The translations under genes and the position numbers were made by a program. The notes under the pieces were generated by a model. The model was not told the origin of the DNA. It did not search any database and worked only from the letters and a program-made list of their open reading frames with translations. Positions 1-64,000 of a stretch of 64,000 nt of DNA are shown piece by piece; positions within the stretch are counted from its first letter, which is position 1, and each line of letters starts with the position of its first letter. Source of the DNA: an uncultured Oscillospiraceae bacterium (GTDB lineage Bacteria > Bacillota > Clostridia > Oscillospirales > Oscillospiraceae); the NCBI GenBank assembly GCA_944386975.1, contig CALXDC010000004.1, positions 31,766 to 95,765 on the forward strand, in the 5' to 3' direction.

Positions 1-75
1 CTGGAGGGGGAGCCGGGAGACGGCGGCGGACTGCTGGGCTTTCTTCAGCAGCTGAGCGGAGGAGACGGGGCGTGA
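1..75 (+). CDS. C-terminal end of an upstream phage gene, probably terminase small subunit (partial)
   Basis: The first 24 codons of the window read in frame into a TGA at 73-75. The reading frame overlaps the GTG start of the terminase large subunit by four bases (GTGA), as in translationally coupled packaging genes. The visible tail is Gly/Leu-rich and carries no diagnostic motif. The call as small terminase rests only on position, since the small subunit normally sits directly upstream of the large one. Confidence 0.45.
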   Translation: MEGEPGDGGGLLGFLQQLSGGDGA

Positions 76-1325
76 GGATCCGCAGCTTTTCTGAAAAACA
101 AAGACGGGTGCTGCTGTGGTGGTGCCCCGGGTCGGAGGACAGCCGCAGAGAGGCCATCATTTGTGACGGGGCCGTCAGAAGCGGCAAGACCCTGGCCATG
201 GGGCTGGGCTTTTTCTGCTGGGCCACCGCCGCCTTTCACCGGCGGCAGTTCGCCCTGTGCGGAAAGACCATCGGTTCTCTCCGGCGCAATCTGGTGAACG
301 AGCTGACGCCCCTTCTGGGGGAGTTGGGGCTCAGCGTCACCGAGCGGCGCAGCGCCAATCAGCTGGTGGTCCGGGGAGCGGGACACGAGAACCTCTTCCA
401 CCTCATCGGCGGCAAGGACGAGGGCAGCGCCGCCCTGATCCAGGGCGCTACCTTCGCCGGGGTGCTGATGGACGAGGTGGCTCTCATGCCCCGCAGCTTT
501 GTGGAGCAGGCCCTGGCCCGGTGCAGCGTGGAGGGTAGCAGGCTGTGGTTCAACTGCAATCCCGAGGGGCCCCAGCACTGGTTTTACCGGGAGTGGATCT
601 GCCGGGCCGAGGAGAAAAACGCCCTCTACCTCCACTTCACCATGGCCGACAACCCGAGCCTCTCCCCCGCCATGCGGCGGCGGTATGAGAACCGCTACTC
701 CGGGGCGTTCTACCGCCGGTTCGTATTGGGGGAATGGTCGGCGGCCGAGGGGCTCATCTACGATTTCTTTTCTCCGGAGGAAATGGTACAGCCGGTGCCG
801 GAGGGGGAGCTGGAGCAGTACTGCGTCTCCATCGATTACGGCACCGCCAACCCATGCTCGTTTGGTTTATGGGGGCTGCGGGATGGGGTGTGGTATCGGG
901 TGGACGAGTACTACTACGCCTCCCGGGACACCGGCGTACAAAAGACGGACCAGGAGTATGTGGCGGACCTGCGGCGGCTGGCAGGGGGGCGGCAGCTGCG
1001 GCGGGTGGTGGTGGATCCCTCCGCCGCCAGCTTCATCACCGCCCTGCGCCGGGAGGGGTTCCCCGTGGTGAAGGCGGCCAACGACGTGCTCGCGGGCATC
1101 CGCCTGACGGCGGGACTTCTCAAAAGCGGCAGGCTGGTGATCTGCCGTCCCTGCCGGGATCTCCTGCGGGAGATGGCCCTCTACTGCTGGGAGGCTGGCG
1201 GTCAGGGCCGGGAGGTCCCCTTGAAGCAGAACGACCACGCCATGGACGATATGCGGTATTTTGCGTCTACCGTGGCGGGGAGTTTCCGGGGGGATGGCTT
1301 TGCCGCCGTGTCGGTGGAGCGGTGA
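72..1325 (+). CDS. phage terminase large subunit (PBSX/XtmB type)
   Basis: ATPase-nuclease that would cut concatemeric DNA and drive it into the prohead through the portal. The 417-residue protein has a Walker A motif GAVRSGKT at residues 33-40, a Walker B-like GVLMDEVALM near residue 131, and a C-terminal nuclease domain opening with VSIDYGTANP. Length fits the PBSX-type terminase family (about 420-430 residues). The GTG start overlaps the preceding stop. The portal gene follows 23 bases downstream, which is the classic packaging order. No frameshift or missing motif is seen, so the packaging motor appears intact. Confidence 0.9.
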   Translation: MRIRSFSEKQRRVLLWWCPGSEDSRREAIICDGAVRSGKTLAMGLGFFCWATAAFHRRQFALCGKTIGSLRRNLVNELTPLLGELGLSVTERRSANQLVVRGAGHENLFHLIGGKDEGSAALIQGATFAGVLMDEVALMPRSFVEQALARCSVEGSRLWFNCNPEGPQHWFYREWICRAEEKNALYLHFTMADNPSLSPAMRRRYENRYSGAFYRRFVLGEWSAAEGLIYDFFSPEEMVQPVPEGELEQYCVSIDYGTANPCSFGLWGLRDGVWYRVDEYYYASRDTGVQKTDQEYVADLRRLAGGRQLRRVVVDPSAASFITALRREGFPVVKAANDVLAGIRLTAGLLKSGRLVICRPCRDLLREMALYCWEAGGQGREVPLKQNDHAMDDMRYFASTVAGSFRGDGFAAVSVER

Positions 1326-1348
1326 GCACAGGAAAGGAAGGAAACAGT

Positions 1349-2515
1349 ATGGCGTTTTTCAAACGAAAGGAGGAGGGGGTGGCGGCAGCCTCTACCCAGC
1401 TGCGCAGCCGGGACGCCCTCCCCTGGGGAGGCCTCATGGACATGGTCCCCCTGGGAGGCGGGGAGGCCCGGCTCTATCAGGCCGTCCGCCGGGGCGTCCC
1501 GGCGGTGGACGCCGCCCTCTGCAAGATCATCCGGCTGGCCGGGGGCGTGTGGGTGGCGTGCGAGACCCAGAGCATTCAACAGAGGATGGATCGCTTTCTC
1601 AAAACCGTGCCTGCGGGCCGGGGACAGGTGGGGCTCAACGCCTTTTTGGACATGTATCTCGACTCCATGCTCACCTTCGGCCAGGCGGTGGGGGAGATGG
1701 TGGTGGACCCGGAGGGGCGGGATATCGCCGCCCTGGTCTGCGGAAGGGTGGAGGATGTGCAGATCCGGGAGGGAGAGTCTCCGCTGGCCTTTACCCTCTG
1801 GGGCTACGGCAGCGATGGCATGCCGCGGCCGCTGCCCCGGCAGGATCTGCTCCTCTTTACCCCCTACAATCCGGAGGCCCACAGCCCCTATGGGGTGTCC
1901 ATGCTCCGATCCATGCCCTTTCTGACGGAGCTTCTGGGGAAAATCTATTCCGCTATGGGGGCCAACTGGGAGCGGATGGGCAACGTCCGCTTCGCTGTGG
2001 TGTGCAAGCCCCAGAACGGGGAGATGGACCCGGCTACCGCCCAGGAGCGCAGCCGGCAGATTGCACGGGAGTGGAGCCGGGCTATGCAGAGCTCCAAAAC
2101 CGGCAGCGTCCGGGATTTCGTGGCCATTGGGGATGTGGATATCCGGGTGATCGGCGCGGATAACCAGATTTTGGACAGCGAGGTGCCGGTGCGGCAGATC
2201 TTGGAGCAGCTTATCGCCAAGACAGGCATTCCGCCTTTCATGTTGGGCCTCAGCTGGTCCTCCACGGAGCGGATGAGCGCCCAGCAGGCGGACATCCTCA
2301 CCTCTGAGCTGACCGCCATCCGAAGGGGGCTTACTCCGGTGGTGGAAAAGATCTGCCGGATGTGGATGCGCCTTAACGGAATCTATGAGGACTTTGCCGT
2401 CCGCTGGGACGACATCAACCTACAGGATGAGCTGGATGAGGCCAAGGCGGAGTGGTACCGCCAGCAGGCGAGGAAGCTGGAATTGGAAAATCTTCAGATG
2501 GAAGGGAAGCTGTGA
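1349..2515 (+). CDS. phage portal protein
   Basis: A 388-residue protein that would form the dodecameric DNA entry ring of the capsid. I chose the ATG at 1349 because AGGAAAGGAAGG lies just upstream; the frame is open further upstream but that stretch lies inside the terminase gene. Content matches small portal proteins of siphoviruses and myoviruses: a variable N-terminus, then a conserved core with a segment near TPYNPEAHSPYG and one near GIPPFMLGLSWSSTERMSA, followed by a C-terminal helical tail rich in E and K. It sits between terminase and protease, as expected. Its stop overlaps the GTG start of the next gene. Confidence 0.85.
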   Translation: MAFFKRKEEGVAAASTQLRSRDALPWGGLMDMVPLGGGEARLYQAVRRGVPAVDAALCKIIRLAGGVWVACETQSIQQRMDRFLKTVPAGRGQVGLNAFLDMYLDSMLTFGQAVGEMVVDPEGRDIAALVCGRVEDVQIREGESPLAFTLWGYGSDGMPRPLPRQDLLLFTPYNPEAHSPYGVSMLRSMPFLTELLGKIYSAMGANWERMGNVRFAVVCKPQNGEMDPATAQERSRQIAREWSRAMQSSKTGSVRDFVAIGDVDIRVIGADNQILDSEVPVRQILEQLIAKTGIPPFMLGLSWSSTERMSAQQADILTSELTAIRRGLTPVVEKICRMWMRLNGIYEDFAVRWDDINLQDELDEAKAEWYRQQARKLELENLQMEGKL

Positions 2516-3405
2516 CAGTGACGGATGTGAAAAAGACAGGCGGTGTGGAGCAGGGCGGCGTCACCCAGGCGGATCTGGCGGAGATCAACCGCTTCGCCAA
2601 GGGGGAGCTGACGGCGGAGCAGGTGTACACTTTCGCCCTGCGGCTGTGTGACAACGAGGTGGACCGGGATTTTGAGCGGTTTTCTCTCGACTGTCTCCAG
2701 CGGCTGGGGAAGCTCTTTGTAGGCAAGAGCGGCATTTTTGACCATCAGTGGTCTGCCGCGGGACAGACTGCGCGGATCTACCGGACGGAGATGGCCGAGG
2801 AGCCGGGGCGGATGACCATGGCGGGGGAGCCCTGCCGGTATCTGAAAGGCTACGCCTACATGCTCCGCTCGGAGAAGAATCAGGCCCTTATCGAGGAGAT
2901 CGAGGGCGGGATCAAGAAGGAGGTCAGCGTGGGCTGCGCCGTGGGACGCCGGGTGTGCTCCGTGTGCGGCGGGGAGATTTCCCAATGTGGACACGTACCC
3001 GGGCGGCAGTATGACGGCAAGCTGTGCACCGCAATCTTGGAGGATCCCACCGACGCCTACGAGTGGTCCTTTGTGGCGGTACCCGCCCAGCGGGAGGCCG
3101 GAGTTTTGAAAAAAACCATGGTCTGTCGGGACTTCTCCCCGGAGGAACGGCTGCAGCTGGAGAAGGAGGCCGCCATGGGCCGCAGCTATCTGGCGGCATT
3201 GCGGCAGGAGCTGGTGCGCCTGGCGGGACTGGCGGAGGAGGATCTGGACTGCGCCATTTTTGCCAGAGCAGTGGGGCGTATGGAGGAGGAGGAGCTGCTG
3301 GAGCTGACGCGGGTGCTGAAAAAGCAGGTGGAACGCCGGAGATGGCCCGGCCCCCAGCTGGCGGCCTTCCACGGCGGCGGCATCGGCGACGATTTTCTGG
3401 TTTGA
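2512..3405 (+). CDS. prohead maturation protease, S78-like
   Basis: A 297-residue protein in the usual protease position between portal and capsid. The fold signature of HK97-type prohead proteases (serine peptidase family S78) is visible: FDHQW supplies the likely catalytic histidine, IKKEVSVGC the likely serine, and YEWSFVAVPAQREA matches the conserved C-terminal strand that ends the protease domain. A Cys-rich insertion (CSVCGG ... QCGH ... LC) between serine and C-terminal strand looks like a small zinc-binding knuckle, which is unusual. The C-terminal third is helical and could act as scaffold. The start is GTG overlapping the portal stop. Function is inferred from motifs and context. 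Confidence 0.65.
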   Translation: MTVTDVKKTGGVEQGGVTQADLAEINRFAKGELTAEQVYTFALRLCDNEVDRDFERFSLDCLQRLGKLFVGKSGIFDHQWSAAGQTARIYRTEMAEEPGRMTMAGEPCRYLKGYAYMLRSEKNQALIEEIEGGIKKEVSVGCAVGRRVCSVCGGEISQCGHVPGRQYDGKLCTAILEDPTDAYEWSFVAVPAQREAGVLKKTMVCRDFSPEERLQLEKEAAMGRSYLAALRQELVRLAGLAEEDLDCAIFARAVGRMEEEELLELTRVLKKQVERRRWPGPQLAAFHGGGIGDDFLV

Positions 3406-3426
3406 TGAAAAAAGGAGGAGCGGAAC

Positions 3427-3762
3427 ATGGTATCTTTTAACGACATTGGGCAGTGGTGCGCCACCTTCCTGGGAGAAACGATCTCCGAGGGCAGCGTGGT
3501 GAAGGTGAGCGCCTCCCAGACGGTGGCCGCCTGCGCGGCGGGCGACCCCTTCTGCGGTGTGGCCGTGGCCGGGCGGGACGGCGCGGTCACCGTCCAGGTG
3601 GGCGGCTTTGTGACGGTGAGTTATAGCGACAATGTGCCTACCGTGGGCTTTACCGGCCTCAGCGCCGACGGCAGCGGCGGCGTGAAGAGCGACGAGAGCG
3701 GCGTGAAGCGCTGGGTGGTGGAGACCGACGAGACCGCCCAGACCGTCACGGTGCTGTTGTGA
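3427..3762 (+). CDS. capsid decoration / head-stabilising protein (putative)
   Basis: A 111-residue, beta-rich, Gly/Val/Ser-rich protein directly upstream of the major capsid gene, the usual place for a trimeric decoration protein (DUF2190 or lambda gpD-like). It has an AGG AGCG ribosome site 10 bases before the ATG. No catalytic residues are evident. Composition and placement are the basis of the call; it could also be a small capsid-associated spike. Confidence 0.5.
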   Translation: MVSFNDIGQWCATFLGETISEGSVVKVSASQTVAACAAGDPFCGVAVAGRDGAVTVQVGGFVTVSYSDNVPTVGFTGLSADGSGGVKSDESGVKRWVVETDETAQTVTVLL

Positions 3763-3782
3763 GAATGAAGGAGGAGACGAAC

Positions 3783-4814
3783 ATGGCATATCTTCTGAAT
3801 GACGTGAAGCTGGAGAAGGGGATGTACGGCGAGGCCGGAAAAACCTTCTCCCAGGTGCTGGAGGCCTGCGACCCCAGCGAGGCCTACCGGGGCACCCCCC
3901 TGGAGGGGCTGGACGCCTTCCAGCGCCAGCTCAAGCGCTTTGACATCCATGTGAAGGGCAGTGGCAGCGACATGGTGGAAAAATTCTTCCACACCACCGA
4001 GTCCGCCGTGCTGTTCCCGGAGTTCGTGGCCCGGGTGGTGCGCCAGGGCATGGAGGAGGAGAGCGTCCTGCCCCACATCACCGCCGCCGTCACCACCTTC
4101 GACGGCCGGGACTACCGGTCCATCGCCTCGGTGCCCTCCGAGGAGGACAAGCGCCTGGCCCGGGTGGAGGAGGGCGGCCAGCTGCCCCAGACCCAGGTGC
4201 GGACCCAGGAGAATCTGGTGAAGCTCCATAAGCGGGGGCGGATGCTGGTGGCCTCCTATGAGGCCATCCGCTTCCAGCGGCTGGACCTCTTCTCCGTGAC
4301 CCTTCGCCAGATCGGCGGCCACATCGCCCGGATGCAGGTGGAGGACGCCATTGCCGTGGTGACCGACGGCGACGGCAACGACAACGCCGCCAAGAGCTAC
4401 ACCGTGGGCACCTCTCCCATTTCCGGTACCAAGGGGACCCTCGATTACGGTGCGCTGCTGGACTTCTGGGGGCAGTTTGATCCCTACACCATGAACACCC
4501 TCCTGGTGGGCGGAGATGTGATGCTGCAGCTTCTCAAGATGGAGGAGTTCCAGAATCCTCTCACCGGCCTCAACTTCCAGGGCACCGGCACCCTGACCAC
4601 GCCCCTGGGGGCGCGGCTGCTGCGGACCGGGGCCATGCCCAAGGGAACCCTCATCGGTCTGGACAAAAATTATGCCCTGGAGATGGTTACCGGCGGCCAG
4701 GTACAGGTGGAGTACGACAAGCTCATTGACCGCCAGCTGGAGCGGGCGGCCATCACCTGCATCTCCGGCTTTGCCAAGCTCTTCCAGGACGCCTCCCGGG
4801 TGCTGACAATCTGA
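3783..4814 (+). CDS. major capsid protein
   Basis: A 343-residue shell protein. I start it at the ATG at 3783 because GGAGGAGACG lies just upstream; an in-frame start at 3759 would overlap the previous gene. The pattern is that of HK97-fold coat proteins of the P22/phi29-like branch: an N-terminal segment, then EFVARVVRQGMEEES followed by a long region ending with GFAKLFQDASRVL. There is no large N-terminal delta domain, so scaffold is probably supplied by the protease gene product. The size is at the small end for contractile phages, consistent with a compact particle. Confidence 0.75.
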   Translation: MAYLLNDVKLEKGMYGEAGKTFSQVLEACDPSEAYRGTPLEGLDAFQRQLKRFDIHVKGSGSDMVEKFFHTTESAVLFPEFVARVVRQGMEEESVLPHITAAVTTFDGRDYRSIASVPSEEDKRLARVEEGGQLPQTQVRTQENLVKLHKRGRMLVASYEAIRFQRLDLFSVTLRQIGGHIARMQVEDAIAVVTDGDGNDNAAKSYTVGTSPISGTKGTLDYGALLDFWGQFDPYTMNTLLVGGDVMLQLLKMEEFQNPLTGLNFQGTGTLTTPLGARLLRTGAMPKGTLIGLDKNYALEMVTGGQVQVEYDKLIDRQLERAAITCISGFAKLFQDASRVLTI

Positions 4815-4851
4815 CGGCGGAGACCATCATCATAAGAAGGAGGCTGGGAAG

Positions 4852-5202
4852 ATGACCGAGGAGATCTTTACCATCGCAAAGGCCCTGGTGTCGCCTACGG
4901 AGGCGGAGGAGGGCGTGCTGCAGCGGCTGTGCGCCGGAGCGGAGCGGGAGCTCCGCTCCGCCCTGCGGGACGGCGTGGCGGCCGAGGACTGCGCGGATCT
5001 GTTCCTCTGCGCCGCAGCCTGGCTGGCCGCCGCCAATCTGGCGGGGAGCCGGAATGAGACCGGCGCGGTCCGGGTGGGAGACATTTCTGTGGGCGGCGGA
5101 AGCTGGGGCGACGCCGCTTTGCGGATGCGCCGCCAGGCATGGAAGATCATGGCCCCCTACTGCGGCGGCGACGGCTTCACCTTTGTGGGGGTGCTGGGAT
5201 GA
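4852..5202 (+). CDS. head-tail connector (adaptor) protein
   Basis: A 116-residue, largely helical protein after the capsid gene, fitting gp6/gp15-type connectors that dock under the portal. The sequence has several amphipathic helices (residues 5-65) and ends in a short aromatic tail. It has a strong AAGGAGG site 9 bases ahead of the ATG. The stop overlaps the ATG of the next gene (GATGAG), showing translational coupling. The function is inferred from gene order, as these proteins diverge quickly. Confidence 0.6.
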   Translation: MTEEIFTIAKALVSPTEAEEGVLQRLCAGAERELRSALRDGVAAEDCADLFLCAAAWLAAANLAGSRNETGAVRVGDISVGGGSWGDAALRMRRQAWKIMAPYCGGDGFTFVGVLG

Positions 5203-5522
5203 GGGGGCGGCTGGAGCGGTTCTTTGCCGCCTACGGCCAGCAGGTGACACTGTGCCGGGGCGAGGAACGGATTGCCCTCCGGGCCTCGGTGCAGCCCCAG
5301 ACCAGCGGCGGAGAGGACCCGGTGGCCGCCACGCCTCTGGGGGCGGTGGATGAGCGGCGGTGGGTCTACATCGGACCCGGGGATACGGCTCTTCTGCGGC
5401 AGGATGTGGTGGAGTGCGGCGGAGAGCGGTTCCGGGTGCTGTCCGCTACGCCGGTGTACTGGGGGGAGGCGGTGCTCTACTGGCACGGCCTTCTCCGAAC
5501 CGAGAGGGAGGCGGCGGAATGA
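5199..5522 (+). CDS. head closure / neck protein (putative)
   Basis: A 107-residue protein in the second connector slot. Beta-rich content with a YIGPGD turn and an ERFRVLSATPVYWGEAVLYWHGLLR strand region resembles head-closure (gp16/FII-like) and minor-capsid neck proteins. I chose the ATG at 5199 because it overlaps the upstream stop; longer in-frame extension would lie inside the preceding gene. The stop again overlaps the next start. Family assignment is not certain. Confidence 0.5.
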   Translation: MRGRLERFFAAYGQQVTLCRGEERIALRASVQPQTSGGEDPVAATPLGAVDERRWVYIGPGDTALLRQDVVECGGERFRVLSATPVYWGEAVLYWHGLLRTEREAAE

Positions 5523-6037
5523 GCGGACTGGAGCAGGTGCGCCGGGAGGTGCTGCGGTGCCTCACGGCGGCGGAGATCCCCGCGGCGGCCGCATGGGAGC
5601 CCCGGTGGGCGGGACAGTATGGCAGCCCGGTGATCGTGGTGGGGCTGCGGCGGGCCGACAGCGCCAGCGCCGCCCTCTGCGACTACCTGGGGCTGGCCTA
5701 TGAGGCGGACACCGCCTCCTGGCGGGAGGTGTACGGAAGACGGCTGGAGATCAGCGTGGAGCTGACGGCCTACGGCCCCGGAAAGGAGGGGGCGGCGGGC
5801 TGCACGGCCATTTTGGAGGAGGCCCACGACGCCCTTCTGGCAGGACTCGCCGAGGGACTCCGGCCCGGGGAGATGACCTGGGAGGCGGCGGGCTGGGACC
5901 GGGAGACGGAGCACGTCCGCCAGACCGCCCTTCTCCAGTGCACCGCCGCCTTCGTGGCCCAGGCTCAGGAGGAGCCGGGGCTGTTTTTGGACTTCAAATT
6001 GAAAGGAGCGCCTGATTTTGAGCAGTATCGTACATGA
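5519..6037 (+). CDS. tail completion / minor tail protein (putative)
   Basis: A 172-residue protein between the neck protein and the tail sheath, the position of tail-terminator proteins that cap the finished tail. It begins at an ATG overlapping the previous stop, and its end overlaps the sheath start by 20 bases. No family motif is recognised with confidence. Content is mixed alpha/beta with VIVVGLRRAD and LEISVELTAYGPG strands. Confidence 0.45.
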   Translation: MSGLEQVRREVLRCLTAAEIPAAAAWEPRWAGQYGSPVIVVGLRRADSASAALCDYLGLAYEADTASWREVYGRRLEISVELTAYGPGKEGAAGCTAILEEAHDALLAGLAEGLRPGEMTWEAAGWDRETEHVRQTALLQCTAAFVAQAQEEPGLFLDFKLKGAPDFEQYRT

Positions 6038-7076
6038 GAGGCCCGGGGTGTACTCCTCCTACGACGCCTCGATGCTGGTGCGCCGGGGCACCGCCTCCAA
6101 GGTGGTGGGGGTGGCCGCTCTGGCCGCCCAGGGGGACACGGACCAGACGGCGCTGGTGACCAGCTATGAGAGCGGCCTGGCCCTCTTCGGCGCAGACGGG
6201 GAGGGGGAGAGCATGGCGGAGATTCTGCGGCTTCTCTTCCTCAACGGCGTTACCGCCGTCCGGGCGGTGCGGGTGGCCGACAGCGACAGCTACGCCGACG
6301 CCTTTGATCTCCTCAGCATGGAGGAGGACATCCAGGTGGTAGTGTGCGACAGCGGCGAGCTGACGGTGCAGCAGCTGCTGCGGACCAGCCTGGAGAGCGC
6401 CAGCGCCGCCCGGCGGGAGCGCATCGGCGTGGTGGGCAGCAGCGGCGAAAGTGTGTCCGCCCTCATCACCCGGGCTGAGGGACTCAACAGCGAGCGAATG
6501 GTGCTGGTGGGACCCGACGTCACCGATGGGGAGGGGAATGCCCTCAGCGGCGTGTTCGCCGCCGCCGCAGTGGCCGGAGCCATTGCCGCAAACAGCGACC
6601 CGGCCGCGCCCATCAACGGTGTGGCGCTCTCGGGATTGGGGGGCGTCGGCACCCGGTACAACGACAACGACATCGACCTTCTGGTCCGGGGCGGCGTGAC
6701 GCCTTTGGAGGCGGTGGGGGGCGTGGTGTCCCCGGTGCGGGGCATCACCACCCGCACCAAGACCGGAGGCAGCGCCGACGCCACCTGGCGGGAGCTGACC
6801 ACCATCCTCATTGTGGACGACGTGATCCCCACCGTCCGCGCCGCCCTCCGCAGCCGCTTCACCCGCACCAAGAACACCCTCCAGACCCGAGGGGCCATCC
6901 GCTCCCAGGTGATCGTGGAGCTGGAGAACAAGGTGGCGGCCCAGATCATCGACGGATACGGTGAGGTCAGCGTGGAGGCGGACAGTGTGGATCCCACCGT
7001 GTGTCTGGTGGAGTTCAGCTTTGCCGTGGCCCACGGTCTCAACCAGATCTATCTCACCGCCCACATCACCGTATAA
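6018..7076 (+). CDS. contractile tail sheath protein
   Basis: A 352-residue protein forming the contractile outer tube of a myovirus-type tail. It carries sheath hallmarks: an N-terminal VHERPGVYSSYD segment and a C-terminal region where VSVEADSVDPTVCLVEFSFA runs into the terminal strand. It is shorter than B. subtilis PBSX XkdK (about 460 residues), so surface domains are reduced. The start is TTG at 6018, chosen because GAAAGGAG lies 10 bases upstream and the translated N-terminus fits the family. The tube gene follows 12 bases downstream. Confidence 0.85.
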   Translation: MSSIVHERPGVYSSYDASMLVRRGTASKVVGVAALAAQGDTDQTALVTSYESGLALFGADGEGESMAEILRLLFLNGVTAVRAVRVADSDSYADAFDLLSMEEDIQVVVCDSGELTVQQLLRTSLESASAARRERIGVVGSSGESVSALITRAEGLNSERMVLVGPDVTDGEGNALSGVFAAAAVAGAIAANSDPAAPINGVALSGLGGVGTRYNDNDIDLLVRGGVTPLEAVGGVVSPVRGITTRTKTGGSADATWRELTTILIVDDVIPTVRAALRSRFTRTKNTLQTRGAIRSQVIVELENKVAAQIIDGYGEVSVEADSVDPTVCLVEFSFAVAHGLNQIYLTAHITV

Positions 7077-7088
7077 AGGAGGAATCTT

Positions 7089-7481
7089 ATGGCAAGTGTG
7101 ACAGGATTTCCCACCAGCAGCGATATCTATCTGGAGCTGGAGGGGAAAAAGGTGGCGGTGGTCCAGAGCTACACCGCCAGGGCCACCCGTACCAGCACCC
7201 CGGTGGAGGCCTTCGGAGAGGCGGAGCCGGTGGGTACCATCGCCGCCCAGAACCAGTATGTACTGGAGCTGACCCGGCTCTACGCCACCGACGACGCCAT
7301 CGCCGACGGGATCGATTTCTACGCCCTCTCCGATTTCTCCCTGGTGATCTGCAAGCCGGACCGCCGGGTGATCTATAGCGGCTGCAACTGGAACGCCATC
7401 GCTGAGGAGGGCAAGCTGGGGACCATGGTGGCGGAAAAGGTGTCCGTAGTGGCCAAGAAGCGGATGGAAGTGGTGGCCTGA
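7089..7481 (+). CDS. tail tube protein (XkdM-like)
   Basis: A 130-residue beta-sandwich protein that would polymerise into the inner tail tube. Position directly after the sheath, size, and strands such as VTGFPTSSDIYLELEGKK and LSDFSLVICKPDRRVIYSGC fit the XkdM/phage tail tube family. AAAGGAGGAA gives a strong ribosome site. Its TGA stop overlaps the ATG of the next gene. Confidence 0.8.
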   Translation: MASVTGFPTSSDIYLELEGKKVAVVQSYTARATRTSTPVEAFGEAEPVGTIAAQNQYVLELTRLYATDDAIADGIDFYALSDFSLVICKPDRRVIYSGCNWNAIAEEGKLGTMVAEKVSVVAKKRMEVVA

Positions 7482-7951
7482 TGGACCCGAGAGAACTGGT
7501 GGAGATCACCTTTCGCCTGCCCCTGGAGGCACTGGGGCGGCTGGCCCCTCTGCTGGAAACGGCGGGCCGGGGAACGGTGCAGGAGCGGGCCGAGGGAGGC
7601 GAGGGGGCCTCCTTCGACATGGAGCGGTTTGAGACTGTCCGGGCCGGGGAGCCGGAGCTGCCGGAGGACCGCAGGACAGACCCAGGAGAACCGGAAGTGA
7701 TGGGCCGGAGGATGGAAACGGCGGAGCCGGTTCTCCCTGAGGAGACGGCCCGGGAGGTCCGGGATGTGGCGCTGGGAGAGAGCGTCCGGCAGGAGCGGGA
7801 GGTGTCGCTGAAGCGGCTGGCCCAGGGGACGGTAGAGACATGGAAGGCTGCGGAAACGGCGGAGGGGGAGGCAGCTGCGGATCCCCGGGCGCTGTCCGCC
7901 CTGTGGGAGCGGGACGCCCGACGGTACGACGGCGCCTTTCCCCTGCTGTGA
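7481..7951 (+). CDS. unrecognised phage protein in the tape-measure slot
   Basis: A 156-residue acidic protein (rich in E, R and A) that I cannot place in a family. It has an N-terminal helix, a long charged middle, and a short C-terminal segment with RDARRYDGAFPLL. In PBSX-like clusters this position holds the tail assembly chaperone (XkdN) and a tape-measure gene of about 1,300 residues. Here only this one small gene separates the tube from the LysM protein. It could be a reduced chaperone or a very short ruler. No membrane segment or clear coiled coil across the whole length is seen. Confidence 0.45.
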   Translation: MDPRELVEITFRLPLEALGRLAPLLETAGRGTVQERAEGGEGASFDMERFETVRAGEPELPEDRRTDPGEPEVMGRRMETAEPVLPEETAREVRDVALGESVRQEREVSLKRLAQGTVETWKAAETAEGEAAADPRALSALWERDARRYDGAFPLL

Positions 7952-7966
7952 GAGGAGGAGACGGCT

Positions 7967-8521
7967 GTGGAACTGACGCCTATGCGGTATAAGACCTTTG
8001 TCTGGCCCCACAATCCCCACACCTACTCCATCTCCTTTCAGCGGCTGGTGGCGGGACACAAGGTGCCATACGGGCGCTACTGCCTTCAGGATCTGGGGCT
8101 GACAGCCCGGGTGCTGGAGGGGGAGGGGGTTTTTGCCGGAGAGGGGGCCTATGACCAGTTCAAGGAACTGGCCACCCTCTTCTACAGCGGCGGACCGGGG
8201 CTGCTGATTCATCCGGTGTGGCAGCCCTCCAGCGCCTACTTCACAGAGCTCTCCCTGACCCAGAAGCCTCTGCCGGACTATGTGGCCTACCGTTTTGCTT
8301 TCCGGGAGGACTCCTCCCGCAGCCGCACCGGCCTGACCCTGCTGTCGGCGGCAGAGAAGGAGACGGCGGCGGAGACCATCTACACGGTGAGCCAGGGGGA
8401 CACCCTCTGGGCCGTGGCGGCCCGGTACGGCGTGACCCTGGAGGCCCTGCTGGCGGCCAACCCCGCCATCGCCAATCCCAACCGCATCCAGGTGGGACAG
8501 AAGGTGGTGATTCCGGGGTGA
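7967..8521 (+). CDS. LysM-containing tail protein (XkdP-like)
   Basis: A 184-residue protein with an N-terminal XkdP/gpX-like domain (DNA circulation-like fold) and a C-terminal LysM domain at about residues 138-183 beginning YTVSQGDTLWAVAARYGV and ending QVGQKVVIPG. It probably binds peptidoglycan and helps assemble the baseplate hub. The start is GTG with GAGGAGGAG upstream. The TGA overlaps the GTG of the hub gene. Confidence 0.75.
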   Translation: MELTPMRYKTFVWPHNPHTYSISFQRLVAGHKVPYGRYCLQDLGLTARVLEGEGVFAGEGAYDQFKELATLFYSGGPGLLIHPVWQPSSAYFTELSLTQKPLPDYVAYRFAFREDSSRSRTGLTLLSAAEKETAAETIYTVSQGDTLWAVAARYGVTLEALLAANPAIANPNRIQVGQKVVIPG

Positions 8522-9474
8522 CCATTCAGCTGATCACCTGCGACGGTCAGGTCTACCTGGCCCCCACGGTAATGGAGTGGCGGCTGTGCCGCACCGGCGG
8601 CGTGCCCTGCGACGATCTGGAGGCGGTGTGCCTGTTTGACGGGCTGCTGCTAGATGTTCTGTCCCGGGCCTGCCGCTTTGCCGCCTACCAGGGGGATACC
8701 CTGGTGCTGCGGGGCGTGGTGGACGAGTACCGGGCGGAGGTGTCGGAAAAGGGACGGCTGCTCACCCTCTCCGGCCGGGGCATGGCGGCGCTGCTGCTGG
8801 ACAACGAGGCGGAGGCGGCGGAGTACCAGGGGGCCACTGTGGAGGAGATTCTCCGCAACCACGCCGTCCCATGGGGAATCTCCCTGGGGGAGTGCCGGTC
8901 CCTCCGCTGCGCCGGGGTCTATCGGGTGGACAGCGGCAGCAGCCAGTGGCAGGCCCTCAGCGGCTTTGTCCGCTATGTGGGAGGCTTTCTTCCCTGGTTT
9001 GCCGCCGACGGTACCCTGCAGGTCTGTCCCATGGCAGGCAGCGGCGCTCACCGGAGCGTCGACGCCGCCGCGGCGGTGACGGACTGTTCCGTCCGATTCA
9101 CCCGCTACGGGGTGATCTCGGAGATGCTGGTGAAGGATAAAACCCGGCAGACCTCCCAGCGGGTGGTGAATCAGGCGTTCCTGGACCTGGGAGGCAGCCG
9201 GCGGCAGGTGCTCTACACCCCCGGCGTCAGTACCCTGGCGGCCATGCGGTACACCGGAGAGTATCAGATCCGGCGAAGCATGGAAGGAAAGCGCCAGGTG
9301 GAGCTGACGGTGGCCGGAGCCTTTGCCGCCCAGCCCGGGGACGTGGCTTGGGTGACCTACGATCCCCTGAGACTGGCAGGGGACTATGATGTGGTGGAGG
9401 CGGAGAGCCGGGGCGGCAGCACCGGCGAGACCACCACCCTGACCTTGGAGGCGAGAGACCATGTGGATATCTGA
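8518..9474 (+). CDS. baseplate hub protein (XkdQ / gpD-like)
   Basis: A 318-residue protein matching late-control gpD/XkdQ hub proteins, which form the ring through which DNA passes and to which the spike attaches. The beta-rich N-terminal region contains GVVDEYRAEVSEKGRLLTLSG-type strands, and the C-terminal half contains YTGEYQIRRSMEGKRQVELT. The GTG at 8518 overlaps the LysM stop. The end overlaps the spike gene by 14 bases. Confidence 0.7.
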   Translation: MTIQLITCDGQVYLAPTVMEWRLCRTGGVPCDDLEAVCLFDGLLLDVLSRACRFAAYQGDTLVLRGVVDEYRAEVSEKGRLLTLSGRGMAALLLDNEAEAAEYQGATVEEILRNHAVPWGISLGECRSLRCAGVYRVDSGSSQWQALSGFVRYVGGFLPWFAADGTLQVCPMAGSGAHRSVDAAAAVTDCSVRFTRYGVISEMLVKDKTRQTSQRVVNQAFLDLGGSRRQVLYTPGVSTLAAMRYTGEYQIRRSMEGKRQVELTVAGAFAAQPGDVAWVTYDPLRLAGDYDVVEAESRGGSTGETTTLTLEARDHVDI

Positions 9475-9844
9475 AAAAATGCGGGAATCCTCCGACTGCG
9501 CCGCCGCCAATGCCGGTATCGCCACCATCGGCGGTGCGCCGGCGGCGGTGGAGACCTGCGGCGAGGAGCGGGATCTCCCCGTCTACGCCCCCGGCGGCAT
9601 GACCTGGCGGCCCCGGGCCGGGGATACGGTGCTGGTTTTGAAGGGAGGCACCGGCGGAGAGGAGCGGTATGTCATTGCTGCCGCCTCCGATGAAAATAAC
9701 AACTTGGCACCCGGGGAGTTGGAATTGACTGCGGGAGACAGCTCTGTCCGGCTGCGGCTGGACGGGAGTATTGAGCTGAGAGGACAGGTGGAAATCACGG
9801 GGACGCTGCTTCTCAACGGAGTGCCGCTGATCCCCCTGGTCTGA
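9461..9844 (+). CDS. baseplate spike / assembly protein (XkdR-gpV-like)
   Basis: A 127-residue protein with an OB-fold-like region (MTWRPRAGDTVLVLKGG, EERYVIAAASDENNNL) and a short repeated beta segment (SVRLRLDGSIELRGQVEIT) resembling the beta-helix tip of gpV/gp5 spikes. It would form the membrane-puncturing tip. It is short compared with gpV (about 210 residues). The gene starts within the hub gene. Confidence 0.6.
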   Translation: MWISEKMRESSDCAAANAGIATIGGAPAAVETCGEERDLPVYAPGGMTWRPRAGDTVLVLKGGTGGEERYVIAAASDENNNLAPGELELTAGDSSVRLRLDGSIELRGQVEITGTLLLNGVPLIPLV

Positions 9845-9859
9845 AGAGAGGAGAATCAT

Positions 9860-10210
9860 ATGGAACTGCTGCTGCGGGAGGGAGAGTATGTGGCGGACGG
9901 CCGGGGCGGCGTGGTCCGCCTGGAGGGGGAGGAGGCCCTGCTGGGGCGGGTCCTCTTCCGCCTTACCGCCCGGCGGGGCGGGCTGCCGCTGCTGCCGGAG
10001 CTGGGCAGCCGGTTATATCTGCTGGGCCGGGAGGGGCCCGAGGGGCGGCTCTCCGCCGCCCGGCAGTATGTGGCCGAGGCTTTGGCGGAGGAGGATGTGA
10101 CCGTGGAGTCGGTGGAGTTGGAGCAGGGAGCGGCGGGGACGCTGCAGCTGCGGGCGTACCTCCTCCACGGCGAAGCTGCCGTGACGGCGGAAGTGACCAT
10201 ATCCATATAA
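9860..10210 (+). CDS. baseplate wedge protein, gp25/XkdS-like
   Basis: A 116-residue protein with the gp25-like pattern: an LLGRVLFRLTARRGGLPLLP segment and an RQYVAEALAEEDVTVESVEL helix-strand. These proteins tie sheath to baseplate and are placed just before baseplate J in contractile systems, as here. GAGAGGAGAA precedes the ATG. Confidence 0.7.
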   Translation: MELLLREGEYVADGRGGVVRLEGEEALLGRVLFRLTARRGGLPLLPELGSRLYLLGREGPEGRLSAARQYVAEALAEEDVTVESVELEQGAAGTLQLRAYLLHGEAAVTAEVTISI

Positions 10211-10223
10211 AGGGAGAGTGACG

Positions 10224-11285
10224 ATGCTGAAAACCTTGGAGGAGATCTATCAGGAGATGCTGGACATTTTCGCCCGGCAGTCCGGCTATCGGCCCCACGC
10301 CGCCTGCGATCTGGCCGCCCGGCTCTATGCCGCCGCCGCCCAGGTCCAGGCTCTGTATGTCCAGATTGCCTGGACGCTGGACCAGAGCTTTCCCCAGACG
10401 GCCCAGGGGGAGTTTCTGGACTACCACGGGGAGACCCGGAATATCACCCGGGTGGCTGCCACTGCCGCGGAGGGGATCCTCCGCTTCTCTGTGGATCAGG
10501 CGGTGAGCCAGCCCCTCAACGTCCCGGCGGGCACCGTGTGCATGACCGCTACCGGGGTGCGGTATGAGACCCTGGAGGATGGAGCTATTGCGCCGGGGGA
10601 GCTGTGGGTCGATATAGCGGCCCGGGCGGTGGAGGCCGGGGAGAGCGGCAACGCGGGGACCGACAGAGTGGTGGTGATGGCGGTGGCCCCGGCAGGGGTG
10701 GCCCGGTGCACCAATCCCAAGCCCTTTACCGGCGGGGCGGACCGGGAGGACGACGAGGCCCTCCGGGCCAGAATTCTGGACAGCTACCGGCGGCTACCCA
10801 ACGGGGCCAACGCCGCCTACTACGAACAGGAGGCCATGGGCTTTGCCGGAGTGGCGGCAGCCAAGGCGGTGGGCAGACCACGGGGCATCGGTACCGTGGA
10901 TGTGTACATTGCCGCCGCCTCCGGCCTTCCGGAAGAGGCGCTGCGCCAGGCGGTGGAGGAGACTCTCCAGAAAAGCCGGGAGATCGCCGTGGATCTTCGG
11001 GTCCTGGCCCCCACCCTGTATCCTGTGGCGGTGACCGCAGCGGTGGCGGCGGCGGAGGGCTATACCTTCGCCCAGGCCAAGGCCGACGCTGAGGATGCCC
11101 TGGCGGGCTTTTTCGGCGGCCATCTCCTGGGGGAGGCAGTGACTCTGGCGGGATTGGGGCATTTGCTCTACTCCCTTGACAGCGTGGCCAACTACCGCTT
11201 CACCGCTCCGGCGGCAGATGTGGCTGCCCTGCCCTCCCGGCTGCCCTCCCTGGGGACGGTGACCATTACGGAGATGGGAGGCTGA
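10224..11285 (+). CDS. baseplate J protein (XkdT-like)
   Basis: A 353-residue baseplate wedge protein. The pattern GEFLDYHGETRNITR, then GTVCMTATGVRYET, then DREDDEALRARILDSYRRLPNGANAAYYEQEA is typical of the baseplate J family. I chose the ATG at 10224 with AGGGAG seven bases upstream; the GTG six bases earlier overlaps that site. It ends one base before the next gene. Confidence 0.85.
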   Translation: MLKTLEEIYQEMLDIFARQSGYRPHAACDLAARLYAAAAQVQALYVQIAWTLDQSFPQTAQGEFLDYHGETRNITRVAATAAEGILRFSVDQAVSQPLNVPAGTVCMTATGVRYETLEDGAIAPGELWVDIAARAVEAGESGNAGTDRVVVMAVAPAGVARCTNPKPFTGGADREDDEALRARILDSYRRLPNGANAAYYEQEAMGFAGVAAAKAVGRPRGIGTVDVYIAAASGLPEEALRQAVEETLQKSREIAVDLRVLAPTLYPVAVTAAVAAAEGYTFAQAKADAEDALAGFFGGHLLGEAVTLAGLGHLLYSLDSVANYRFTAPAADVAALPSRLPSLGTVTITEMGG

Positions 11286-11286
11286 G

Positions 11287-11853
11287 ATGGGATACGGCGC
11301 ATATTTGCAGGAGCTGCTGCGTCCCCTGGGGGTGTATGACCTGCGGGTGGGAAGCCTTAGCGCCAGTGAGCTGGAGGCCATGGGGGCAGGGCTGGACGGC
11401 GCGGAGGCGGCGGCGGATCTGGCTCAACGGGAGTGCATCACTGCTACGGCGGAGGAGGAGGGGCTTTCCCGGCGGGAGAGCCTTTTTGTTCACCGGCCCG
11501 TTCAGGTCAGTATTCCTCTCCGCCGGGAGGCCATCCATGCCCTTTTGCAGATCAGCAGCGACAGCTTCACCCTGGAGGCCGTCAACCGGGCTATCCAGGG
11601 CTGCGGCATCAAGGCGGAGGCCCAGGAGACGGAGCAGTGGGGCCACATCCGGGTGATCTTTCCCAATGTGGCAGGGATTCCCCAGGATTTCGATCAGATC
11701 CGGCAGGTGATTCTGGATATCATTCCCTGCCATCTGGAGACGGAGTTCTACTTCCGCTATCTCACCTGGGCGGAGCTGGAGGCCAGGGGTTGGACCTGGG
11801 CGGATATTCACCAGGCGGGTTATACCTGGTATACACTGGAATTGGCGGTGTGA
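11287..11853 (+). CDS. XkdU-like baseplate protein (DUF2313)
   Basis: A 188-residue protein following baseplate J, the position and size of XkdU/YmfQ. The motif LLRPLGVYDL near the start and HLETEFYFRYLTWAELEARGWTW-type ending match this family. In other phages it joins wedge to tail fibre. No fibre gene follows. Confidence 0.7.
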   Translation: MGYGAYLQELLRPLGVYDLRVGSLSASELEAMGAGLDGAEAAADLAQRECITATAEEEGLSRRESLFVHRPVQVSIPLRREAIHALLQISSDSFTLEAVNRAIQGCGIKAEAQETEQWGHIRVIFPNVAGIPQDFDQIRQVILDIIPCHLETEFYFRYLTWAELEARGWTWADIHQAGYTWYTLELAV

Positions 11854-11858
11854 GCGCA

Positions 11859-12158
11859 ATGGAAGAGACGACGGCGGTGAAGCTGACGGAGACCGACTCC
11901 AGGGCCCGGTCCAATACCCGGCGCATCGAACAGCTGGAGCGGGGACAGGAGATGCTGACCCATATCGCCACCTCTGTGGAGGTGCTGGTCAGCGAGCAGC
12001 GCCATCTGCGGGAGGAGCTGGAGAACCTTACAAAAAAGGTGGATGTGCTGGAGCAGAAGCCCGGCCAGCGCTGGGAGACGGTGGTGGACAAGGCGCTGCT
12101 GATGGCGGTGGGCGCGCTGGTGGGGTTTGTTCTGGTGCAACTGGGATTGCAGCTATAG
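11859..12158 (+). CDS. XhlA-like coiled-coil membrane protein
   Basis: A 99-residue protein with a heptad-rich middle (residues 20-65, with EQLERGQEMLTHI and LREELENLTKKVDVLEQ) and one C-terminal membrane helix (ALLMAVGALVGFVLVQLGL). This is the layout of XhlA, which helps holin and endolysin lyse cells in PBSX. I chose the ATG at 11859, six bases after the previous stop. No separate XhlB-type holin is seen. Confidence 0.7.
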   Translation: MEETTAVKLTETDSRARSNTRRIEQLERGQEMLTHIATSVEVLVSEQRHLREELENLTKKVDVLEQKPGQRWETVVDKALLMAVGALVGFVLVQLGLQL

Positions 12159-12219
12159 GAGCGGTGCATAGAATAGACGGGCGGTATTGCCGCCCAAAAC
12201 CAAAGAGAGGGGGATCCCT

Positions 12220-12876
12220 ATGCTGAACAGCAGAGACGTGGGTCTTCTGCGGCCGGATGTGGCGGCCAACTGCAGGCTTTGGCTGGATCGGTGCGCCGCT
12301 GTCGGGCTGCAGGTGCTGGTGACCAGCACGGTGCGGGACAGCGCATACCAGGCCTGGCTTTATGAGCAGGGCCGCAGCCGGCCCGGAACCATTGTTACCA
12401 ACAGTCCTACCCCTACCTTTCACTCCGATCAGGCGGGACTGGCCTTTGACTTCTGTAAAAATGTAAAGGGCCAGGAGTATAGCGACCGGGAGTTCTTCCG
12501 AAAGGCCGCGGATCTGGCAAAAGAGATGGGCTTCAGCTGGGGCGGAGACTGGAAGAGCTTTCCGGACCTGCCCCATATTCAGTGGGACGAGGGCGGGGTG
12601 TGGACCGGGGCCATGATTGTAAAGGGCAATCTGCCCGGTCCCATGCCCCTGTATGAAGAGGAGGAGACCATGACTCAGGAGACCTTCAACCAGATGATGG
12701 ACGGCTATCTGGCGGACCTCAGGCAGCAGCCGCCCGGCGCCTGGAGCGCCCAGGCCAGAACCTGGGCAGAGCAGTGCGGTCTGCTGCAGGGGGATGAGAC
12801 GGGAAACATGCAGTATAAAATGTTTCTCACCAGGGAACAGCTGGCAGAAATTCTCTACCGCATGAGCAAGCAGTGA
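12220..12876 (+). CDS. peptidase M15-family endolysin (L-Ala-D-Glu peptidase like)
   Basis: A 218-residue zinc peptidase expected to cut peptidoglycan stem peptides. The M15 metal ligands are visible: H68 in PTFHSDQAGLAFDF, D77 in the same motif, and H119 in DLPHIQW. It has no signal peptide, so release would need a holin or XhlA. After about residue 155 a second small domain (QTFNQMMDGYLADL ... FLTREQLAEILYRM) resembles an SLH-type or wall-binding repeat. I chose the ATG at 12220 after GAGAGGGGG. A terminator follows immediately, closing the phage-like block. Confidence 0.8.
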   Translation: MLNSRDVGLLRPDVAANCRLWLDRCAAVGLQVLVTSTVRDSAYQAWLYEQGRSRPGTIVTNSPTPTFHSDQAGLAFDFCKNVKGQEYSDREFFRKAADLAKEMGFSWGGDWKSFPDLPHIQWDEGGVWTGAMIVKGNLPGPMPLYEEEETMTQETFNQMMDGYLADLRQQPPGAWSAQARTWAEQCGLLQGDETGNMQYKMFLTREQLAEILYRMSKQ

Positions 12877-12883
12877 AATGCAG

Positions 12884-12912
12884 GGACCTCCGGCTTTGCC
12901 GGAGGTCCTTTT
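12884..12912 (+). terminator. rho-independent terminator ending the phage-like block
   Basis: An 11-bp perfect stem (GGACCTCCGGC with its complement) around a TTT loop, followed by five T residues. It lies eight bases after the endolysin stop and separates the phage genes from spoIIID. Confidence 0.85.
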
Positions 12913-13008
12913 TGCTGCCGGTTCAGCGGCGGATCCCGCCGTCTCAGGTATGGAGGTCCCCATCTCCACATATACATGGACCATAACGGGATAGGGAGTG
13001 TAAAGCCA

Positions 13009-13266
13009 TTGAAGGGAAACATCGAGGAGCGGGCCTGTCAGCTGGCCGCCTACATCGTGGAAAACGGCGCAACCGTCCGTGCCGCCGCCCGGAAGTTCGG
13101 GATCAGCAAGTCCACCGTGCACAAGGACATCAGCGAACGCCTGCCGGCCTTCAACAGGACGCTGTACACCCAGGTGAAAGAGGTGCTGGATACCAATAAG
13201 GCCCAGCGCCATATCCGCGGCGGCATCGCCACCCGTAAAAAATACCGGGGCGAGGGCGTCCTTTGA
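13009..13266 (+). CDS. spoIIID: sporulation transcription factor SpoIIID
   Basis: Mother-cell DNA-binding regulator acting with sigma E and sigma K during sporulation. The 85-residue protein has the family helix-turn-helix ATVRAAARKFGISKSTVHKD and the C-terminal basic helix HIRGGIATRKKYRG. I chose the TTG at 13009, with AGGGAG ten bases upstream; this gives the family N-terminus (KGNIEERACQLAAYIVE). An ATG at 12976 would add 11 residues but has no ribosome site. It is the first host gene to the right of the phage block and marks the organism as a spore-former. Confidence 0.9.
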   Translation: MKGNIEERACQLAAYIVENGATVRAAARKFGISKSTVHKDISERLPAFNRTLYTQVKEVLDTNKAQRHIRGGIATRKKYRGEGVL

Positions 13267-13283
13267 GGGAGGAGGAAATTGCA

Positions 13284-13496
13284 GTGACATGTTCCAACCG
13301 CCGCCGCGGCAGCAGCGGCGCCGCCAGCGGTGGAGAGCGGACGCCGGTGAAGCGGTATGTCCACCCCATTTGCCGCCCACCATCCAGCGGCAGCTGCCAG
13401 ATGCTGGAAGCCATTTTGGGTGCTCTGGAGCGGCAAAACGCCCTTTTGGAGGCACTTTGCCGGTCCCTGGGGGGACAAAGCGGGGACAACTTGTGA
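13284..13496 (+). CDS. small hypothetical protein downstream of spoIIID
   Basis: A 70-residue reading frame starting at GTG 13284 with GGGAGGAGG eight bases upstream. The N-terminal half is Arg/Ser/Gly-rich and probably disordered; the C-terminal part (QMLEAILGALERQNALLEALC) is an amphipathic helix that could oligomerise. I do not recognise it. The good ribosome site and tight spacing after spoIIID suggest it is translated with it. Confidence 0.4.
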   Translation: MTCSNRRRGSSGAASGGERTPVKRYVHPICRPPSSGSCQMLEAILGALERQNALLEALCRSLGGQSGDNL

Positions 13497-13534
13497 ACAA
13501 TTGGAAAACTTAGCAGGGCGGGACGGCTTGACCC

Positions 13535-13563
13535 TTGCCTCCGGCGGCGGTTTGTGGTATATA
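13535..13563 (+). promoter_or_regulatory. sigma-A-type promoter for the LCP gene
   Basis: TTGCCT and TATATA boxes separated by 17 bp, about 75 bases upstream of the LCP start codon. Confidence 0.5.
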
Positions 13564-13639
13564 AAAGAGTGCATATCCCAACCGCCCCGGGCCGGCGAGC
13601 CGCTCCGCCCGGCGGTTGCCCCCTGAAGGAGAGAGACCC

Positions 13640-14668
13640 ATGGCACCACATCGGAGAAAGCGCCGCCGCCGCAGCGGCGCGGAGATTTTGATCCTGGCCG
13701 TCTGCATTCTGCTTTTTTGCGGTATGGGCGTAGTCGGCCTGTATCGCTGCTTTGTGCATCCCCCCGAGGTGCCGGATACGGTACAAGGGGAGGAGGAGCA
13801 ACCGGACCAGACCGGCGAGCAGGGAGAGGAGACGCCCCCACAGCGGCAGCGGCGGGAGAGCTGCTACACCATTCTGGTCTCCGGCAAGGATGACGACAAC
13901 GGCGGCAGCGATACCAACATCCTGTTGTTCATCGATGCGAAGAACAAGGCGTTCAACGCCGTCAGCATCCCCCGAGACACGTGGATCGACACCGATTGGA
14001 ACGTCCCCAAGTTCAACGCCTCCTACAACGTGGGCGGTGTCGAGCGGCTGCAGAAGGAGCTGAGCAACCTTTTGGGCATCCCGGTGGACTTCTATGTGTC
14101 CGTGGATCTGGGCGGCTTTGTGGAGCTGGTGGATGCCATCGGCGGCGTGTGGTTCGACGTGCCGGTGAACATGAACTATGACGACCCCGTGCAGGATCTC
14201 CACATCCACTTTGACAAGGGCTACCAGTATCTGGAGGGAAAGGACGCGGTGAAGGTGGTCCGCTTCCGCCAGAACAACGACGGCACCGGTTATCCCAACG
14301 GAGATTTGGGCCGCATTGAGACGCAGCAGGCCTTCCTCACCGCGGTGGCCAAGCAGATGCTGGACAACCTGGGCAGCAACCCGATTCAAGCCGTCAAGGA
14401 GTACGCCTCTCTCTTCTACACCTACATTGAAACGGATTTGGAGGTAGGGGAGCTGGCCTGGGTGGGAGAGCAGGCTCTGAACGTGGGCATGGAAGGGATT
14501 CAGTTTTACACCCTTCCCGGCGACGGGGCCTGGCTCCAGGGCCTGGGCTTCTATAGCGGCAGCTACTACGTGTTGGACCCGGAGGCCACCCTGGCCCTTG
14601 TCAACGAATCCTTCAACCCCTATGACCAGGATCTGACCCTGGAGGATATGGATATCCTGGTTCCCTGA
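13640..14668 (+). CDS. LytR-CpsA-Psr (LCP) family cell-wall glycopolymer ligase
   Basis: Membrane-anchored phosphotransferase that attaches wall teichoic acid-like or capsular polymers to peptidoglycan. The 342-residue protein has a basic cytoplasmic start, one membrane helix (residues about 14-36, ILILAVCILLFCGMGVVGLY), an acidic spacer, then the LCP domain with DTNILLFIDAKNKAFNAVSI, PRDTWID and a lipid-phosphate-binding VVRFRQNNDGTGYPNGDLGR segment carrying the conserved arginines. I start it at the ATG after GAAGGAGAGAG. The next gene also encodes a wall-associated protein and the pair may be co-transcribed. Confidence 0.88.
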   Translation: MAPHRRKRRRRSGAEILILAVCILLFCGMGVVGLYRCFVHPPEVPDTVQGEEEQPDQTGEQGEETPPQRQRRESCYTILVSGKDDDNGGSDTNILLFIDAKNKAFNAVSIPRDTWIDTDWNVPKFNASYNVGGVERLQKELSNLLGIPVDFYVSVDLGGFVELVDAIGGVWFDVPVNMNYDDPVQDLHIHFDKGYQYLEGKDAVKVVRFRQNNDGTGYPNGDLGRIETQQAFLTAVAKQMLDNLGSNPIQAVKEYASLFYTYIETDLEVGELAWVGEQALNVGMEGIQFYTLPGDGAWLQGLGFYSGSYYVLDPEATLALVNESFNPYDQDLTLEDMDILVP

Positions 14669-14700
14669 CCGCCTGACCATGGGCGGAGGAGGTACAAGCC

Positions 14701-16152
14701 ATGGGAAAACGGCTTTTGACCCTGTTGTTGTGCCTGCTTTTGCTGGGCAGCGCCTGTGTGGAGGCTTCTGTCACCGGCAGTACCGGGAACTTTGTGCCCG
14801 TTCGCGTTTACCGGGGGGAGTTTACCGATATCAGCACCGCCAACTGGTACTATGACAACGTCAAAACCCTTTACGAGCTGGGGCTGGCCCAGGGCAGAGA
14901 TGTCCATACCTTCGCGCCCCGGGGCAGTGTGACAGTGGGAGAGGCGGCGGCCTTCGCGGCCCGGCTTCTGAGCCTGTACGAGCTGGGAGATGCGGAGAGC
15001 GGTCCGGCGGCCTTTGACGCCGGCGGCGCCTGGTATGCCCCCTATGTCCGCTATCTGCAAAGCCGGAGTGTCATTGGTCAAGAGTTCGAGGGGCTATATA
15101 CTGCCGCCGCCACCCGCGCCCAGATGGCCCATATCATCGCCCGGATCCTGCCGGAGAAGGAGTTGCCGGAGATCAATGCCGAGGCGGTATCCGTGGGATA
15201 CGCTACCCGGAAATATATTCAGGATGTAGACGACTACACGCCCTATCAGCAGGAAATTCTCCAGCTATATAAGTGGGGCATCGTTTCCGGCTCCGATGCG
15301 GAGGGAAATTTCCGGCCCGACAGCGCCATCACCCGGGCGGAGTACGCGGCGCTTTTGACCCGGCTGGCGGATCCGGAGCTCCGGGTACAGCTGGACTGGA
15401 ATGTGTCGGGGGGCGGCGATGTCTCCTCTGTTACTTACCAGAGCCTTGTGAAAGCCGGGACGCTCCGCAAAAGCCACCTGTTGGGGGATACGACGGCCAT
15501 TGACAGCAACCTCCGGTGGATGCTGGCCGCCGGCCGCAGCACACTGGAGCTGCAGATGGAGCCGGACTGGGTGACCAGGGAGAATGTGAGCCTTTTGATG
15601 CAGCAGTACCTCAACCAGATCCGGCAGTACATTGAGCAGGGGTACAACGCCGTCTCCTGCACCTACACCGCGGAAACCGGAGCGGTGACCCTCCGGTTTT
15701 ACAGCAGCATCTTCTCCGACCAGCTGTTTGCTTCCGCCCGGCGGGAGACCCTCCAGCGGGCTGTGGAGGTCCGCAACCGGCTGTGGCAGGACGGTTCCCT
15801 CCGCAGCGGCATGTCGGAATATGAGATGGCCAGGGCCTATTACACCTGGCTGTGCGAGAACTGCGCCTACGACTACCGGGCCGACGACGCCTCCGTATCC
15901 CATACGGCCTATAGCGCCTTCTTCATGGGAAGCGCCGTGTGCGACGGCTATGTGGCGGCCTACAATCTCCTTTTGAAGCTGGAGGGGATCTCCTGTTCCA
16001 CCGTGTCCGTGGGCGACCACATCTGGACCGTGGCGGAGCTGGACGGCAAAACCTATCATATTGACCCCACCTGGGGCGCTCAGGCCGGTACGGTTCAGTA
16101 CCAGTATTTTGCCATGACAGAGAGTCAGGCCATGGACCGCTTTTCCCTGTGA
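14701..16152 (+). CDS. secreted S-layer-homology protein with transglutaminase-like domain
   Basis: A 483-residue exported protein. A signal peptide (residues 1-21, LLTLLLCLLLLGSACVEA) is followed by three SLH-like repeats: about 39-95 (FTDISTANWYYDNVKTLYEL), 105-155 and 170-230 (GIVSGSDAEGNFRPDSAITR), which would hold it to the wall. The C-terminal part (about 365-480) is a transglutaminase/protease-like domain with the triad Cys in GSAVCDGYVAA, His in VGDHIWTVAEL, and Asp in YHIDPTWG. It may cross-link or cleave surface proteins or peptidoglycan peptides. It lies 32 bases after the LCP gene. The substrate is unknown. Confidence 0.8.
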   Translation: MGKRLLTLLLCLLLLGSACVEASVTGSTGNFVPVRVYRGEFTDISTANWYYDNVKTLYELGLAQGRDVHTFAPRGSVTVGEAAAFAARLLSLYELGDAESGPAAFDAGGAWYAPYVRYLQSRSVIGQEFEGLYTAAATRAQMAHIIARILPEKELPEINAEAVSVGYATRKYIQDVDDYTPYQQEILQLYKWGIVSGSDAEGNFRPDSAITRAEYAALLTRLADPELRVQLDWNVSGGGDVSSVTYQSLVKAGTLRKSHLLGDTTAIDSNLRWMLAAGRSTLELQMEPDWVTRENVSLLMQQYLNQIRQYIEQGYNAVSCTYTAETGAVTLRFYSSIFSDQLFASARRETLQRAVEVRNRLWQDGSLRSGMSEYEMARAYYTWLCENCAYDYRADDASVSHTAYSAFFMGSAVCDGYVAAYNLLLKLEGISCSTVSVGDHIWTVAELDGKTYHIDPTWGAQAGTVQYQYFAMTESQAMDRFSL

Positions 16153-16165
16153 TCCGTGCAGCAGC

Positions 16166-16199
16166 GCGGCGGGAGTTTTTTCTCCCGCCGCGTTTTTTT
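16166..16199 (+). terminator. rho-independent terminator
   Basis: A perfect 10-bp GC-rich stem (GCGGCGGGAG with its complement) around a six-T loop, followed by seven T residues, after the SLH-transglutaminase gene. Confidence 0.88.
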
Positions 16200-16252
16200 G
16201 CGCCGTCAGAGGGACATACTATGGCAAACTACGGAGGAAAGCGGGGGCTTTG

Positions 16253-17671
16253 ATGGAAAAACTGAGCAGGGCGCTGGAGGAGAACCGGCGGGAGCTGGAC
16301 CGGCGGATCGGGGTGGGGCGGAATTTTGACGTGATCGCCCGGGATCTGACCGTGGGGGGGCGGGCAGCCCGCCTCTATGTGCTGGACGGCTATGGAGACG
16401 ACGGAGTGCTGGAGCGGATTTTGTCTTTCCTCCTCTCGGTGACGCCGGAGCAGATGCGACAGGCGGAGGACGCCGACCAGTTTATCCGCCGTTTTGTCAC
16501 CTTCGGGGAGGTGTCCTCGGAGGACCGGCTGGAGACCATTCTTACAGGGGTGTTTCTGGGGAAGACCTGCCTTCTGGTGGAAGGCTTTGACCGGTGTGTC
16601 CTCATTGACGCCAAAATGTTTCCGGGCCGGGAGGTTCAGGAGCCCACCAACGGCCGGGTGCTCCGGGGCTCCCACGACGGCTTTGTGGAGATTTTGCTGA
16701 AAAATACCTCCCTCATCCGCCGCAGGGTTCGGGATGAGCATTTGACCCTGGAGAACCACCAGGTGGGAGGCAGCAGCCGCACCGACGTGGTGCTGGCCTA
16801 TATGGAGGACCGGGTGGATCGGGAACTCCTGGAGGAGATACGGGGGAAGCTTCAGTCCATCGACGTGAAGTCCGTGGCCATGAGCCAGGAGAGCGTGGCG
16901 GAGGCTATGATGCCTCCCCAGTGGTATAACCCCTTTCCCAAGGTGCGCTACACGGAACGGCCCGACGTGGCCACCGCCTGCATCATGGAGGGAAATGTGG
17001 TGCTGCTGGTGGACAACTCCTCCTCGGTGATGCTGCTGCCCACCAGCTTTTTCGCCTTTATGGAGGAAGCCAACGACTACTATTTCCCGCCCCTGGTGGG
17101 AACCTATTTCCGCTATATCCGTATGGTGGTGTTCCTTATGAGCCTGATCATCACGCCTGTGTGGTATCTTCTGGCCAAAAGTCCCCACAATGTGCCGGAT
17201 TGGCTCCAGTTCATCACCGTGGAGGAGATGGGACAGGTGCCGCTGCTGGTGCAGCTTCTCCTGGTGGAATTCATCATTGACCTTCTGAAGCTGGCGTCCC
17301 TCAATACGCCGGACGTGCTGAGCAACTCCTTCTCCATGATCGGAGCCCTGATTCTGGGGGACTTTGCGGTGCAGGCCCGGTGGCTGGTGCCGGAGGTGCT
17401 GGTGTATATGGCCTATGTGTCCATTGCCTCCTTCGCCCAGCCCAGCTTTGAAATGGGCTACGCCTTCAAAATTATGCGGGTGGTGCTGCTGCTGCTCATC
17501 GCCCTGCTGGACTGGTGGGGCTTTGCCATCGGCATGGTCCTGTGGCTGGTGCTGCTGCTTACCACCAAGCCCATCGCCGGGCGGGGGTATCTGTACCCGG
17601 TCTGGCCCTTTGACAAAAAGGCTTTGAGCCGCCTGCTGGTCCGCCGCCCCATCCACCGGGACAACACCTGA
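16253..17671 (+). CDS. spoVAF: stage V sporulation protein AF (GerA family)
   Basis: Inner-membrane protein of the GerA germinant-receptor A-subunit family, best matched to SpoVAF, which assists Ca-dipicolinate release in germination. The 472-residue protein has an N-terminal soluble domain (about 1-275) with VLDGYGDDGVLERIL and SRTDVVLAYMEDRVD, then a membrane part with YNPFPKVRYTERPD at the junction and about five hydrophobic helices (285 onward). The ATG at 16253 has GGAGGAAA upstream. In other spore-formers it follows spoVAE; here it stands alone behind a terminator. Confidence 0.85.
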   Translation: MEKLSRALEENRRELDRRIGVGRNFDVIARDLTVGGRAARLYVLDGYGDDGVLERILSFLLSVTPEQMRQAEDADQFIRRFVTFGEVSSEDRLETILTGVFLGKTCLLVEGFDRCVLIDAKMFPGREVQEPTNGRVLRGSHDGFVEILLKNTSLIRRRVRDEHLTLENHQVGGSSRTDVVLAYMEDRVDRELLEEIRGKLQSIDVKSVAMSQESVAEAMMPPQWYNPFPKVRYTERPDVATACIMEGNVVLLVDNSSSVMLLPTSFFAFMEEANDYYFPPLVGTYFRYIRMVVFLMSLIITPVWYLLAKSPHNVPDWLQFITVEEMGQVPLLVQLLLVEFIIDLLKLASLNTPDVLSNSFSMIGALILGDFAVQARWLVPEVLVYMAYVSIASFAQPSFEMGYAFKIMRVVLLLLIALLDWWGFAIGMVLWLVLLLTTKPIAGRGYLYPVWPFDKKALSRLLVRRPIHRDNT

Positions 17672-17728
17672 GAGGAGAGCGAAGCGGCGGAGGGGGAGAG
17701 GACAGCCGGGCGGCCTTGGAAAAATAAA

Positions 17729-17757
17729 TTGACAAACGGGGCAAAAAACGGTATATA
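17729..17757 (+). promoter_or_regulatory. strong sigma-A-type promoter for the thioesterase gene
   Basis: Consensus TTGACA, a 17-bp spacer, and TATATA (TATACT at 19 bp is an alternative). It lies about 40 bases before the thioesterase start codon. Confidence 0.75.
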
Positions 17758-17796
17758 CTACCAAGAAGAAGTCAAATGAACGAAAGGAGTCCCCCT

Positions 17797-18216
17797 ATGC
17801 CTACCCTTGACCAGATCCGGGCCTGCTTCTCCGGCGACCGATTCGCCACCGAGGCCGCCGGCGTCACCATCGATGTGGCGGAGCCCGGCCATGCCGTCTG
17901 CTCCATGCCCATCCGCCCCGTCCACCTCAACGCCAACTCCGTCCCTATGGGGGGCGCCATCTTCACCCTGGCGGACTTCGCCTTTGCTGTGGCCGCCAAC
18001 GGCCACAGCACCCAGGTCACCGTCACCCAGCAGGTGTCCGTCACGTTTCTCTCCGCATCCCGGGGCAAAACCCTGATCGCCGAGGCCAGGTGCCTGAAGG
18101 CCGGGCGGGCCACCTGCCTTTACACCGTGGACGTTACCGACGAGCTGGGGGCTCAGGTAGCCCACCTTACCGTCAATGGTTTTACCTTGCCCTCCAGAGA
18201 AAAATCCGAAAAATAA
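17797..18216 (+). CDS. hotdog-fold PaaI-type acyl-CoA thioesterase
   Basis: A 139-residue hotdog protein that hydrolyses acyl- or aryl-CoA thioesters. The family pattern is visible: LNANSVPMGGAIFTLADFAFAVAANGH contains the substrate-binding Asn and Gly-Gly and the helix acid (Asp), followed by VTVTQQVSVTFL strands. I start it at 17797, seven bases after GAAAGGAG; an ATG at 17776 includes the ribosome site and is less likely. It has its own promoter but sits just upstream of the aromatic-acid module, so it may recycle stalled arylacetyl-CoA. That link is inference. Confidence 0.8.
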   Translation: MPTLDQIRACFSGDRFATEAAGVTIDVAEPGHAVCSMPIRPVHLNANSVPMGGAIFTLADFAFAVAANGHSTQVTVTQQVSVTFLSASRGKTLIAEARCLKAGRATCLYTVDVTDELGAQVAHLTVNGFTLPSREKSEK

Positions 18217-18230
18217 TAAAGAAACCCCTC

Positions 18231-18259
18231 TTGACTTTAGCGCTTAAAAGTGATAGAGT
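18231..18259 (+). promoter_or_regulatory. promoter of the Tyr T-box transcript
   Basis: TTGACT, 17-bp spacer and TAGAGT. The -35, most of the spacer and the -10 are nearly identical to those of the second T-box promoter at 21999. It fixes the transcript start near 18266. Confidence 0.75.
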
Positions 18260-18265
18260 GTACAC

Positions 18266-18537
18266 CGTTGATACCAAACGCCATGACGGAGCCAAGTAGG
18301 CCCGGACCGCCCCCTTCAGAGACCTGCCGGTTGGTGCAAGGCAGGAGGGGTCCCGGCGCCCAATACCCTCCCGAGCGGCCCGCTGAACGGGAATTTCTCC
18401 AGTAGGCGGCGACGGGTGCGCCCGATAGCGCGCGGGGAGCCTTTTTCCGGGCTCCGTGAGGCCGCCCTTGGCGGTAAATTGAGGTGGTACCACGGGATTT
18501 TCTCGTCCTCTGCTTTGGCAGAGGACGATTTTTTTGT
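18266..18537 (+). promoter_or_regulatory. T-box riboswitch, specifier TAC (tyrosine)
   Basis: The leader has T-box hallmarks in order: ATGACGGAGCCAAGTAG, TTCAGAGACCTGCCGG with GGTGCAAGGCAGG, a specifier-loop segment CAATACCCTCCCGAGCGG, AGTAGGCGGCGACGGG (stem III area), and the tRNA-acceptor-binding antiterminator sequence GAGGTGGTACCACGGG, then a terminator. Aligning the specifier segment on the conserved GAG six bases downstream puts codon TAC at 18364-18366, so the ligand is uncharged tRNA-Tyr. Such leaders read through when the tRNA is uncharged. It controls the CoA ligase and probably the symporter. Confidence 0.85.
18504..18537 (+). terminator. T-box-controlled terminator (Tyr leader)
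   Basis: Stem CGTCCTCTGC paired with its complement around TTTG, followed by A and a run of T residues. It competes with the antiterminator that contains GGTGGTACCACGG. Confidence 0.85.
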
Positions 18538-18567
18538 ATTTTGAAAATGAGAAAAGGAGAGCAGATC

Positions 18568-20205
18568 ATGGTCATTACGGATTTTCTGGAACGAAATGCC
18601 CGACTCTACCGGGATGAGATCGCCCTGGTGGAGATCAATCCCTCCGAGGAGCGGGACAGCGCCGTCACCTGGCGGGAGTTCAGCCTCATTGAGCGCAACC
18701 GGCCCGACGAGCCCTATCGCCGTGAGATGACCTGGAGTCACTTCGACAAGAAAGCCAACCGCTTTGCCAACCTTCTCCTCAGCCGGGGCATCCAGCGGGG
18801 GGCCAAGGTGGGGATTCTGCTGATGAACTGCCTGGAGTGGCTGCCCATCTACTTCGGCATTCTGAAGGCGGGTTGCCTGGCGGTGCCCCTCAACTTCCGC
18901 TACTCCAGCGAGGAGATCCGCTACTGTCTGGACCTGGCGGACGTGGAGGTGCTGGTGCTGGGGCCGGAGTTTGTGGACCGGATCGACCCCATTCTGCCGG
19001 ACCTGGGGCGTGTGAAAATGATGTTCTATGTGGGCAAGCAGGTGCCTCCCTTCGCTGAGAGCTACCAGCGGCTCATGAGCTTCTGCTCCTGGGAGGCCCC
19101 TCCGGTCCACCTGGAGCCCAGCGACCACGCCGCCATCTACTTCTCCTCCGGCACCACCGGTTTCCCCAAGGCCATTCTCCACAACCACAAGGCCCTCTTC
19201 TCCTCCTGCCTCACCGAGCAGCACCACCACGGACAGACCCGGGACGACGTGTTCCTCTGCATCCCGCCTCTCTACCATACCGGGGCCAAGATGCACTGGT
19301 TCGGCTCTCTGGCCAGCGCCAGCAAGGCGGTGCTCCTCCGGGGCGTGTCGCCGGAGTGGATCCTCCGGGCGGTCACCGAGGAGAAGTGCACCATCGTCTG
19401 GCTGCTGGTGCCCTGGGCCCAGGACATCCTGGACGCCATCGAGAGCGGCCGGGTGAAGCTCAGCGACTACTACTTAGACCAGTGGCGGCTCATGCATATC
19501 GGCGCCCAGCCGGTGCCCCCCAGCCTCATCCACCGCTGGAAAAAGATCTTCCCCCACCACCAGTACGACACCAACTACGGCCTCTCCGAGTCTATCGGTC
19601 CCGGCTGCGTCCATCTGGGGGTGGAGAATATCCACAAGGTGGGCGCCATCGGCAAGCCCGGCTATCTGTGGGACGCCCGGGTGGTGGACGAGCACGGAGA
19701 CGACGTGCCCCAGGGCGAGGTAGGGGAGCTGGCGGTGAAGGGCCCCGGCGTGATGCTCTGCTACTACAAGAACCCTCAGGCCACCGAGGAGATTCTCAAA
19801 GGCGACTGGCTCTTCACCGGCGACATGGCCCGGGTGGATGAGGACGGCTTCATCTATCTGGTGGACCGGAAGAAGGACGTGATCATCTCCGGCGGCGAGA
19901 ATCTCTACCCCGTCCAGATCGAGGACTTCCTGCGCAAAAACGACAAGATCAAGGACGTGGCGGTCATCGGTCTTCCCGACAAGCGCCTGGGTGAGATTGC
20001 CGCGGCCATCATTGAGATCAAGGAGGACATGTCCTGCACCGAGGAGGAGATCAACGACTTCTGCAGGGAGCTGCCCCGGTACAAGCGGCCGAGGAAGATC
20101 ATCTTCGACAAGGTGCCCCGGAATCCCACCGGCAAGATCGAGAAGCCGGTGCTCCGGGAGCGGTATTGCAGCGGCCGCCTGGTGGAGGTCCAGAACAACA
20201 GCTGA
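18568..20205 (+). CDS. AMP-forming acyl/aryl-CoA ligase
   Basis: Class I adenylate-forming enzyme: carboxylate + ATP + CoA to acyl-CoA + AMP + PPi. The 545-residue protein has the P-loop YFSSGTTGFPKA, the NYGLSES motif, the GDW-LFTGDMARVDEDGFIYLVDRKKD hinge and the catalytic lysine motif NPTGKIEKP near the C-terminus. The ATG follows GAAAAGGAGAG. A Tyr T-box sits directly upstream, so 4-hydroxyphenylacetate or a related aryl acid is a plausible substrate; long- or medium-chain fatty acids cannot be excluded from sequence. The next gene, a symporter, would supply the acid. Confidence 0.85.
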   Translation: MVITDFLERNARLYRDEIALVEINPSEERDSAVTWREFSLIERNRPDEPYRREMTWSHFDKKANRFANLLLSRGIQRGAKVGILLMNCLEWLPIYFGILKAGCLAVPLNFRYSSEEIRYCLDLADVEVLVLGPEFVDRIDPILPDLGRVKMMFYVGKQVPPFAESYQRLMSFCSWEAPPVHLEPSDHAAIYFSSGTTGFPKAILHNHKALFSSCLTEQHHHGQTRDDVFLCIPPLYHTGAKMHWFGSLASASKAVLLRGVSPEWILRAVTEEKCTIVWLLVPWAQDILDAIESGRVKLSDYYLDQWRLMHIGAQPVPPSLIHRWKKIFPHHQYDTNYGLSESIGPGCVHLGVENIHKVGAIGKPGYLWDARVVDEHGDDVPQGEVGELAVKGPGVMLCYYKNPQATEEILKGDWLFTGDMARVDEDGFIYLVDRKKDVIISGGENLYPVQIEDFLRKNDKIKDVAVIGLPDKRLGEIAAAIIEIKEDMSCTEEEINDFCRELPRYKRPRKIIFDKVPRNPTGKIEKPVLRERYCSGRLVEVQNNS

Positions 20206-20371
20206 GTGTCAGTGAGGAGTTAGGAGAGAGGAGATTCAACCCCGCGGGAGGCGTTTTTCCGGGGGGCGGGTTTCCTGCACCCTTGGACCATGAAAAAACG
20301 GGGGAAATTCCGATTTTCGGCCGGCTCCTATCTCCTCACTCCTATCTGAACGAAATGAGAGGAAACAAACA

Positions 20372-21961
20372 ATGGGAGATATGGCCATCAAACTTTCTAT
20401 GCTGGTGGTATTTTTTGCGGTGATGGTGGGCATCGGCCTCTACTGCCGCCGCCACGCAACCGACGTCAACGGCTTTGTTCTGGGCGGCCGGTCCGTAGGC
20501 CCCTGGCTCACTGCCTTCGCCTATGGTACCAGCTACTTTTCCGCTGTGGTCTTCGTGGGCTATGCGGGACAGTTTGGGTGGAAGTACGGCATCGCCGCCA
20601 CCTGGGCGGGCCTGGGGAATGCTTTTTTGGGGTCGCTGCTGGCTTGGGCCGTTCTGGGCCGCCGGACCCGGGTCATGACCCAGCATCTGGACAGCGCCAC
20701 CATGCCGGAATTTTTTGGTAAGCGCTTTGACAGCCGCTCCCTGAAGCTGATCGCCTCTGTCATCATCTTCATCTTTCTTATCCCCTACACCGCCAGCCTC
20801 TACAACGGCCTCAGCCGTCTGTTTGCCATGGCCTTCGACATCGACTACGCCGTCTGCGTGGTGGTGATGGCGGTGCTCACCGGCGTTTACGTCATCGCGG
20901 GAGGCTACATGGCTACCGCCATCAACGACTTTATTCAGGGCCTTATCATGCTGGTGGGCATCTGCGCCGTCATCGGCGCAGTGCTGAAGAGTCAGGGAGG
21001 CTTCCTGGCCGCTCTGGACGGGCTTGCCCGGGTCTATGACCCCGCCACCTCCGAGACGCCGGGCGTCTTCGCCTCCTTCTTCGGTCCCGACCCGGTAGGG
21101 CTTTTGGGTGTGGTGCTTCTCACAAGCCTTGGCACCTGGGGCCTTCCCCAGATGGTCCAGAAGTTCTACGCCATCAAAAGTGAGAAGTCCATCAACACCG
21201 GCATGGTGGTTTCCACCGCCTTCGCCGTGGTGGTGGCCGGCGGGTGCTACTTCCTGGGCGGCTTCGGCCGGTTGTTTTCCACCCCAGAGGCGGTGAGCGC
21301 CGCCGGGTACGACTCCATCATCCCCACCATGCTCTCCGGCCTGCCCACCATTCTCATCGCCGTGGTGGTGATTCTGGTGCTCTCCGCATCCATGTCCACT
21401 CTCAGCTCTCTGGTGCTGGCCTCCAGCTCCACCCTGACCCTGGATTTCATCAAGGGGAACATCATCAAGGAGATGGACGAGAAGCGGCAGGTGCGGTGGA
21501 TGCGGGCCCTGGTGGTGGTGTTCATCGCCATCAGTGTGGTACTGGCTATCATCCAGTACCGCTCCAGCATCACCTTCATTGCCCAGCTCATGGGCGTCTC
21601 CTGGGGCGCCCTGGCCGGGGCCTTCCTGGCTCCCTTCCTCTACGGTCTTTACTGGAAGGGTACCACCAAGGCTGCCTGCGCCGCCAGCTTTCTCTTCTCC
21701 ACGGTGGTGATGCTCTGCAACATCTTTTTCGGCAGTTTCTTCCCCACTGTGCTCCAGTCCCCCATTAACTGCGGCGCCTTCTGCATGCTGGCGGGCCTTG
21801 TCATTGTCCCGGCGGTGAGCCTTGTCAGCCGCGCCCCCGCCGAGGCGCGGATGGAGGAGATTTTCGCCTGCTATGAGCGGACCGTCACCGTCACGGTGAA
21901 GGATTCCATCGGCCGCCAGGGGGAGGTCCGCCGCCCCCGGAACAAGAAGCGGAAGCGCTGA
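20372..21961 (+). CDS. sodium:solute symporter family (SSS) transporter
   Basis: A 529-residue membrane protein of the SSS family (PutP/PanF/ActP relatives), with about 13 hydrophobic segments. Family features include GGRSVGPWLTAFAYGTSYFSA near residues 38-56, the IAGGYMATAINDFIQG segment, LGTWGLPQMVQKFYA, and a conserved Ser-rich ASMSTLSSLVLASSS helix for sodium binding. ATG at 20372 has GAGAGGAAAC upstream. The gap from the CoA ligase is 166 bases with no clear terminator, so the Tyr T-box probably governs both. Substrate is not readable from sequence; an aryl or short organic acid fits the context. Confidence 0.85.
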   Translation: MGDMAIKLSMLVVFFAVMVGIGLYCRRHATDVNGFVLGGRSVGPWLTAFAYGTSYFSAVVFVGYAGQFGWKYGIAATWAGLGNAFLGSLLAWAVLGRRTRVMTQHLDSATMPEFFGKRFDSRSLKLIASVIIFIFLIPYTASLYNGLSRLFAMAFDIDYAVCVVVMAVLTGVYVIAGGYMATAINDFIQGLIMLVGICAVIGAVLKSQGGFLAALDGLARVYDPATSETPGVFASFFGPDPVGLLGVVLLTSLGTWGLPQMVQKFYAIKSEKSINTGMVVSTAFAVVVAGGCYFLGGFGRLFSTPEAVSAAGYDSIIPTMLSGLPTILIAVVVILVLSASMSTLSSLVLASSSTLTLDFIKGNIIKEMDEKRQVRWMRALVVVFIAISVVLAIIQYRSSITFIAQLMGVSWGALAGAFLAPFLYGLYWKGTTKAACAASFLFSTVVMLCNIFFGSFFPTVLQSPINCGAFCMLAGLVIVPAVSLVSRAPAEARMEEIFACYERTVTVTVKDSIGRQGEVRRPRNKKRKR

Positions 21962-21998
21962 GGAGCGAATTTTCCCACAATTTTTCCCGAAAAACCCA

Positions 21999-22027
21999 TT
22001 GACTTTAGCGGATAAAAGTGATAGAGT
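21999..22027 (+). promoter_or_regulatory. promoter of the Phe T-box operon
   Basis: TTGACT, 17-bp spacer and TAGAGT, 38 bases after the symporter stop. It shares 27 of 29 positions with the Tyr T-box promoter at 18231. Confidence 0.75.
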
Positions 22028-22033
22028 TGATTT

Positions 22034-22312
22034 CGTTGATACCAAAAACGCGATGACGGAACCAAGTAGGGACCCCATCGCCCCCTTCAGAGAGCTGCCG
22101 GACGGTGCGAGGCAGAGAGGGCGTCCTTCCCGAATTCCTTCCTGAGCGGCCTGCCGAACCGGGGCCATCCCCGTTGTAAGCAGCGACGGGGGCGCCCGAT
22201 ATAGCGCCGGGGATATGCTCGTATCCCATGAGGCCGCAAATGCGGTAAACTGAGGTGGTACCACGGGAATTTCTCGTCCTCTGCAAGAATCTTCTTGCAG
22301 AGGACTTTTTTA
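22034..22312 (+). promoter_or_regulatory. T-box riboswitch, specifier TTC (phenylalanine)
   Basis: A second, closely related T-box leader: GATGACGGAACCAAGTAG, TTCAGAGAGCTGCCGG with GGTGCGAGGCAG, specifier segment GAATTCCTTCCTGAGCGG, a stem III region, then GAGGTGGTACCACGGG and a terminator. The same alignment that gives TAC in the first leader gives TTC at 22135-22137 here, so uncharged tRNA-Phe is the predicted ligand. It precedes iorA-iorB-crcB-paaK-ACT-aminotransferase, all on the same strand with short gaps. Confidence 0.88.
22276..22312 (+). terminator. T-box-controlled terminator (Phe leader)
   Basis: A perfect 14-bp stem (GTCCTCTGCAAGAA with its complement) around a two-base loop, followed by seven T residues. 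Confidence 0.88.
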
Positions 22313-22396
22313 TTACCCTGAGAAGTTGAGAAGCAAAACAATAGCCCCGGATCCCTCCCATTGAGGAGAGGGCGGGCGCGAGAAGGAGGATATCTG

Positions 22397-24136
22397 ATGA
22401 AAACCCTGATGCTTGGCAACGAGGCCGCCGCCCGGGGCCTCTACGAGGCGGGCTGTGCCTTTGTCTCCAGCTATCCCGGCACTCCCAGTACGGAGATCAC
22501 CGAGACCATCGCCAAATATCCGGAGGTCTACGCTGAGTGGGCTCCCAACGAGAAGGTGGCCATGGAGAGCGCCTTCGGCGCGTGTCTGGCCGGAAAGCGG
22601 AGCTTCTGCGGCATGAAGCATGTAGGTCTCAACGTGGCCGCCGATCCCCTCTTCACCATCTCCTACACCGGCGTCAACGCCGGCATGGTCATTGCCGTGG
22701 CTGACGACGCGGGCATGCACAGCTCCCAGAACGAGCAGGACTCCCGCCACTACGCCCGGGCTGCCAAGATGCCCATGCTGGAGCCCGCCGACAGCGGCGA
22801 GGCGTTGGAGATGGCCAAGCTGGCCTATGAGATCTCCGAGCAGTTCGACACGGCGGTGCTCCTCAAGATGTGCACCCGCATTGCCCACTCCCAGAGCGTG
22901 GTGGAGCCCGGCGAGCGCATCACGCCTCCGGAAAAGCCCTATGAGAAGAATGGGGCCAAGTACATCATGATGCCCGGCAACGCCAAGCGCCGCCACCCGG
23001 TGGTGGAGGAGCGGACGAAGGCCCTCATCGCCTACGCTGAGACCTCCCCCCTCAACCGCGTGGAGGAGGGCAGGGACAAGTCCATCGGCATCATCACCTC
23101 CTCCACCAGCTATCAGTATGTGAAGGAGGCCCTGGGAGACACCTATCCCGTTTTGAAGCTGGGCATGATCTGGCCTATGCCGGAGAAGAAGATCCTCGAC
23201 TTCGCCGCCTCCGTGGAGAAGCTGGTGGTGGTGGAGGAGCTGGACGGCTTCATTGAGAACCACTGCAAGGAGCTGGGCCTGCAGGCGGAGGGCAAGAACC
23301 TCTTCTCCTGCATCGACGAGCTCAATCAGAACATCGTGGCGGAGAAGCTGGGCAAGGCCCCCGACGTGGGCGTGAAGCTTGACGACGCCATCCCCGCCCG
23401 TCCCCCGGTGATGTGCGCCGGATGCCCCCACCGCGGTCTCTTCTACACTCTGAGCAAGCTGAAGCTCACGGTGCTGGGCGACATCGGCTGCTACACCCTG
23501 GGCGCGGTGGCCCCCCTGGCCGCTATCGACACCACCATCTGCATGGGCGCCTCCGTCTCCGGCCTCCACGGCTTCAACAAAGCCAGCGGCGGCGAGATGG
23601 AAGGCAAGACCGTGGCCGTCATCGGCGACAGTACCTTCATGCACTCCGGCGTCACGGGCCTTATCAACATCGCCTACAACGAGTCCAACTCCACCGTTAT
23701 CATTCTCGACAACTCCATCACCGGTATGACCGGCCACCAGCAGAACCCCACCACCGGCTACAACCTGAAGGGGGATCCCTGCACCAAGATTGATTTGGAG
23801 AGCCTCTGCCGGAGCGTGGGCATCCGGCGGGTCCGGGTGGTGGACCCCTACAACCTGAAGGAGTGCGAGGAGGCTGTGAAGGAGGAGCTGGCGGCGGCGG
23901 AGCCCTCCGTCATCATCTCCCGCCGTCCCTGCGCCCTGCTGAAGTACGTCAAGCACAAGGCGCCTCTTACGGCGAACCCCGACAAGTGCGTGGGCTGCAA
24001 GAGCTGCATGAGGATCGGCTGCCCCGCCATCTCCATCGTGGACGGCAAGGCCCGGATCGACAACACCCTGTGCGTGGGCTGCGGCGTGTGCCAGCAGCTG
24101 TGCAAGTTCGACGCCCTCGAGGCGCTCCAGGCGTAA
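22397..24136 (+). CDS. iorA: indolepyruvate ferredoxin oxidoreductase, alpha subunit
   Basis: Thiamine-diphosphate and iron-sulfur enzyme interconverting aryl-pyruvates with aryl-acetyl-CoA, CO2 and reduced ferredoxin. The 579-residue protein has the pyrimidine-binding domain at the start (SSYPGTPSTEITETIA), the ThDP/Mg region GDIGCYTLGAVAPL and GDSTFMHSG ... NSITGMTG, and a C-terminal double 4Fe-4S domain: Cys 531, 534, 537, 542 and 559, 562, 565, 569. AAGGAGG precedes the ATG. It is first in the Phe T-box operon. The reaction is reversible; T-box control argues for use in the carboxylating (Phe-making) direction. Confidence 0.92.
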   Translation: MKTLMLGNEAAARGLYEAGCAFVSSYPGTPSTEITETIAKYPEVYAEWAPNEKVAMESAFGACLAGKRSFCGMKHVGLNVAADPLFTISYTGVNAGMVIAVADDAGMHSSQNEQDSRHYARAAKMPMLEPADSGEALEMAKLAYEISEQFDTAVLLKMCTRIAHSQSVVEPGERITPPEKPYEKNGAKYIMMPGNAKRRHPVVEERTKALIAYAETSPLNRVEEGRDKSIGIITSSTSYQYVKEALGDTYPVLKLGMIWPMPEKKILDFAASVEKLVVVEELDGFIENHCKELGLQAEGKNLFSCIDELNQNIVAEKLGKAPDVGVKLDDAIPARPPVMCAGCPHRGLFYTLSKLKLTVLGDIGCYTLGAVAPLAAIDTTICMGASVSGLHGFNKASGGEMEGKTVAVIGDSTFMHSGVTGLINIAYNESNSTVIILDNSITGMTGHQQNPTTGYNLKGDPCTKIDLESLCRSVGIRRVRVVDPYNLKECEEAVKEELAAAEPSVIISRRPCALLKYVKHKAPLTANPDKCVGCKSCMRIGCPAISIVDGKARIDNTLCVGCGVCQQLCKFDALEALQA

Positions 24137-24148
24137 GGAGGTACGGAA

Positions 24149-24721
24149 ATGGAAACGAAAAACATCATGATCGTCGGCGTGGGAGGCCAGGGCACCCTGT
24201 TGGCCAGCAAGCTCCTGGGCCGTCTGCTCCTGGACAAGGGCTACGACGTGAAGGTCTCCGAGGTCCACGGCATGTCCCAGCGGGGCGGCAGCGTGGTCAC
24301 CTACGTCCGCTTCGGCGACAAGGTCTACTCCCCCATCATCGACAAGGGGGAGGCGGACTTCATCGTCTCCTTCGAGCTGCTGGAGGCCGCCCGGTGGACG
24401 GAGTATCTCAAAAAGGGCGGCAAAATCGTCACCAACACCCAGCAGATGAACCCCATGCCCGTCATCACCGGCGCGGCGGCGTATCCCCAGGAGCTGGCGG
24501 AGAAGATGGCCGCCGCCGGCATGGACGTGGACGCCTTTGACGCCCTGGCGCTGGCCCAGGAGGCCGGCAGCAGCAAGGCGGTGAACATTGTCCTCATGGG
24601 CCGCCTCAGCCGCTACTTCGACATCTCCGAGGAGGAGTGGCACGCCGCCATCGCCAAGAGCGTGCCGGAGAAGTTCCTGGAGATGAACCAGAAGGCCTTC
24701 ACCCTGGGCCGCCAGGCGTAA
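24149..24721 (+). CDS. iorB: indolepyruvate ferredoxin oxidoreductase, beta subunit
   Basis: A 190-residue gamma-type domain of 2-oxoacid:ferredoxin oxidoreductases that partners IorA. Recognised from the N-terminal GVGGQGTLLASKLLGRLLLDKG and the SEVHGMSQRGGSVVTYVRFG segment that is diagnostic for this subunit. It starts 12 bases after iorA behind AAGGAGG, and ends three bases before crcB. Confidence 0.92.
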   Translation: METKNIMIVGVGGQGTLLASKLLGRLLLDKGYDVKVSEVHGMSQRGGSVVTYVRFGDKVYSPIIDKGEADFIVSFELLEAARWTEYLKKGGKIVTNTQQMNPMPVITGAAAYPQELAEKMAAAGMDVDAFDALALAQEAGSSKAVNIVLMGRLSRYFDISEEEWHAAIAKSVPEKFLEMNQKAFTLGRQA

Positions 24722-24724
24722 GGC

Positions 24725-25096
24725 ATGGGCGGTTTTCTGGCCGTGGGGCTGGGGGGCGGCGTGGGGGCCATGGGCCGCTATGCCCTGAGCCTCCTGCCCT
24801 ACCAAGGGACCTTTCCTCTTCTGACCTTCCTCACCAACCTTTTGGGCGCGGTACTCATTGGCTTTATCACAGGCCTTGCAGGCCGGGAGCGCCTCAGCAG
24901 CGGCTGGACCCTCTTCTGGAAGACCGGCGTCTGCGGCGGCTTCACCACCTTCTCCACCTTTTCTCTGGAGAGCATCACCCTGCTGGAGAAGGGCCGGTAT
25001 GCCCTGGGTGGGTTGTACATGGTCCTCAGCGTAGGCCTTTGCCTGATCGGAATCCTTCTGGGCCGACGGCTCAGTCAGTTTGCTTTTCCCGTTTAA
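24725..25096 (+). CDS. crcB: CrcB/Fluc fluoride channel
   Basis: A 123-residue four-helix membrane protein. It matches the Fluc family: GGGVGAMGRY near the start, FLTNLLGAVLIGFITG with the pore Asn, and GVCGGFTTFSTFSLES with the conserved Phe/Thr track. A single copy is present, so it would act as a homodimer. It starts three bases after iorB, leaving no room for a fluoride riboswitch. Its place inside an aromatic-acid operon is unexpected. The start lacks a strong ribosome site and may depend on coupling. Confidence 0.85.
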   Translation: MGGFLAVGLGGGVGAMGRYALSLLPYQGTFPLLTFLTNLLGAVLIGFITGLAGRERLSSGWTLFWKTGVCGGFTTFSTFSLESITLLEKGRYALGGLYMVLSVGLCLIGILLGRRLSQFAFPV

Positions 25097-25131
25097 TTTC
25101 ATTCCATACACAATGAAAGGAACCGTTTTTC

Positions 25132-26433
25132 ATGGAACGCTACTATCAGCCTGAGATCGAATGCGCCAGCCGGGAGCAGATTCTCGCCTGGCAGAATGAG
25201 CGCCTTGTCAAGCAGGTGCAGAACGTGTGGGACAATGTCCCCTACTACCGGGCCAAGATGGAGGCCAAGGGCCTCACCCCCGCCGACATCAAGGGCGTGG
25301 AGGACCTCCACAAGCTGCCCTTCGTCACCAAGGACGACCTGCGGGAGGCCTATCCCTACGGGCTGGTGGCCCGGCCCCTGAAGGACTGCGTCCGCATCCA
25401 GTCCACCTCCGGCACCACCGGCAAGCGGGTGGTGGCCTTCTACACCCAGCACGACATCGACCTCTGGGAGGACTGCTGCGCCCGTGCCATCATGGCCGCC
25501 GGCGGCACCAACGAGGACGTCTGCCAGGTGAGCTACGGCTACGGCCTCTTCACCGGCGGTCCCGGCCTCAACGGCGGCAGCCACAAGGTGGGCTGCCTCA
25601 CCATCCCAACCTCCTCCGGCAACACCGAGCGGCAGATCATGTTCATTCGTGATCTCTCCGCCACCATCCTCTGCTGCACCCCCTCCTATGCCGCCTACAT
25701 CGGTGAGACCATGAAGGAGATGGGTCTCACCCCCGACCAGATCCCCCTGAAAGCGGGCATCTTCGGTGCGGAGGCCTGGAGCGAGGAGATGCGCCAGGAC
25801 ATTCAGAATACCCTGGGCATCAAGGCCTACGACATCTATGGCCTCACGGAGCTGTCCGGCCCCGGCGTCTCCTTCGAGTGCTCCGAGCAGACCGGTATGC
25901 ACATCAACGAGGACCACTTCATCGCCGAGATTATCGACCCGGACACCGGGGAGGTGCTGCCTGAGGGCAGCCAGGGCGAGCTGGTGTTTACCTCCATCAC
26001 CAAGGAGGCCTTCCCCCTGCTGCGCTACCGCACCCGTGACATCTGCGTCCTCAGCCGCAAGCCCTGTTCCTGCGGCCGGACCCATGTGAAGATGTGCAAG
26101 CCCAGAGGCCGCAGCGACGATATGCTCATCATCAAGGGCGTCAACGTCTTCCCGTCCCAGATCGAGGCGGTGCTGCTGGAGCAGGGCTACGCCGCCAACT
26201 ACCAGATCATCGTGGACCGTGTCAACAACACCGACACCCTGGAGGTCCAGGTGGAGATGACGCCGGAGATGTTCTCCGATCAGCTCAGCGCCGTGGCCGA
26301 CAAGGAGAAGCAGCTGGTGGCCGCTCTGAAGGCCATGCTGGGCATCTACGCAAAGGTCCGTCTGGTGGCCCCCAAGTCCATTCAGCGCAGCGAGGGCAAG
26401 GCGGTCCGCGTCATCGACAAGCGGAAGATCTGA
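25132..26433 (+). CDS. paaK: phenylacetate-CoA ligase
   Basis: AMP-forming ligase making phenylacetyl-CoA from phenylacetate, ATP and CoA. The 433-residue length and motifs fit PaaK: YYQPEIECASREQI start, the P-loop QSTSGTTGKRVV, YGLTELSGPGVSFEC, the RTRD hinge, and the C-terminal EGKAVRVIDKR with the catalytic lysine. It lies in the operon with iorAB, which use the same thioester. In arylacetate-using anaerobes this trio converts phenylacetate to phenylpyruvate; run the other way, it would ferment phenylalanine. AAAGGAACC precedes the ATG. Confidence 0.92.
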   Translation: MERYYQPEIECASREQILAWQNERLVKQVQNVWDNVPYYRAKMEAKGLTPADIKGVEDLHKLPFVTKDDLREAYPYGLVARPLKDCVRIQSTSGTTGKRVVAFYTQHDIDLWEDCCARAIMAAGGTNEDVCQVSYGYGLFTGGPGLNGGSHKVGCLTIPTSSGNTERQIMFIRDLSATILCCTPSYAAYIGETMKEMGLTPDQIPLKAGIFGAEAWSEEMRQDIQNTLGIKAYDIYGLTELSGPGVSFECSEQTGMHINEDHFIAEIIDPDTGEVLPEGSQGELVFTSITKEAFPLLRYRTRDICVLSRKPCSCGRTHVKMCKPRGRSDDMLIIKGVNVFPSQIEAVLLEQGYAANYQIIVDRVNNTDTLEVQVEMTPEMFSDQLSAVADKEKQLVAALKAMLGIYAKVRLVAPKSIQRSEGKAVRVIDKRKI

Positions 26434-26457
26434 CTGAGAAGAGAGGAGTTTGCTGCT

Positions 26458-26889
26458 ATGACCATTCAACAAATTTCCGTATTTCTGGAGAACCGGGCGG
26501 GACAGCTGGCGGAGATCACCAGCGTGCTGGCCAAGAACAATATCGACCTGCGGGCCATCCACATCGCCGAGACCACGGATTACGGCGTGCTGCGCATCAT
26601 CGCCGACCGGGCCCAGGACGCGGCCAACGTCCTTCTGAACAACGGCTTCATCCTCTCCATGACCCCTGTGGTGGCCGCCGCGGTGCCTGACCGGCCCGGC
26701 GGGCTGGCCCAGCTGCTGGCGGTGCTGGCCCAGGCGGATATGGACATCGAGTACATGTACTCCATGTTCGGCCGGGGCGACGGCCTGGCCTATATGGTGT
26801 TCCGGGTGAAGGACGCCGAGCAGCTGGAGGCCATCCTCCGCTCCCACGGGGTGAACCCCGCCGCCGGGGCGGACCTGGGCCTCAACTGA
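26458..26889 (+). CDS. tandem ACT-domain protein
   Basis: A 143-residue protein made of two ACT domains (about 1-70 and 71-140), seen from two copies of the strand-loop signature: ISVFLENRAGQLAEITSVLA and AAVPDRPGGLAQLLAVLA. No catalytic domain is attached. Such stand-alone proteins follow paaK in many anaerobes and are thought to sense an amino acid. Here Phe or Tyr is the likely ligand, and PaaK or IorAB the likely partner; both are inference. GAGAGGAG lies upstream. Confidence 0.85.
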   Translation: MTIQQISVFLENRAGQLAEITSVLAKNNIDLRAIHIAETTDYGVLRIIADRAQDAANVLLNNGFILSMTPVVAAAVPDRPGGLAQLLAVLAQADMDIEYMYSMFGRGDGLAYMVFRVKDAEQLEAILRSHGVNPAAGADLGLN

Positions 26890-26920
26890 GACCACGACAC
26901 AAAGAAAGAAGGTTTTCCAC

Positions 26921-28087
26921 ATGCAGGAACTGAGCAGAAAGAACAAGCTGTTTACCGATTCCGTCATCCGCCGGATGACCCGGATCGCCATCGCCAACAA
27001 CGCCATCAACCTGGCCCAGGGCTTCCCCGACTTTGATCCCCCCAAGGAGATGATGGACCGCCTGGAGGAGGTCAGCCATCTGGGCCCCCACCAGTACCCC
27101 ATCACCATGGGCGCCCCCAACTTCCGCCAGGCCCTGGCCCGCAAGTGCGGCCGCTTCATGGGCCGGACCTTGGACCCGGAGACGGAGATCGTGGTGACCA
27201 TCGGCTCCACCGAGGCCATGGTGGACACCATCTTTGCCCTCACCAACCCCGGGGACAAGATCATCATGTTCTCCCCCTACTTTGAGAACTACCGTGCCCA
27301 GGCCATCTTCGCCGACTGCGAGCCGGTGTTCGTCCCCCTGAACCCCCCGGAGTTCAACTTCGATCCCAACGTCCTGGAGGACGCTTTCAAGCAGGGGGCC
27401 AAGGCCATTCTCATCTGCAACCCCTCCAACCCCAGCGGCAAGGTGTTCACCTATGACGAGCTGAAGCTCATCGCCGACCTGTGCGTCAAGTACGACGTGT
27501 ACGCCATCATGGACGAGGTGTACGAGCACATCATCTACGATGGCCACAAGCACATCTATATGAACAGCCTCCCCGGCATGTGGGAGCGGACGGTGAGCTG
27601 CTCCAGCCTCTCCAAGACCTACTCCGTCACCGGCTGGCGCCTGGGCTACGCCATTGCCCCGGAGCCCATCATGGAGCGGATCAAGCAGTACCACGACTTC
27701 AACACCGTGGGCGCCCCCTCCCCCCTGATGGAGGCCGCCGTGGTGGGTCTCGACATGCCGGACAGCTACTATGAGGAGTTCGGCGCCCACTATGCCCACA
27801 TGAAGAAGCTGTTCACCGACGGCCTCAAGCGCATCGGCATCCCCTTCACCGATCCTCAGGGCGCCTACTTCGTCCTGGCCAACATCGGGCCCTATATGAA
27901 GAAGGGTCAGAGCGACGTGGAGTTCTGCGAGGAGATGACCAAGAAGGTGGGTGTGGCCTGCGTGCCCGGTACCTCCTTCTTCATGGAGGATGTGAACGAC
28001 ATCGTCCGCGTCCACTTCGCCAAGAAGGATGAGACCCTCATCGAAGCCCTCAACCGCCTGGAGGATATCAAGACCAAGATGGCGTAA
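26921..28087 (+). CDS. PLP-dependent class I/II aminotransferase (aromatic or aspartate type)
   Basis: A 388-residue fold-type I aminotransferase. Visible features are NLAQGFPDFDPP near the start, ICNPSNPSGKVF, the DEVYEHIIYDG PLP-ring Asp/Tyr motif, and the Schiff-base lysine in CSSLSKTYSVTGWRLGY. It ends the Phe T-box operon, so it probably converts phenylpyruvate (and hydroxyphenylpyruvate) to the amino acid with Glu or another donor. Close relatives act on aspartate or kynurenine, and sequence alone does not separate these. AAGAAAGAAGG is upstream. Confidence 0.85.
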   Translation: MQELSRKNKLFTDSVIRRMTRIAIANNAINLAQGFPDFDPPKEMMDRLEEVSHLGPHQYPITMGAPNFRQALARKCGRFMGRTLDPETEIVVTIGSTEAMVDTIFALTNPGDKIIMFSPYFENYRAQAIFADCEPVFVPLNPPEFNFDPNVLEDAFKQGAKAILICNPSNPSGKVFTYDELKLIADLCVKYDVYAIMDEVYEHIIYDGHKHIYMNSLPGMWERTVSCSSLSKTYSVTGWRLGYAIAPEPIMERIKQYHDFNTVGAPSPLMEAAVVGLDMPDSYYEEFGAHYAHMKKLFTDGLKRIGIPFTDPQGAYFVLANIGPYMKKGQSDVEFCEEMTKKVGVACVPGTSFFMEDVNDIVRVHFAKKDETLIEALNRLEDIKTKMA

Positions 28088-28092
28088 GCCGC

Positions 28093-28134
28093 AAAAAGAG
28101 CCTCTGCCGCATTGCTTCGGCAGAGGCTCTTTTC
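28093..28134 (+). terminator. bidirectional terminator
   Basis: A perfect 16-bp stem (AAAAGAGCCTCTGCCG with its complement) around an eight-base loop, with A and T tracts on both sides. It lies between the aminotransferase and the convergent hydrolase gene and would serve both. Confidence 0.88.
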
Positions 28135-28137
28135 TTG

Positions 28138-29121
28138 TCATTTGTCGGTGGGAGGATAGCCCTCGGAGTATTTGTGGATGAAGTCCAGCAGCTCTCTCCG
28201 GCAGCGGTCCTCCTCCTGGAGATAGCTTTCCCCGTGGAAGGCTCCCTCCACCAGCACCTGCCGCTTTTCCCCTGCGGCGGCGTTGAAGTTCTCCTCCGTC
28301 ATGCCGGCGGGGACGAAGTCGTCTCCCGTCCCGTGGACGAACAGCACCGGCAGGCGGCTGTGGCCCAGAGCCTGAGCCGCCGTCACCTCCTTCAGATCGT
28401 ATCCCGCTGCAATCTGGCAGGCCAGATTGATCAGGTGCAGGAAAGGGAAGGCGGGCAGATGATACCACTTGTGAATACAGTGGCGCATCTCGTCCCAGGC
28501 GGAGTTGAAGCCGCAGTCGGCAATAATTCCCCGGACGCTGGCGGGCATGGGCAGCTCCGAGGCCATCATCACTGTGGAGGCCCCCATCGAGAGACCCTCC
28601 AGGAAGATGGGCAGCCGTCCCCCCAGCTTGGCGTGGAGGAACCAGGCCCACTGCTGGCAGTCGTACCGCTCCAGAATGCCGTAGCCGATGTATTTTCCCT
28701 CGCTGCGGCCGTGGGAGCGCTGGTCCACCAGGAGAATACTCACATGGTTGTCGTAAAGCATGGGCAGCACCATGGAGAAGTCAAACTGTCCACGGGAGCG
28801 GAAGCCGTGGAACAGGGCCACGCAGGCGGTGGCCTCCGGGGCCTCCAGATAGTCCCCCCGCAGCCGCAGGCCGTCCCGGGAGACGATGGATACCTCCTCC
28901 TTGGGCTGGCGGGCATACCACTCCATCCCCGAGCGCATCTCGTCCCTCCGGCCGCACCAGGCGCGGCTGTTGAGCTTGGCCTCCCACTGTGCCTCCGTCT
29001 TGTCCCGCCGTAAAATGGCCTTCCGCATCCCGGCGGCAGTCATGGCGCCCATGCCGGCCGCCGCCGCGGCGCCGATTCCCGCCGCGGCCCACAGGCTCTT
29101 TTTTACGCTTCCCATGTCCAT
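28138..29121 (-). CDS. alpha/beta hydrolase with N-terminal membrane anchor
   Basis: A 327-residue serine hydrolase. An N-terminal Ala/Gly-rich hydrophobic helix (residues 8-32) probably anchors it. The hydrolase core has the oxyanion region LFHGFRSRG, nucleophile Ser in EGLSMGAS, Asp in HGTGDDFVP and His in GAFHGESY. This is the pattern of cell-associated esterases of the YkhA/DUF1100-like group. Its start overlaps the end of the upstream lipoprotein gene by 19 bases, so they are coupled. Substrate unknown. Confidence 0.8.
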   Translation of the reverse strand: MDMGSVKKSLWAAAGIGAAAAAGMGAMTAAGMRKAILRRDKTEAQWEAKLNSRAWCGRRDEMRSGMEWYARQPKEEVSIVSRDGLRLRGDYLEAPEATACVALFHGFRSRGQFDFSMVLPMLYDNHVSILLVDQRSHGRSEGKYIGYGILERYDCQQWAWFLHAKLGGRLPIFLEGLSMGASTVMMASELPMPASVRGIIADCGFNSAWDEMRHCIHKWYHLPAFPFLHLINLACQIAAGYDLKEVTAAQALGHSRLPVLFVHGTGDDFVPAGMTEENFNAAAGEKRQVLVEGAFHGESYLQEEDRCRRELLDFIHKYSEGYPPTDK

Positions 29122-30119
29122 GTACCTCCTGTCATTTCCAGCATGGCCTCCAGGTCCGCCGGGTCAAATTTCTCCTCCAGCGCCACCAGAGGGTGGTCGC
29201 AGCCCAGGGCCTGCAGAAGTCCCATGGCATCCTCATCGGCGCACAACGCCGCCATGCAGCGACAGAGAGCGGCGTGGAAGGCCTCCTCCGCCAGGGGAGC
29301 CTGGGCGTCGCTCACCGTCAGCGCCATGTCGTAAAACCGCGCCGTCTCTCCCAGTTGTACCAGGTCCTTGCCGCCGGCGGTTCCGGTGGTCAGCACCACC
29401 ACGTCCACCTGCCCCGCGGCGGCGGCCAGCACCATTTCGTCGGCGCCCTCCATCTCCACCACGTGGGGAAGATCCGCCAGGGTGCGGCCCTCGTATTCCC
29501 GGCTCAGCCACAGATTGAGATAGTCCAGCTCCCTTCCATCCTTCGGTACCGCCCACACCGCCTGGGCCAGCGCCTCAAAGGAGGTTCCGTCCTCCAGGCT
29601 CCGGCCGTAATCTGAGGAGGCGGCAAAGATGCCAACCGTCCGCCAGCCCGGGTGGTCCTCCGCAGGCAGTGCCGTCCAGCTGCCGCCGCTGACCTCCAGA
29701 TCCACCCCGTCCGGGGCGGAGGTCATCAGCACCGGCAGTCCGTCGGCGTACTGGATGTAGGTTTCCATGTTCACCAGGGCCGCGTCCACCGTGCCGCCGG
29801 TAAGGGCCTCGCCGGTGGTCCGGGGGGAGGCCCCCAGGGTGATCTGCACCGTGTCAAAGAGATAGCCCTCCTCCGCCAGCAGGGCCTGGAGCTTCTGCCC
29901 CAGGGGCTCCAGAGCTGTGAGACTCTCGGGGAAGGCCACCTCCCGGACGCCTCGCAGCTCCAGCAGAAATTGCTCCAGCTCCACCGGCCCCTCCGGCTTT
30001 TCCTCTGCCGGACCCGGCGGCGTCACCGGCTGATCCGGCCCCTCCTCATAGGTCCGGGCGCAGCCCGCCAATCCCAGCAGCAGCGTCAGCCCCAGTATCA
30101 GAGCCCATAGTTGTTTCAT
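29103..30119 (-). CDS. PhnD-like substrate-binding lipoprotein
   Basis: A 338-residue exported lipoprotein: signal LWALILGLTLLLGLAGC with the lipobox LAGC at residues 16-19, then a Pro/Glu linker. The fold resembles the phosphonate-binding (PhnD/SsuA-type) family: TVDAALVNMETYIQYADG and WRTVGIFAASSDYGRSLED segments. No permease or ATPase gene is adjacent, so it may be an orphan sensor or binding protein. I chose the ATG at 30119 with GGAGGCGG upstream. Confidence 0.7.
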   Translation of the reverse strand: MKQLWALILGLTLLLGLAGCARTYEEGPDQPVTPPGPAEEKPEGPVELEQFLLELRGVREVAFPESLTALEPLGQKLQALLAEEGYLFDTVQITLGASPRTTGEALTGGTVDAALVNMETYIQYADGLPVLMTSAPDGVDLEVSGGSWTALPAEDHPGWRTVGIFAASSDYGRSLEDGTSFEALAQAVWAVPKDGRELDYLNLWLSREYEGRTLADLPHVVEMEGADEMVLAAAAGQVDVVVLTTGTAGGKDLVQLGETARFYDMALTVSDAQAPLAEEAFHAALCRCMAALCADEDAMGLLQALGCDHPLVALEEKFDPADLEAMLEMTGGTWTWEA

Positions 30120-30228
30120 GCTTTCGACCGCCTCCTTTTTCCCTCCTGCACTTCTGCTGCCATCATACACCAATTGCCGTCCCGGCGCAACCCTCCCCCA
30201 AAACCCGCCCCCTGTCGGGAGGTTTGTC

Positions 30229-30257
30229 TTGACTTTTCCCTGAAAGGAGGGTATTCT
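30229..30257 (+). promoter_or_regulatory. promoter for tdh-kbl
   Basis: TTGACT, a 17-bp spacer and TATTCT, about 57 bases before the tdh start. Confidence 0.65.
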
Positions 30258-30313
30258 GTTTTTGCAATGAAGACGCAATGTGGATGAAATGTGTTTGATA
30301 GGAGGACAAACGG

Positions 30314-31354
30314 ATGTGTGAGAGGATGATGGACGCCCTGGTGAAGCCTGTGGCCGGGCCGGGGCTGGAGCTGCGGCAGGTACCGGTACCCCATCCGGAG
30401 GCGGGGGAGGTGCTGATCCGGGTACACAAGACGGCCATCTGCGGTTCGGACGTGCATATTTACAACTGGGATCCCTGGGCCCGGGAGCATATCAAGCCCC
30501 CCATGGTCATCGGCCACGAGTACGTGGGGGAGATCGCGGAGCTGGGGGCCGGCGTCACGGGGCTGCGGATCGGCCAGCGGGTCAGCGGCGAGGGCCACAT
30601 CACCTGCGGCCGCTGCCGCAACTGCCACAACGGCAACATCCAGTGGTGCAAGAACACCACCAGCGTGGGGGTGGACCGGGACGGGGCCTTTGCCGAATAT
30701 GTGTGTATCCCCGCCCGGAACGTGATCCGGGTGCCGGAGAGTCTGCCGGAGGACGTGGTGGCCTTTTTCGACGCCTTCGGCAACGCCGCCCACACCGCCC
30801 TCATGTGGAATCTGGTGGGGGAGGACGTGCTGATCACCGGGGCGGGGCCCATCGGCATCATCGCCGTGGGCATCTGCAAATACGCCGGGGCCCGGCGGGT
30901 GGTGATCACCGACATGAACGAGTACCGCCTGGACCTGGCAAGGAAGATGGGGGCCGACGCGGCGGTGAACGTGGCGGAGGAGGACCTGACCCAGATCATG
31001 CACAAGCAGGGACTGGTGGAGGGCTTTGACATCGGCCTGGAGATGAGCGGCAGCGGCGCGGCGCTGGGGCAGATGATCTCCGTCATGCGAAACGGCGGAA
31101 AGATCAGCCTTCTCGGCATCGCCAATCAGCCGGTGCCCATGGACATGAACAAGATCATCAGCAAGGGCCTCACCCTCCAGGGGATCTACGGCCGGAAGAT
31201 GGACAACTGGCACCAGATGTCCTATATGGTTCAGGGCGGTCTGGACGTGTCCCCGGTGATCACCCACCGCTTCCCTTACACCCAATTTGAGGAGGGCTTT
31301 GCAGCCATGAACAGCGGCCGGTCCGGCAAGGTGGTGCTGGACTGGACCAAATAA
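30314..31354 (+). CDS. tdh: L-threonine 3-dehydrogenase
   Basis: Zinc medium-chain dehydrogenase: threonine + NAD+ to 2-amino-3-ketobutyrate. The 346-residue protein has the catalytic zinc Cys in AICGSDVHIYNWD, GHEYVGE, a structural zinc set CGRCRNCHNGNIQWC, and the nucleotide-binding GAGPIGIIAVGI. The motif NWDPWA and the close kbl gene are specific for Tdh. GATAGGAGG is upstream. Confidence 0.93.
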   Translation: MCERMMDALVKPVAGPGLELRQVPVPHPEAGEVLIRVHKTAICGSDVHIYNWDPWAREHIKPPMVIGHEYVGEIAELGAGVTGLRIGQRVSGEGHITCGRCRNCHNGNIQWCKNTTSVGVDRDGAFAEYVCIPARNVIRVPESLPEDVVAFFDAFGNAAHTALMWNLVGEDVLITGAGPIGIIAVGICKYAGARRVVITDMNEYRLDLARKMGADAAVNVAEEDLTQIMHKQGLVEGFDIGLEMSGSGAALGQMISVMRNGGKISLLGIANQPVPMDMNKIISKGLTLQGIYGRKMDNWHQMSYMVQGGLDVSPVITHRFPYTQFEEGFAAMNSGRSGKVVLDWTK

Positions 31355-31378
31355 ATACGGAACAGGGAGGAGACTACC

Positions 31379-32566
31379 ATGAAGACGGCACTGCAGCAGT
31401 ATCGGGACGCCCTGGCCCAGATCCGGGCGGAGGGCACCTACAAGGACGAGCGGATCATCACCACCCCCCAGCGCTCCCGCATCGACACCACCGCCGCCCG
31501 GAGGGTGGTGAACATGTGCGCCAACAACTATCTTGGACTCTCCGACGATCCCCGGCTCATCGAGGCGGCCAAGCAGAGCTACGACCAGTGGGGCTTCGGC
31601 CTCAGCTCCGTCCGCTTCATCTGCGGCACCCAGTCCATCCACAAGGAGCTGGAGGGGAAGCTGGCGGAGTTCCTGGGCATGGAGGACGCCATCCTCTACT
31701 CCTCCTGCTTCGACGCCAACGGCGGCCTCTTCGAGACCCTGCTGGGCCCTGAGGACGCGGTGATCTCCGACGAGCTCAACCACGCCTCCATCATCGACGG
31801 GGTGCGGCTGTGCAAGGCCAAGCGCTGGCGGTACAAGAACAACAACATGGAGGATCTCCGCCGGTGTCTGGAGGAGGCCAGGGCGGCGGGCTGCAAGGTG
31901 AAGCTCATCGCCACCGACGGCGTATTCTCCATGGACGGCTACATCGCCAACCTCCAGGGCATCTGCGACCTGGCCGACGAGTTCGACGCCCTGGTGATGG
32001 TGGACGACAGCCACGCGGTGGGCTTCATGGGAGCTCACGGCCGGGGCACCCCGGAGCACTGCGGCGTCATGGGCCGGGTGGACATCCTCACCGGTACCTT
32101 CGGCAAGGCCCTGGGCGGGGCCTCCGGCGGCTACACCGCCGCCCGGCAGGAGATCGTGGACCTCCTGCGCCAGAGAAGCCGCCCCTACCTCTTCTCCAAC
32201 ACGGTGGCCCCCGCCATCTGCGCCGCAGCCCTGAAAACCCTGGAGCTTCTCACCGCCTCCACAGAGCTGCGGGACAAGGTCCACGAGAACGCCCGGTATT
32301 TCCGCTCGGAGATGGAGAAGCTGGGCTTCGACCTTCTGCCCGGGGAGCATCCCATCGTCCCTGTGATGCTCTATGACCCCAAGACGGCCAACGCCTTTGC
32401 CGCCCAGATGCTGGAGAAGGGAGTCTATGTGGTGGGCTTCTGCTACCCGGTGGTGCCCAAGGGCCGGGACCGGGTGCGGACCCAGATTTCCGCCGCCCAC
32501 ACCAGAGAGGATCTGGACTTCGCTGTCCGGTGCTTTGGAGAAGTGAAAAAGGAGATGGGGCTCTGA
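31379..32566 (+). CDS. kbl: 2-amino-3-ketobutyrate CoA ligase (glycine C-acetyltransferase)
   Basis: PLP enzyme converting 2-amino-3-ketobutyrate and CoA to glycine and acetyl-CoA. The 395-residue protein matches the alpha-oxoamine synthase family: [38 protein letters not shown], and the PLP lysine in [14 protein letters not shown]. It follows tdh by 24 bases with GGGAGGAG. Together they turn threonine into glycine and acetyl-CoA; glycine could feed C1-tetrahydrofolate. Confidence 0.93.
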
Positions 32567-32625
32567 GCGCAGATTCCGACAAAAAGGGTCTGCTGCAAAA
32601 TAGGATGTTGAAAAAACAGGCCAAA

Positions 32626-32675
32626 GAAAAAGTCAGCGAGAACCGCCGCTTTGACGGTTCTCGCTGACTTTTTTC
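32626..32675 (+). terminator. rho-independent terminator after tdh-kbl
   Basis: A 17-bp stem (AAGTCAGCGAGAACCG region with its complement) with a short loop, ended by a run of six T residues; A-rich on the left, so it may act in both directions. Confidence 0.85.
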
Positions 32676-32749
32676 ATGCGAAAATTTCCTGTTTTAGTAG
32701 GATCGGAGGCGTTTGGCTGGGTGGGGACCATCCGGAAAAAGACGCTTCG

Positions 32750-32860
32750 CTGTTTTTCCTGGCTTTTTGGGAGCTTCGCAGGCCTTCCAAAGGGGGCTCT
32801 GCCCCCTTTACCCCCGCAAGCCTTTTGAAAAAGGCTTGAGCGAAAACTTTCCGTTTTTTC
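32750..32860. repeat. dispersed-type intergenic repeat made of two adjacent palindromes
   Basis: The gap between kbl and the MATE gene holds two clean palindromes in a row: AAAGGGGGC-TCT-GCCCCCTTT (32789-32809) and CAAGCCTTTT-GA-AAAAGGCTTG (32817-32838). They sit in a G/C-homopolymer-rich stretch with no gene. The look is that of a mobile REP-like intergenic repeat. Only one copy is in the window, so the repeat status is inferred from structure and from general familiarity with clostridial genomes. Confidence 0.45.
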
Positions 32861-32885
32861 CGTTTGCATTTGGCCTGTAGCAGAA

Positions 32886-34241
32886 TTACTGCCAGTAGGC
32901 GGCGGAGCCCTGCGCCTCCAGGCGGTTCCAGTAGCCCCCGCGGTAGAAGAAGTAGGACAGCCCGGTGCCGATGGCCCAACCCACCGGCCAGGCGCACCAG
33001 ATGCCCACAGACCCGAACTGGGCGGAGAAGAGGAAGGCAAGGACCACCCGGAGAATCAGGTCGGAGAAGGTGGCGATCATGAACCGCCGCATGGCGCCCG
33101 CCCCCCGGAGCACCCCGTCGGCAATCAGCTTCACCGACACCAGGAAATAGAAGGGGGACACAATCCGCAGGAACAGCACGCCGGTGTCGATGGCGGCCCC
33201 GGTGGGCTCCGGCATGAAGAGGTACACCAGCCACTTCCCCGCCAGCAGGTAGGCGCCCGCCAGGGGGATGCACAGGAGCCACACCATCTGCAGGCCCGCC
33301 CGGAAGCCCTGGCCCACCCGCTCCCGCTTGCCGGCCCCTAAGTTCTGGGCCACAAAGTTGGACATGCCGTTGCCCAGGGTGGTGAAGGAGGTGACCACCA
33401 TGTTGTTGAGCTTGATGGCGGCGGAGTAGCCGGCGATGACGCTGCTGCCGTAACCGTTGATGATGCTCTGCAGGACAATGTTGCCCACGGAGATGAAGCT
33501 CTGCTGGAGAATGCTGGGCACCGCCACCACGGCAATCTCCCGCAGGATCTCGCCGGAGAACCAGCGGTGGGCGTTTTGGGCCGGAATGGTCTTCAGCCGC
33601 CGCAGCAGGGCCAGCACCGCCAGCACGCAGCTGACCCCCTGGCAGAGGAAGGTGGCCCAGGCCACTCCGTCCACCCCCATGCCAAAGCACTGGACAAATA
33701 CCACGTCCAGGAAAATGTTGGCCGTGGAGGAGGCCGCCAGGAAGAGGAAGGGCGTCCGGGAATCCCCCATGGCGGAAAAGATGCCCGTGGCGATATTGTA
33801 AAAGAAGAGGAAGATCAGGCCGCCGATGTAGATGTTCAGGTACAGCACGCAGTCGGCAAAAATGTCGTCCGGGGTCTGGATGGCCCGCAGCAGCGTGGGC
33901 GTCAGCAGAAAGCCCAGCAGCATGAGCACGCCGCAGAGGACCAGGGTGGAGAGGAAGGTGGTGCTCACCGCCGTCTTCATCCGGTCCCAGGATTTGGCCC
34001 CGAAGAGCCGGGATACCACCACCGAGCAGCCGATGTTGCATCCGAAGGCAAAGGCCAGAAAGACCAGCGTCACCTCGTAGGCGTTGCCCACCGCCGCCAG
34101 GGCGTTCTCTCCCACAAACTTGCCTGCCACCAGGCTGTCGGCAATGTTGTAGAGCTGCTGAAAGATGATGCTGCCGAATAGCGGCAGGGAAAATTTCCAC
34201 AGGGCTGTTCTGGGGTTGCCCACCGTCAGATCCTTGTTCAC
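32886..34241 (-). CDS. MATE-family multidrug/sodium efflux transporter
   Basis: A 451-residue membrane protein with 12 predicted helices. The DinF/NorM-type start is clear: GNPRTALWKFSLPLFGSIIFQQLYN, followed by ALAAVGNAYEVTLVF and CNIGCSVVVSRLFGAK. It exports cationic compounds using a proton or sodium gradient. It is divergent from a LysR regulator gene 137 bases away, which probably controls it. Confidence 0.88.
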   Translation of the reverse strand: MNKDLTVGNPRTALWKFSLPLFGSIIFQQLYNIADSLVAGKFVGENALAAVGNAYEVTLVFLAFAFGCNIGCSVVVSRLFGAKSWDRMKTAVSTTFLSTLVLCGVLMLLGFLLTPTLLRAIQTPDDIFADCVLYLNIYIGGLIFLFFYNIATGIFSAMGDSRTPFLFLAASSTANIFLDVVFVQCFGMGVDGVAWATFLCQGVSCVLAVLALLRRLKTIPAQNAHRWFSGEILREIAVVAVPSILQQSFISVGNIVLQSIINGYGSSVIAGYSAAIKLNNMVVTSFTTLGNGMSNFVAQNLGAGKRERVGQGFRAGLQMVWLLCIPLAGAYLLAGKWLVYLFMPEPTGAAIDTGVLFLRIVSPFYFLVSVKLIADGVLRGAGAMRRFMIATFSDLILRVVLAFLFSAQFGSVGIWCAWPVGWAIGTGLSYFFYRGGYWNRLEAQGSAAYWQ

Positions 34242-34295
34242 CGGAGATCTCCTCCCCTTTGCAATAAAATGGTTTCTTTCTTTCGTCCAAGGAGT

Positions 34296-34328
34296 ATATC
34301 ACTTGCGGGATATATTGTGAAGTGATAT
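34296..34328. promoter_or_regulatory. candidate LysR operator between MATE and LysR genes
   Basis: A perfect 9-bp inverted repeat (ATATCACTT and AAGTGATAT) separated by 15 bases. It overlaps both the -35 (TTGCGG, 34303-34308) and -10 (TATGAT, 34326-34331) of a 17-bp-spaced promoter that would serve the LysR gene, suiting autoregulation. Confidence 0.55.
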
Positions 34329-34378
34329 GATAGGATAACAGCCATAATTTTTTGATATAGGAAAGAGGTGGGGAGATT

Positions 34379-35275
34379 ATGGTCAGCTATGACCACTACC
34401 GGGTGTTCTGCTGCGCAGCCCGTCACCGCAGCTTCAGCCGGGCGGCCCAGGAGCTGATGACCAGCCAGCCGGCGGTAAGCCGCAGCATTGCGGCCCTGGA
34501 GGCGCAGCTGCAGTGCCGGCTGTTTCAGCGCACCGGCCGGGGAATTCTGCTGACGCCGGAGGGGCGGCGGTTGTACGAGGCCGCCGCCGGCGCCTGCCAG
34601 ACGCTGGAGGAGGCGGAGGGGGTGATGGCCGCCGCCCGGGCCCTGGAGACGGGGGCGGTGCGGATCGGCACCACGGAGCTGGCCATGCGGTACGTGCTGA
34701 TTGAGGCCATCGGCCGCTTTCAGCGGCAGCACCCCGGGGTGAAGTTCCGGGTCAGCAGCCACAGCGCCGGGGCGGCGCTGGAGAGTTTGCAGGAAGGGGA
34801 GGCGGATCTGGCGGTGGTTCCGGCGCCGTTGGAGGGCGCTTCCTCTCTGCAGCGGGAGAGACTGGTGTCGTTTCAGGACGGCTTCATTGCCGGGCGGCCC
34901 TATGAGGCCCTGCGGGGCCGGGAGCTGTCTCTACGGGATCTGGGGACATATCCGCTGATCTGCCTGACGCCGGAGACCTCCTCCCGGCAGTTTCTGGAGC
35001 AGCTGTGCCGCCGCCACGGCCTGACAGTGTCGGCGGACATGGAGGTCACGTCGGCGGATCTGGTGCTGCCGCTGGTACGGGAGGGGCTGGGGGTGGGCTT
35101 TCTGCCTCAGCTGCTGGCCCGGGAGGCGGTGGAGGCGGGGGAGGTGTTCCCCCTGTCCTTGCGGGAGACGGTACCCCGGCGGCAGGTATGTCTGGTGACG
35201 GATCCGGCCCGGCCCTCCAGCCGGGCGGCGGAGGGGTTTGTGGCCTTTCTCCGCCGGGAAAACTGGGGCGGCTGA
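34379..35275 (+). CDS. LysR-family transcriptional regulator
   Basis: A 298-residue regulator. The N-terminal winged helix-turn-helix is typical (YRVFCCAARHRSFSRAAQEL and SQPAVSRSIAALE), followed by a periplasmic-binding-like effector domain (about 90-295) with GTTELAMRYVLIEAI and VREGLGVGFLP. It is divergent from the MATE gene with a shared palindromic operator, so it likely controls that exporter and itself. The effector is unknown. Confidence 0.88.
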   Translation: MVSYDHYRVFCCAARHRSFSRAAQELMTSQPAVSRSIAALEAQLQCRLFQRTGRGILLTPEGRRLYEAAAGACQTLEEAEGVMAAARALETGAVRIGTTELAMRYVLIEAIGRFQRQHPGVKFRVSSHSAGAALESLQEGEADLAVVPAPLEGASSLQRERLVSFQDGFIAGRPYEALRGRELSLRDLGTYPLICLTPETSSRQFLEQLCRRHGLTVSADMEVTSADLVLPLVREGLGVGFLPQLLAREAVEAGEVFPLSLRETVPRRQVCLVTDPARPSSRAAEGFVAFLRRENWGG

Positions 35276-35297
35276 GCCGCCGCACTTTACGGAAAAC

Positions 35298-35335
35298 AGA
35301 GGGCGGCCCCCGCCTGAGGCGGGGGCCGCTCTGGC
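35298..35335. terminator. bidirectional terminator
   Basis: A GC-rich stem (GGCCCCCGCC with its complement, extended by AGAG/CTCT) around TGA, between the convergent LysR and epimerase genes. Confidence 0.7.
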
Positions 35336-35336
35336 T

Positions 35337-36206
35337 TTATCCAAGGGTGATGGTATAGCCGATCTGCCACTGCTGGCCGGCGGGGAGGGACACCAGATCC
35401 TCCTGACGGGCAAAATCCTCCACCACCCCCTGCCGGGCGGGCATGGTCCGCCAGGGCTCGATGCACACGAAGGGGGCGTCGGTGTGGGGGGGATGCCAAA
35501 AGCCCACCAGAGGAAAGTCCCGGCAGTCCACGGTGAGACCGTGGGCGGCGGACCTCAGCTCCACGACGCCGGAGGTACCGGAGAGCACCACGGCCTCATC
35601 GTCAAAGAGGGCGTGGGTCAGAGGGAGGCGGCAGCCCTCCTGGAGCGGATAGTCCGCCGTCTCGCCGGTGCGATATCCGTCGGCGGAGAACAGCACCCGG
35701 CGGGGGGTGCAGGGGGCGGAAAAGGTGAGGGCATAGTCCTCAAACCGCTCCCCCTCCCCGAGAGGCACCCGGAAGCCGGGGTGGGCGCCCAGGCCGAAGT
35801 ACATGGTCCGGCTGTCCCGGTTCTCCACGGTGTAGGTTACGGTGAGACTGCTCTCCCGGACGGCGTAGGATACCCGGTAGAGGAAGGCGAAGGGGAACCG
35901 GACCCGGGTCTCCGGGCTGTCGGTGAGTGTAAAGGAACAGGCACTGCCGTCCGTCTGTTCCCTCCGAAGCTCCGCACCCCGGACAAAGCCGTGGGTGTCA
36001 AGGGAATAGGTCTGCCCCTCCAGGGTATACTGTCCGCCGGTGCAGCGGCCCACATAGGGGAAGAGGTTGGGGGAACGGCGGCCCCACCACCGCTTGTCCC
36101 CCTGCCAGAGATACTCCCGGCCCGCCTCGTCCCGCAGGGACTGCAGCTCCCCTCCCGCGGAGGAGATCACGGCGGTCATGCGGCCGGATTGAATGGTGAA
36201 GTCCAT
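35337..36206 (-). CDS. aldose 1-epimerase family protein (galactose mutarotase-like)
   Basis: A 289-residue beta-sandwich protein of the mutarotase fold. Family features include SSAGGELQSLRDEAGREYLWQGD near the start, an active-site-type His in GLGAHPGFRVPLGEGE, and C-terminal CIEPWRTMPARQG supplying the Glu. This subgroup (LacX-like) often lacks proven sugar substrates. It has no neighbouring sugar genes. Confidence 0.85.
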   Translation of the reverse strand: MDFTIQSGRMTAVISSAGGELQSLRDEAGREYLWQGDKRWWGRRSPNLFPYVGRCTGGQYTLEGQTYSLDTHGFVRGAELRREQTDGSACSFTLTDSPETRVRFPFAFLYRVSYAVRESSLTVTYTVENRDSRTMYFGLGAHPGFRVPLGEGERFEDYALTFSAPCTPRRVLFSADGYRTGETADYPLQEGCRLPLTHALFDDEAVVLSGTSGVVELRSAAHGLTVDCRDFPLVGFWHPPHTDAPFVCIEPWRTMPARQGVVEDFARQEDLVSLPAGQQWQIGYTITLG

Positions 36207-36323
36207 AGGGCGCTCCTTCCTGGCCCGACAGGCGGGCCGCCACTTTACAGAAACGGCATTTTACAGTATGATATACCAGTATACTCAAATTTTCCACCCA
36301 AGGCAAGAGAAGAGGAGCGCCAT

Positions 36324-36668
36324 ATGCTGGACAAACTGATCGAGATCATCCTGCCGGAGATCATCTCCGTTCTGGAGCTCATGGGCATCGCCGTGGTGAC
36401 GGTTTCCGCCCTGAGGGCCTTCTGGCGGTACCTGCGAAGTCTGGTGACCCGCACGCCCTGTGATGTGAAATTCGCCCTGGCCAACGGCCTGGCTCTGAGC
36501 CTGGAGTTCAAGATGGCGGCGGAGATTTTGAAGACGGTGCTGGTGCGGGAGCTGCAGGAGCTGCTGGTGCTGGGGGCGGTGATCCTCCTCCGGGCGCTTT
36601 TGTCCTTCCTGATCCACTTTGAGATGAAGGACCACGCCGTCCATGCGGCGGGGGAGGCACGGCGATGA
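36324..36668 (+). CDS. DUF1622 membrane protein
   Basis: A 114-residue protein with three hydrophobic helices: IILPEIISVLELMGIAVVTV, FALANGLALSLEFKMAAEIL and LLVLGAVILLRALLSFLIH. The EFKMAAEILKT and RELQELLVLGAVILLRALLSFL patterns are typical of DUF1622. Function unknown. I chose the ATG at 36324 after GAGGAGCG. Its TGA overlaps the ATG of the ApbE gene, so they are translationally coupled. Confidence 0.8.
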   Translation: MLDKLIEIILPEIISVLELMGIAVVTVSALRAFWRYLRSLVTRTPCDVKFALANGLALSLEFKMAAEILKTVLVRELQELLVLGAVILLRALLSFLIHFEMKDHAVHAAGEARR

Positions 36669-37666
36669 GGCGGGGCGCGGCGCTGGCGCTTATCCTGCTC
36701 TGCCTGCTGACGGCGGGCTGCGCCGGAGGGCCGAAGCAGTATGAGGTCACCTACTGGGACCTCTTTGACACCGTGACCGTGATCAAGGGCTACGCCGGCA
36801 GCCAGGAGGACTTCACCGCCCGGGCCCAGGCCCTCCACGACCAGCTGTGGGAGTATCACCAGCTCTATGACATTTACCACGACTACGAGGGTGTGGTCAA
36901 CCTGAAAACCGTCAACGACGCCGCCGGTACGGCCCCGGTGAAGGTGGACCGGCGGATCATCGACCTGCTGCTGCTGTGCCGGGAGCTGTACGACCGCAGC
37001 GGCGGGGCGGTGAACGCCGCCATGGGCAGCGTGCTGTCCCTGTGGCACGAGGCCCGGGAGGCGGCCCTGGAGGACCCGGAGAATGCGGCGCTTCCCGACG
37101 GGGAGGCCTTGGCGGCGGCCATGGACCACATGGACTTTGACGCCGTGGTCATCGACGAGGCGGCCTCCACCGTGTTCCTCACAGACCCGGACCAGCGGCT
37201 GGACGTGGGGGCGGTGGCCAAGGGCTATGCCGCCGCCCGGGTGACGGAGGAAGAGGAGGCCCTGATCCTGAATTTGGGGGGCAACGTCTGCGCCGCCGGA
37301 CCCAAGACCGGAGGGGATCCCTGGGTGGTGGCGGTGCCGGACCCGTCGGGGGGAGAGGCGCTGACGAATCTGTCTCTCACCCGGGGGGCGGTGGTTACCA
37401 GCGGGGATTATCAGCGGTACTTCACGGTGGAGGGAGAGAACTATCACCACATTGTGGACCCGGCCACCGGCTGGCCGGCCCGGTACTGGCAGGAGGTGAC
37501 GGTGCTGTGCGCCGACTCCGGAACAGCCGACGCCTTGTCCACTGCGCTGTTTGTGCTGGACCGGGAGGCGGGGGAATCCCTGCTGGCGGAGTACGGCGCA
37601 CAGGCGATCTGGCTGGACCGGGAGGGGAACCTCTTCTATAGCACCGGCTTCACCGGAGCGCTATAA
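36665..37666 (+). CDS. apbE: ApbE-family FAD:protein FMN transferase lipoprotein
   Basis: Attaches FMN to a Thr of target flavoproteins such as Rnf or Nqr subunits. The 333-residue protein has a lipoprotein signal ending LLTAGC (Cys 20), then the ApbE domain: YWDLFDTVTVIKGY, NAAMGSVLSLWHEA, DVGAVAKGYAAARV, LILNLGGNV, and the metal-site HHIVDPATGWPA and SGTADALSTALFV. It is coupled to the DUF1622 gene. An Rnf complex, expected in an acetogen, would be a likely client, but no rnf gene is in the window. Confidence 0.9.
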   Translation: MRRGAALALILLCLLTAGCAGGPKQYEVTYWDLFDTVTVIKGYAGSQEDFTARAQALHDQLWEYHQLYDIYHDYEGVVNLKTVNDAAGTAPVKVDRRIIDLLLLCRELYDRSGGAVNAAMGSVLSLWHEAREAALEDPENAALPDGEALAAAMDHMDFDAVVIDEAASTVFLTDPDQRLDVGAVAKGYAAARVTEEEEALILNLGGNVCAAGPKTGGDPWVVAVPDPSGGEALTNLSLTRGAVVTSGDYQRYFTVEGENYHHIVDPATGWPARYWQEVTVLCADSGTADALSTALFVLDREAGESLLAEYGAQAIWLDREGNLFYSTGFTGAL

Positions 37667-37670
37667 GGGA

Positions 37671-37716
37671 AAAGAAAAAAGAGCCGCTGCGGAATTCTCA
37701 TTCCGCAGCGGCTCTC
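37671..37716 (-). terminator. terminator of the DUF4234 gene
   Basis: A perfect 14-bp stem (GAGCCGCTGCGGAA with its complement) preceded on the plus strand by an A-rich tract, giving a T-tract on the minus strand just after the gene. Confidence 0.8.
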
Positions 37717-37721
37717 GTGCA

Positions 37722-38924
37722 TCAATAGCCGATGGAGTGGTTGTAGGCAACACCCAGGGCGTTGGCGTTTTTGATCAGAATGTGCATGGCCACATAGGGA
37801 CCGATGCCGCAGAGGAAGGCGCCGACCAGATACCACAGCAGCACAGTGGTACCGTTCTCCTGGAAGTTCATGCCGTACCGGGGGGCGTTGGCCGCCAGCC
37901 GGTTGCCCAGGCAGTACATCCAATAGAGGCTATAGAAGCCGCAGGTGATGATGCTCAGGAGAATGAAGGCCAGCAGGCCGCCGGTCTTCTGCCCGTCCTC
38001 CCGGCACATGATGTTCACATCCCGGGCCAGACTGTAGATGAAGTACCAGGCGTAGATGCCGCAGGTGATGAGGGAGAGGACGATGTACATCAGGAGGCTC
38101 CGGTCCGTCTTCACGGTCTGGGGACCGTAGCCGCCGTTGGGAGCGCCGTAGCCGTTGTTGGGAGCGCCGTAGCCGCCGTTGGGGGCGCCGTAGCCGCCGT
38201 TGGGAGCGCCGTAACCGTTGTTGGGGGCAGACTGGGCAGCCTCGGCCCGGGCTGCGGCGCTGGCCGCCTGCTTATCCTGAATATCCTTCAGCCCGCCGCT
38301 GATGGAAGAGAAGATGATGGAGAAGCTCCCGGCGGGGTCCTGGGCCAGCTCGGCGGGAGCGGGAGCCTCGCCCATCAGATAGAGAATGCCGTACAGGCCG
38401 CCTACCGCCACAATGACGCCCAGCATATAGGGCAGGAGGGCGGTGGGGAAGGAGCGGAAGAAGATCAGCGTCATCAGGATCCGCAGCACATAGAGCACCA
38501 GGATCAGCACGCCGCCGGCGGCGGCCCCGAAGAACAGGGCCTTGGTGTTTTCCTTGGTACGCCGCAATCCCATCAGCACCAGCACCAGCGTCATCCACAG
38601 CCCGGCCACGGCGGAGACGGCCATGAGGACGGCTGTCAGGAGAGAGTAGAAGTGGAAATAGCCGAAGATGAAGAACAGGCTGCGCAGGCTGCCGATACCG
38701 GTGACAAGGCTCCGGATCAGGAAGACGGCCGCGCACACCAGGGCAAAAACTTTCAGAATCATCTCATAGGGAACGCCGCCGGAGGGGGCGGACTGGGGAG
38801 CCTGGTACTCCGGCTGGTACTGCTGCTGGTGGGGAGGCTGCTCCGCCTGCTGCTGGCTGGCGCCGCAGTAAGGGCAGAAGCTGGCCCCGTCGATGATTTC
38901 TTTCTTGCAGTTGACACAAAACAC
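37722..38924 (-). CDS. zinc-ribbon and DUF4234 multi-pass membrane protein
   Basis: A 400-residue protein. The N-terminus is a zinc ribbon (CVNCKKEI ... CPYCGA, residues 3-21), followed by a Gln/Pro linker, about five membrane helices (55-205), a low-complexity stretch of five NGYGAP-type repeats (about 235-270), and a C-terminal DUF4234 membrane domain with LSLITCGIYAWYFIYSLARDVN and IITCGFYSLYWMYCLGNRL. Function unknown. It is probably in one transcript with the DUF2752 gene upstream. Confidence 0.75.
   Translation of the reverse strand: MFCVNCKKEIIDGASFCPYCGASQQQAEQPPHQQQYQPEYQAPQSAPSGGVPYEMILKVFALVCAAVFLIRSLVTGIGSLRSLFFIFGYFHFYSLLTAVLMAVSAVAGLWMTLVLVLMGLRRTKENTKALFFGAAAGGVLILVLYVLRILMTLIFFRSFPTALLPYMLGVIVAVGGLYGILYLMGEAPAPAELAQDPAGSFSIIFSSISGGLKDIQDKQAASAAARAEAAQSAPNNGYGAPNGGYGAPNGGYGAPNNGYGAPNGGYGPQTVKTDRSLLMYIVLSLITCGIYAWYFIYSLARDVNIMCREDGQKTGGLLAFILLSIITCGFYSLYWMYCLGNRLAANAPRYGMNFQENGTTVLLWYLVGAFLCGIGPYVAMHILIKNANALGVAYNHSIGY
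38125..38226 (-). repeat. 21-bp coding tandem repeat (about five units)
   Basis: Imperfect 21-base units, each encoding a heptapeptide built on NGYGAP, within the DUF4234 gene. Units differ mainly at third positions. It makes a flexible linker between two membrane domains and is a spot for length variation. Confidence 0.8.
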
Positions 38925-38954
38925 AGTGGATTCTCCCTTCTTTTTCTGCGAGTT

Positions 38955-39347
38955 CTACGAGGTCAGTCTTGAAAATACCCGGTACACCATCCCCGTTTCA
39001 GGGGCAAAAGTGACCACAGTATCCTCCGGCTGAAGCATGCGGATCCCATAGACGACCAAAAACAACACGCAGGCGGCGCCCACCGTCCACCGGACCAGAG
39101 CGCCCGGCAGCCTTCTCCGGAACAACAGCACCAGAGCCACAGGCACGGGGAGCCAGAAGAGCGGATGATAGGCGAAGGCGGAGGACAGATCCAGCCGCAG
39201 CAGCGCCAGCCAGGCTCGGGACATGCCGCACCCGGCGCAGGAGATCCCGGTGAGCCATCGGATGGGGCAGGTGATGCCTGCCAGCTCCATCGCGGCGTAG
39301 AAGGCGGCGATCAGGAGCAACGCCCGAATGTCATTTTTGCTTATCAT
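38955..39347 (-). CDS. DUF2752 membrane protein
   Basis: A 130-residue protein with three hydrophobic helices. The DUF2752 signature is plain: CPIRWLTGISCAGCGMSRAWLALL, with the Cys pair and Arg, and AFAYHPLFWLPVPVAL. Function unknown. I prefer the ATG at 39347; a GTG nine bases upstream is possible. It precedes the DUF4234 gene on the same strand by 30 bases. Confidence 0.8.
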   Translation of the reverse strand: MISKNDIRALLLIAAFYAAMELAGITCPIRWLTGISCAGCGMSRAWLALLRLDLSSAFAYHPLFWLPVPVALVLLFRRRLPGALVRWTVGAACVLFLVVYGIRMLQPEDTVVTFAPETGMVYRVFSRLTS

Positions 39348-39439
39348 GCAGATCACCGCCCCTATTGTAGCACAAAAGTCCCCTGTGTCAACTATGCAGC
39401 GGGAAAAGGGTGGGACAGGAAAAGGGAAGATGCGGAGAA

Positions 39440-39487
39440 GAAAAAGACCGCCGGAAGGGAAACAGATCCCTTCCGGCGGCTCTTTTC
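39440..39487. terminator. terminator after the S-layer gene
   Basis: A GC-rich stem (CCGCCGGAAGGGA with its complement) flanked by an A tract on the left and CTTTT on the right. Its main role is probably to end the minus-strand MacAB-SLH operon. Confidence 0.8.
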
Positions 39488-39514
39488 AGAAGAGGGAAAC
39501 AACGCGGGAGAGGC

Positions 39515-41761
39515 TTATCGAACCTCCACGCCCCGGACCACACCGTTGGCGTCCACGTAGAGGTCGGCGTGATCGGCGTACACCAGAGCGTCTCCCAGGG
39601 TCTTGAACCACCGGTCCGCAGTGGCGTTGTAGCACACGACATTTTCACTGACGGTGTAGTTGCGTCCGCCCACCTGTACCAGCGTGTCGCTGCGCCAGGC
39701 GGAGACAGGCACGTTGGAGAGTTTATCCAGCACCACATAGGACGTCGCTCTGCTGCCGTCGGAGGAGGGAACGATGCCGCCCCACTGGCCGGTGCTGCTG
39801 AAGGAGACGTTCTTGAAGGGGCCGATGGACTGGGCCTCCCCGTCCTTGCCGTACTGCAGCTCGTAGCTATACTCGTACCTGGGATTCTGGCCCTCTTCGC
39901 CGCTGGAGATCTCGGAGATGTGGACCCGGATGCGGCCGTAGATATACCGGTCGCCGGTGACATTGTTGAGCACCATGATGTCCACCTTCCCGGCGTAATT
40001 CTTCCGGATGTAGTCCACACTGGAGGAAGGAATCACCACCGGAGACAGATCTCCCAGGTCGATTTCCGTCATGGCGCCGGCGCCCACCCGCTCAAAGATC
40101 CGGATGTTGCCGGCCAGAGGGGCGTCGCCCACGGTCCGCTTCTCCACGTCGAAGTCCCCCCGGGCGCCCTGACTGATGAGCCGGGACAGGGAGAGACGGT
40201 CGTCCCCCACGGTGGACACGGAAGCCAGCTGACCGGTCATGGATTCGTCGGCGGTGGTCTTGCCGGTAACGGTGAGGCCGCAGAACAGCTGCACCGTAGC
40301 CTGGCCGCCGCCGGCGCTCTCCACATAGCCTGCGCAGTTGCCCCGGACGGTGTTGGAGGTGCTGACGCCGGCAACCTTGTTGTCCTGGGTAAGAAGGAAG
40401 GTCACCGTCTGGCCCGGCTTGCACTGGGAAAGGGTGGCTATGGCGCAGGGCATCACGTCGAAGGGCTCCTCAAAGCAGCCGATCTCCACCCGCAGAGGAC
40501 TCTCCAGATTGGGATAGGCGTTGGCAAGATAGCCGGTGAGACGGGTATCGCTGACGTAAACGGTGTTGTTGGCGCTGCTATAGGTGGCCACATCATACTG
40601 CCGGAGGGCGCCGGAGGTGACCGTCTCGCCATTTTTAAAGATTCGGTAATCGGTGCGGTCGGTGAGCAGGGACAGCTCGGCAGTGCTGCCGTTGCGGGAG
40701 ATGACCACGGCCTCGTCGGAGGCGGTGTCTCCCACGTAGATGAACTCCGCCTTGCCGGAGGCAGCGGTGTAGATGGTGGCCAGGGTGCCCGCCCGGACAA
40801 AGGGCTGCACCGCGCCCCAGGTGGTTTTTTCGTTTTTATAATAGGTAACGGTGTCGGCGTTCACCGTGAAGCGGACGCCGGTGGAGGCGGTGATGCGGTC
40901 CACACCGCTGCTGGAGACGGTGATGTCGCTGCTGGAGCCGGAGACGGAGGGCACAAAGGTCAGCACTTTGCCGGCGCTGTCCATCACCAGGGTGCCCTTC
41001 CGACCGCTGAGAGCGGCGGAGCCGGTTTTGTTGGCCACGGGCGCCGGTTCAGCGCTGTTGGTGGTCAGCACCGCCGGGGCGCCGGAGGCGGTGGTGGTAT
41101 CGGCGTTGAGCATCACCACGTCCTCTACCGCCGTCCCAACCTTGCTGAGGAAGGCACCGCCCTCCTTCATGTCGGAGTTGAGAAGGTTCACAAAGAGATG
41201 GGCGGCCTGAGCCCGGGTAACGGCGTCGTTTCCGTTGAGCTTCACGCCGTCGGTGAGGCCGATGCGGGCCGCGGCGTCCAGATAGCCCACGGGCCACACG
41301 GCGCCCACATCCTCGTCGGTGTAGCCAAGAAGCCGCATGAGAATGGTAACGGCCTGGCCGAAGGTGACCGTGTTATTGGGCTTGAAGGTGCCGTCGGAGT
41401 AGCCGGAGATGAACTTGTTCTCTCCCCGGACTGCCAGATTCACATAGCCGGAGGCCCAGTGACTGGACTTCACGTCGGGGAAGATGGTGTAGTTCTCATA
41501 AGAGCCCACCCGATCCCCCTGACCCAGCACCTCCACAGCCATTTTGCAGAACTGGGCTCTGGTGAGGGTACCGGTGGGATGGAAGGTGGTGGCGGTGACA
41601 CCGTCGATGGCCCCCAGCATCCGCAGAACTTCCACGTCCTGAGCGGTCTGGCGGTCGGTGACGTCGGTGAACGGGCTGTCCGCCGCCGTGGCGGGGATCA
41701 GTCCCAGGGCCAGCACCAGCGCAAGAGCCAGCGCCGCCCAGCGTGTGACAAATCGCTTCAT
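39515..41761 (-). CDS. large S-layer-homology surface protein
   Basis: A 748-residue exported protein. Signal peptide at 1-27 (ALALALVLALGLIPATAA). Three SLH domains follow at about 30-80 (SPFTDVTDRQTAQDVEVLRML), 92-150 (FPDVKSSHWASGYVNLAV, ending ISGYSDGTFKPNNTVTF) and 155-205 (NGNDAVTRAQAAHLFVNLL). The remaining 540 residues are beta-rich, Ser/Thr/Val-rich and unfamiliar. It lies 20 bases after the ABC permease gene on the same strand, so it is probably exported or assembled along with that system. Confidence 0.85.
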   Translation of the reverse strand: MKRFVTRWAALALALVLALGLIPATAADSPFTDVTDRQTAQDVEVLRMLGAIDGVTATTFHPTGTLTRAQFCKMAVEVLGQGDRVGSYENYTIFPDVKSSHWASGYVNLAVRGENKFISGYSDGTFKPNNTVTFGQAVTILMRLLGYTDEDVGAVWPVGYLDAAARIGLTDGVKLNGNDAVTRAQAAHLFVNLLNSDMKEGGAFLSKVGTAVEDVVMLNADTTTASGAPAVLTTNSAEPAPVANKTGSAALSGRKGTLVMDSAGKVLTFVPSVSGSSSDITVSSSGVDRITASTGVRFTVNADTVTYYKNEKTTWGAVQPFVRAGTLATIYTAASGKAEFIYVGDTASDEAVVISRNGSTAELSLLTDRTDYRIFKNGETVTSGALRQYDVATYSSANNTVYVSDTRLTGYLANAYPNLESPLRVEIGCFEEPFDVMPCAIATLSQCKPGQTVTFLLTQDNKVAGVSTSNTVRGNCAGYVESAGGGQATVQLFCGLTVTGKTTADESMTGQLASVSTVGDDRLSLSRLISQGARGDFDVEKRTVGDAPLAGNIRIFERVGAGAMTEIDLGDLSPVVIPSSSVDYIRKNYAGKVDIMVLNNVTGDRYIYGRIRVHISEISSGEEGQNPRYEYSYELQYGKDGEAQSIGPFKNVSFSSTGQWGGIVPSSDGSRATSYVVLDKLSNVPVSAWRSDTLVQVGGRNYTVSENVVCYNATADRWFKTLGDALVYADHADLYVDANGVVRGVEVR

Positions 41762-41780
41762 AAAATCCCTCCTGTGTTCT

Positions 41781-42995
41781 TTAGTCCGCCCGCAGGGCCA
41801 CCACCGGCTGGAGGCCGGAGGCCTTGATGGCGGGATACATGCCGAAAATGACGCCCAGCAGCACCGAGAAGAGCACCGCGCCCAGCGTAATGCCCATAGA
41901 CGGCCAGAGGATCATGCCCCCCAGCAGCAGCTTTCCACCGATGAGGGTGAGGATGGTGCCAAGGGCCACTCCGAAGATGCCGCCGATGCCGCAGATGGTG
42001 CCTGCCTCAATGAGAAATTGGGCCACGATACTCTTGCGCTGGGCGCCGATGGCCCGGCGGATGCCGATTTCTCTCGTCCGCTCGGTGACGGTGACCAGCA
42101 TGATGTTCATGATGCCGATGCCGCCCACCAGCAGGGAGATGCCGGCGATGCCCCCCAGCACCAGACTCATCATGGTGGCCTGCTCGTTCTGGACCTCCTG
42201 CCACTGGTTGTCGCTGTAGGTGTAGAAGTAGCCCTTCTGGTTCTGCCAGTCGTTGGGGTCGCCGCAGATGCCGGTGAGGAAGCCCTCGATCATGGCCTTG
42301 GCCTGCTTGACGGAGTTGGCGTCCCTGCACTTGACATAGACCTGGGACATGTCCAGATTCTGGCCCAGGTTCCGGGCCGCGGTGTAGGGGAAGAGGATCA
42401 TGTTGTCCATGGACCAGCCGCTGTTTTCCGCGTCCTTCTCCTTGTAGACGCCGATGACGGTGAAGGGAAGGCCGTTGACCCGCACCTCTTTCCCCACCGG
42501 GTCGGTGAAGTCAAAGAAGTTTTGGGCGGCCCTGGCCCCCATGACGCAGACGTTGCTGTAGTTGTCCACGTCAATTTTGCTGAGATCCCGCCCCTTCTCA
42601 ATCTGGAAGTTGTTGACGACAGAATACTGGTCGCTGCCGAAGTACAGACTGGGACTGTATTCCATACTGTCGCTGTTTTTGTCCTCGTAGATGACGGTGG
42701 CGCCCATGTTGCCCGCCGGCGTTGCCCCCAGGACATACTGGTCCAGGTGGAGGCAGTAGTCGTACAGGTCGTCAAAGACGCTGTTGCCGTTGTAGAGGTA
42801 GGCATAGACCTCCAGGCGGTTGGTGCCCATTTTCTCGTAGTAGGAGAGGCTTTGCTTGGTCATGCCCATCATCACCGACACAATGGCCATCACCGACGCC
42901 ACGCCGATGATGATGCCCAGCATGGTGAGGAAGGAGCGGACCTTGCTGCCGCTGATGGATTTGAAGGCCATCTTCATGGCCTGCCCTAATTTCAC
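41781..42995 (-). CDS. MacB/FtsX-type ABC transporter permease
   Basis: A 404-residue permease with the MacB layout: one N-terminal helix (GSKVRSFLTMLGIIIGVASVMAIVS), a large extracellular MacB core domain (about 50-270), and three C-terminal helices (LLVGGIGIMNIMLVTVTERTREIGIRRAIGA region). It works by mechanotransmission rather than as a channel. Its start overlaps the end of the ATPase gene by four bases. Confidence 0.9.
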   Translation of the reverse strand: MKLGQAMKMAFKSISGSKVRSFLTMLGIIIGVASVMAIVSVMMGMTKQSLSYYEKMGTNRLEVYAYLYNGNSVFDDLYDYCLHLDQYVLGATPAGNMGATVIYEDKNSDSMEYSPSLYFGSDQYSVVNNFQIEKGRDLSKIDVDNYSNVCVMGARAAQNFFDFTDPVGKEVRVNGLPFTVIGVYKEKDAENSGWSMDNMILFPYTAARNLGQNLDMSQVYVKCRDANSVKQAKAMIEGFLTGICGDPNDWQNQKGYFYTYSDNQWQEVQNEQATMMSLVLGGIAGISLLVGGIGIMNIMLVTVTERTREIGIRRAIGAQRKSIVAQFLIEAGTICGIGGIFGVALGTILTLIGGKLLLGGMILWPSMGITLGAVLFSVLLGVIFGMYPAIKASGLQPVVALRAD

Positions 42996-43687
42996 AGCCA
43001 GTCCACCTCCTGTTCCTTATCCTCGATGATCTTGCCGTCGGAGATCCGCACCACCCGGCGGGCGGTGGCGGCGATGGAGTTGTCGTGGGTGATGAGAATA
43101 ATGGTGCTGCCCTCCTTGTTGAGCTCCTGAAGGAAGTGAAGCACCTCCTTACCGGTGTGGCTGTCCAGAGCGCCGGTGGGCTCGTCAGCCATGATGATGG
43201 GGGGCTTGGCGGCAATGGCGCGCGCAATGGCCACCCGCTGCTGCTGGCCGCCGGACATCTCCGACGGGTGGTGCTTCCACCGGTCCGCAACCCCCACCCG
43301 CTCCATGGCCTCCAGCACCATCTCCTTGCGGCGGAACACAGAGACATTTTGGTAGATGAGGGGCAGCTCCACATTTTCGTAGGCGGTGAGGTTCTGAATC
43401 AGGTTGTAGCTTTGAAAAATGAAGCCCACCTGCTTGTTGCGGATGTGGGAGAGCTGAGCGTCGTCCAGCTCGTCCACGTCCTGACCGTCGATGAGATAGG
43501 TGCCCCGGGTGGGCACGTCGAGACAGCCCAGGATATTCATGAGGGTGGATTTGCCGGAGCCGGACTGGCCCACCACCGCCACGAATTCCCCTCGGTCGAT
43601 GGTGAGACTCACCCCGTCCAGAGCGCGGACCTCCGCCTCCGTCCCCTCGCCGTATATCTTGTATACGTCTTGGATGTCGATCAGCAT
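42992..43687 (-). CDS. MacB/LolD-type ABC transporter ATP-binding protein
   Basis: A 231-residue ATPase with Walker [14 protein letters not shown]-loop, signature [15 protein letters not shown], Walker [16 protein letters not shown] and H-loop ILITHD. It is the energy subunit of the adjoining MacB-like permease. It follows the adaptor gene by 12 bases. Confidence 0.93.
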
Positions 43688-43699
43688 GGTCTCACCTCA

Positions 43700-45382
43700 T
43701 CAATACATCATGTTGGGGTCCTGGGTGGTGTTCTGGAACACCGTGTCATCCACTTCGAGACCTTCCTTAATTTCAATATTGTATTTGTCGGCAATGCCTG
43801 TCACCACCGGCACCGGATAGTAGCCCTCGGGAATGCCCAGAGAGGTGCCGTCCACCCCTTCCACCATGTTGTCCGGCTGGGCGTCGGTCTTCAGGAACAC
43901 CACGCTGATGCTCTCTCCCGTCTCACTGCTGGGATCGGGTACGTACTTGATGCACTGGATGGGCAGCACCATGCAGCCGTCGCTCTCGCTGGCCACCATA
44001 CTGTAGGTGACGGAGCTGCCGGGCATCAGCGTGTTGCCGGTCTCCGCGGCCATGGAATTGTCCACCGTGATCACCGCCGGATAGAAGGCGGCGCCGTTGA
44101 CATTCTCCGGGGTGAGACTGATGCTCTCCACCATTCCGAAGTATTCAATTCCCCACTGATTGATGGTGACCGGCATGCCCGCCTTCACATAGGAGATATT
44201 CCGCTCGTCTACCTGGGCGGTGACGGTGACGGAGGAGGTGTCGGAGATGCTGATGACGGAGGTGTTGGCCTCAAATTCCTGGCCCGGAGCAATGGTGAGT
44301 CCCATGACGGTGCCGGAGATGGGGGCCACAGCGTTGAGGTTTTTCAGGTTGTCCTCCGCCTTCTTCAGATCGTCCTGGGCGGTTTTCAAAGCCTCCTGGG
44401 TGTTGTAGAGGGCCAGCTCGTTGTCCGCCCCGTCGATCTCCATGAGCACCTGCCCGGCGGACACATCCAGATAGTCCAGCAGATTGCTGGAGATCACGTC
44501 GCCGGAGGCCTTGGTGACAATCTCCTGCACCCGGTTATAACTGAGCTTGGCCTGCTCATAGGGGTAGATTTCCTGGCCGTTGGCGGAGATCTGGGCGGAG
44601 GCCGCCATGTCGGCGGTGAGGGCGCCCTTGTTCTCCACGGAGATCACCACCAAAAAGAGCTTGCTGCCCTCGGGGGAGATGCGGCTGACCTTGTGGATCT
44701 CCGTGACGGTGCCGGAGACCTGCTCCATCATGGCGGGGATGGATACGGTGGCCGCCTGCCCCACATAGATGTCGTTTTCATAGGCGTAGCTGTAGTACTG
44801 CTCCAGCCGGAGGGTCTTGTCGTCCACCAGCTTGGCGATGGTGGTGCCGGAGGAGATGGGATCTCCGCTCTCAAATTTCTGGGTTTCCAGCAGCTTTCCG
44901 GCAAATTCCGCCCGGACAGTGAGGCTGTTGGCGGCCTCATAGAGGCTGTCCAGCTCCTTCTGCTTGGCTTCCAATGCGCTGCGGGCGGTCATGACCGCCG
45001 ACTGGGCGTTGGGGCTCTCCACAGTGAAAAGAGGCGTCCCCTCCTGGACATAGTCCCCCTCCTTCACGTACACATCCAGCACCGTGCCGGCGGTGGTGAG
45101 GGTAATGGAGGCGGAGTTCTTGGCCTTGGTGGTACCGGAGCCCTCCACCGTGCTGGTAATGGAGCCCAGCTGCACTACGGCGTCGTTGATCATGACGTTG
45201 GTGTTGTCTGTCGTAAGAAACTTGACCATCCCGATGACGACGGCCCCCACAAGGACCAGCGCCACCGCAGCGGTAATGATCCGTTTGCGCAGCTTGGGAT
45301 TGCGCTTCTTCTTCGGCTTGGGGGACGGGGCGGTCTGCTCCGTTACCTTCTCCTCCGCGGCGGGGGTGACTGTTGTGTTCAT
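43700..45382 (-). CDS. MacA/HlyD-type efflux adaptor protein
   Basis: A 560-residue adaptor. After a Lys-rich cytoplasmic start there is one membrane helix (about 36-57), then a first half-lipoyl domain (AGTVLDVYVKEGDYVQEGTPLF), a coiled-coil hairpin (about 280-345, ALKTAQDDLKKAEDNLKNL), the second half-lipoyl segment (VAPISGTVMGLTIAPGQEF), and beta-barrel and membrane-proximal domains. It is first in the operon adaptor-ATPase-permease-SLH. In Gram-positive bacteria such systems often export peptides or lipids. Confidence 0.88.
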   Translation of the reverse strand: MNTTVTPAAEEKVTEQTAPSPKPKKKRNPKLRKRIITAAVALVLVGAVVIGMVKFLTTDNTNVMINDAVVQLGSITSTVEGSGTTKAKNSASITLTTAGTVLDVYVKEGDYVQEGTPLFTVESPNAQSAVMTARSALEAKQKELDSLYEAANSLTVRAEFAGKLLETQKFESGDPISSGTTIAKLVDDKTLRLEQYYSYAYENDIYVGQAATVSIPAMMEQVSGTVTEIHKVSRISPEGSKLFLVVISVENKGALTADMAASAQISANGQEIYPYEQAKLSYNRVQEIVTKASGDVISSNLLDYLDVSAGQVLMEIDGADNELALYNTQEALKTAQDDLKKAEDNLKNLNAVAPISGTVMGLTIAPGQEFEANTSVISISDTSSVTVTAQVDERNISYVKAGMPVTINQWGIEYFGMVESISLTPENVNGAAFYPAVITVDNSMAAETGNTLMPGSSVTYSMVASESDGCMVLPIQCIKYVPDPSSETGESISVVFLKTDAQPDNMVEGVDGTSLGIPEGYYPVPVVTGIADKYNIEIKEGLEVDDTVFQNTTQDPNMMY

Positions 45383-45429
45383 GCCTTTTCCTTCCTTTCC
45401 CGGAATACTGAAATGCAGCTGATCGGTGT

Positions 45430-45454
45430 ACTGTATGAGTGATAGTAATACAGT
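45430..45454. promoter_or_regulatory. operator-like palindrome over the MacAB operon promoter
   Basis: A perfect 7-bp inverted repeat (ACTGTAT and ATACAGT, 11-base spacer) that encloses the minus-strand -10 box TACTAT (45442-45447). The -35 box TTGACA (45465-45470) lies 17 bp away. The shape suits a GntR/YtrA- or TetR-type repressor, but no regulator gene is nearby. Confidence 0.55.
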
Positions 45455-45470
45455 TGGACGGCCTTGTCAA
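45442..45470 (-). promoter_or_regulatory. promoter of the MacAB-SLH operon
   Basis: Minus strand TTGACA, 17-bp spacer, TACTAT, about 60 bases ahead of the adaptor start. The rest of the gap to 45716 is AT-rich with no gene; it also holds the plus-strand promoter at 45643. Confidence 0.7.
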
Positions 45471-45642
45471 GAACAAAAGGGTGACAAAATGCCCGCGTAC
45501 CCTCACTCTTTATAATAAGACGAGAGAAAGGGGAAAAAGTTCCATTTCAGCTCCATCATATTTTTTTTCAGGGGCCAGGACAATTCCGTCTGTTTGTACA
45601 AAATCTCAAAAAATTTTTTTACGCGGATTCCGCTTCTCCACC

Positions 45643-45671
45643 TTGCAAAAATCGGGGATTTGAGGTATAGT
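45643..45671 (+). promoter_or_regulatory. promoter for the nickel/C1 gene block
   Basis: TTGCAA, 17-bp spacer and TATAGT, about 46 bases ahead of the His-rich gene. It may start the transcript running into cooT and metF. Confidence 0.6.
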
Positions 45672-45716
45672 GTATCTAGTTAAAATTATGTCAATAACTG
45701 GATTGGAGCGGTTTCT

Positions 45717-46025
45717 ATGGAACATACCCATGAGCATACCCACACTCACACCCACGACGGGGTGGAGCACACCCATACCCACACCCATCCCCATGACCAC
45801 GAGGGCCACGAGCACACCCACGACCACGCTCACGGCGCCGTGAACGGGGAGGAGAAGACCGCGGCGGTGCTGCGGTATATGCTGGACCACAACGTCCACC
45901 ACTGCGCAGAGCTGAAGGAGCTGGCTCAGGGGCTCAGCGGCGAGGCGCAGCACCAGCTGCTGCACGCGGTGGAGGCCTTTGAAGAGGCCAACAGCCATTT
46001 GGCCAAGGCCATCGAGGCCTTGTAA
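45717..46025 (+). CDS. histidine-rich metal-binding protein (CooJ-like role)
   Basis: A 102-residue protein with 17 His in the first 40 residues, mostly as HT pairs, then a helical domain (about 45-102, AAVLRYMLDHNVHHCAELKELAQ). It has no signal peptide. It lies 20 bases upstream of cooT, so a nickel buffer or donor for the CODH/ACS metal sites is the natural reading, similar in role to CooJ. Zinc binding is also possible. The C-terminal helical part looks like a conserved family, not just a His tail. Confidence 0.7.
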   Translation: MEHTHEHTHTHTHDGVEHTHTHTHPHDHEGHEHTHDHAHGAVNGEEKTAAVLRYMLDHNVHHCAELKELAQGLSGEAQHQLLHAVEAFEEANSHLAKAIEAL

Positions 46026-46045
46026 GAAAAGGAGCGCGAGCGACC

Positions 46046-46234
46046 ATGTGTCTTTCTACCGTATATCGGGGCAGTCAGAGCGAGGAGAACATCTGCTGCA
46101 AATTTGTGGCGAAAATTGAAGTGGACGGCGACAAGCTGACCTTTACCGACGTGTTGGGGGAGGAGTTGACTGTGGAGGGGAAGCTCCTCTCCGCCGATCT
46201 CACCGCCGGCGTGGTGGTCATCGCCGCTGCCTGA
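46046..46234 (+). CDS. cooT: CooT-family nickel-binding protein
   Basis: A 62-residue protein matching the CooT family: the MCLSTVY N-terminus with Cys 2 (the proposed metal ligand of the dimer), then VAKIEVDGDKLTFTDVLGEELTVEG and a terminal hydrophobic strand. CooT proteins bind nickel and assist CO dehydrogenase maturation. Position in a C1 locus supports this. AAAAGGAGCG is upstream. Confidence 0.85.
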   Translation: MCLSTVYRGSQSEENICCKFVAKIEVDGDKLTFTDVLGEELTVEGKLLSADLTAGVVVIAAA

Positions 46235-46246
46235 GGGGGGCGGCGT

Positions 46247-46468
46247 ATGGCCCGGTATGAACTCTGCTGCGAGATCTTCAACCAGTGCAGCAACAACCAG
46301 ATGCGGGACGTGGACTTTCGGGAGGTAGAGGTGGAGGACACCGACGCCTTCATCCGGTCCACGGAGCCCAAGGCCCTTGTGGAGAAGGAGGTTTTCTCCG
46401 ACGGCACGGTGATCTACCACACCGATACCGCCGGTCTCCGCAAGCGCTATTCCTTCACGCCTCTGTAA
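46247..46468 (+). CDS. small unknown protein between cooT and metF
   Basis: A 73-residue protein I do not recognise. It has three Cys near the start (ELCCEIFNQC), an acidic middle (FREVEVEDTDAFI) and a C-terminal strand-rich part (TVIYHTDTAGLRKRYSF). It starts 12 bases after cooT, which places it in the nickel-handling group. A metal or redox role is only a guess. Confidence 0.6.
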   Translation: MARYELCCEIFNQCSNNQMRDVDFREVEVEDTDAFIRSTEPKALVEKEVFSDGTVIYHTDTAGLRKRYSFTPL

Positions 46469-46552
46469 CGGGGCATTTTTCCTGCAAGCACAAGCAAATT
46501 ACCTGTTGCTTTCAATTACACAACGAGAACGTGAAAATGGAGGTCAAGCATC

Positions 46553-47482
46553 ATGAGAGTATCCGAGATTTTTGAGGAGAGAGCCGCTTTTTCCTTTGAG
46601 GTTTTCCCCCCGAAGACCGACGTCGGCATGGAGAAACTGTGCGGTGAGGGCGGCGTGCTGGAGCAGCTGTACACCCTGAACCCCGACTACATCTCCTGCA
46701 CCTACGGCGCCGGCGGTACCAATGTGGGCAAGAACCTGGAGGTTCTGGACAAGATCCAGAAGGACGGCAAGTGCACCCCCGTCACCCACTTCACCTGCAT
46801 CGGCAATACCAAGGAGGGCATCCGCGAGCAGCTGCAGAACTACCTCGATCACGGCATCAACCACATGCTGGCCCTGCGGGGCGATCTGCCCTTCGGCTGG
46901 ACCGGCACCGGCGGCGACCTCCATTACGCCACGGAGCTGGTAAAGTTTGTCCGTCAGGAGTTCGGCGACAAGTTCTGCATCGCCGTGGCCGGCTCTCCTG
47001 AGGGCCACATTGCCTGCCGCAGCCTGGAGGCCGACATCTCCTTCCTCAAGCAGAAGCAGGACAACGGCGCCGACTACATCATGACCCAGCTGTGCTGGGA
47101 TATGGACCAGTTCAAGTACTGGCTGGACGCCATCCGGGCCGCCGGCATCTGGATGCCCGTGGACGTGGGCATCATGCCCATCCTGGATCAGGCCGCCACC
47201 ATCAATATGGCCCTCAGCCGCAACGGCTGCGTCATGCCCCGGAAGCTGTGCGAGATCATCTCCAAGCACTGGATCTTCCCCAACCCCTTCGACAAGGAGC
47301 CCTTTGACGCCGCCGCCGCCCAGAAGAAGGCGGACTTCAAGGAGGCCGGCATCGAGTACACCATCAACCAGATCGACGAGTACCGCGCCTGCGGCATCGA
47401 CGGCATCCACCTCTATGCCCTGAACAAGTACGACGACGTGGCCCGGATCGTCAAGGAGTCCGGCATCATCGATCTCATCTGA
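46553..47482 (+). CDS. metF: methylenetetrahydrofolate reductase
   Basis: Reduces 5,10-methylene-THF to 5-methyl-THF, the last folate step of the methyl branch. The 309-residue protein is a TIM barrel with FSFEVFPPKTDVG at the start, PDYISCTYGAGG, LALRGDLP and the flavin/folate-side GSPEGH. It lacks a C-terminal regulatory domain, as in bacteria. No metV zinc partner is adjacent, unlike many acetogens. It is followed 51 bases later by cooC. Confidence 0.92.
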   Translation: MRVSEIFEERAAFSFEVFPPKTDVGMEKLCGEGGVLEQLYTLNPDYISCTYGAGGTNVGKNLEVLDKIQKDGKCTPVTHFTCIGNTKEGIREQLQNYLDHGINHMLALRGDLPFGWTGTGGDLHYATELVKFVRQEFGDKFCIAVAGSPEGHIACRSLEADISFLKQKQDNGADYIMTQLCWDMDQFKYWLDAIRAAGIWMPVDVGIMPILDQAATINMALSRNGCVMPRKLCEIISKHWIFPNPFDKEPFDAAAAQKKADFKEAGIEYTINQIDEYRACGIDGIHLYALNKYDDVARIVKESGIIDLI

Positions 47483-47533
47483 CCAACGCCCTCCCGCCAA
47501 GGGAGGAAACCCATCGTAAGGAGCGCGCATTTT

Positions 47534-48304
47534 ATGACACAGACCATCGCATTCGCCGGGAAGGGCGGTGTGGGCAAGACCACCATCTGCGGCCTTCTCA
47601 TCCAGTACCTCTGCCGCAAGGGCAAGGGGGCCGTCCTGGCCGTGGACGCCGACGCCAACAGCAACCTCAACGAGGTGCTGGGGGTGGAGGTGGAGATGAC
47701 CCTGGGGGACATCCGGGAGAACATCGCCCGGGCCGACATGGCGGACCCCAGTCCCATTCCCGCCAACATGACCAAGGCCGACTACGCCGAGATCATGTTC
47801 AATAATGCCCTCATGGAGGGGGACGACTTTGACATGCTGGTCATGGGCCGCACCCAGGGCAAGGGCTGCTATTGCTATGTCAACGGCATCCTCAGCGCCC
47901 AGGTGGACAAATACGCCAAGAACTACCGCTATGTGGTGGTGGACAACGAGGCGGGCCTGGAGCACATCAGCCGGGGCATTCTGCCCAAGGTGGATACCAT
48001 CCTCCTGGTCAGCGACTGCTCCCGCCGGGGCATTCAGGCGGTGGGCCGCATCGCTGAGATGATCCGGGAGCTGAATCTCGGGGTCAAGGACGTGAAGCTC
48101 ATTGTCAACCGGGCCCCGGGCGGTGCGCTCAACGACGGTGTGAAGGAGGAGATCGCCAAGTACGGTCTCGACCTTCTGGGCGTCGTTCCCCAGGACGACG
48201 CCGTCTATCAGTACGACGCCGAGGGCAAGCCCAGCGTGACCGTGCCCGAGTCGTCCCCCATCAAGGAAGCAGTGCACAAGCTGTTTGATCAGCTGTCTCT
48301 GTAA
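47534..48304 (+). CDS. cooC: CooC/AcsF-type nickel-insertion ATPase
   Basis: A 256-residue P-loop NTPase of the MinD/CooC group that matures the nickel sites of CODH or ACS. It has the deviant Walker A GKGGVGKTT (residues 9-17), DADANSN, the metal-binding Cys-X-Cys at 112 and 114 in GKGCYCYVNG, and VVDNEAGLEHISRG. Spacing of the Cys pair matches CooC1. It sits between metF and acsD. Confidence 0.92.
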   Translation: MTQTIAFAGKGGVGKTTICGLLIQYLCRKGKGAVLAVDADANSNLNEVLGVEVEMTLGDIRENIARADMADPSPIPANMTKADYAEIMFNNALMEGDDFDMLVMGRTQGKGCYCYVNGILSAQVDKYAKNYRYVVVDNEAGLEHISRGILPKVDTILLVSDCSRRGIQAVGRIAEMIRELNLGVKDVKLIVNRAPGGALNDGVKEEIAKYGLDLLGVVPQDDAVYQYDAEGKPSVTVPESSPIKEAVHKLFDQLSL

Positions 48305-48372
48305 CCGATTCTATTTGTATTCCTTTGGTTTCACATATCAAAAAAGACTGAAGTTTGAAGGGAGTAACCACT

Positions 48373-49311
48373 ATGCCGTTTGCAAAGAAGCCCCAGGTTT
48401 TCAGCGCGTCCATCAACGAGCTGACGCTGGGCACTGGCGACAAGGCCATCACCCTGGGCGGTCAAAACGTGTACAACCTCTACACCTTTGACGCCCCCAT
48501 CGCAAACCGCCCCAAGATCGGAATCGACGTCTCCGACGACCCCCAGCAGCCCTCCGCCGGGCTGGCCGCCTTCTATGAGGGCTGCGCCACGCTGGCCGAC
48601 CGGGCCAAGAAGGCCGCCTCTCTGGAGGACGTGGACTTCGTGTGCATCCGCTTTGATCTGGCCGACCCCAACGGCGCGGACAAGTCCATTGAGGACTGCG
48701 TGGCGGACGCCAAGGCCGTGGCTGAGGTGGTGGACAAGCCCATCGTGGTTGCCGGCTGCAAGAACACCAGCAAGGACACCGAGCTGTTCGGCAAGGTCTC
48801 CGAGGCTCTCCAGGGCAAGAACATCCTGGTCCTGAGCGCCCGTGAGGAGGACTACAAGGGCGTGGCCGCCTCCGCCGTGATGGCCTATGGCCAGAAGGTG
48901 GGCGCCGAGTCCGCCGTGGACATCAACCTGGCCAAGCAGCTGAACGTGCTCATCACCCAGATGGGCGTGGACGGCAAGAACATTGCCATGAACGTTGGCT
49001 CCGCCGCCGCCGGATACGGCTTTGAGTACGTGGTCTCCACCCTGGAGCGCGTGAAGGCCGCCGCCCTCAGCCAGAACGACAACACCCTGCAGATGCCCAT
49101 CATCACCCCTGTGGGCAGCGAGACCTGGGCTGTGAAGGAAGCTACCGCTCCCGAGTCCGACGTGCCCGAGTGGGGCGATCAGGACGAGCGCGGCGTCGAC
49201 ATGGAAGTCGAGACCGCCGCCGCCTGCCTGGCCTACGGCAGCGATGCTGTCATTCTCAAGCATCCGGATTCTATTAAGACCATCGCGCAGCTGGTTGCTG
49301 CTTTGATGTAA
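48373..49311 (+). CDS. acsD: corrinoid iron-sulfur protein small subunit (CODH/ACS delta)
   Basis: A 312-residue TIM-barrel subunit that pairs with AcsC to carry the methyl group on a corrinoid between methyl-THF and acetyl-CoA synthase. Recognised from INELTLGTGDKAITLGGQN, IGIDVSDDPQQ and VGSETWAVKEA. I start it at 48373 behind GAAGGGAG. It is followed 14 bases later by the AcsC-AcsE fusion, its binding partner. Confidence 0.93.
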   Translation: MPFAKKPQVFSASINELTLGTGDKAITLGGQNVYNLYTFDAPIANRPKIGIDVSDDPQQPSAGLAAFYEGCATLADRAKKAASLEDVDFVCIRFDLADPNGADKSIEDCVADAKAVAEVVDKPIVVAGCKNTSKDTELFGKVSEALQGKNILVLSAREEDYKGVAASAVMAYGQKVGAESAVDINLAKQLNVLITQMGVDGKNIAMNVGSAAAGYGFEYVVSTLERVKAAALSQNDNTLQMPIITPVGSETWAVKEATAPESDVPEWGDQDERGVDMEVETAAACLAYGSDAVILKHPDSIKTIAQLVAALM

Positions 49312-49325
49312 GGAGGGCGTTCAAC

Positions 49326-51614
49326 ATGGCACTGAAAGGTCTTGACATTTTTAAGCTGACCCCGAAAACCAACTGCAAGGACTGCGGGAACCCCACCTGC
49401 ATGGCGTTTGCCATGAAGGTGGCCCAGGGCGCCCTCCCCATTGAGAAGTGCCCCCACATGTCTCCTGAGGCCCTGGCCTCTCTGAGCGAGGCCACCGCGC
49501 CCCCGATGAAGAGCTACAAGGTGGGCGAGCTGGCTCTGGGCGGCGAGACTGTTCTGAGCCGTCACGAGAAGACCCTGGTCTCCAAGACCCTGTACGCCGT
49601 CGCCGTCTGCGACTGCATGGACGAGGCCAAGCAGGACGCCGTCATCGCCTCCATCCCCAAGGTGGATTATGAGCGCATCAGCGAGCGGATGTACGTGGAG
49701 ATGGTCTCCGTCAACCACAGCGCCGACAAGAGCGCCGACGACTATGTGGCCCTCATCAACAAGGTGAAGGGTCTGGGCCGTCCCCTGATCCTGGGCTGCA
49801 CCGACGTGGCCGTGGCCAAGGCCGCCGTGGCCGCCGCCGCCGGCTGCGACTTCATCCTCAACGGCGCCGACGAGAGCAACTACGCCGACATGAGCGCCAT
49901 TGCCAAGGAGGCCAAGGTGCTGCTGGGCGTCCGCGCCGCCTCCATTGAGGCCCTCCACGAGACCGTGGAGAAGCTGGAGGCCGCCGGCAACAAGGACCTG
50001 ATCCTGGATGTGGGCACCGCCTCCATCAAGGACGCCTATGCCAACGCCGTGCAGATCCGCCGGGCCGCTCTGAAGGACGGCGACCGCACCTTCGGCTATC
50101 CCTCCATCGTCAACGTGGCTGCCATCGCCAATGGCGACGCCCACATGGAGGCCGCCCTGCTGAGCCTGTTCACCTGCAAGTACGGCTCCATCGTGGTCTG
50201 CTCCGAGATGACCTACGCCAAGGCCCTGCCCCTCTACGGCCTGCGCCAGAACATCTTCACCGATCCCCAGAAGCCCATGAAGGTGGCCCCCGGCATCTAT
50301 CCCATCAACGGCGCCGACGAGAACAGCCCCTGCTGCCTGACCGTGGACTTCGCCCTGACCTACTTCCTGGTGTCCGGCGAGCTGGAGCGCTCCAAGTGCC
50401 CCGTGAACCTGCTGATCTCCGACGCTTCCGGTATGTCCGTGCTGACCGCCTGGGCCGCCGGCAAGTTCTCCAGCTCCTCCGTGAAGAAGTTCATGGACGA
50501 GTTCGACATCGCCAACAAGATCAAGAGCCGTGCGCTGATCATCCCCGGCAAGGTGGCCGTGATGAAGGGCGAGATCCAGGACAAGCTGCCTGAGTGGGAT
50601 GTCATCGTTGCCCCCAACGAGGCCGTCCAGCTGGTGAAGTACATGAAGGACGAGGAGTGGAAGAAGAGCCTGACCGGCAAGACCGCCGCTGCCGGTACTG
50701 CCGCTGCTGCTCCCGCTGCCGAGGCTGCTCCCGCCCCCAAGAAGGTCATTCCCGCGCCTCCCATTGTGGTCACCGGCCCCTACAAGCTGGAGGACAAGGA
50801 GGTCAAGTACGGCGGCCACGATCCCGCCAGCAAGAAGTTCGTCACCATCGGCGAGCGGATCCACTGCATCTCCCCGGCCATCCGGAAGGCCATGGAGAGC
50901 TACGACGAGGGCCCCATCCTGAAGCGTGCCGCCGAGCAGATCGCCGCCGGTGCTACTTACCTGGATGTCAACATCGGGCCTGCTGAGTCCAACGGTCCCG
51001 AGCTGATGCAGTGGGCTGTGCAGCTGCTGCAGCAGAACTTCAACAACGTGCCTCTGGCCCTCGATACCGCCAACAAGGCCGCCATCGAGGCCGGTATCAA
51101 GGTGTACAACCGCACCAACGGCAAGCCCATCGTCAACTCCGCTGACGCCGGCAGCCGTATCGACAACATCAACCTGGCTGCTGCCAACGACGCCATCGTC
51201 ATCGCCCTGTGCTCTGCCGATGGTATCGCCAAGGACAACGAGGAGCGCATGATGCACTGCCACAACATGCTGGAGCGCGGCCTCGCCCTGGGCATGGAGT
51301 CCGACGACCTGTGGTTCGACCCCCTGTTCCTGGTGGTCAAGGGCATGCAGGACAAGCAGATGGACGTGCTGAACGCCATCAAGGCCTTCTCCGACGAGGG
51401 CCTGAAGAGCACCGGCGGCCTCAGCAACAACTCCAACGGTATGCCCAAGCACATCCGTCCCATCATGGACAGCGCTCTGGTTGCCATGTGCATGATGCAG
51501 GGCCTCACCTCCGCCATCGTGAACCCCTGCGACCTGCGCCTGATGGAGACCATCAAGAGCTGCGACGTCTTCAAGAATCACACCCTGTACGCCGACTCCT
51601 ACCTGGAGATCTGA
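49326..51614 (+). CDS. fused corrinoid iron-sulfur protein large subunit and methyltransferase (AcsC-AcsE)
   Basis: One continuous 762-residue frame carrying two enzymes that are separate in described acetogens. Residues 1-450 are AcsC: the 4Fe-4S Cys set C17, C20, C25, C42 (NCKDCGNPTC ... EKCPHM), the TIM barrel, and a C-terminal corrinoid-binding part (LLISDASGMSVLTAWAAG). Residues about 453-480 are an Ala/Pro linker. From about 503 to 762 is AcsE, the methyl-THF:CFeSP methyltransferase, with KKFVTIGERIHC, YLDVNIGPAES, LALDTANKAA and NSADAGSRIDN. The fusion would tether methyl donor and acceptor. AAGGAGG precedes the start. No frameshift is needed to join them. Confidence 0.93.
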   Translation: MALKGLDIFKLTPKTNCKDCGNPTCMAFAMKVAQGALPIEKCPHMSPEALASLSEATAPPMKSYKVGELALGGETVLSRHEKTLVSKTLYAVAVCDCMDEAKQDAVIASIPKVDYERISERMYVEMVSVNHSADKSADDYVALINKVKGLGRPLILGCTDVAVAKAAVAAAAGCDFILNGADESNYADMSAIAKEAKVLLGVRAASIEALHETVEKLEAAGNKDLILDVGTASIKDAYANAVQIRRAALKDGDRTFGYPSIVNVAAIANGDAHMEAALLSLFTCKYGSIVVCSEMTYAKALPLYGLRQNIFTDPQKPMKVAPGIYPINGADENSPCCLTVDFALTYFLVSGELERSKCPVNLLISDASGMSVLTAWAAGKFSSSSVKKFMDEFDIANKIKSRALIIPGKVAVMKGEIQDKLPEWDVIVAPNEAVQLVKYMKDEEWKKSLTGKTAAAGTAAAAPAAEAAPAPKKVIPAPPIVVTGPYKLEDKEVKYGGHDPASKKFVTIGERIHCISPAIRKAMESYDEGPILKRAAEQIAAGATYLDVNIGPAESNGPELMQWAVQLLQQNFNNVPLALDTANKAAIEAGIKVYNRTNGKPIVNSADAGSRIDNINLAAANDAIVIALCSADGIAKDNEERMMHCHNMLERGLALGMESDDLWFDPLFLVVKGMQDKQMDVLNAIKAFSDEGLKSTGGLSNNSNGMPKHIRPIMDSALVAMCMMQGLTSAIVNPCDLRLMETIKSCDVFKNHTLYADSYLEI

Positions 51615-51625
51615 TGGTACACAAC

Positions 51626-51660
51626 GAAAAAGGGACCGCCGAGAGGCGGTCCCTTTTTGC
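51626..51660 (+). terminator. rho-independent terminator after acsCE
   Basis: Stem AAAAGGGACCGCC with its complement around GAGA, followed by T residues, 12 bases after the acsCE stop. It suggests that acsB has its own transcript or relies on read-through. Confidence 0.85.
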
Positions 51661-51679
51661 TGTGCCGGTCCGGTGGGGG

Positions 51680-52570
51680 CGCTGACGGCGGCCTTGCCGG
51701 TTTTGCCGGTACCCGACGGTGTACTGTAAGGTGTTATGCCTCCGGCGGCCGACTTTTCTCGCGGAAGAAAAGTCGGCAAAAGTCCGCTTAGAACCAAGGT
51801 TCTAAGAACTCCTTTTGGCCTATTTGGGGAAGTCTGTACCGTTTATTTCGGTAAATCGTGCGGCTGACGGGTGCAAGGGGGTGACAGATTCCCCTGTTTT
51901 CGCGCTTCAGCGCGCTGCATTGGTGGTCGTTGGGGCCGATGCGTCTACCGCTTTCCAAAACTTGAGAGTCAGAGAGGCATTTGATCGGTGGCTTTGTGCG
52001 GGTGACGCCGATTTGGGTCATCTTCTGCTCCTGCGCCACGCTTCGCGCTGATGCGGCTCCTTTTTTAGCCTTCCCCCCTTGGGGGAAGGTGGCGCGAAGC
52101 GCCGGATGAGGGGAACCCAATGGCAGAGACTTCCCTCTGCCGATCCCCACACCGTGCGGTCCCTCATCCGCCTCCTTCGGAGGCACCTTCCCCCAGCGGG
52201 GGAAGGCTTTTGTCCGGAGCAGAAGATGACCCAAACAGGCGTCACTCGTACCAGACCGACACCAAAAGCCTCCCAGACTTTTAAATTTTGGAAAGCAGCA
52301 GACGGACCAGCCCCAACAGCCACCAGAGGAGCGCGCTGAAGCGCGGAAACAGGGGAACTCCGACCCCCTTGCAGGGTCAGCCGCACGATTTACCGAAATA
52401 AACGGGACAGATTTCCCATAATAGGAGCAAGGGAGTCCTTAGAACCGTAGGTTCTAAGCTGATTTTTGCCTACTTTTGTTCAGCGACAAAAGTAGGCCGC
52501 CGGAGGCAGAACATCAGACGAAACTCCGTCGGGTAACGACAAAAAAGAAGCGCCTCCGTCAGAGGGCAGA
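51680..52570. repeat. large imperfect palindrome (about 0.9 kb, noncoding)
   Basis: The gap between acsCE and acsB is a near-symmetric inverted repeat centred near 52122. Matching segments include a 29-base exact inverted match (51840-51868 with 52376-52404), the outer GCCTCCGGCGGCC near 51737 with its complement ending 52509, CTTAGAACC-type hairpins on both sides, a TTGGGTCATCTTCTGCTCC block on both sides, and ACCCGACGG near 51711 and 52525. The centre holds two facing copies of a unit with CCTTCCCCC...GGGGGAAGG and GGATGAGGG. Reading frames inside it are not gene-like. It may be a composite of dispersed intergenic repeats. Confidence 0.85.
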
Positions 52571-52757
52571 AAGTGCCGACACGGTGGGGAAGCCCTCTCC
52601 CGGGGGATTCCTACACAATGCCTATCCCCTGGGAGGGGATGGAAAATTTTCTGTAAATAAAGCCGGAAAAGGCTATACAAGCCCGGCGGGATTTGGTATA
52701 TTAGAACCAATGGATCGTGCCCGGAATGGGCGCAGTTTTTTGAGGAGGTTGTATTTC

Positions 52758-54887
52758 ATGAGCGCGTTGACTGATCTGATCTACGCTGGTTCCAATGCTG
52801 TCGCCGGCCTGACGGAAGGCGCGGTGAACGACGCCATTGCCAAGCACGGCGCCGACACCCCTGTGGCTTTCCCGGATACCGCCTATTTCTTCCCCACCAT
52901 CTACGCCGCCACCGGCGTCAAGGTAAAGACTCTGGGCGACCTGCCCGCCTGCGTGGGCGTCCTCAAGAGCCTCATTACTAATCAGGACGACATCGGCCAG
53001 GCCCTGAACGCCGGCCTTGCCACCGCCGTGGGTGCTGAGATCATTGAGGGCCTCAAGTATATCGGCGGCGGCGACCCCTACGCCGAGGACTCCGGCATCG
53101 GCTTTGTCCCCGATCCCATTATCCGTTCCCTGGGCGTGCCCCTGGTCACCGGAGATATCCCCGGTGTGGCCGTGGTCATCGGCAAGGCCGACAACGCCGC
53201 CGACGTGGCCAAGGTGGTGAAGGACTACCAGTCCAAGGGCATTCTGACCTTCCTCATCGGCGACTGCATCGAGCAGGCCGCGGCTGAGGGCGTGAAGATG
53301 GGCCTGGAGCTCCGTGTGGTGCCTCTCGGCCACGACGTCACCTCCGTCATCCACGTGGTCACCGTGGCCATCCGGGCGGCCCTCATCTTCGGCAACGTCC
53401 AGCCCGGCGACCTGGGCGCCCTCCTCACCTACACCAAGGACCGCGTCCCCGCCTTTGTCAACACCTTCGGTCCCCTCAACGAGGTGGTGGTCTCCGCCGG
53501 CGCCGGCGCCATCGCCCTGGGCTTCCCCGTGGTGGTGGACCAGAACATCGGCGACCTGCAGGTCCCCGGCGCTCTGGAGTATGAGGGCAACTACGACGAG
53601 ACTGTCAAGCGCTCCCTGGGCCTGCGGAACATCCACATCAAGGTCAAGGAGCTGCCCATCCCCGTGGCCTTCGCCGCCGCCTTCGAGGGCGAGATTATCC
53701 GCAAGAACGACATGCAGGTGGAGTTCTGGTCCAGCAAGAACGTGACCTGTGAGCTGGTGACCATGCGGGACGCCGCCCAGGTGGACGACCACAAGATTAC
53801 CGTGGTGGGCCCCGACATCGACAGCGGCGAGACGGAGTACCCCATCGCTACCTATATTGAGGTCTACGGCGCCAAGATGCAGAAGGACTTCGAGAGCGTC
53901 ATCGAACGGAAGATCCACGCCTGGTTCAACTACATGGAGGGCGTGATGCACACCGGCCAGCGCAACCAGATCCGCATCCGGATCTCCAAGGACGCCTTTG
54001 AGAAGGGGCTGCGGATGCACCACTTCGGCGAGGTCCTCTACTATATGATCATGGACGAGTTCTCCGCCGTGGTGGACAAGTGCCAGATCACTCTGGTCAC
54101 CGATCCCACCGAGGCCAAGCGGATTTTGGACGAGGAGGCCACTCCCGCCTACAACGCCCGGGACGACCGCCTTGCCTCCATGACCGACGAGAGTGTGGAC
54201 CAGTTCTACACCTGCACCCTCTGCCAGTCCTTCGCCCCCAGCCACTGCTGCGTGGTCACCCCGGAGCGTCTGGGCCTGTGCGGCGCGGTGAGCTGGCTGG
54301 ACGCCAAGGCCACCAAGGAGCTCAACGACGCTGGTCCCTGCCAGCCCATCAGCAAGGAGGGCTGCACCGATCCCGTCAAGGGCTACTACCCCGACGTGGA
54401 CCGTATGGTCCACGAGGCCTCCCACGGTGCCCTGGAGCACGTGAGCCTCTACTCCATCATGGAGGATCCCATGACCTCCTGCGGCTGCTTCGAGTGCATC
54501 TGCGGCATCGAGCCCATGAGCAACGGCGTCATCATTGTCAACCGTGAGTACAAGGGCATGACCCCCACCGGCATGACCTTCGGCGAGCTGGCCTCCATGA
54601 CCGGCGGCGGCGTCCAGACCCCCGGCTTCATGGGCCATGGCCGCCACTTCATCGCCTCCAAGAAGTTTGCCGCCGCTGAGGGCGGCGTGGCCCGGATCGT
54701 GTGGATGCCCAAGGAGCTGAAGGACGACGTGGCCCCCCGGCTGAACAAGACCGCAAAAGAGATGCTGGGTATCGACAACTTCACCGATATGATCGGCGAC
54801 GAGACCATCGCCGAGGACGCCGAGACCCTGCTGAACTTCCTCACTGAGAAGGGCCACCCCGCCCTTTCCATGGAGCCGCTGATGTAA
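52758..54887 (+). CDS. acsB: CO-methylating acetyl-CoA synthase
   Basis: Makes acetyl-CoA from CO, CoA and the methyl group of the corrinoid protein at the Ni-Ni-4Fe4S A-cluster. The 709-residue protein is of the bacterial type with the N-terminal CODH-binding domain present. A-cluster ligands are all seen: C486, C489, C498, C508 and the C575-G576-C577 motif, with spacings equal to those of Moorella AcsB. I start it at 52758 behind TTGAGGAGG. The CODH partner AcsA is not adjacent. Confidence 0.95.
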   Translation: MSALTDLIYAGSNAVAGLTEGAVNDAIAKHGADTPVAFPDTAYFFPTIYAATGVKVKTLGDLPACVGVLKSLITNQDDIGQALNAGLATAVGAEIIEGLKYIGGGDPYAEDSGIGFVPDPIIRSLGVPLVTGDIPGVAVVIGKADNAADVAKVVKDYQSKGILTFLIGDCIEQAAAEGVKMGLELRVVPLGHDVTSVIHVVTVAIRAALIFGNVQPGDLGALLTYTKDRVPAFVNTFGPLNEVVVSAGAGAIALGFPVVVDQNIGDLQVPGALEYEGNYDETVKRSLGLRNIHIKVKELPIPVAFAAAFEGEIIRKNDMQVEFWSSKNVTCELVTMRDAAQVDDHKITVVGPDIDSGETEYPIATYIEVYGAKMQKDFESVIERKIHAWFNYMEGVMHTGQRNQIRIRISKDAFEKGLRMHHFGEVLYYMIMDEFSAVVDKCQITLVTDPTEAKRILDEEATPAYNARDDRLASMTDESVDQFYTCTLCQSFAPSHCCVVTPERLGLCGAVSWLDAKATKELNDAGPCQPISKEGCTDPVKGYYPDVDRMVHEASHGALEHVSLYSIMEDPMTSCGCFECICGIEPMSNGVIIVNREYKGMTPTGMTFGELASMTGGGVQTPGFMGHGRHFIASKKFAAAEGGVARIVWMPKELKDDVAPRLNKTAKEMLGIDNFTDMIGDETIAEDAETLLNFLTEKGHPALSMEPLM

Positions 54888-54910
54888 GAGGTTCCTCCGT
54901 TGATATCACA

Positions 54911-54944
54911 AGCGCCCGGCCCCTTCAGGGGCCGGGCGCTTTCC
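54911..54944 (+). terminator. rho-independent terminator after acsB
   Basis: A 13-bp GC stem (AGCGCCCGGCCCC with its complement) around TTCA with a short T run. Confidence 0.8.
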
Positions 54945-55071
54945 GCACGGGGGACCCGAGGAGAGCCTGTTTTACAGAATTTTACACAGAATTTACACTG
55001 TATAGAACTTTTTGACAAAAACGGAGGAGAAAAGCTGCGGGGAAATCGTGAACCCCGCGGCACTTTCCGCC

Positions 55072-55100
55072 TTGTCTCCTGGGGGAGGTCATGGTACAAT
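55072..55100 (+). promoter_or_regulatory. promoter for the small membrane protein gene
   Basis: TTGTCT, 17-bp spacer and TACAAT, about 52 bases before the start codon. The gap from 54945 to this point shows no gene. Confidence 0.55.
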
Positions 55101-55151
55101 AAAAGTGTCAGAACAAACCGAATATATGAATTGTGGAAAGGCAGTTTCGAT

Positions 55152-55559
55152 ATGAGTACGAAGAGACGGCTCCTCATGACCCTGATCTTCCTTTTGAGCC
55201 TGGCCCCCATGGCCCTGTCCCAGTTTGTCCATGGGGAATACGACCTCCCCGGCTTTCTGGTTCTCACCACTCCGGTGGGCTTTTTCGCATGCCTTTTTGT
55301 GCTGCTGGGCCTGTGGTGCCCCTTCTCCTCTTCCAGAACCAATCGGATTCTCTGTATCTTGGGGCTTCCCGGTATGGTGGCGGCGGAGTTGTATACCTGT
55401 CTCACCTGGTACGCACCTGCCGTCCTCAGTCTCCGCCGGAGTCTTGCCCTGGTGTCCCCTGCCTTCTTTTTAGGGCTGGCCGCCTCTGTTGCGGCGGTGC
55501 TGTTGTATCTGTTGCTGCGCCGGGGCGCCGCCGGGGGCGATCCTGCGCCTCTTCCTTGA
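55152..55559 (+). CDS. small unknown membrane protein
   Basis: A 135-residue protein with four hydrophobic helices (about 6-24, 33-55, 65-85, 100-123) and short loops. No family is recognised. It sits between acsB and acsV but has its own promoter and no charged or Cys motifs to suggest a role in that pathway. GAAAGGCAG upstream of the ATG is a modest ribosome site. Confidence 0.55.
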   Translation: MSTKRRLLMTLIFLLSLAPMALSQFVHGEYDLPGFLVLTTPVGFFACLFVLLGLWCPFSSSRTNRILCILGLPGMVAAELYTCLTWYAPAVLSLRRSLALVSPAFFLGLAASVAAVLLYLLLRRGAAGGDPAPLP

Positions 55560-55597
55560 CAAAGATTCTCACCCCATATATACTATGGAGTGAGAAT
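55556..55597 (+). promoter_or_regulatory. acsV promoter with overlapping palindrome
   Basis: TTGACA, 17-bp spacer and TATACT (55579-55584). A perfect 8-bp inverted repeat (ATTCTCAC at 55565-55572 and GTGAGAAT at 55590-55597) encloses the -10 box. With the T run after it, it could instead act as a terminator for the preceding gene; operator use is equally possible. Confidence 0.6.
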
Positions 55598-55650
55598 TTT
55601 TTTGTTTTTTCCCCAGGGACCTACAAAGCCTCGGAGAAAGGAATGACTGT

Positions 55651-57579
55651 ATGTTTACCATCACTTTCCGTCTGACCGGCAGCGAACCGGTGACGATTTC
55701 CGCCACCCCGGAGGAGAACCTTTTAGACGTAGCCCGCAAGGCAAATGTGGCCATTGACGCGCCCTGTTCCGGCAACGGCGCCTGCGGAAAATGCCGGGTC
55801 CGCCTGGTGAAGGGCCTGCTGGATTCCCCCATCAACCGCCACCTCACCACGGAGGAGTATGAGGCGGGCTGGCGGCTGGCCTGCTGCTCCAAGGTGGCTG
55901 GCGACGCCGTTATTGAGGTACCCGACATCGCCTCCGCCTACCGCAGCCGCATGAAGATGGCGGACCTGGAGTCCCCCGAGGAGATCGCCATTTTTGAAAA
56001 CCTCCGCAAGCAACTGGTGGAGGCCGGCTTTACCTTTCAGAGCGACCTGGAGTTTTTGGAGGTCAACCTCACCGAGCCCACTACCGACGACACCATGCCC
56101 GATAATGAGCGGCTGATCCGGGCAGTGGAGGAGGCTACCGGCGTACCCTACGACAGCGTGGTGCTGCCCTACTCTGTGCTGAAGGACCTGTGCTGGGTGC
56201 TGCGGGAGAGCGAGTGGAAGGTGAAGTGTGTCATCTCCCGGGATTTTGAGCGCATCCAGATCCGAGACGTGCTGCCCCAGTCCAACCACGACCCCATGGT
56301 GGGCTTCGCTTTGGACGTGGGCACCACCACCCTGGCGGGCCTGCTGGTGGATCTCCAAACCGGGAAAATTCTGGCCAAGGCCAGCTGCGGCAACGGCCAG
56401 ATCCGCTATGGCGCCGACGTGATCAACCGTATCATCGAGTCGGAGAAGCTGGGAGGGCGCAAGCGTCTTCAGGACGCGGTCATCAAGGAGTCCATCATCC
56501 CCATGCTGGCCCAGATGTATCAGACCGCCCACATCAACCCACGCCGGATCTACCGCATGGTACTGGCGGGCAATACGACCATGAACCACCTGGCTCTGGG
56601 CCTTTACTGCGATCCCATCCGCATGGAGCCCTTTGTCCCCAGCTTTTTCCGCACCCGGTACATCTTTGTCCGGGATATCGGGCTGAAGATGAACCCCCTG
56701 GCGGAGCTGGTGGTGGCGCCCAACATTGGCAGCTACGTGGGCGGCGATATCACCGCCGGTACGCTGGTGAGCATGATCTGGAACAGCCCGGAGCTGAGTC
56801 TCTTCATCGACCTTGGCACCAACGGCGAATTGGTGTTCGGCAACAATGAGTTCCTGATGTCCTGCGCCTGCAGCGCCGGTCCCGCCTTTGAGGGCGGCGA
56901 CATCAGCTGCGGCATGCGGGCCACCGACGGAGCCATCGAGGCCTGTACCATTGACAAGGACACCATGGAGCCCACCCTCACCGTCATCGGCGGCGTGGCG
57001 CCTGTAGGCATCTGCGGCAGCGGTATCATCGACCTCATTGCCGAGCTCTTCCGTTGCGGCATCATCAACGGTAAGGGCAAGATTGTCCGGGAGGGTCCCC
57101 GGATCGTCCGGGACAAGCACGGCATGGGCAGCTACATCCTGGCCTTCCAGAAGGACACCGGCGGGGTGAAGGATGTGTCCATCAACGAGGTGGACATCGA
57201 CAACTTCATCCGGGCCAAGGGGGCCATCTTCTCCGCCACCACCACTATGCTCTCCTCCCTGGGCTTCGATCCCTCGGTGATCGAGCGGGTATATGTGGCC
57301 GGCGGCATCGGCAGCGGGATCAATATGAAAAACGCCGTCACCATCGGTATGTTCCCCGACATTCCCCTGGACCACTTCCACTACATCGGCAACTCCTCCC
57401 AGGCCGGAGCCTACGCCATGCTTATGAGCACCGAGGCCCGGACCAAGGTCTTTGATCTGGCCCGCTCCATGACCTATCTGGAGCTGAGTAACGAGCCCAG
57501 GTATATGGATGAGTTTGTGGCCGCCTGCTTCCTGCCCCACACAGACGCCTCCCTCTTCCCCAGTGTGCAGCAGGAGTGA
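55651..57579 (+). CDS. acsV: corrinoid-protein reductive activator (AcsV/RACE type)
   Basis: ATP-dependent activator that re-reduces inactive Co(II) corrinoid in the CFeSP. The 642-residue protein opens with a 2Fe-2S ferredoxin domain (residues 1-90; Cys in APCSGNGACGKCRV and ACCSK), a linker and middle domain, then an ASKHA ATPase-like domain with ALDVGTTTLAGLLVDL, MVLAGNTTMNHLALG and DLGTNGELVFG. Its place near acsCE and acsB fits. Related activators serve methyltransferases, but the context favours CFeSP. Confidence 0.9.
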   Translation: MFTITFRLTGSEPVTISATPEENLLDVARKANVAIDAPCSGNGACGKCRVRLVKGLLDSPINRHLTTEEYEAGWRLACCSKVAGDAVIEVPDIASAYRSRMKMADLESPEEIAIFENLRKQLVEAGFTFQSDLEFLEVNLTEPTTDDTMPDNERLIRAVEEATGVPYDSVVLPYSVLKDLCWVLRESEWKVKCVISRDFERIQIRDVLPQSNHDPMVGFALDVGTTTLAGLLVDLQTGKILAKASCGNGQIRYGADVINRIIESEKLGGRKRLQDAVIKESIIPMLAQMYQTAHINPRRIYRMVLAGNTTMNHLALGLYCDPIRMEPFVPSFFRTRYIFVRDIGLKMNPLAELVVAPNIGSYVGGDITAGTLVSMIWNSPELSLFIDLGTNGELVFGNNEFLMSCACSAGPAFEGGDISCGMRATDGAIEACTIDKDTMEPTLTVIGGVAPVGICGSGIIDLIAELFRCGIINGKGKIVREGPRIVRDKHGMGSYILAFQKDTGGVKDVSINEVDIDNFIRAKGAIFSATTTMLSSLGFDPSVIERVYVAGGIGSGINMKNAVTIGMFPDIPLDHFHYIGNSSQAGAYAMLMSTEARTKVFDLARSMTYLELSNEPRYMDEFVAACFLPHTDASLFPSVQQE

Positions 57580-57686
57580 ATCCGGAGCATGGTATAGCGG
57601 GGACGGCGGACCGCCGCCCCCGCTTTTTCCCTGCTTGGAGAAAAATTTTGAAAATGACCGCCAAATGTTGAAAAGAGGTATGGACA

Positions 57687-58304
57687 ATGGAGCCCATCTA
57701 TGGTAAGAATAACAAGGAAGAATTGCCCCTGGAATTTTATCTGGCCAAGTTCCGGGAGGGGGACCCCCAGGAGATGGCGGACCGGTGCCGCCTGCCCTAC
57801 GATGGACAGGCCATCACCATGAATCTCATGGGCCACACCTACCGGGTGACCCATCCGGATTTCACCATCACCGGCGAGCCTGCCCTCACCAATCCCGAGC
57901 GGATCTTGTTTCTCCGCTACCTGTTGGACGGGGCCTATACCGCGCCCAGAGGGGAGTATCTCACCTACCGGGAGTTTCCCTGGGGAGAGGTGTATCTCCA
58001 GCAGTTCACCGGCCGGTGCATCAAGCGCTTCGCCTTCAGCTACGGCTTCAAACCGGATCTGCTCAGAACGGTGATGGAGCGCCTGGGGGCTGAGCCGGTC
58101 AAGAGAGGGGACGTAGGCTATCAGGTGACCTTGATGGAGGGACTGACCATGCAGTTTCTCCTGTGGCTTGGGGACGAGGAGTTCCCTCCCAACGCCCAGA
58201 TCCTCTTTTCCGACAACTTCCGCACCGCTTTCACCGCCGAGGACATGGCCAACATCGGCGACATTGTCATCGGCCGCATGAAGCGGGCGGCCGCCGCGTT
58301 GTAA
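57687..58304 (+). CDS. DUF3786 protein
   Basis: A 205-residue soluble protein of the DUF3786 family, recognised from GHTYRVTHPDFTI, LYRE-type LLDGAYTAPRGEYLTYREFPWGEVY and FPPNAQILFSDNFRTAFTAEDMA. DUF3786 genes recur beside corrinoid and CODH/ACS genes, so a role in corrinoid protein maturation or storage is likely, though unproven. It follows acsV by about 107 bases. Confidence 0.8.
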   Translation: MEPIYGKNNKEELPLEFYLAKFREGDPQEMADRCRLPYDGQAITMNLMGHTYRVTHPDFTITGEPALTNPERILFLRYLLDGAYTAPRGEYLTYREFPWGEVYLQQFTGRCIKRFAFSYGFKPDLLRTVMERLGAEPVKRGDVGYQVTLMEGLTMQFLLWLGDEEFPPNAQILFSDNFRTAFTAEDMANIGDIVIGRMKRAAAAL

Positions 58305-58309
58305 TCCCT

Positions 58310-58332
58310 GCGGGGAGAGTCCCCGCTTTTTC
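58310..58332 (+). terminator. rho-independent terminator
   Basis: Stem GCGGGGA with its complement around GAG, followed by five T residues, just after the DUF3786 gene. Confidence 0.75.
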
Positions 58333-58357
58333 ATTCCCTTCACAACTGCATCAGGAT

Positions 58358-58464
58358 TGGTAGAGTAAGTGTAACGCGTAAAGTGGCAAGTGGCTGGGAA
58401 GTCGCCCTTGCACGAAAGGCCCCCGGGAAATCGGGCCTACGGTGTTGCACTGCATCCGCTACCG
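58358..58464 (+). promoter_or_regulatory. tetrahydrofolate (THF) riboswitch
   Basis: The sequence follows the THF (folT) riboswitch consensus closely: GGTAGAGTA at the 5' side, ACGCGTAAAGTG, GGCTGGGAAGTCG, a CACGAAAG segment, and GCATCCGCTACC closing P1 on the 3' side. The stem pairing GGTAG with CTACC closes the aptamer. It precedes a terminator and folT, so excess folate would stop transcription of the folate importer. Confidence 0.88.
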
Positions 58465-58486
58465 CACAAGCTACGGGTGAATCTGC

Positions 58487-58543
58487 AAACTACCAATTCG
58501 CGGGGGAGGTCTCCTCCTTTCAAGGCGGATTGGTAGTTTTTTT
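58487..58543 (+). terminator. THF-riboswitch expression-platform terminator
   Basis: AAACTACCAAT (58487-58497) pairs with ATTGGTAGTTT (58529-58539) and is followed by a T run. CTACC-type sequence is shared with the aptamer closing stem, as expected for a switch. Confidence 0.8.
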
Positions 58544-58610
58544 GCCCCATCCTCGTGTCGTAGCTTCTATGCCCGCTTTTCCGTCCGCAACAAAAAAGGA
58601 GGAAGTACGC

Positions 58611-59192
58611 ATGAAGCGTAACCGTGTCTTTTCCACTCGCAACCTCGCTATGATGGGGGCCCTCATCGCCATGCAGATCATCCTGGCCCGGTTTCTCAGC
58701 ATCCAGGCCAGCGACACCCTCCGCGTCAGCTTCGAGAGTGTGCCCGTGATCCTGGCCGGCATGTGGCTGGGTCCCCTCAGCGGCGCCCTGGTGGCTCTGG
58801 TGTCCGACATCCTGGGCACCATTCTCTCCGGCTACGGCGTCTAGTTCCCCCCCATCGCCCTGGGACCCGTCTCGGTGGCGGTGCTCTGCGGCCTCAGCAC
58901 CAAGTATGTGTTCAAAAGCGACCTCACCGCCGCCAAGGATCTGTGGAAGGTGCTGGTGCTGGTGATCGTGACGGGGATCCTCAACAGCTTCGTCATCGGC
59001 ACCGTCACCACCAGCCTCTACAGCATCGTGGTCATGGGCAATACCAAGGCTTTCGATGCGCTGGTGGCCTACAACTTCCTCCAGCGCCTGACCACCAAGC
59101 CCCTGACCATCGTCGTGGACGCCGTGCTGGTGGCGGTGGTGAACAAGGCCGTCTACCGGCCCGTGATCTACCGCATCGTCAAGCGGGTGTGA
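58611..59192 (+). pseudogene. folT: folate ECF transporter S component FolT, interrupted by an in-frame TAG
   Basis: Membrane substrate-binding subunit for folate uptake. Both halves are in one frame and together make a full-length protein of 193 codons with six hydrophobic helices: MKRNRVFSTRNLAMMGALIA at the start and LTTKPLTIVVDAVLVAVVN near the end. A TAG at 58842-58844 splits it after SDILGTILSGYGV; the next codons encode FPPIALGPV. In relatives this place is a Tyr before FP, so TAC or TAT to TAG is a one-base change. It could be a real nonsense mutation, a sequencing error, or suppressed. AAAGGAGG lies ahead of the ATG. Confidence 0.8.
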
Positions 59193-59236
59193 CCCGCGCC
59201 GTATCCATATTATAGAAAGAAATCAGGTAACCACAC

Positions 59237-60520
59237 ATGACGTACAATGAAGCGCTTTCCTACATCCACAGCGTCTGCTGGAAGGGGAGCATCCCCGGCC
59301 TCAGCCGCACCCAGGAGCTGCTGAAGAAGATCGGCAACCCGGAGAAGTCTTTGAAGTTCATCCACATCGCCGGCACCAACGGCAAGGGCTCCACCGCCGC
59401 CATGCTGTCCTCCATCCTGGAGGCGGCGGGCTACCGGGTGGGTCTCTACACCTCCCCCTTTATCAACCGCTTCAACGAGCGGATGCAGGTCAACCACGTC
59501 TGCATCGGGGACGAGGAGCTCTCGGAGCTCACCGAGTTCATCCGTCCCCACGCCGACAGCATGGCCGACTCCCCCACGGAGTTTGAGCTCATCACCGCCC
59601 TGGCCTTGGAGTATTTCAAGCGGAAGGCCTGCGACATCGTGGTGCTGGAGGTGGGGATGGGCGGAGCTCTGGACTCCACCAACATCATCGATACCCCGGA
59701 GGCCGCCGTCCTCTGCGCTATGGGCTACGACCACACCAAGGAGCTGGGGGAGACCATGACGGAGATCGCCTCCGCCAAGGCGGGCATCATCAAGCCCCAC
59801 ACCCAGGTGGTGTCCTACGGCCAGAACGAGGAGGCCCAGGCGGTGTTTGAGAAGGTCTGTAAGGAGACCGGCAGTACCCTGCGCACCCCGGATTATGCCG
59901 CCCTCACCCCCGGCGCCTTCGACCTCACCGGCCAGACCTTCTCCTACGGGGCCTGGAAGGACCTGTGGATTCCCCTGGTGGGCGTGTATCAGATGAACAA
60001 CGCCGCCGTGGTCCTCACCGCCGTGGAGGCTCTGCGGGAGGAGGGGTGGAACCTCTCCGACGAGGCCGTCCGCCAGGGCCTTCGGAACACCTCCTGGCCC
60101 GCCCGGTTCGAGGTGCTGCGCCGGGACCCCGTCTTTATCGTGGACGGGGGCCACAATCCCCACGGCATCCGGGCCACTGCGGAGAGTCTCAAGCGGATCT
60201 TTCCGGGGAAGAAGTTTGTCTTCGTCACCGGCGTTATGGCTGACAAGGATGTGGAGCACATCCTGGGCCTCATCGTTCCCCTGGCGGAGCGGTTCTACAC
60301 CGTCACTCCCGACAACCCCCGGGCCATGAAGGCCGACGTACTGGCCGGGCGCATTGCCGCCATGGGGGCCGAGGCTATTCCCTGCGGCAGCGTGGCGGAG
60401 GGGGTACAGGCCGCCATGGACTACGCCGGGAAGGACGGCGTCTGCTGCGCCCTGGGGTCCCTCTATATGAGTGGAGACGTTCGGGCCTGTTTTTCTGAAA
60501 CATCCAGCCAGGGAAAATAG
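59237..60520 (+). CDS. folC: folylpolyglutamate synthase / dihydrofolate synthase
   Basis: Adds Glu to folates using ATP, which retains them in the cell and improves binding to C1 enzymes. The 427-residue Mur-ligase-fold protein has the P-loop IHIAGTNGKGSTAAM, YTSPFINRFNERM, VLEVGMGGALDSTN and the C-terminal VDGGHNPHG motif. It lies 44 bases after folT and is probably under the THF riboswitch too. Extra folate supply suits an acetogen. Confidence 0.93.
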   Translation: MTYNEALSYIHSVCWKGSIPGLSRTQELLKKIGNPEKSLKFIHIAGTNGKGSTAAMLSSILEAAGYRVGLYTSPFINRFNERMQVNHVCIGDEELSELTEFIRPHADSMADSPTEFELITALALEYFKRKACDIVVLEVGMGGALDSTNIIDTPEAAVLCAMGYDHTKELGETMTEIASAKAGIIKPHTQVVSYGQNEEAQAVFEKVCKETGSTLRTPDYAALTPGAFDLTGQTFSYGAWKDLWIPLVGVYQMNNAAVVLTAVEALREEGWNLSDEAVRQGLRNTSWPARFEVLRRDPVFIVDGGHNPHGIRATAESLKRIFPGKKFVFVTGVMADKDVEHILGLIVPLAERFYTVTPDNPRAMKADVLAGRIAAMGAEAIPCGSVAEGVQAAMDYAGKDGVCCALGSLYMSGDVRACFSETSSQGK

Positions 60521-60635
60521 ACAATTTTCCATAAAAAGGGAAATTTATGGATGGTTTGCACAAGTATTTGGAAAATTGTTGGCCATCCTGCTGATTGCTA
60601 TTATCCCGCCCCTTTGTTATGCTGTTGTTAAGAGA

Positions 60636-60667
60636 AGGAGCCCCCCTTCCGGGGGGCTTCCCTTTTT
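60636..60667 (+). terminator. rho-independent terminator
   Basis: Stem GGAGCCCCCC with its complement around TTCC, then CCCTTTTT. It separates folC from the trigger-factor-like gene. Confidence 0.8.
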
Positions 60668-60702
60668 CACAGACAGAGGGCGGGCAGAAAGGGAGAACAG
60701 AT

Positions 60703-61647
60703 ATGGAGTTTACCTACAAGGGCCTCACGGCCGTCTATACCCGCCATTCCGTCACCGGCGACGAGGTGGACCAGCAGCTGGAACGGCTGCGGCAGCAGAC
60801 GCCCAGGGAGGTCCCCGTGGTAGGCCGCAGCGCTGCCGCCGGGGACGTTGTGGAGCTGGATTACGCCGGCTTCTGTGAGGGGGAGCAGTTCGAGGGGGGG
60901 ACGGCCGAGCACCAGACTCTGGTGCTGGGCAGCGGGACCTTTATTCCCGGCTTTGAGGAGCAGCTGATGGGCGCGGGCCCCGGCGACCAGGTTACCGTGA
61001 AGGTCACCTTCCCCCAGCAGTATCACGCCGCCCATCTGGCCGGGAAGGACGCGGAGTTCCGCTGCACCGTCCACCGGGTCTTCCGCCGGGAGGCTCAGGA
61101 GCTGGACGACGGTCTGGCCCGGGCCATGGGCCTGGACACCCTGGAGCAGCTCCGGGGGGAGCTTTGGAAAAGTATGCAGGAATATGCCGACCAGCGGGGG
61201 GAGCTGGACCTCCAGGACCGGCTTTTGCGCCAGGCGGCCGTCACTTTGGACGTGTCCTTTGCGCCGGAGGAAATCGAAAAAGCGGTGGAGGAGCAGATGG
61301 AGACTTTGGCAGCCCAGCTCCAGCGGCAGAACCTGACGGTGGAAATGTATTGCCAATTCACCGGTAAAACGCCGGAGGCGCTCCGGGAGGATGCCCGGGG
61401 CGAGGCAGAGCAGATTCTCAGACTCCGGGCTGCGGTGGATGAAATTGCCCGCAGGGAGGGGCTCCAGGCGGAGGAGGCGGAGGTGGCCGCGGAGCTGCGG
61501 GAGATCTGCCGTCAGAATCAGATCACCATGGAGCAGCTCCAGGCGGCCTACGACGACGCCTTTGCCGCCGCTGTGGCCCAGAACATCAAGACCCGGAAAG
61601 CCATGGCTCTGGTACGCCGGGAGGCCCAGGTCCGGGAGGAGGCCTGA
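60703..61647 (+). CDS. trigger-factor-like FKBP peptidyl-prolyl isomerase
   Basis: A 314-residue protein. Residues about 40-130 form an FKBP-type isomerase domain (GDVVELDYAGFCEGEQFEGG, FIPGFEEQLMGAGPGDQVTV), and residues 135-310 match the helical C-terminal chaperone domain of trigger factor. The usual N-terminal ribosome-binding domain (about 110 residues with the GFRxGKxP loop) is missing; only a short 35-residue start precedes the isomerase. I start it at 60703 after AAAGGGAG. It is probably a soluble folding helper; clients are unknown. Confidence 0.8.
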   Translation: MEFTYKGLTAVYTRHSVTGDEVDQQLERLRQQTPREVPVVGRSAAAGDVVELDYAGFCEGEQFEGGTAEHQTLVLGSGTFIPGFEEQLMGAGPGDQVTVKVTFPQQYHAAHLAGKDAEFRCTVHRVFRREAQELDDGLARAMGLDTLEQLRGELWKSMQEYADQRGELDLQDRLLRQAAVTLDVSFAPEEIEKAVEEQMETLAAQLQRQNLTVEMYCQFTGKTPEALREDARGEAEQILRLRAAVDEIARREGLQAEEAEVAAELREICRQNQITMEQLQAAYDDAFAAAVAQNIKTRKAMALVRREAQVREEA

Positions 61648-61783
61648 GGGGGGCTGCATAGAGAGAGTAATTATGCGCCCTTCAAAATGGGTATTTACAC
61701 ATTTTTATTGTAATTTCTTTCAAAAATGCCTTGGGATACAGAAAAAACGGAAAAGTTTTGCCGGAATTTCCCATGAATTTATA

Positions 61784-61812
61784 TTGACATCCATTGCGTT
61801 CAGTGATAGAAT
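61784..61812 (+). promoter_or_regulatory. promoter for fhs
   Basis: Consensus TTGACA, 17-bp spacer, TAGAAT. Transcription would start near 61819, giving a leader of about 118 bases. Confidence 0.75.
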
Positions 61813-61818
61813 AAGACT

Positions 61819-61936
61819 GTCCCGTTAAAACATTAACGATGTGCGCCGGGAGTTGCGGACGATTGATGCACGGCACCAAACATCAAAAAACATCTCCGGG
61901 GATGGTGAAAGGCCCCGGGGAAAAAGGAGGACTACT
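61819..61936 (+). promoter_or_regulatory. structured 5' leader of fhs (uncharacterised)
   Basis: The leader contains several small hairpin-forming segments: GTTAA-AACA-TTAAC, GTGC paired with GCAC at about 25-base distance, CATC-TCCGGG-GATG, and a longer CCGGGG...CCCCGG stem (61893-61920) ending just before the AAAAGGAGG ribosome site. The last could hide or free that site. No known riboswitch consensus is matched by eye. Confidence 0.35.
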
Positions 61937-63745
61937 ATGGCAATCAACTTTACTGATGGCAAGTACGTAGACGAGAACGGACGGGTGACTCTGGATCCCA
62001 CCGTCTACAAGGACTGGCAGATCGCCGAGGAGGCGGAGAAGACCCTGCCCTCTGTGGAGTATTTCCGGGAGAAGCTGGGCCTGCTGCCTGAGGAGATCAT
62101 CCCCTACGGCAAGACCCCCAAGCTGGACTTCATCAAGATCATGAACCGTCTGAAGGATAAGCCCGACGGCAAGTTTATCGAAGTGACTGCCATTACCCCC
62201 ACCCCCCTGGGCGAGGGCAAGTCCACCACCTCCCTGGGCCTCATCGAGGGCCTCGGCAAGCTGGGTAAGAACGTGGGCGGCTGCCTGCGTCAGCCCTCCG
62301 GCGGCCCCACCATGAACGTGAAGGGCACCGCCGCCGGCGGCGGCAACGCCCTGCTGATGCCCATGACCGAGTTCTCCCTGGGCCTCACCGGCGACATCAA
62401 CGATATTATGAACGCCCACAACCTGGCCATGGTGGCGCTGAATGCCCGCATGCAGCATGAGCGCAACTACAACGACGAGCAGCTGGCCAAGCGTGGCCTG
62501 AAGCGTCTGGACATTGACCCCAAGCGCATTGAGATGGGCTGGGTGCTGGACTTCTGCGCTCAGGGCCTGCGCAACATCATCATCGGCATCGGCGGCCCCA
62601 AGGACGGCTATCTGATGGAGTCCAAGTTCGGCATCGCCGTGGGTTCCGAGCTGATGGCCATTCTGTCCGTGGCCAAGGATCTGAAGGATCTGCGTGAGCG
62701 TATCGGCAAGATCGTGGTGGCTTACAACCGCAAGGGCGAGCCCGTCACCACCGAGGATCTGGAGGTGGCCGGCGCCATGGCCGCCTGGATGCGCAACACC
62801 ATCAACCCCACCATGTGCTACTCCGTGGAGCATCAGCCTGTGCTGATCCACGCCGGCCCCTTCGCCAACATCGCCATCGGCCAGTCCTCCGTCATCGGCG
62901 ACCGTCTGGCGCTGAAGCTGTTCGACTACCACGTCACCGAGTCCGGCTTCGCCGCCGACATCGGCTTTGAGAAGTTCTGGAACGTAAAGAGCCGCCTGAG
63001 CGGCCTGACCCCCAACGTCTCCGTGCTGGTGGCCACCATCCGCGCCCTGAAGATGCACGGCGGCGGCCCCACCGTGGTGGCCGGTCGTCCTCTGCCCACC
63101 GAGTATGTGGAGGAGAACCTGGAGCTGCTGGAGAAGGGCTGCGAGAACCTGTTCCACCATGTGAACGTCATCAAGAAGTCCGGTATCGTCCCCGTGGTCT
63201 GCATCAACCAGTTCTACACCGATACCGACAATGAGATCGCGCTGATCCGCCGTCTCTGCAAGGAGCAGGGCGTCCGCTGCGCTCTCTCCAACCACTGGCG
63301 TTACGGCGGCGAGGGCGCCATCGAGCTGGCCGAGGTGGTGATGGACGCCTGCGAGGAGAAGAACGAGATCAAGTTCCTCTATCCTCTGGAGATGCCTCTG
63401 CGTCAGCGGGTGGAGCTCATCGCCAAGGAAGTCTACGGCGCCGACGGCGTGGATTGGGCTCCTCTGGCTGTGGAGAAGGCCAAGCGCTTCGAGAGCGATC
63501 CCAAGTACGCTGACTACTGCACCATGATGGTCAAGACCCACCTGTCCCTGAGCCACGAGCCCTCCTGGAAGGGCGTGCCCAAGGGCTGGCGGCTGCCCAT
63601 CCGGGACATCCTGGAGTACGGCGGCGCCAAGTTCCTGTGCCCCATGGCCGGTACCATCTCCATGATGCCCGGCACCAGCTCCGATCCCGCCTACCGCCGG
63701 ATCGATGTGGACACCGAGACCGGCAAGGTTTCCGGCCTGTTCTAA
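61937..63745 (+). CDS. fhs: formate-tetrahydrofolate ligase
   Basis: First folate step of the methyl branch: formate + ATP + THF to 10-formyl-THF. The 602-residue protein has the P-loop [31 protein letters not shown] (family signature), [13 protein letters not shown] and the C-terminal [16 protein letters not shown]. It is longer than the common 556-residue form, with extra N-terminal residues. Start at 61937 behind AAAAAGGAGG. It is followed by a terminator and fchA. Confidence 0.96.
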
Positions 63746-63807
63746 GAAAAATGACAGCATTCGGTTATCTTCTGCCGGAAGATAACGAACTGTATTGAAC
63801 CGGAGCG

Positions 63808-63843
63808 AGGTCCGGCGGCTTTCCCGCCGCCGGACCTTGTTTT
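63808..63843 (+). terminator. rho-independent terminator after fhs
   Basis: An 11-bp stem (AGGTCCGGCGG with its complement), an eight-base loop and a TGTTTT tail. A smaller hairpin (GTTATCTTC with its complement) lies just upstream. Confidence 0.75.
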
Positions 63844-63890
63844 CCGCCGCCATATGGCCCTATGGGCCGACCAGTAAGAAGGAGAACGAA

Positions 63891-64000
63891 ATGATGGATT
63901 TCGCCAACGCTTCCTGCAGAGAGTTTGTCACCGTCCTGGCCTCCAACGCCCCGGTCCCCGGCGGCGGCGGAGCCTCCGCCCTGGTGGCCGCCATCGGCAC
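63891..64000 (+). CDS. fchA: methenyl-THF cyclohydrolase / formiminotransferase-cyclodeaminase family (partial)
   Basis: The 5' end of a gene cut by the window edge. The first 36 residues (MMDFANASCREFVTVLAS, then PVPGGGGASALVAAIG) match the FchA/FTCD-C family, which in acetogens converts 5,10-methenyl-THF and 10-formyl-THF. It follows fhs in the pathway order. AAGGAG is six bases before the ATG. Confidence 0.88.
   Translation, partial: MMDFANASCREFVTVLASNAPVPGGGGASALVAAIG

Follow-up and report, generated by a model that had tools for sequence, protein, structure and literature searches.

The genes described here probably form a two-transcript, tRNA-controlled system that salvages phenylalanine and tyrosine from arylacetates beside their de novo synthesis. 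They lie in a window of 64,000 nt (the whole stretch of DNA analyzed) from an uncultured Oscillospiraceae bacterium (GCA_944386975.1, contig CALXDC010000004.1, positions 31,766-95,765, forward). Indolepyruvate:ferredoxin oxidoreductase (IOR)-type genes are commonly taken as degrading aromatic amino acids, and T-boxes turn genes on when the cognate amino acid is scarce. In this gut bacterium and a set of its relatives, such genes appear to be induced at Phe or Tyr shortage, which suggests that they consume arylacetates to restore Phe and Tyr and do not produce them. Judging from regulation and gene content, flux would run from arylacetate to amino acid.

The leader preceding iorA (22044-22284; all features reported here are on the + strand) matches the T-box model RF00230 at 98.5 bits (gathering cut-off 93 bits; E 1.8e-20) over model positions 1-219 of 219. 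The specifier column of the alignment holds TTC (Phe, 22135-22137) and the bulge is TGGT. A hairpin of 13 pairs followed by TTTTTT (22276-22305) and the fold score of 22240-22320 (z = -4.45 against 200 shuffles) indicate a terminator competing with the antiterminator. The first-pass annotation had proposed this T-box and its Phe specifier, and both stand: the codon is supported by the covariance alignment, by calibration of the register within the genome and by the recurrence of Phe and Tyr in relatives. That annotation had named a non-aromatic codon in the specifier loop as one observation that would contradict it; the covariance alignment sets TTC there. Its picture of a Phe-only system holds for the Phe part but missed a Tyr T-box at 18274-18513 (97.4 bits, above 93; specifier TAC at 18364-18366, bulge TGGT), followed by a terminator hairpin and T run (18503-18528) overlapping the 3' end of the antiterminator. 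Moreover, promoter-like sites TTGACT-17-TAGAGT lie at 18231-18259 and 21999-22027, with near-palindromic spacer elements TTGACTTTAGCGCTTAAAAGTG and TTGACTTTAGCGGATAAAAGTG, respectively, of the form TTGACTTTA-N-TAAAAGTG. The first promoter-like site of the Phe and Tyr system is at 18231 and not at 21999. The region contains seven promoter-like sites versus 2.1 expected. The operon's promoter element is also found 5' of DAHP synthase-tyrA in two genomes, which supports the biosynthetic direction.

The gene set announced for the Phe operon was recovered at the family level, with two reservations concerning paaK and crcB. The alpha subunit of an indolepyruvate (arylpyruvate):ferredoxin oxidoreductase is encoded by iorA (22397-24136; TIGR03336, 704 bits, cut-off 650.9) and the beta subunit by iorB (24149-24721; NF005325, 285.5 bits, cut-off 230). 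Both pass these equivalog cut-offs, iorB scoring 196.2 with the other beta model, TIGR03334, under its cut-off of 205.8. The next gene, crcB (24725-25096; TIGR00494, 91.7 bits, cut-off 80.45), encodes a fluoride exporter; it is found at 1/80 and 2/49 related loci and is probably a passenger. The phenylacetate-CoA ligase (25132-26433) matches TIGR02155 over its full length at 506.6 bits, under the equivalog cut-off of 646.3, and is named PaaK-like only; its closest solved relative, 4r1l, is titled phenylacetate-coenzyme A ligase. A tandem ACT-domain protein (26458-26889; Pfam ACT_8, 90 bits; solved relative 2f06) may act as a feedback sensor. The operon ends with a class I/II aminotransferase (26921-28087; Pfam Aminotran_1_2, 215.1 bits), presumably aromatic, with kynurenine and aromatic aminotransferases among its solved relatives, and a terminator-like hairpin (28094-28133). 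This aminotransferase gene adjoins the cluster at only 8/80 and 9/49 related loci, which weighs against the salvage reading. In the window, ligase, IOR and aminotransferase, the full set for reductive carboxylation, are thus all in one operon.

Behind the Tyr T-box are an AMP-forming acyl-CoA ligase (18568-20205; Pfam AMP-binding, 243.5 bits), putatively acting on (hydroxy)arylacetates, and an SSS-family sodium:solute symporter (20372-21961; Pfam SSF, 185.1 bits) that may import arylacetates and is present at 29/80 related loci. Upstream of this T-box, and outside T-box control in the window, lies a PaaI-like hotdog thioesterase gene (17776-18216; TIGR00369, 53.6 bits, above 36.6; Pfam 4HBT; TIGR02286, 72.3 bits, under the cut-off of 118.9). 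It occurs at 10/80 and 5/49 related loci and is probably linked to the system. Such a thioesterase would free arylacetate, which speaks against the salvage reading.

In relatives, this IOR cluster carries 30 T-boxes at 26 loci (window counted), 17 of them Phe and 13 Tyr, with no other specifier among the 30. Specifiers were read by eye and ten leaders were afterwards aligned by cmscan: all ten are T-boxes, nine above the cut-off. At four loci (L069, L074, L080 and L138) the specifier loop is longer and accommodates TTT or TTC, both being Phe codons. Where a cluster has two T-boxes (four cases), the Tyr T-box is 5' of the ligase and the Phe T-box 5' of iorA. The counts leave out L039 (motif at -74 falling within coding sequence), L065 (motif 3 kb upstream, its specifier read by eye as GTC) and L128 (IorA identical to that of L029), as well as motif hits at L029 (+4845), L039 (+4571), L063 (-1803), L066 (-5789) and L074 (+10715). 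The motif scan, in which some contigs were short, detected no T-box at 63/80 and 40/49 related loci, which counts against the salvage reading; these figures are upper bounds because the scan misses divergent T-boxes. Furthermore, gene content distinguishes this IOR type from others: PaaK is found at 32/49 loci versus 2/24, the acyl-CoA ligase at 26/49 versus 0/24 and the ACT protein at 30/49 versus 0/24. A separate IOR clade has Trp T-boxes.

The first-pass annotation had asked whether the genome lacks pheA/tyrA or chorismate genes. It does not: pheA, tyrA, aroB and aroC are all present, which excludes pheA/tyrA loss as the raison d'être of the operon in this genome and indicates salvage beside de novo synthesis. 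In some relatives, T-box operons accompany the loss of pheA, or of pheA and tyrA, which supports the biosynthetic direction. For instance, G184 (scored 100% complete, Phe T-box) has no prephenate dehydratase, and G139 (95%, Tyr T-box) lacks both prephenate dehydratase and a PDH_N match above cut-off, so that the Phe and Tyr branches are missing. A family-wide tie between this IOR and PDT (pheA) loss was not found: 6/38 near-complete genomes with IOR type 1 versus 8/59 others are without PDT (p = 0.77). This result, like the intact genes of the present genome, speaks against the strongest form of the salvage reading. G131 (scored 100% complete, Tyr T-box) gave no match to aroB/aroC and has adjoining PDT and PDH_N matches (491-aa open frames); it was not counted as support. 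Likewise not counted were five genomes of unstated completeness in which aroB/aroC are missing (G025, G027, G040, G041 and G044).

Arylacetate reductive carboxylation occurs in methanogens and rumen anaerobes, and AMP-forming ligases favor acyl-CoA synthesis. In the proposed mechanism, the first leader would pair with uncharged tRNA-Tyr and the second with uncharged tRNA-Phe, in each case through its specifier and TGGT bulge, stabilizing the antiterminator so that transcription passes the terminator. The symporter would import arylacetates, which the two AMP-forming ligases would convert to arylacetyl-CoA. IorAB, run reductively with CO2 and reduced ferredoxin, would then yield phenylpyruvate or 4-hydroxyphenylpyruvate, and the aminotransferase would produce Phe or Tyr, a product that the ACT protein probably senses. 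Substrates, transport and the ACT role are predicted here from sequence.

The same genes could be read as a catabolic operon, in which Phe and Tyr are transaminated, IorAB oxidizes the products to arylacetyl-CoA and arylacetate is freed by a reversed ligase or by the PaaI-like thioesterase encoded upstream. Fermentation of aromatic amino acids by members of the IOR family is described for other anaerobes in PMC13285125 and PMC13290082. However, the oxidative clusters in these papers carry phosphotransacylase and kinase genes, and neither kind was seen in the six operon genes or the ligase-symporter unit. T-box logic, which ties expression to scarcity of the amino acid, the two AMP-forming ligases, which run to acyl-CoA and thereby support the biosynthetic direction, and the retention of the operon in relatives without pheA or tyrA also make the catabolic reading quite unlikely. 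PMC13285125 illustrates both positions in Bacteroides: a biosynthetic role is argued from ligase energetics for an IOR beside an AMP-forming ligase, and a cited counter-report has the IOR of Bacteroides thetaiotaomicron making phenylacetate from Phe. The system could also be a bidirectional node, performing salvage at starvation and oxidizing arylpyruvates in times of amino acid surplus or when reduced ferredoxin needs balancing. The IOR reaction is reversible, as is, in the terms of the same source, every step of the related HPP pathway, and one PaaI-like gene escapes T-box control. Yet with charged tRNA the terminators would block transcription, leaving expression lowest just when oxidation is wanted, and we consider this node unlikely.

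It is highly improbable that the ligase-symporter unit is a separate system for uptake of fatty acids or other compounds, a mere neighbor of the Phe operon. The ligase has no NCBIfam model above cut-off among the matches listed, and the top one, under cut-off, is a general long-chain acyl-CoA ligase. However, the ligase adjoins this IOR type at 55/80 and 26/49 related loci, often in one gene run between a single T-box and iorA, and the specifier at that T-box position alternates between Phe and Tyr.

A one-base shift of the specifiers, giving Ser (TCC) and Thr (ACC), is suggested by a specifier loop that lacks one base relative to the Rfam consensus, but has a negligible probability. The TGGT bulge requires A73 in the cognate tRNA, which we take to be the discriminator base of tRNA-Phe and tRNA-Tyr; genes for these two were not found in this assembly. 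In contrast, the four tRNA-Ser genes of the genome have G73 and its two tRNA-Thr genes T73, and the thrS T-box has the expected bulge, TGGA. Moreover, the glyS T-box shares the loop geometry of the studied leaders and reads GGC, and the pheS T-box reads TTC with TGGT. The Ser and Thr readings were therefore ruled out. Among the 13 T-boxes of this genome, seven with an expectation from the gene behind (glyS, pheS, asnB, leuS, thrS, cysE and a TrpB-like gene) read as expected. By eye, the one before hisS (L013) reads GAC (Asp) and not His, perhaps reflecting a hisS-aspS operon; three (L002, L006 and L010) precede genes that give no expectation, and the remaining two are the leaders under study.

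Host effects of the gut metabolites phenylacetate, 4-hydroxyphenylacetate and indoleacetate are under study, and IOR-type genes serve to predict arylacetate producers. We consider it rather likely that, in gut Clostridia, arylacetate salvage to each of the three aromatic amino acids is governed by tRNA charging: Phe/Tyr T-boxes of one IOR clade would duplicate and switch specificity between lineages, and a second clade, with its own PaaK-like ligase, would be under Trp T-boxes. If so, the IOR-ligase clusters of these lineages, elsewhere taken as arylacetate sources, would be sinks. Whether such clusters make or consume arylacetates is a point on which the argument of PMC13285125 and the Bacteroides report it cites conflict. 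Since the specifier codon can be read in the genome and marks both which amino acid the genes serve and in which physiological direction they work, this question is testable by sequence, reporter and tracer.

The leaders resemble known T-box riboswitches of the transcriptional antitermination class (RF00230) in their full-length match, specifier, TGGN bulge and terminator, but their target is an IOR-arylacetate ligase operon; our literature search found no paper joining T-box with indolepyruvate. The HpdDEFG-HpdJ-HpdK system of Clostridium scatologenes, described in PMC13285125 as an oxidative tyrosine pathway induced on tyrosine, shares the chemistry on (hydroxy)phenylpyruvate but differs by its VOR-like four-subunit enzyme, phosphotransferase and kinase. 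The Bacteroides pairing of IOR with an AMP-forming arylacetate-CoA ligase is the same as here, although PMC13285125 does not mention a T-box (0 occurrences). Finally, the system is like the arylacetate carboxylation of methanogens and rumen anaerobes, reverse IOR being stated for Methanobacterium thermoautotrophicum in that paper: IOR, acyl-CoA ligase and aminotransferase are shared and the direction is probably the same, but here the host belongs to the Clostridia and the genes are predicted to be controlled by tRNA-Phe and tRNA-Tyr and are accompanied by a transporter and an ACT protein.

The iorA operon of the window is preceded by a T-box leader (22044-22284, plus strand; RF00230, 98.5 bits, E 1.8e-20, Rfam cut-off 93), followed by iorA and iorB (indolepyruvate:ferredoxin oxidoreductase, IOR), crcB and the genes of a PaaK-like ligase, a tandem ACT protein and an aminotransferase, with a terminator-like hairpin closing the operon (28094-28133, plus strand). 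The first-pass annotation had described this leader and gene set, and both are confirmed here. It had missed a second T-box leader (18274-18513, plus strand; 97.4 bits, cut-off 93) that precedes an acyl-CoA ligase gene, then an SSS symporter gene. Both leaders have a promoter-like site (21999-22027 on the iorA side, 18231-18259 on the ligase side) and a terminator hairpin followed by a run of T (22276-22305 and 18503-18528, respectively), all on the plus strand. Promoter plus leader of one copy share 77% identity with those of the other over 291 nt, and so these units look like duplicates with different specifiers. Elsewhere, the window carries a THF riboswitch (58359-58463; 72.6 bits, cut-off 36) and, at about 8200-12200, ORFs whose translations resemble phage tail or baseplate genes.

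In the covariance alignment, the specifier is TTC (Phe) at 22135-22137, the very place assigned by the first reading, and TAC (Tyr) at 18364-18366. The specifier loop of both leaders is one base below consensus length, which raises the possibility of a shifted register (TCC and ACC). The bulges exclude this: TGGT in both leaders calls for A73, versus G73 in the four tRNA-Ser genes and T73 in the two tRNA-Thr genes. A73 is the expected discriminator base of tRNA-Phe and tRNA-Tyr; no gene for either was found in the assembly of the window's genome (G000, 90% complete). Among the 13 T-box matches of this genome (five above cut-off), seven stand before genes whose specifier can be predicted, the genes being named from reading translations, and match that prediction: GGC before glyS (same loop geometry as the window leaders), TTC before pheS (L009; bulge TGGT, as in the window Phe leader), AAC before asnB, CTG before leuS, ACC before thrS, TGC before cysE and TGG before a TrpB-like gene. 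Moreover, the TGGA bulges of the thrS and glyS leaders fit the T73 of the tRNA-Thr and tRNA-Gly genes read. One T-box departs from expectation (L013, G000:C18:40469-40704; before hisS, GAC (Asp) by eye, bulge TGGC), perhaps explained by a hisS-aspS operon. Another, TAC (Tyr) with bulge TGGT (L006, G000:C2:80516-80757), precedes an EamA/DMT-type-looking gene, a candidate aromatic transporter; a GCC (Ala, by eye) T-box before a small lipoprotein-like gene (L010, G000:C12:21199-21396) has an odd target.

Phe and Tyr T-boxes recur at related IorA loci. A motif scan (two rows dropped) detected them at 17 of the best 80 of more than 80 loci in the species-genome collection, some on contigs that end early, 3.6 kb of upstream sequence being present in 64/80. 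Neighbours at these 80 loci, called at ≥35% identity over half the length, are IorB (79), PaaK (61), acyl-CoA ligase (55), ACT (47) and, more rarely, symporter (29), PaaI (10), aminotransferase (8) and crcB (1). A further sample, 150 genomes from the window's family, contains 49 loci whose IorA is of the window's type, at 58-82% identity, plus 24 with more distant IorA types, at 38-52%. T-boxes accompany 9/49 of the former (one duplicating a best-80 locus) versus 1/24 of the latter, PaaK 32/49 versus 2/24, acyl-CoA ligase 26/49 versus 0/24 and ACT 30/49 versus 0/24. Counting the window and leaving out the duplicate, the total is at least 30 T-boxes, spread over 26 loci; 17 are read as Phe and 13 as Tyr, and TGGT is the bulge in every one. 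Re-scoring of 10 of them from eight family genomes with cmscan yielded 82.0-121.2 bits, nine above cut-off, with codons unchanged. Two T-boxes stand at four clusters (window, L014, L129, L135); in each of these the Tyr leader is at the ligase and the Phe leader at iorA. On an IorA tree built by a quick method (131 rows, three being outgroup), T-box presence changes at least 19 times, a figure inflated by T-boxes that escaped detection, and Phe/Tyr among single-T-box rows at least four times; as judged from this tree, the control is therefore repeatedly gained or lost and re-specified. At locus L039, a small TrpR/YerC-like coding region, seen by eye, lies directly upstream of iorA, at the site of the T-box of others.

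Both window promoters contain TTGACTTTA-N-TAAAAGTG, a near-palindrome within the spacer (18231-18252 and 21999-22020). In its strict form this element occurs 17 times across the window and the related IorA loci sampled (the best 80 among them); wherever its position was compared, it lies just upstream of PaaI, ligase or iorA. Six distinct loci that carry it have no detected T-box (L016, L026, L031, L033, L038, L122). In 14 genomes, many picked for carrying the element, a looser pattern has 17 occurrences versus one in the reversed control: 12 at the ior cluster, two before DAHP synthase-tyrA (G069, G001) and three elsewhere. These two cases point to a link between the operon and aromatic biosynthesis that does not depend on the T-box; pattern search found none before the DAHP synthase gene of G000. 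That gene (L236, G000:C16, minus strand), outside the window, has upstream a short Phe/Tyr-rich leader peptide, MDRSLLTKAYYFFFSFTSFF..., then a hairpin-like stretch and a T run, and the aro operon of G000 looks to be under ribosome-mediated attenuation. Clear Phe/Tyr-rich leaders precede DAHP synthase in 10 of the 13 stretches holding the gene (six further stretches, without a recognised DAHP synthase, are outside the 13); one more is weak, and none was found in G184 and G307.

A tryptophan counterpart appears to exist in another IOR clade. The sole T-box among the 24 distant loci (L193; found by motif and read by eye) has the specifier TGG (Trp) and the bulge TGGC, and is followed by iorA, iorB and a PaaK-like gene. 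Its IorA has 14 full-length relatives (L194-L207; 55-70% identity) in 295 genomes of the order, three partial matches (61-64%) being left out. Four of the 14 have a T-box just upstream of iorA by cmscan, all TGG, one above cut-off (L195, 97.4 bits; L194, 81.4; L207, 78.8; L206, 70.1); the TGGT bulge of L207 would require a G-U pair with G73. A PaaK-like gene lies within the short flanks of 11/14. Furthermore, an L193-type cluster (L192) sits next to a TrpB-like gene that shares 86% identity with the G000 gene under the Trp T-box.

The first reading had proposed to test whether the genome lacks pheA/tyrA or chorismate genes, and it does not: prephenate dehydratase (PDT), the prephenate dehydrogenase domain (PDH_N), chorismate synthase and DHQ synthase lie near one another on contig C16 of G000. 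Among 31 T-box genomes (26 Phe/Tyr, five Trp), chorismate synthase is above cut-off in 25, PDH_N in 27 and IGPS (TrpC) in five; PDT is above cut-off in 21 of the 26. Two of the five Phe/Tyr genomes without PDT are informative. G184, scored 100% complete, has a Phe T-box before a ligase-iorAB-paaK-ACT run and retains PDH_N, with no PDT match; beside aroC it carries a chorismate mutase fused to shikimate dehydrogenase plus shikimate kinase, where G000 has chorismate mutase-PDT. G139 (95%, Tyr T-box), ordered DAHP synthase, aroB, aroA, aroC, dehydrogenase-kinase, has no PDT match, and PDH_N only as a sub-cut-off match elsewhere. Across 97 near-complete family genomes, PDT is missing in 6/38 with the window's IOR type versus 8/59 without (Fisher p = 0.77), which counts against a general rule of PDT loss with this type. 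In G131, whose completeness score is 100% and which has no match to aroB or aroC, PDT and PDH_N matches are adjacent in 491-aa open frames (L238, G131:C24:64584-65630). G000 has no IGPS match, as is the case above cut-off for 26 of the 31 T-box genomes, and its TrpB-like gene (L007, G000:C7) is controlled by a Trp T-box, so that indole may be the source of Trp.

The reading as a phenylacetate-to-Phe salvage operon thus holds for regulation and gene content, as far as these can be read from sequence, and is enlarged to Phe plus Tyr, with the Trp counterpart elsewhere; with the de novo genes present, the obligate route is reduced to a parallel one in G000. We infer substrates and flux as follows: uncharged tRNA-Tyr or tRNA-Phe would open its own leader, and symporter, ligases, IorAB and aminotransferase would convert arylacetates from outside the cell to Phe and Tyr, at the cost of ATP and reduced ferredoxin. 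PMC2494555, in the passages covered, mentions neither ior nor indolepyruvate. A literature search for T-box with indolepyruvate (and phenylacetate) found no paper; an earlier report is possible, most subscription papers being outside the search. Arylacetate carboxylation itself has been described in rumen bacteria and Methanococcus.
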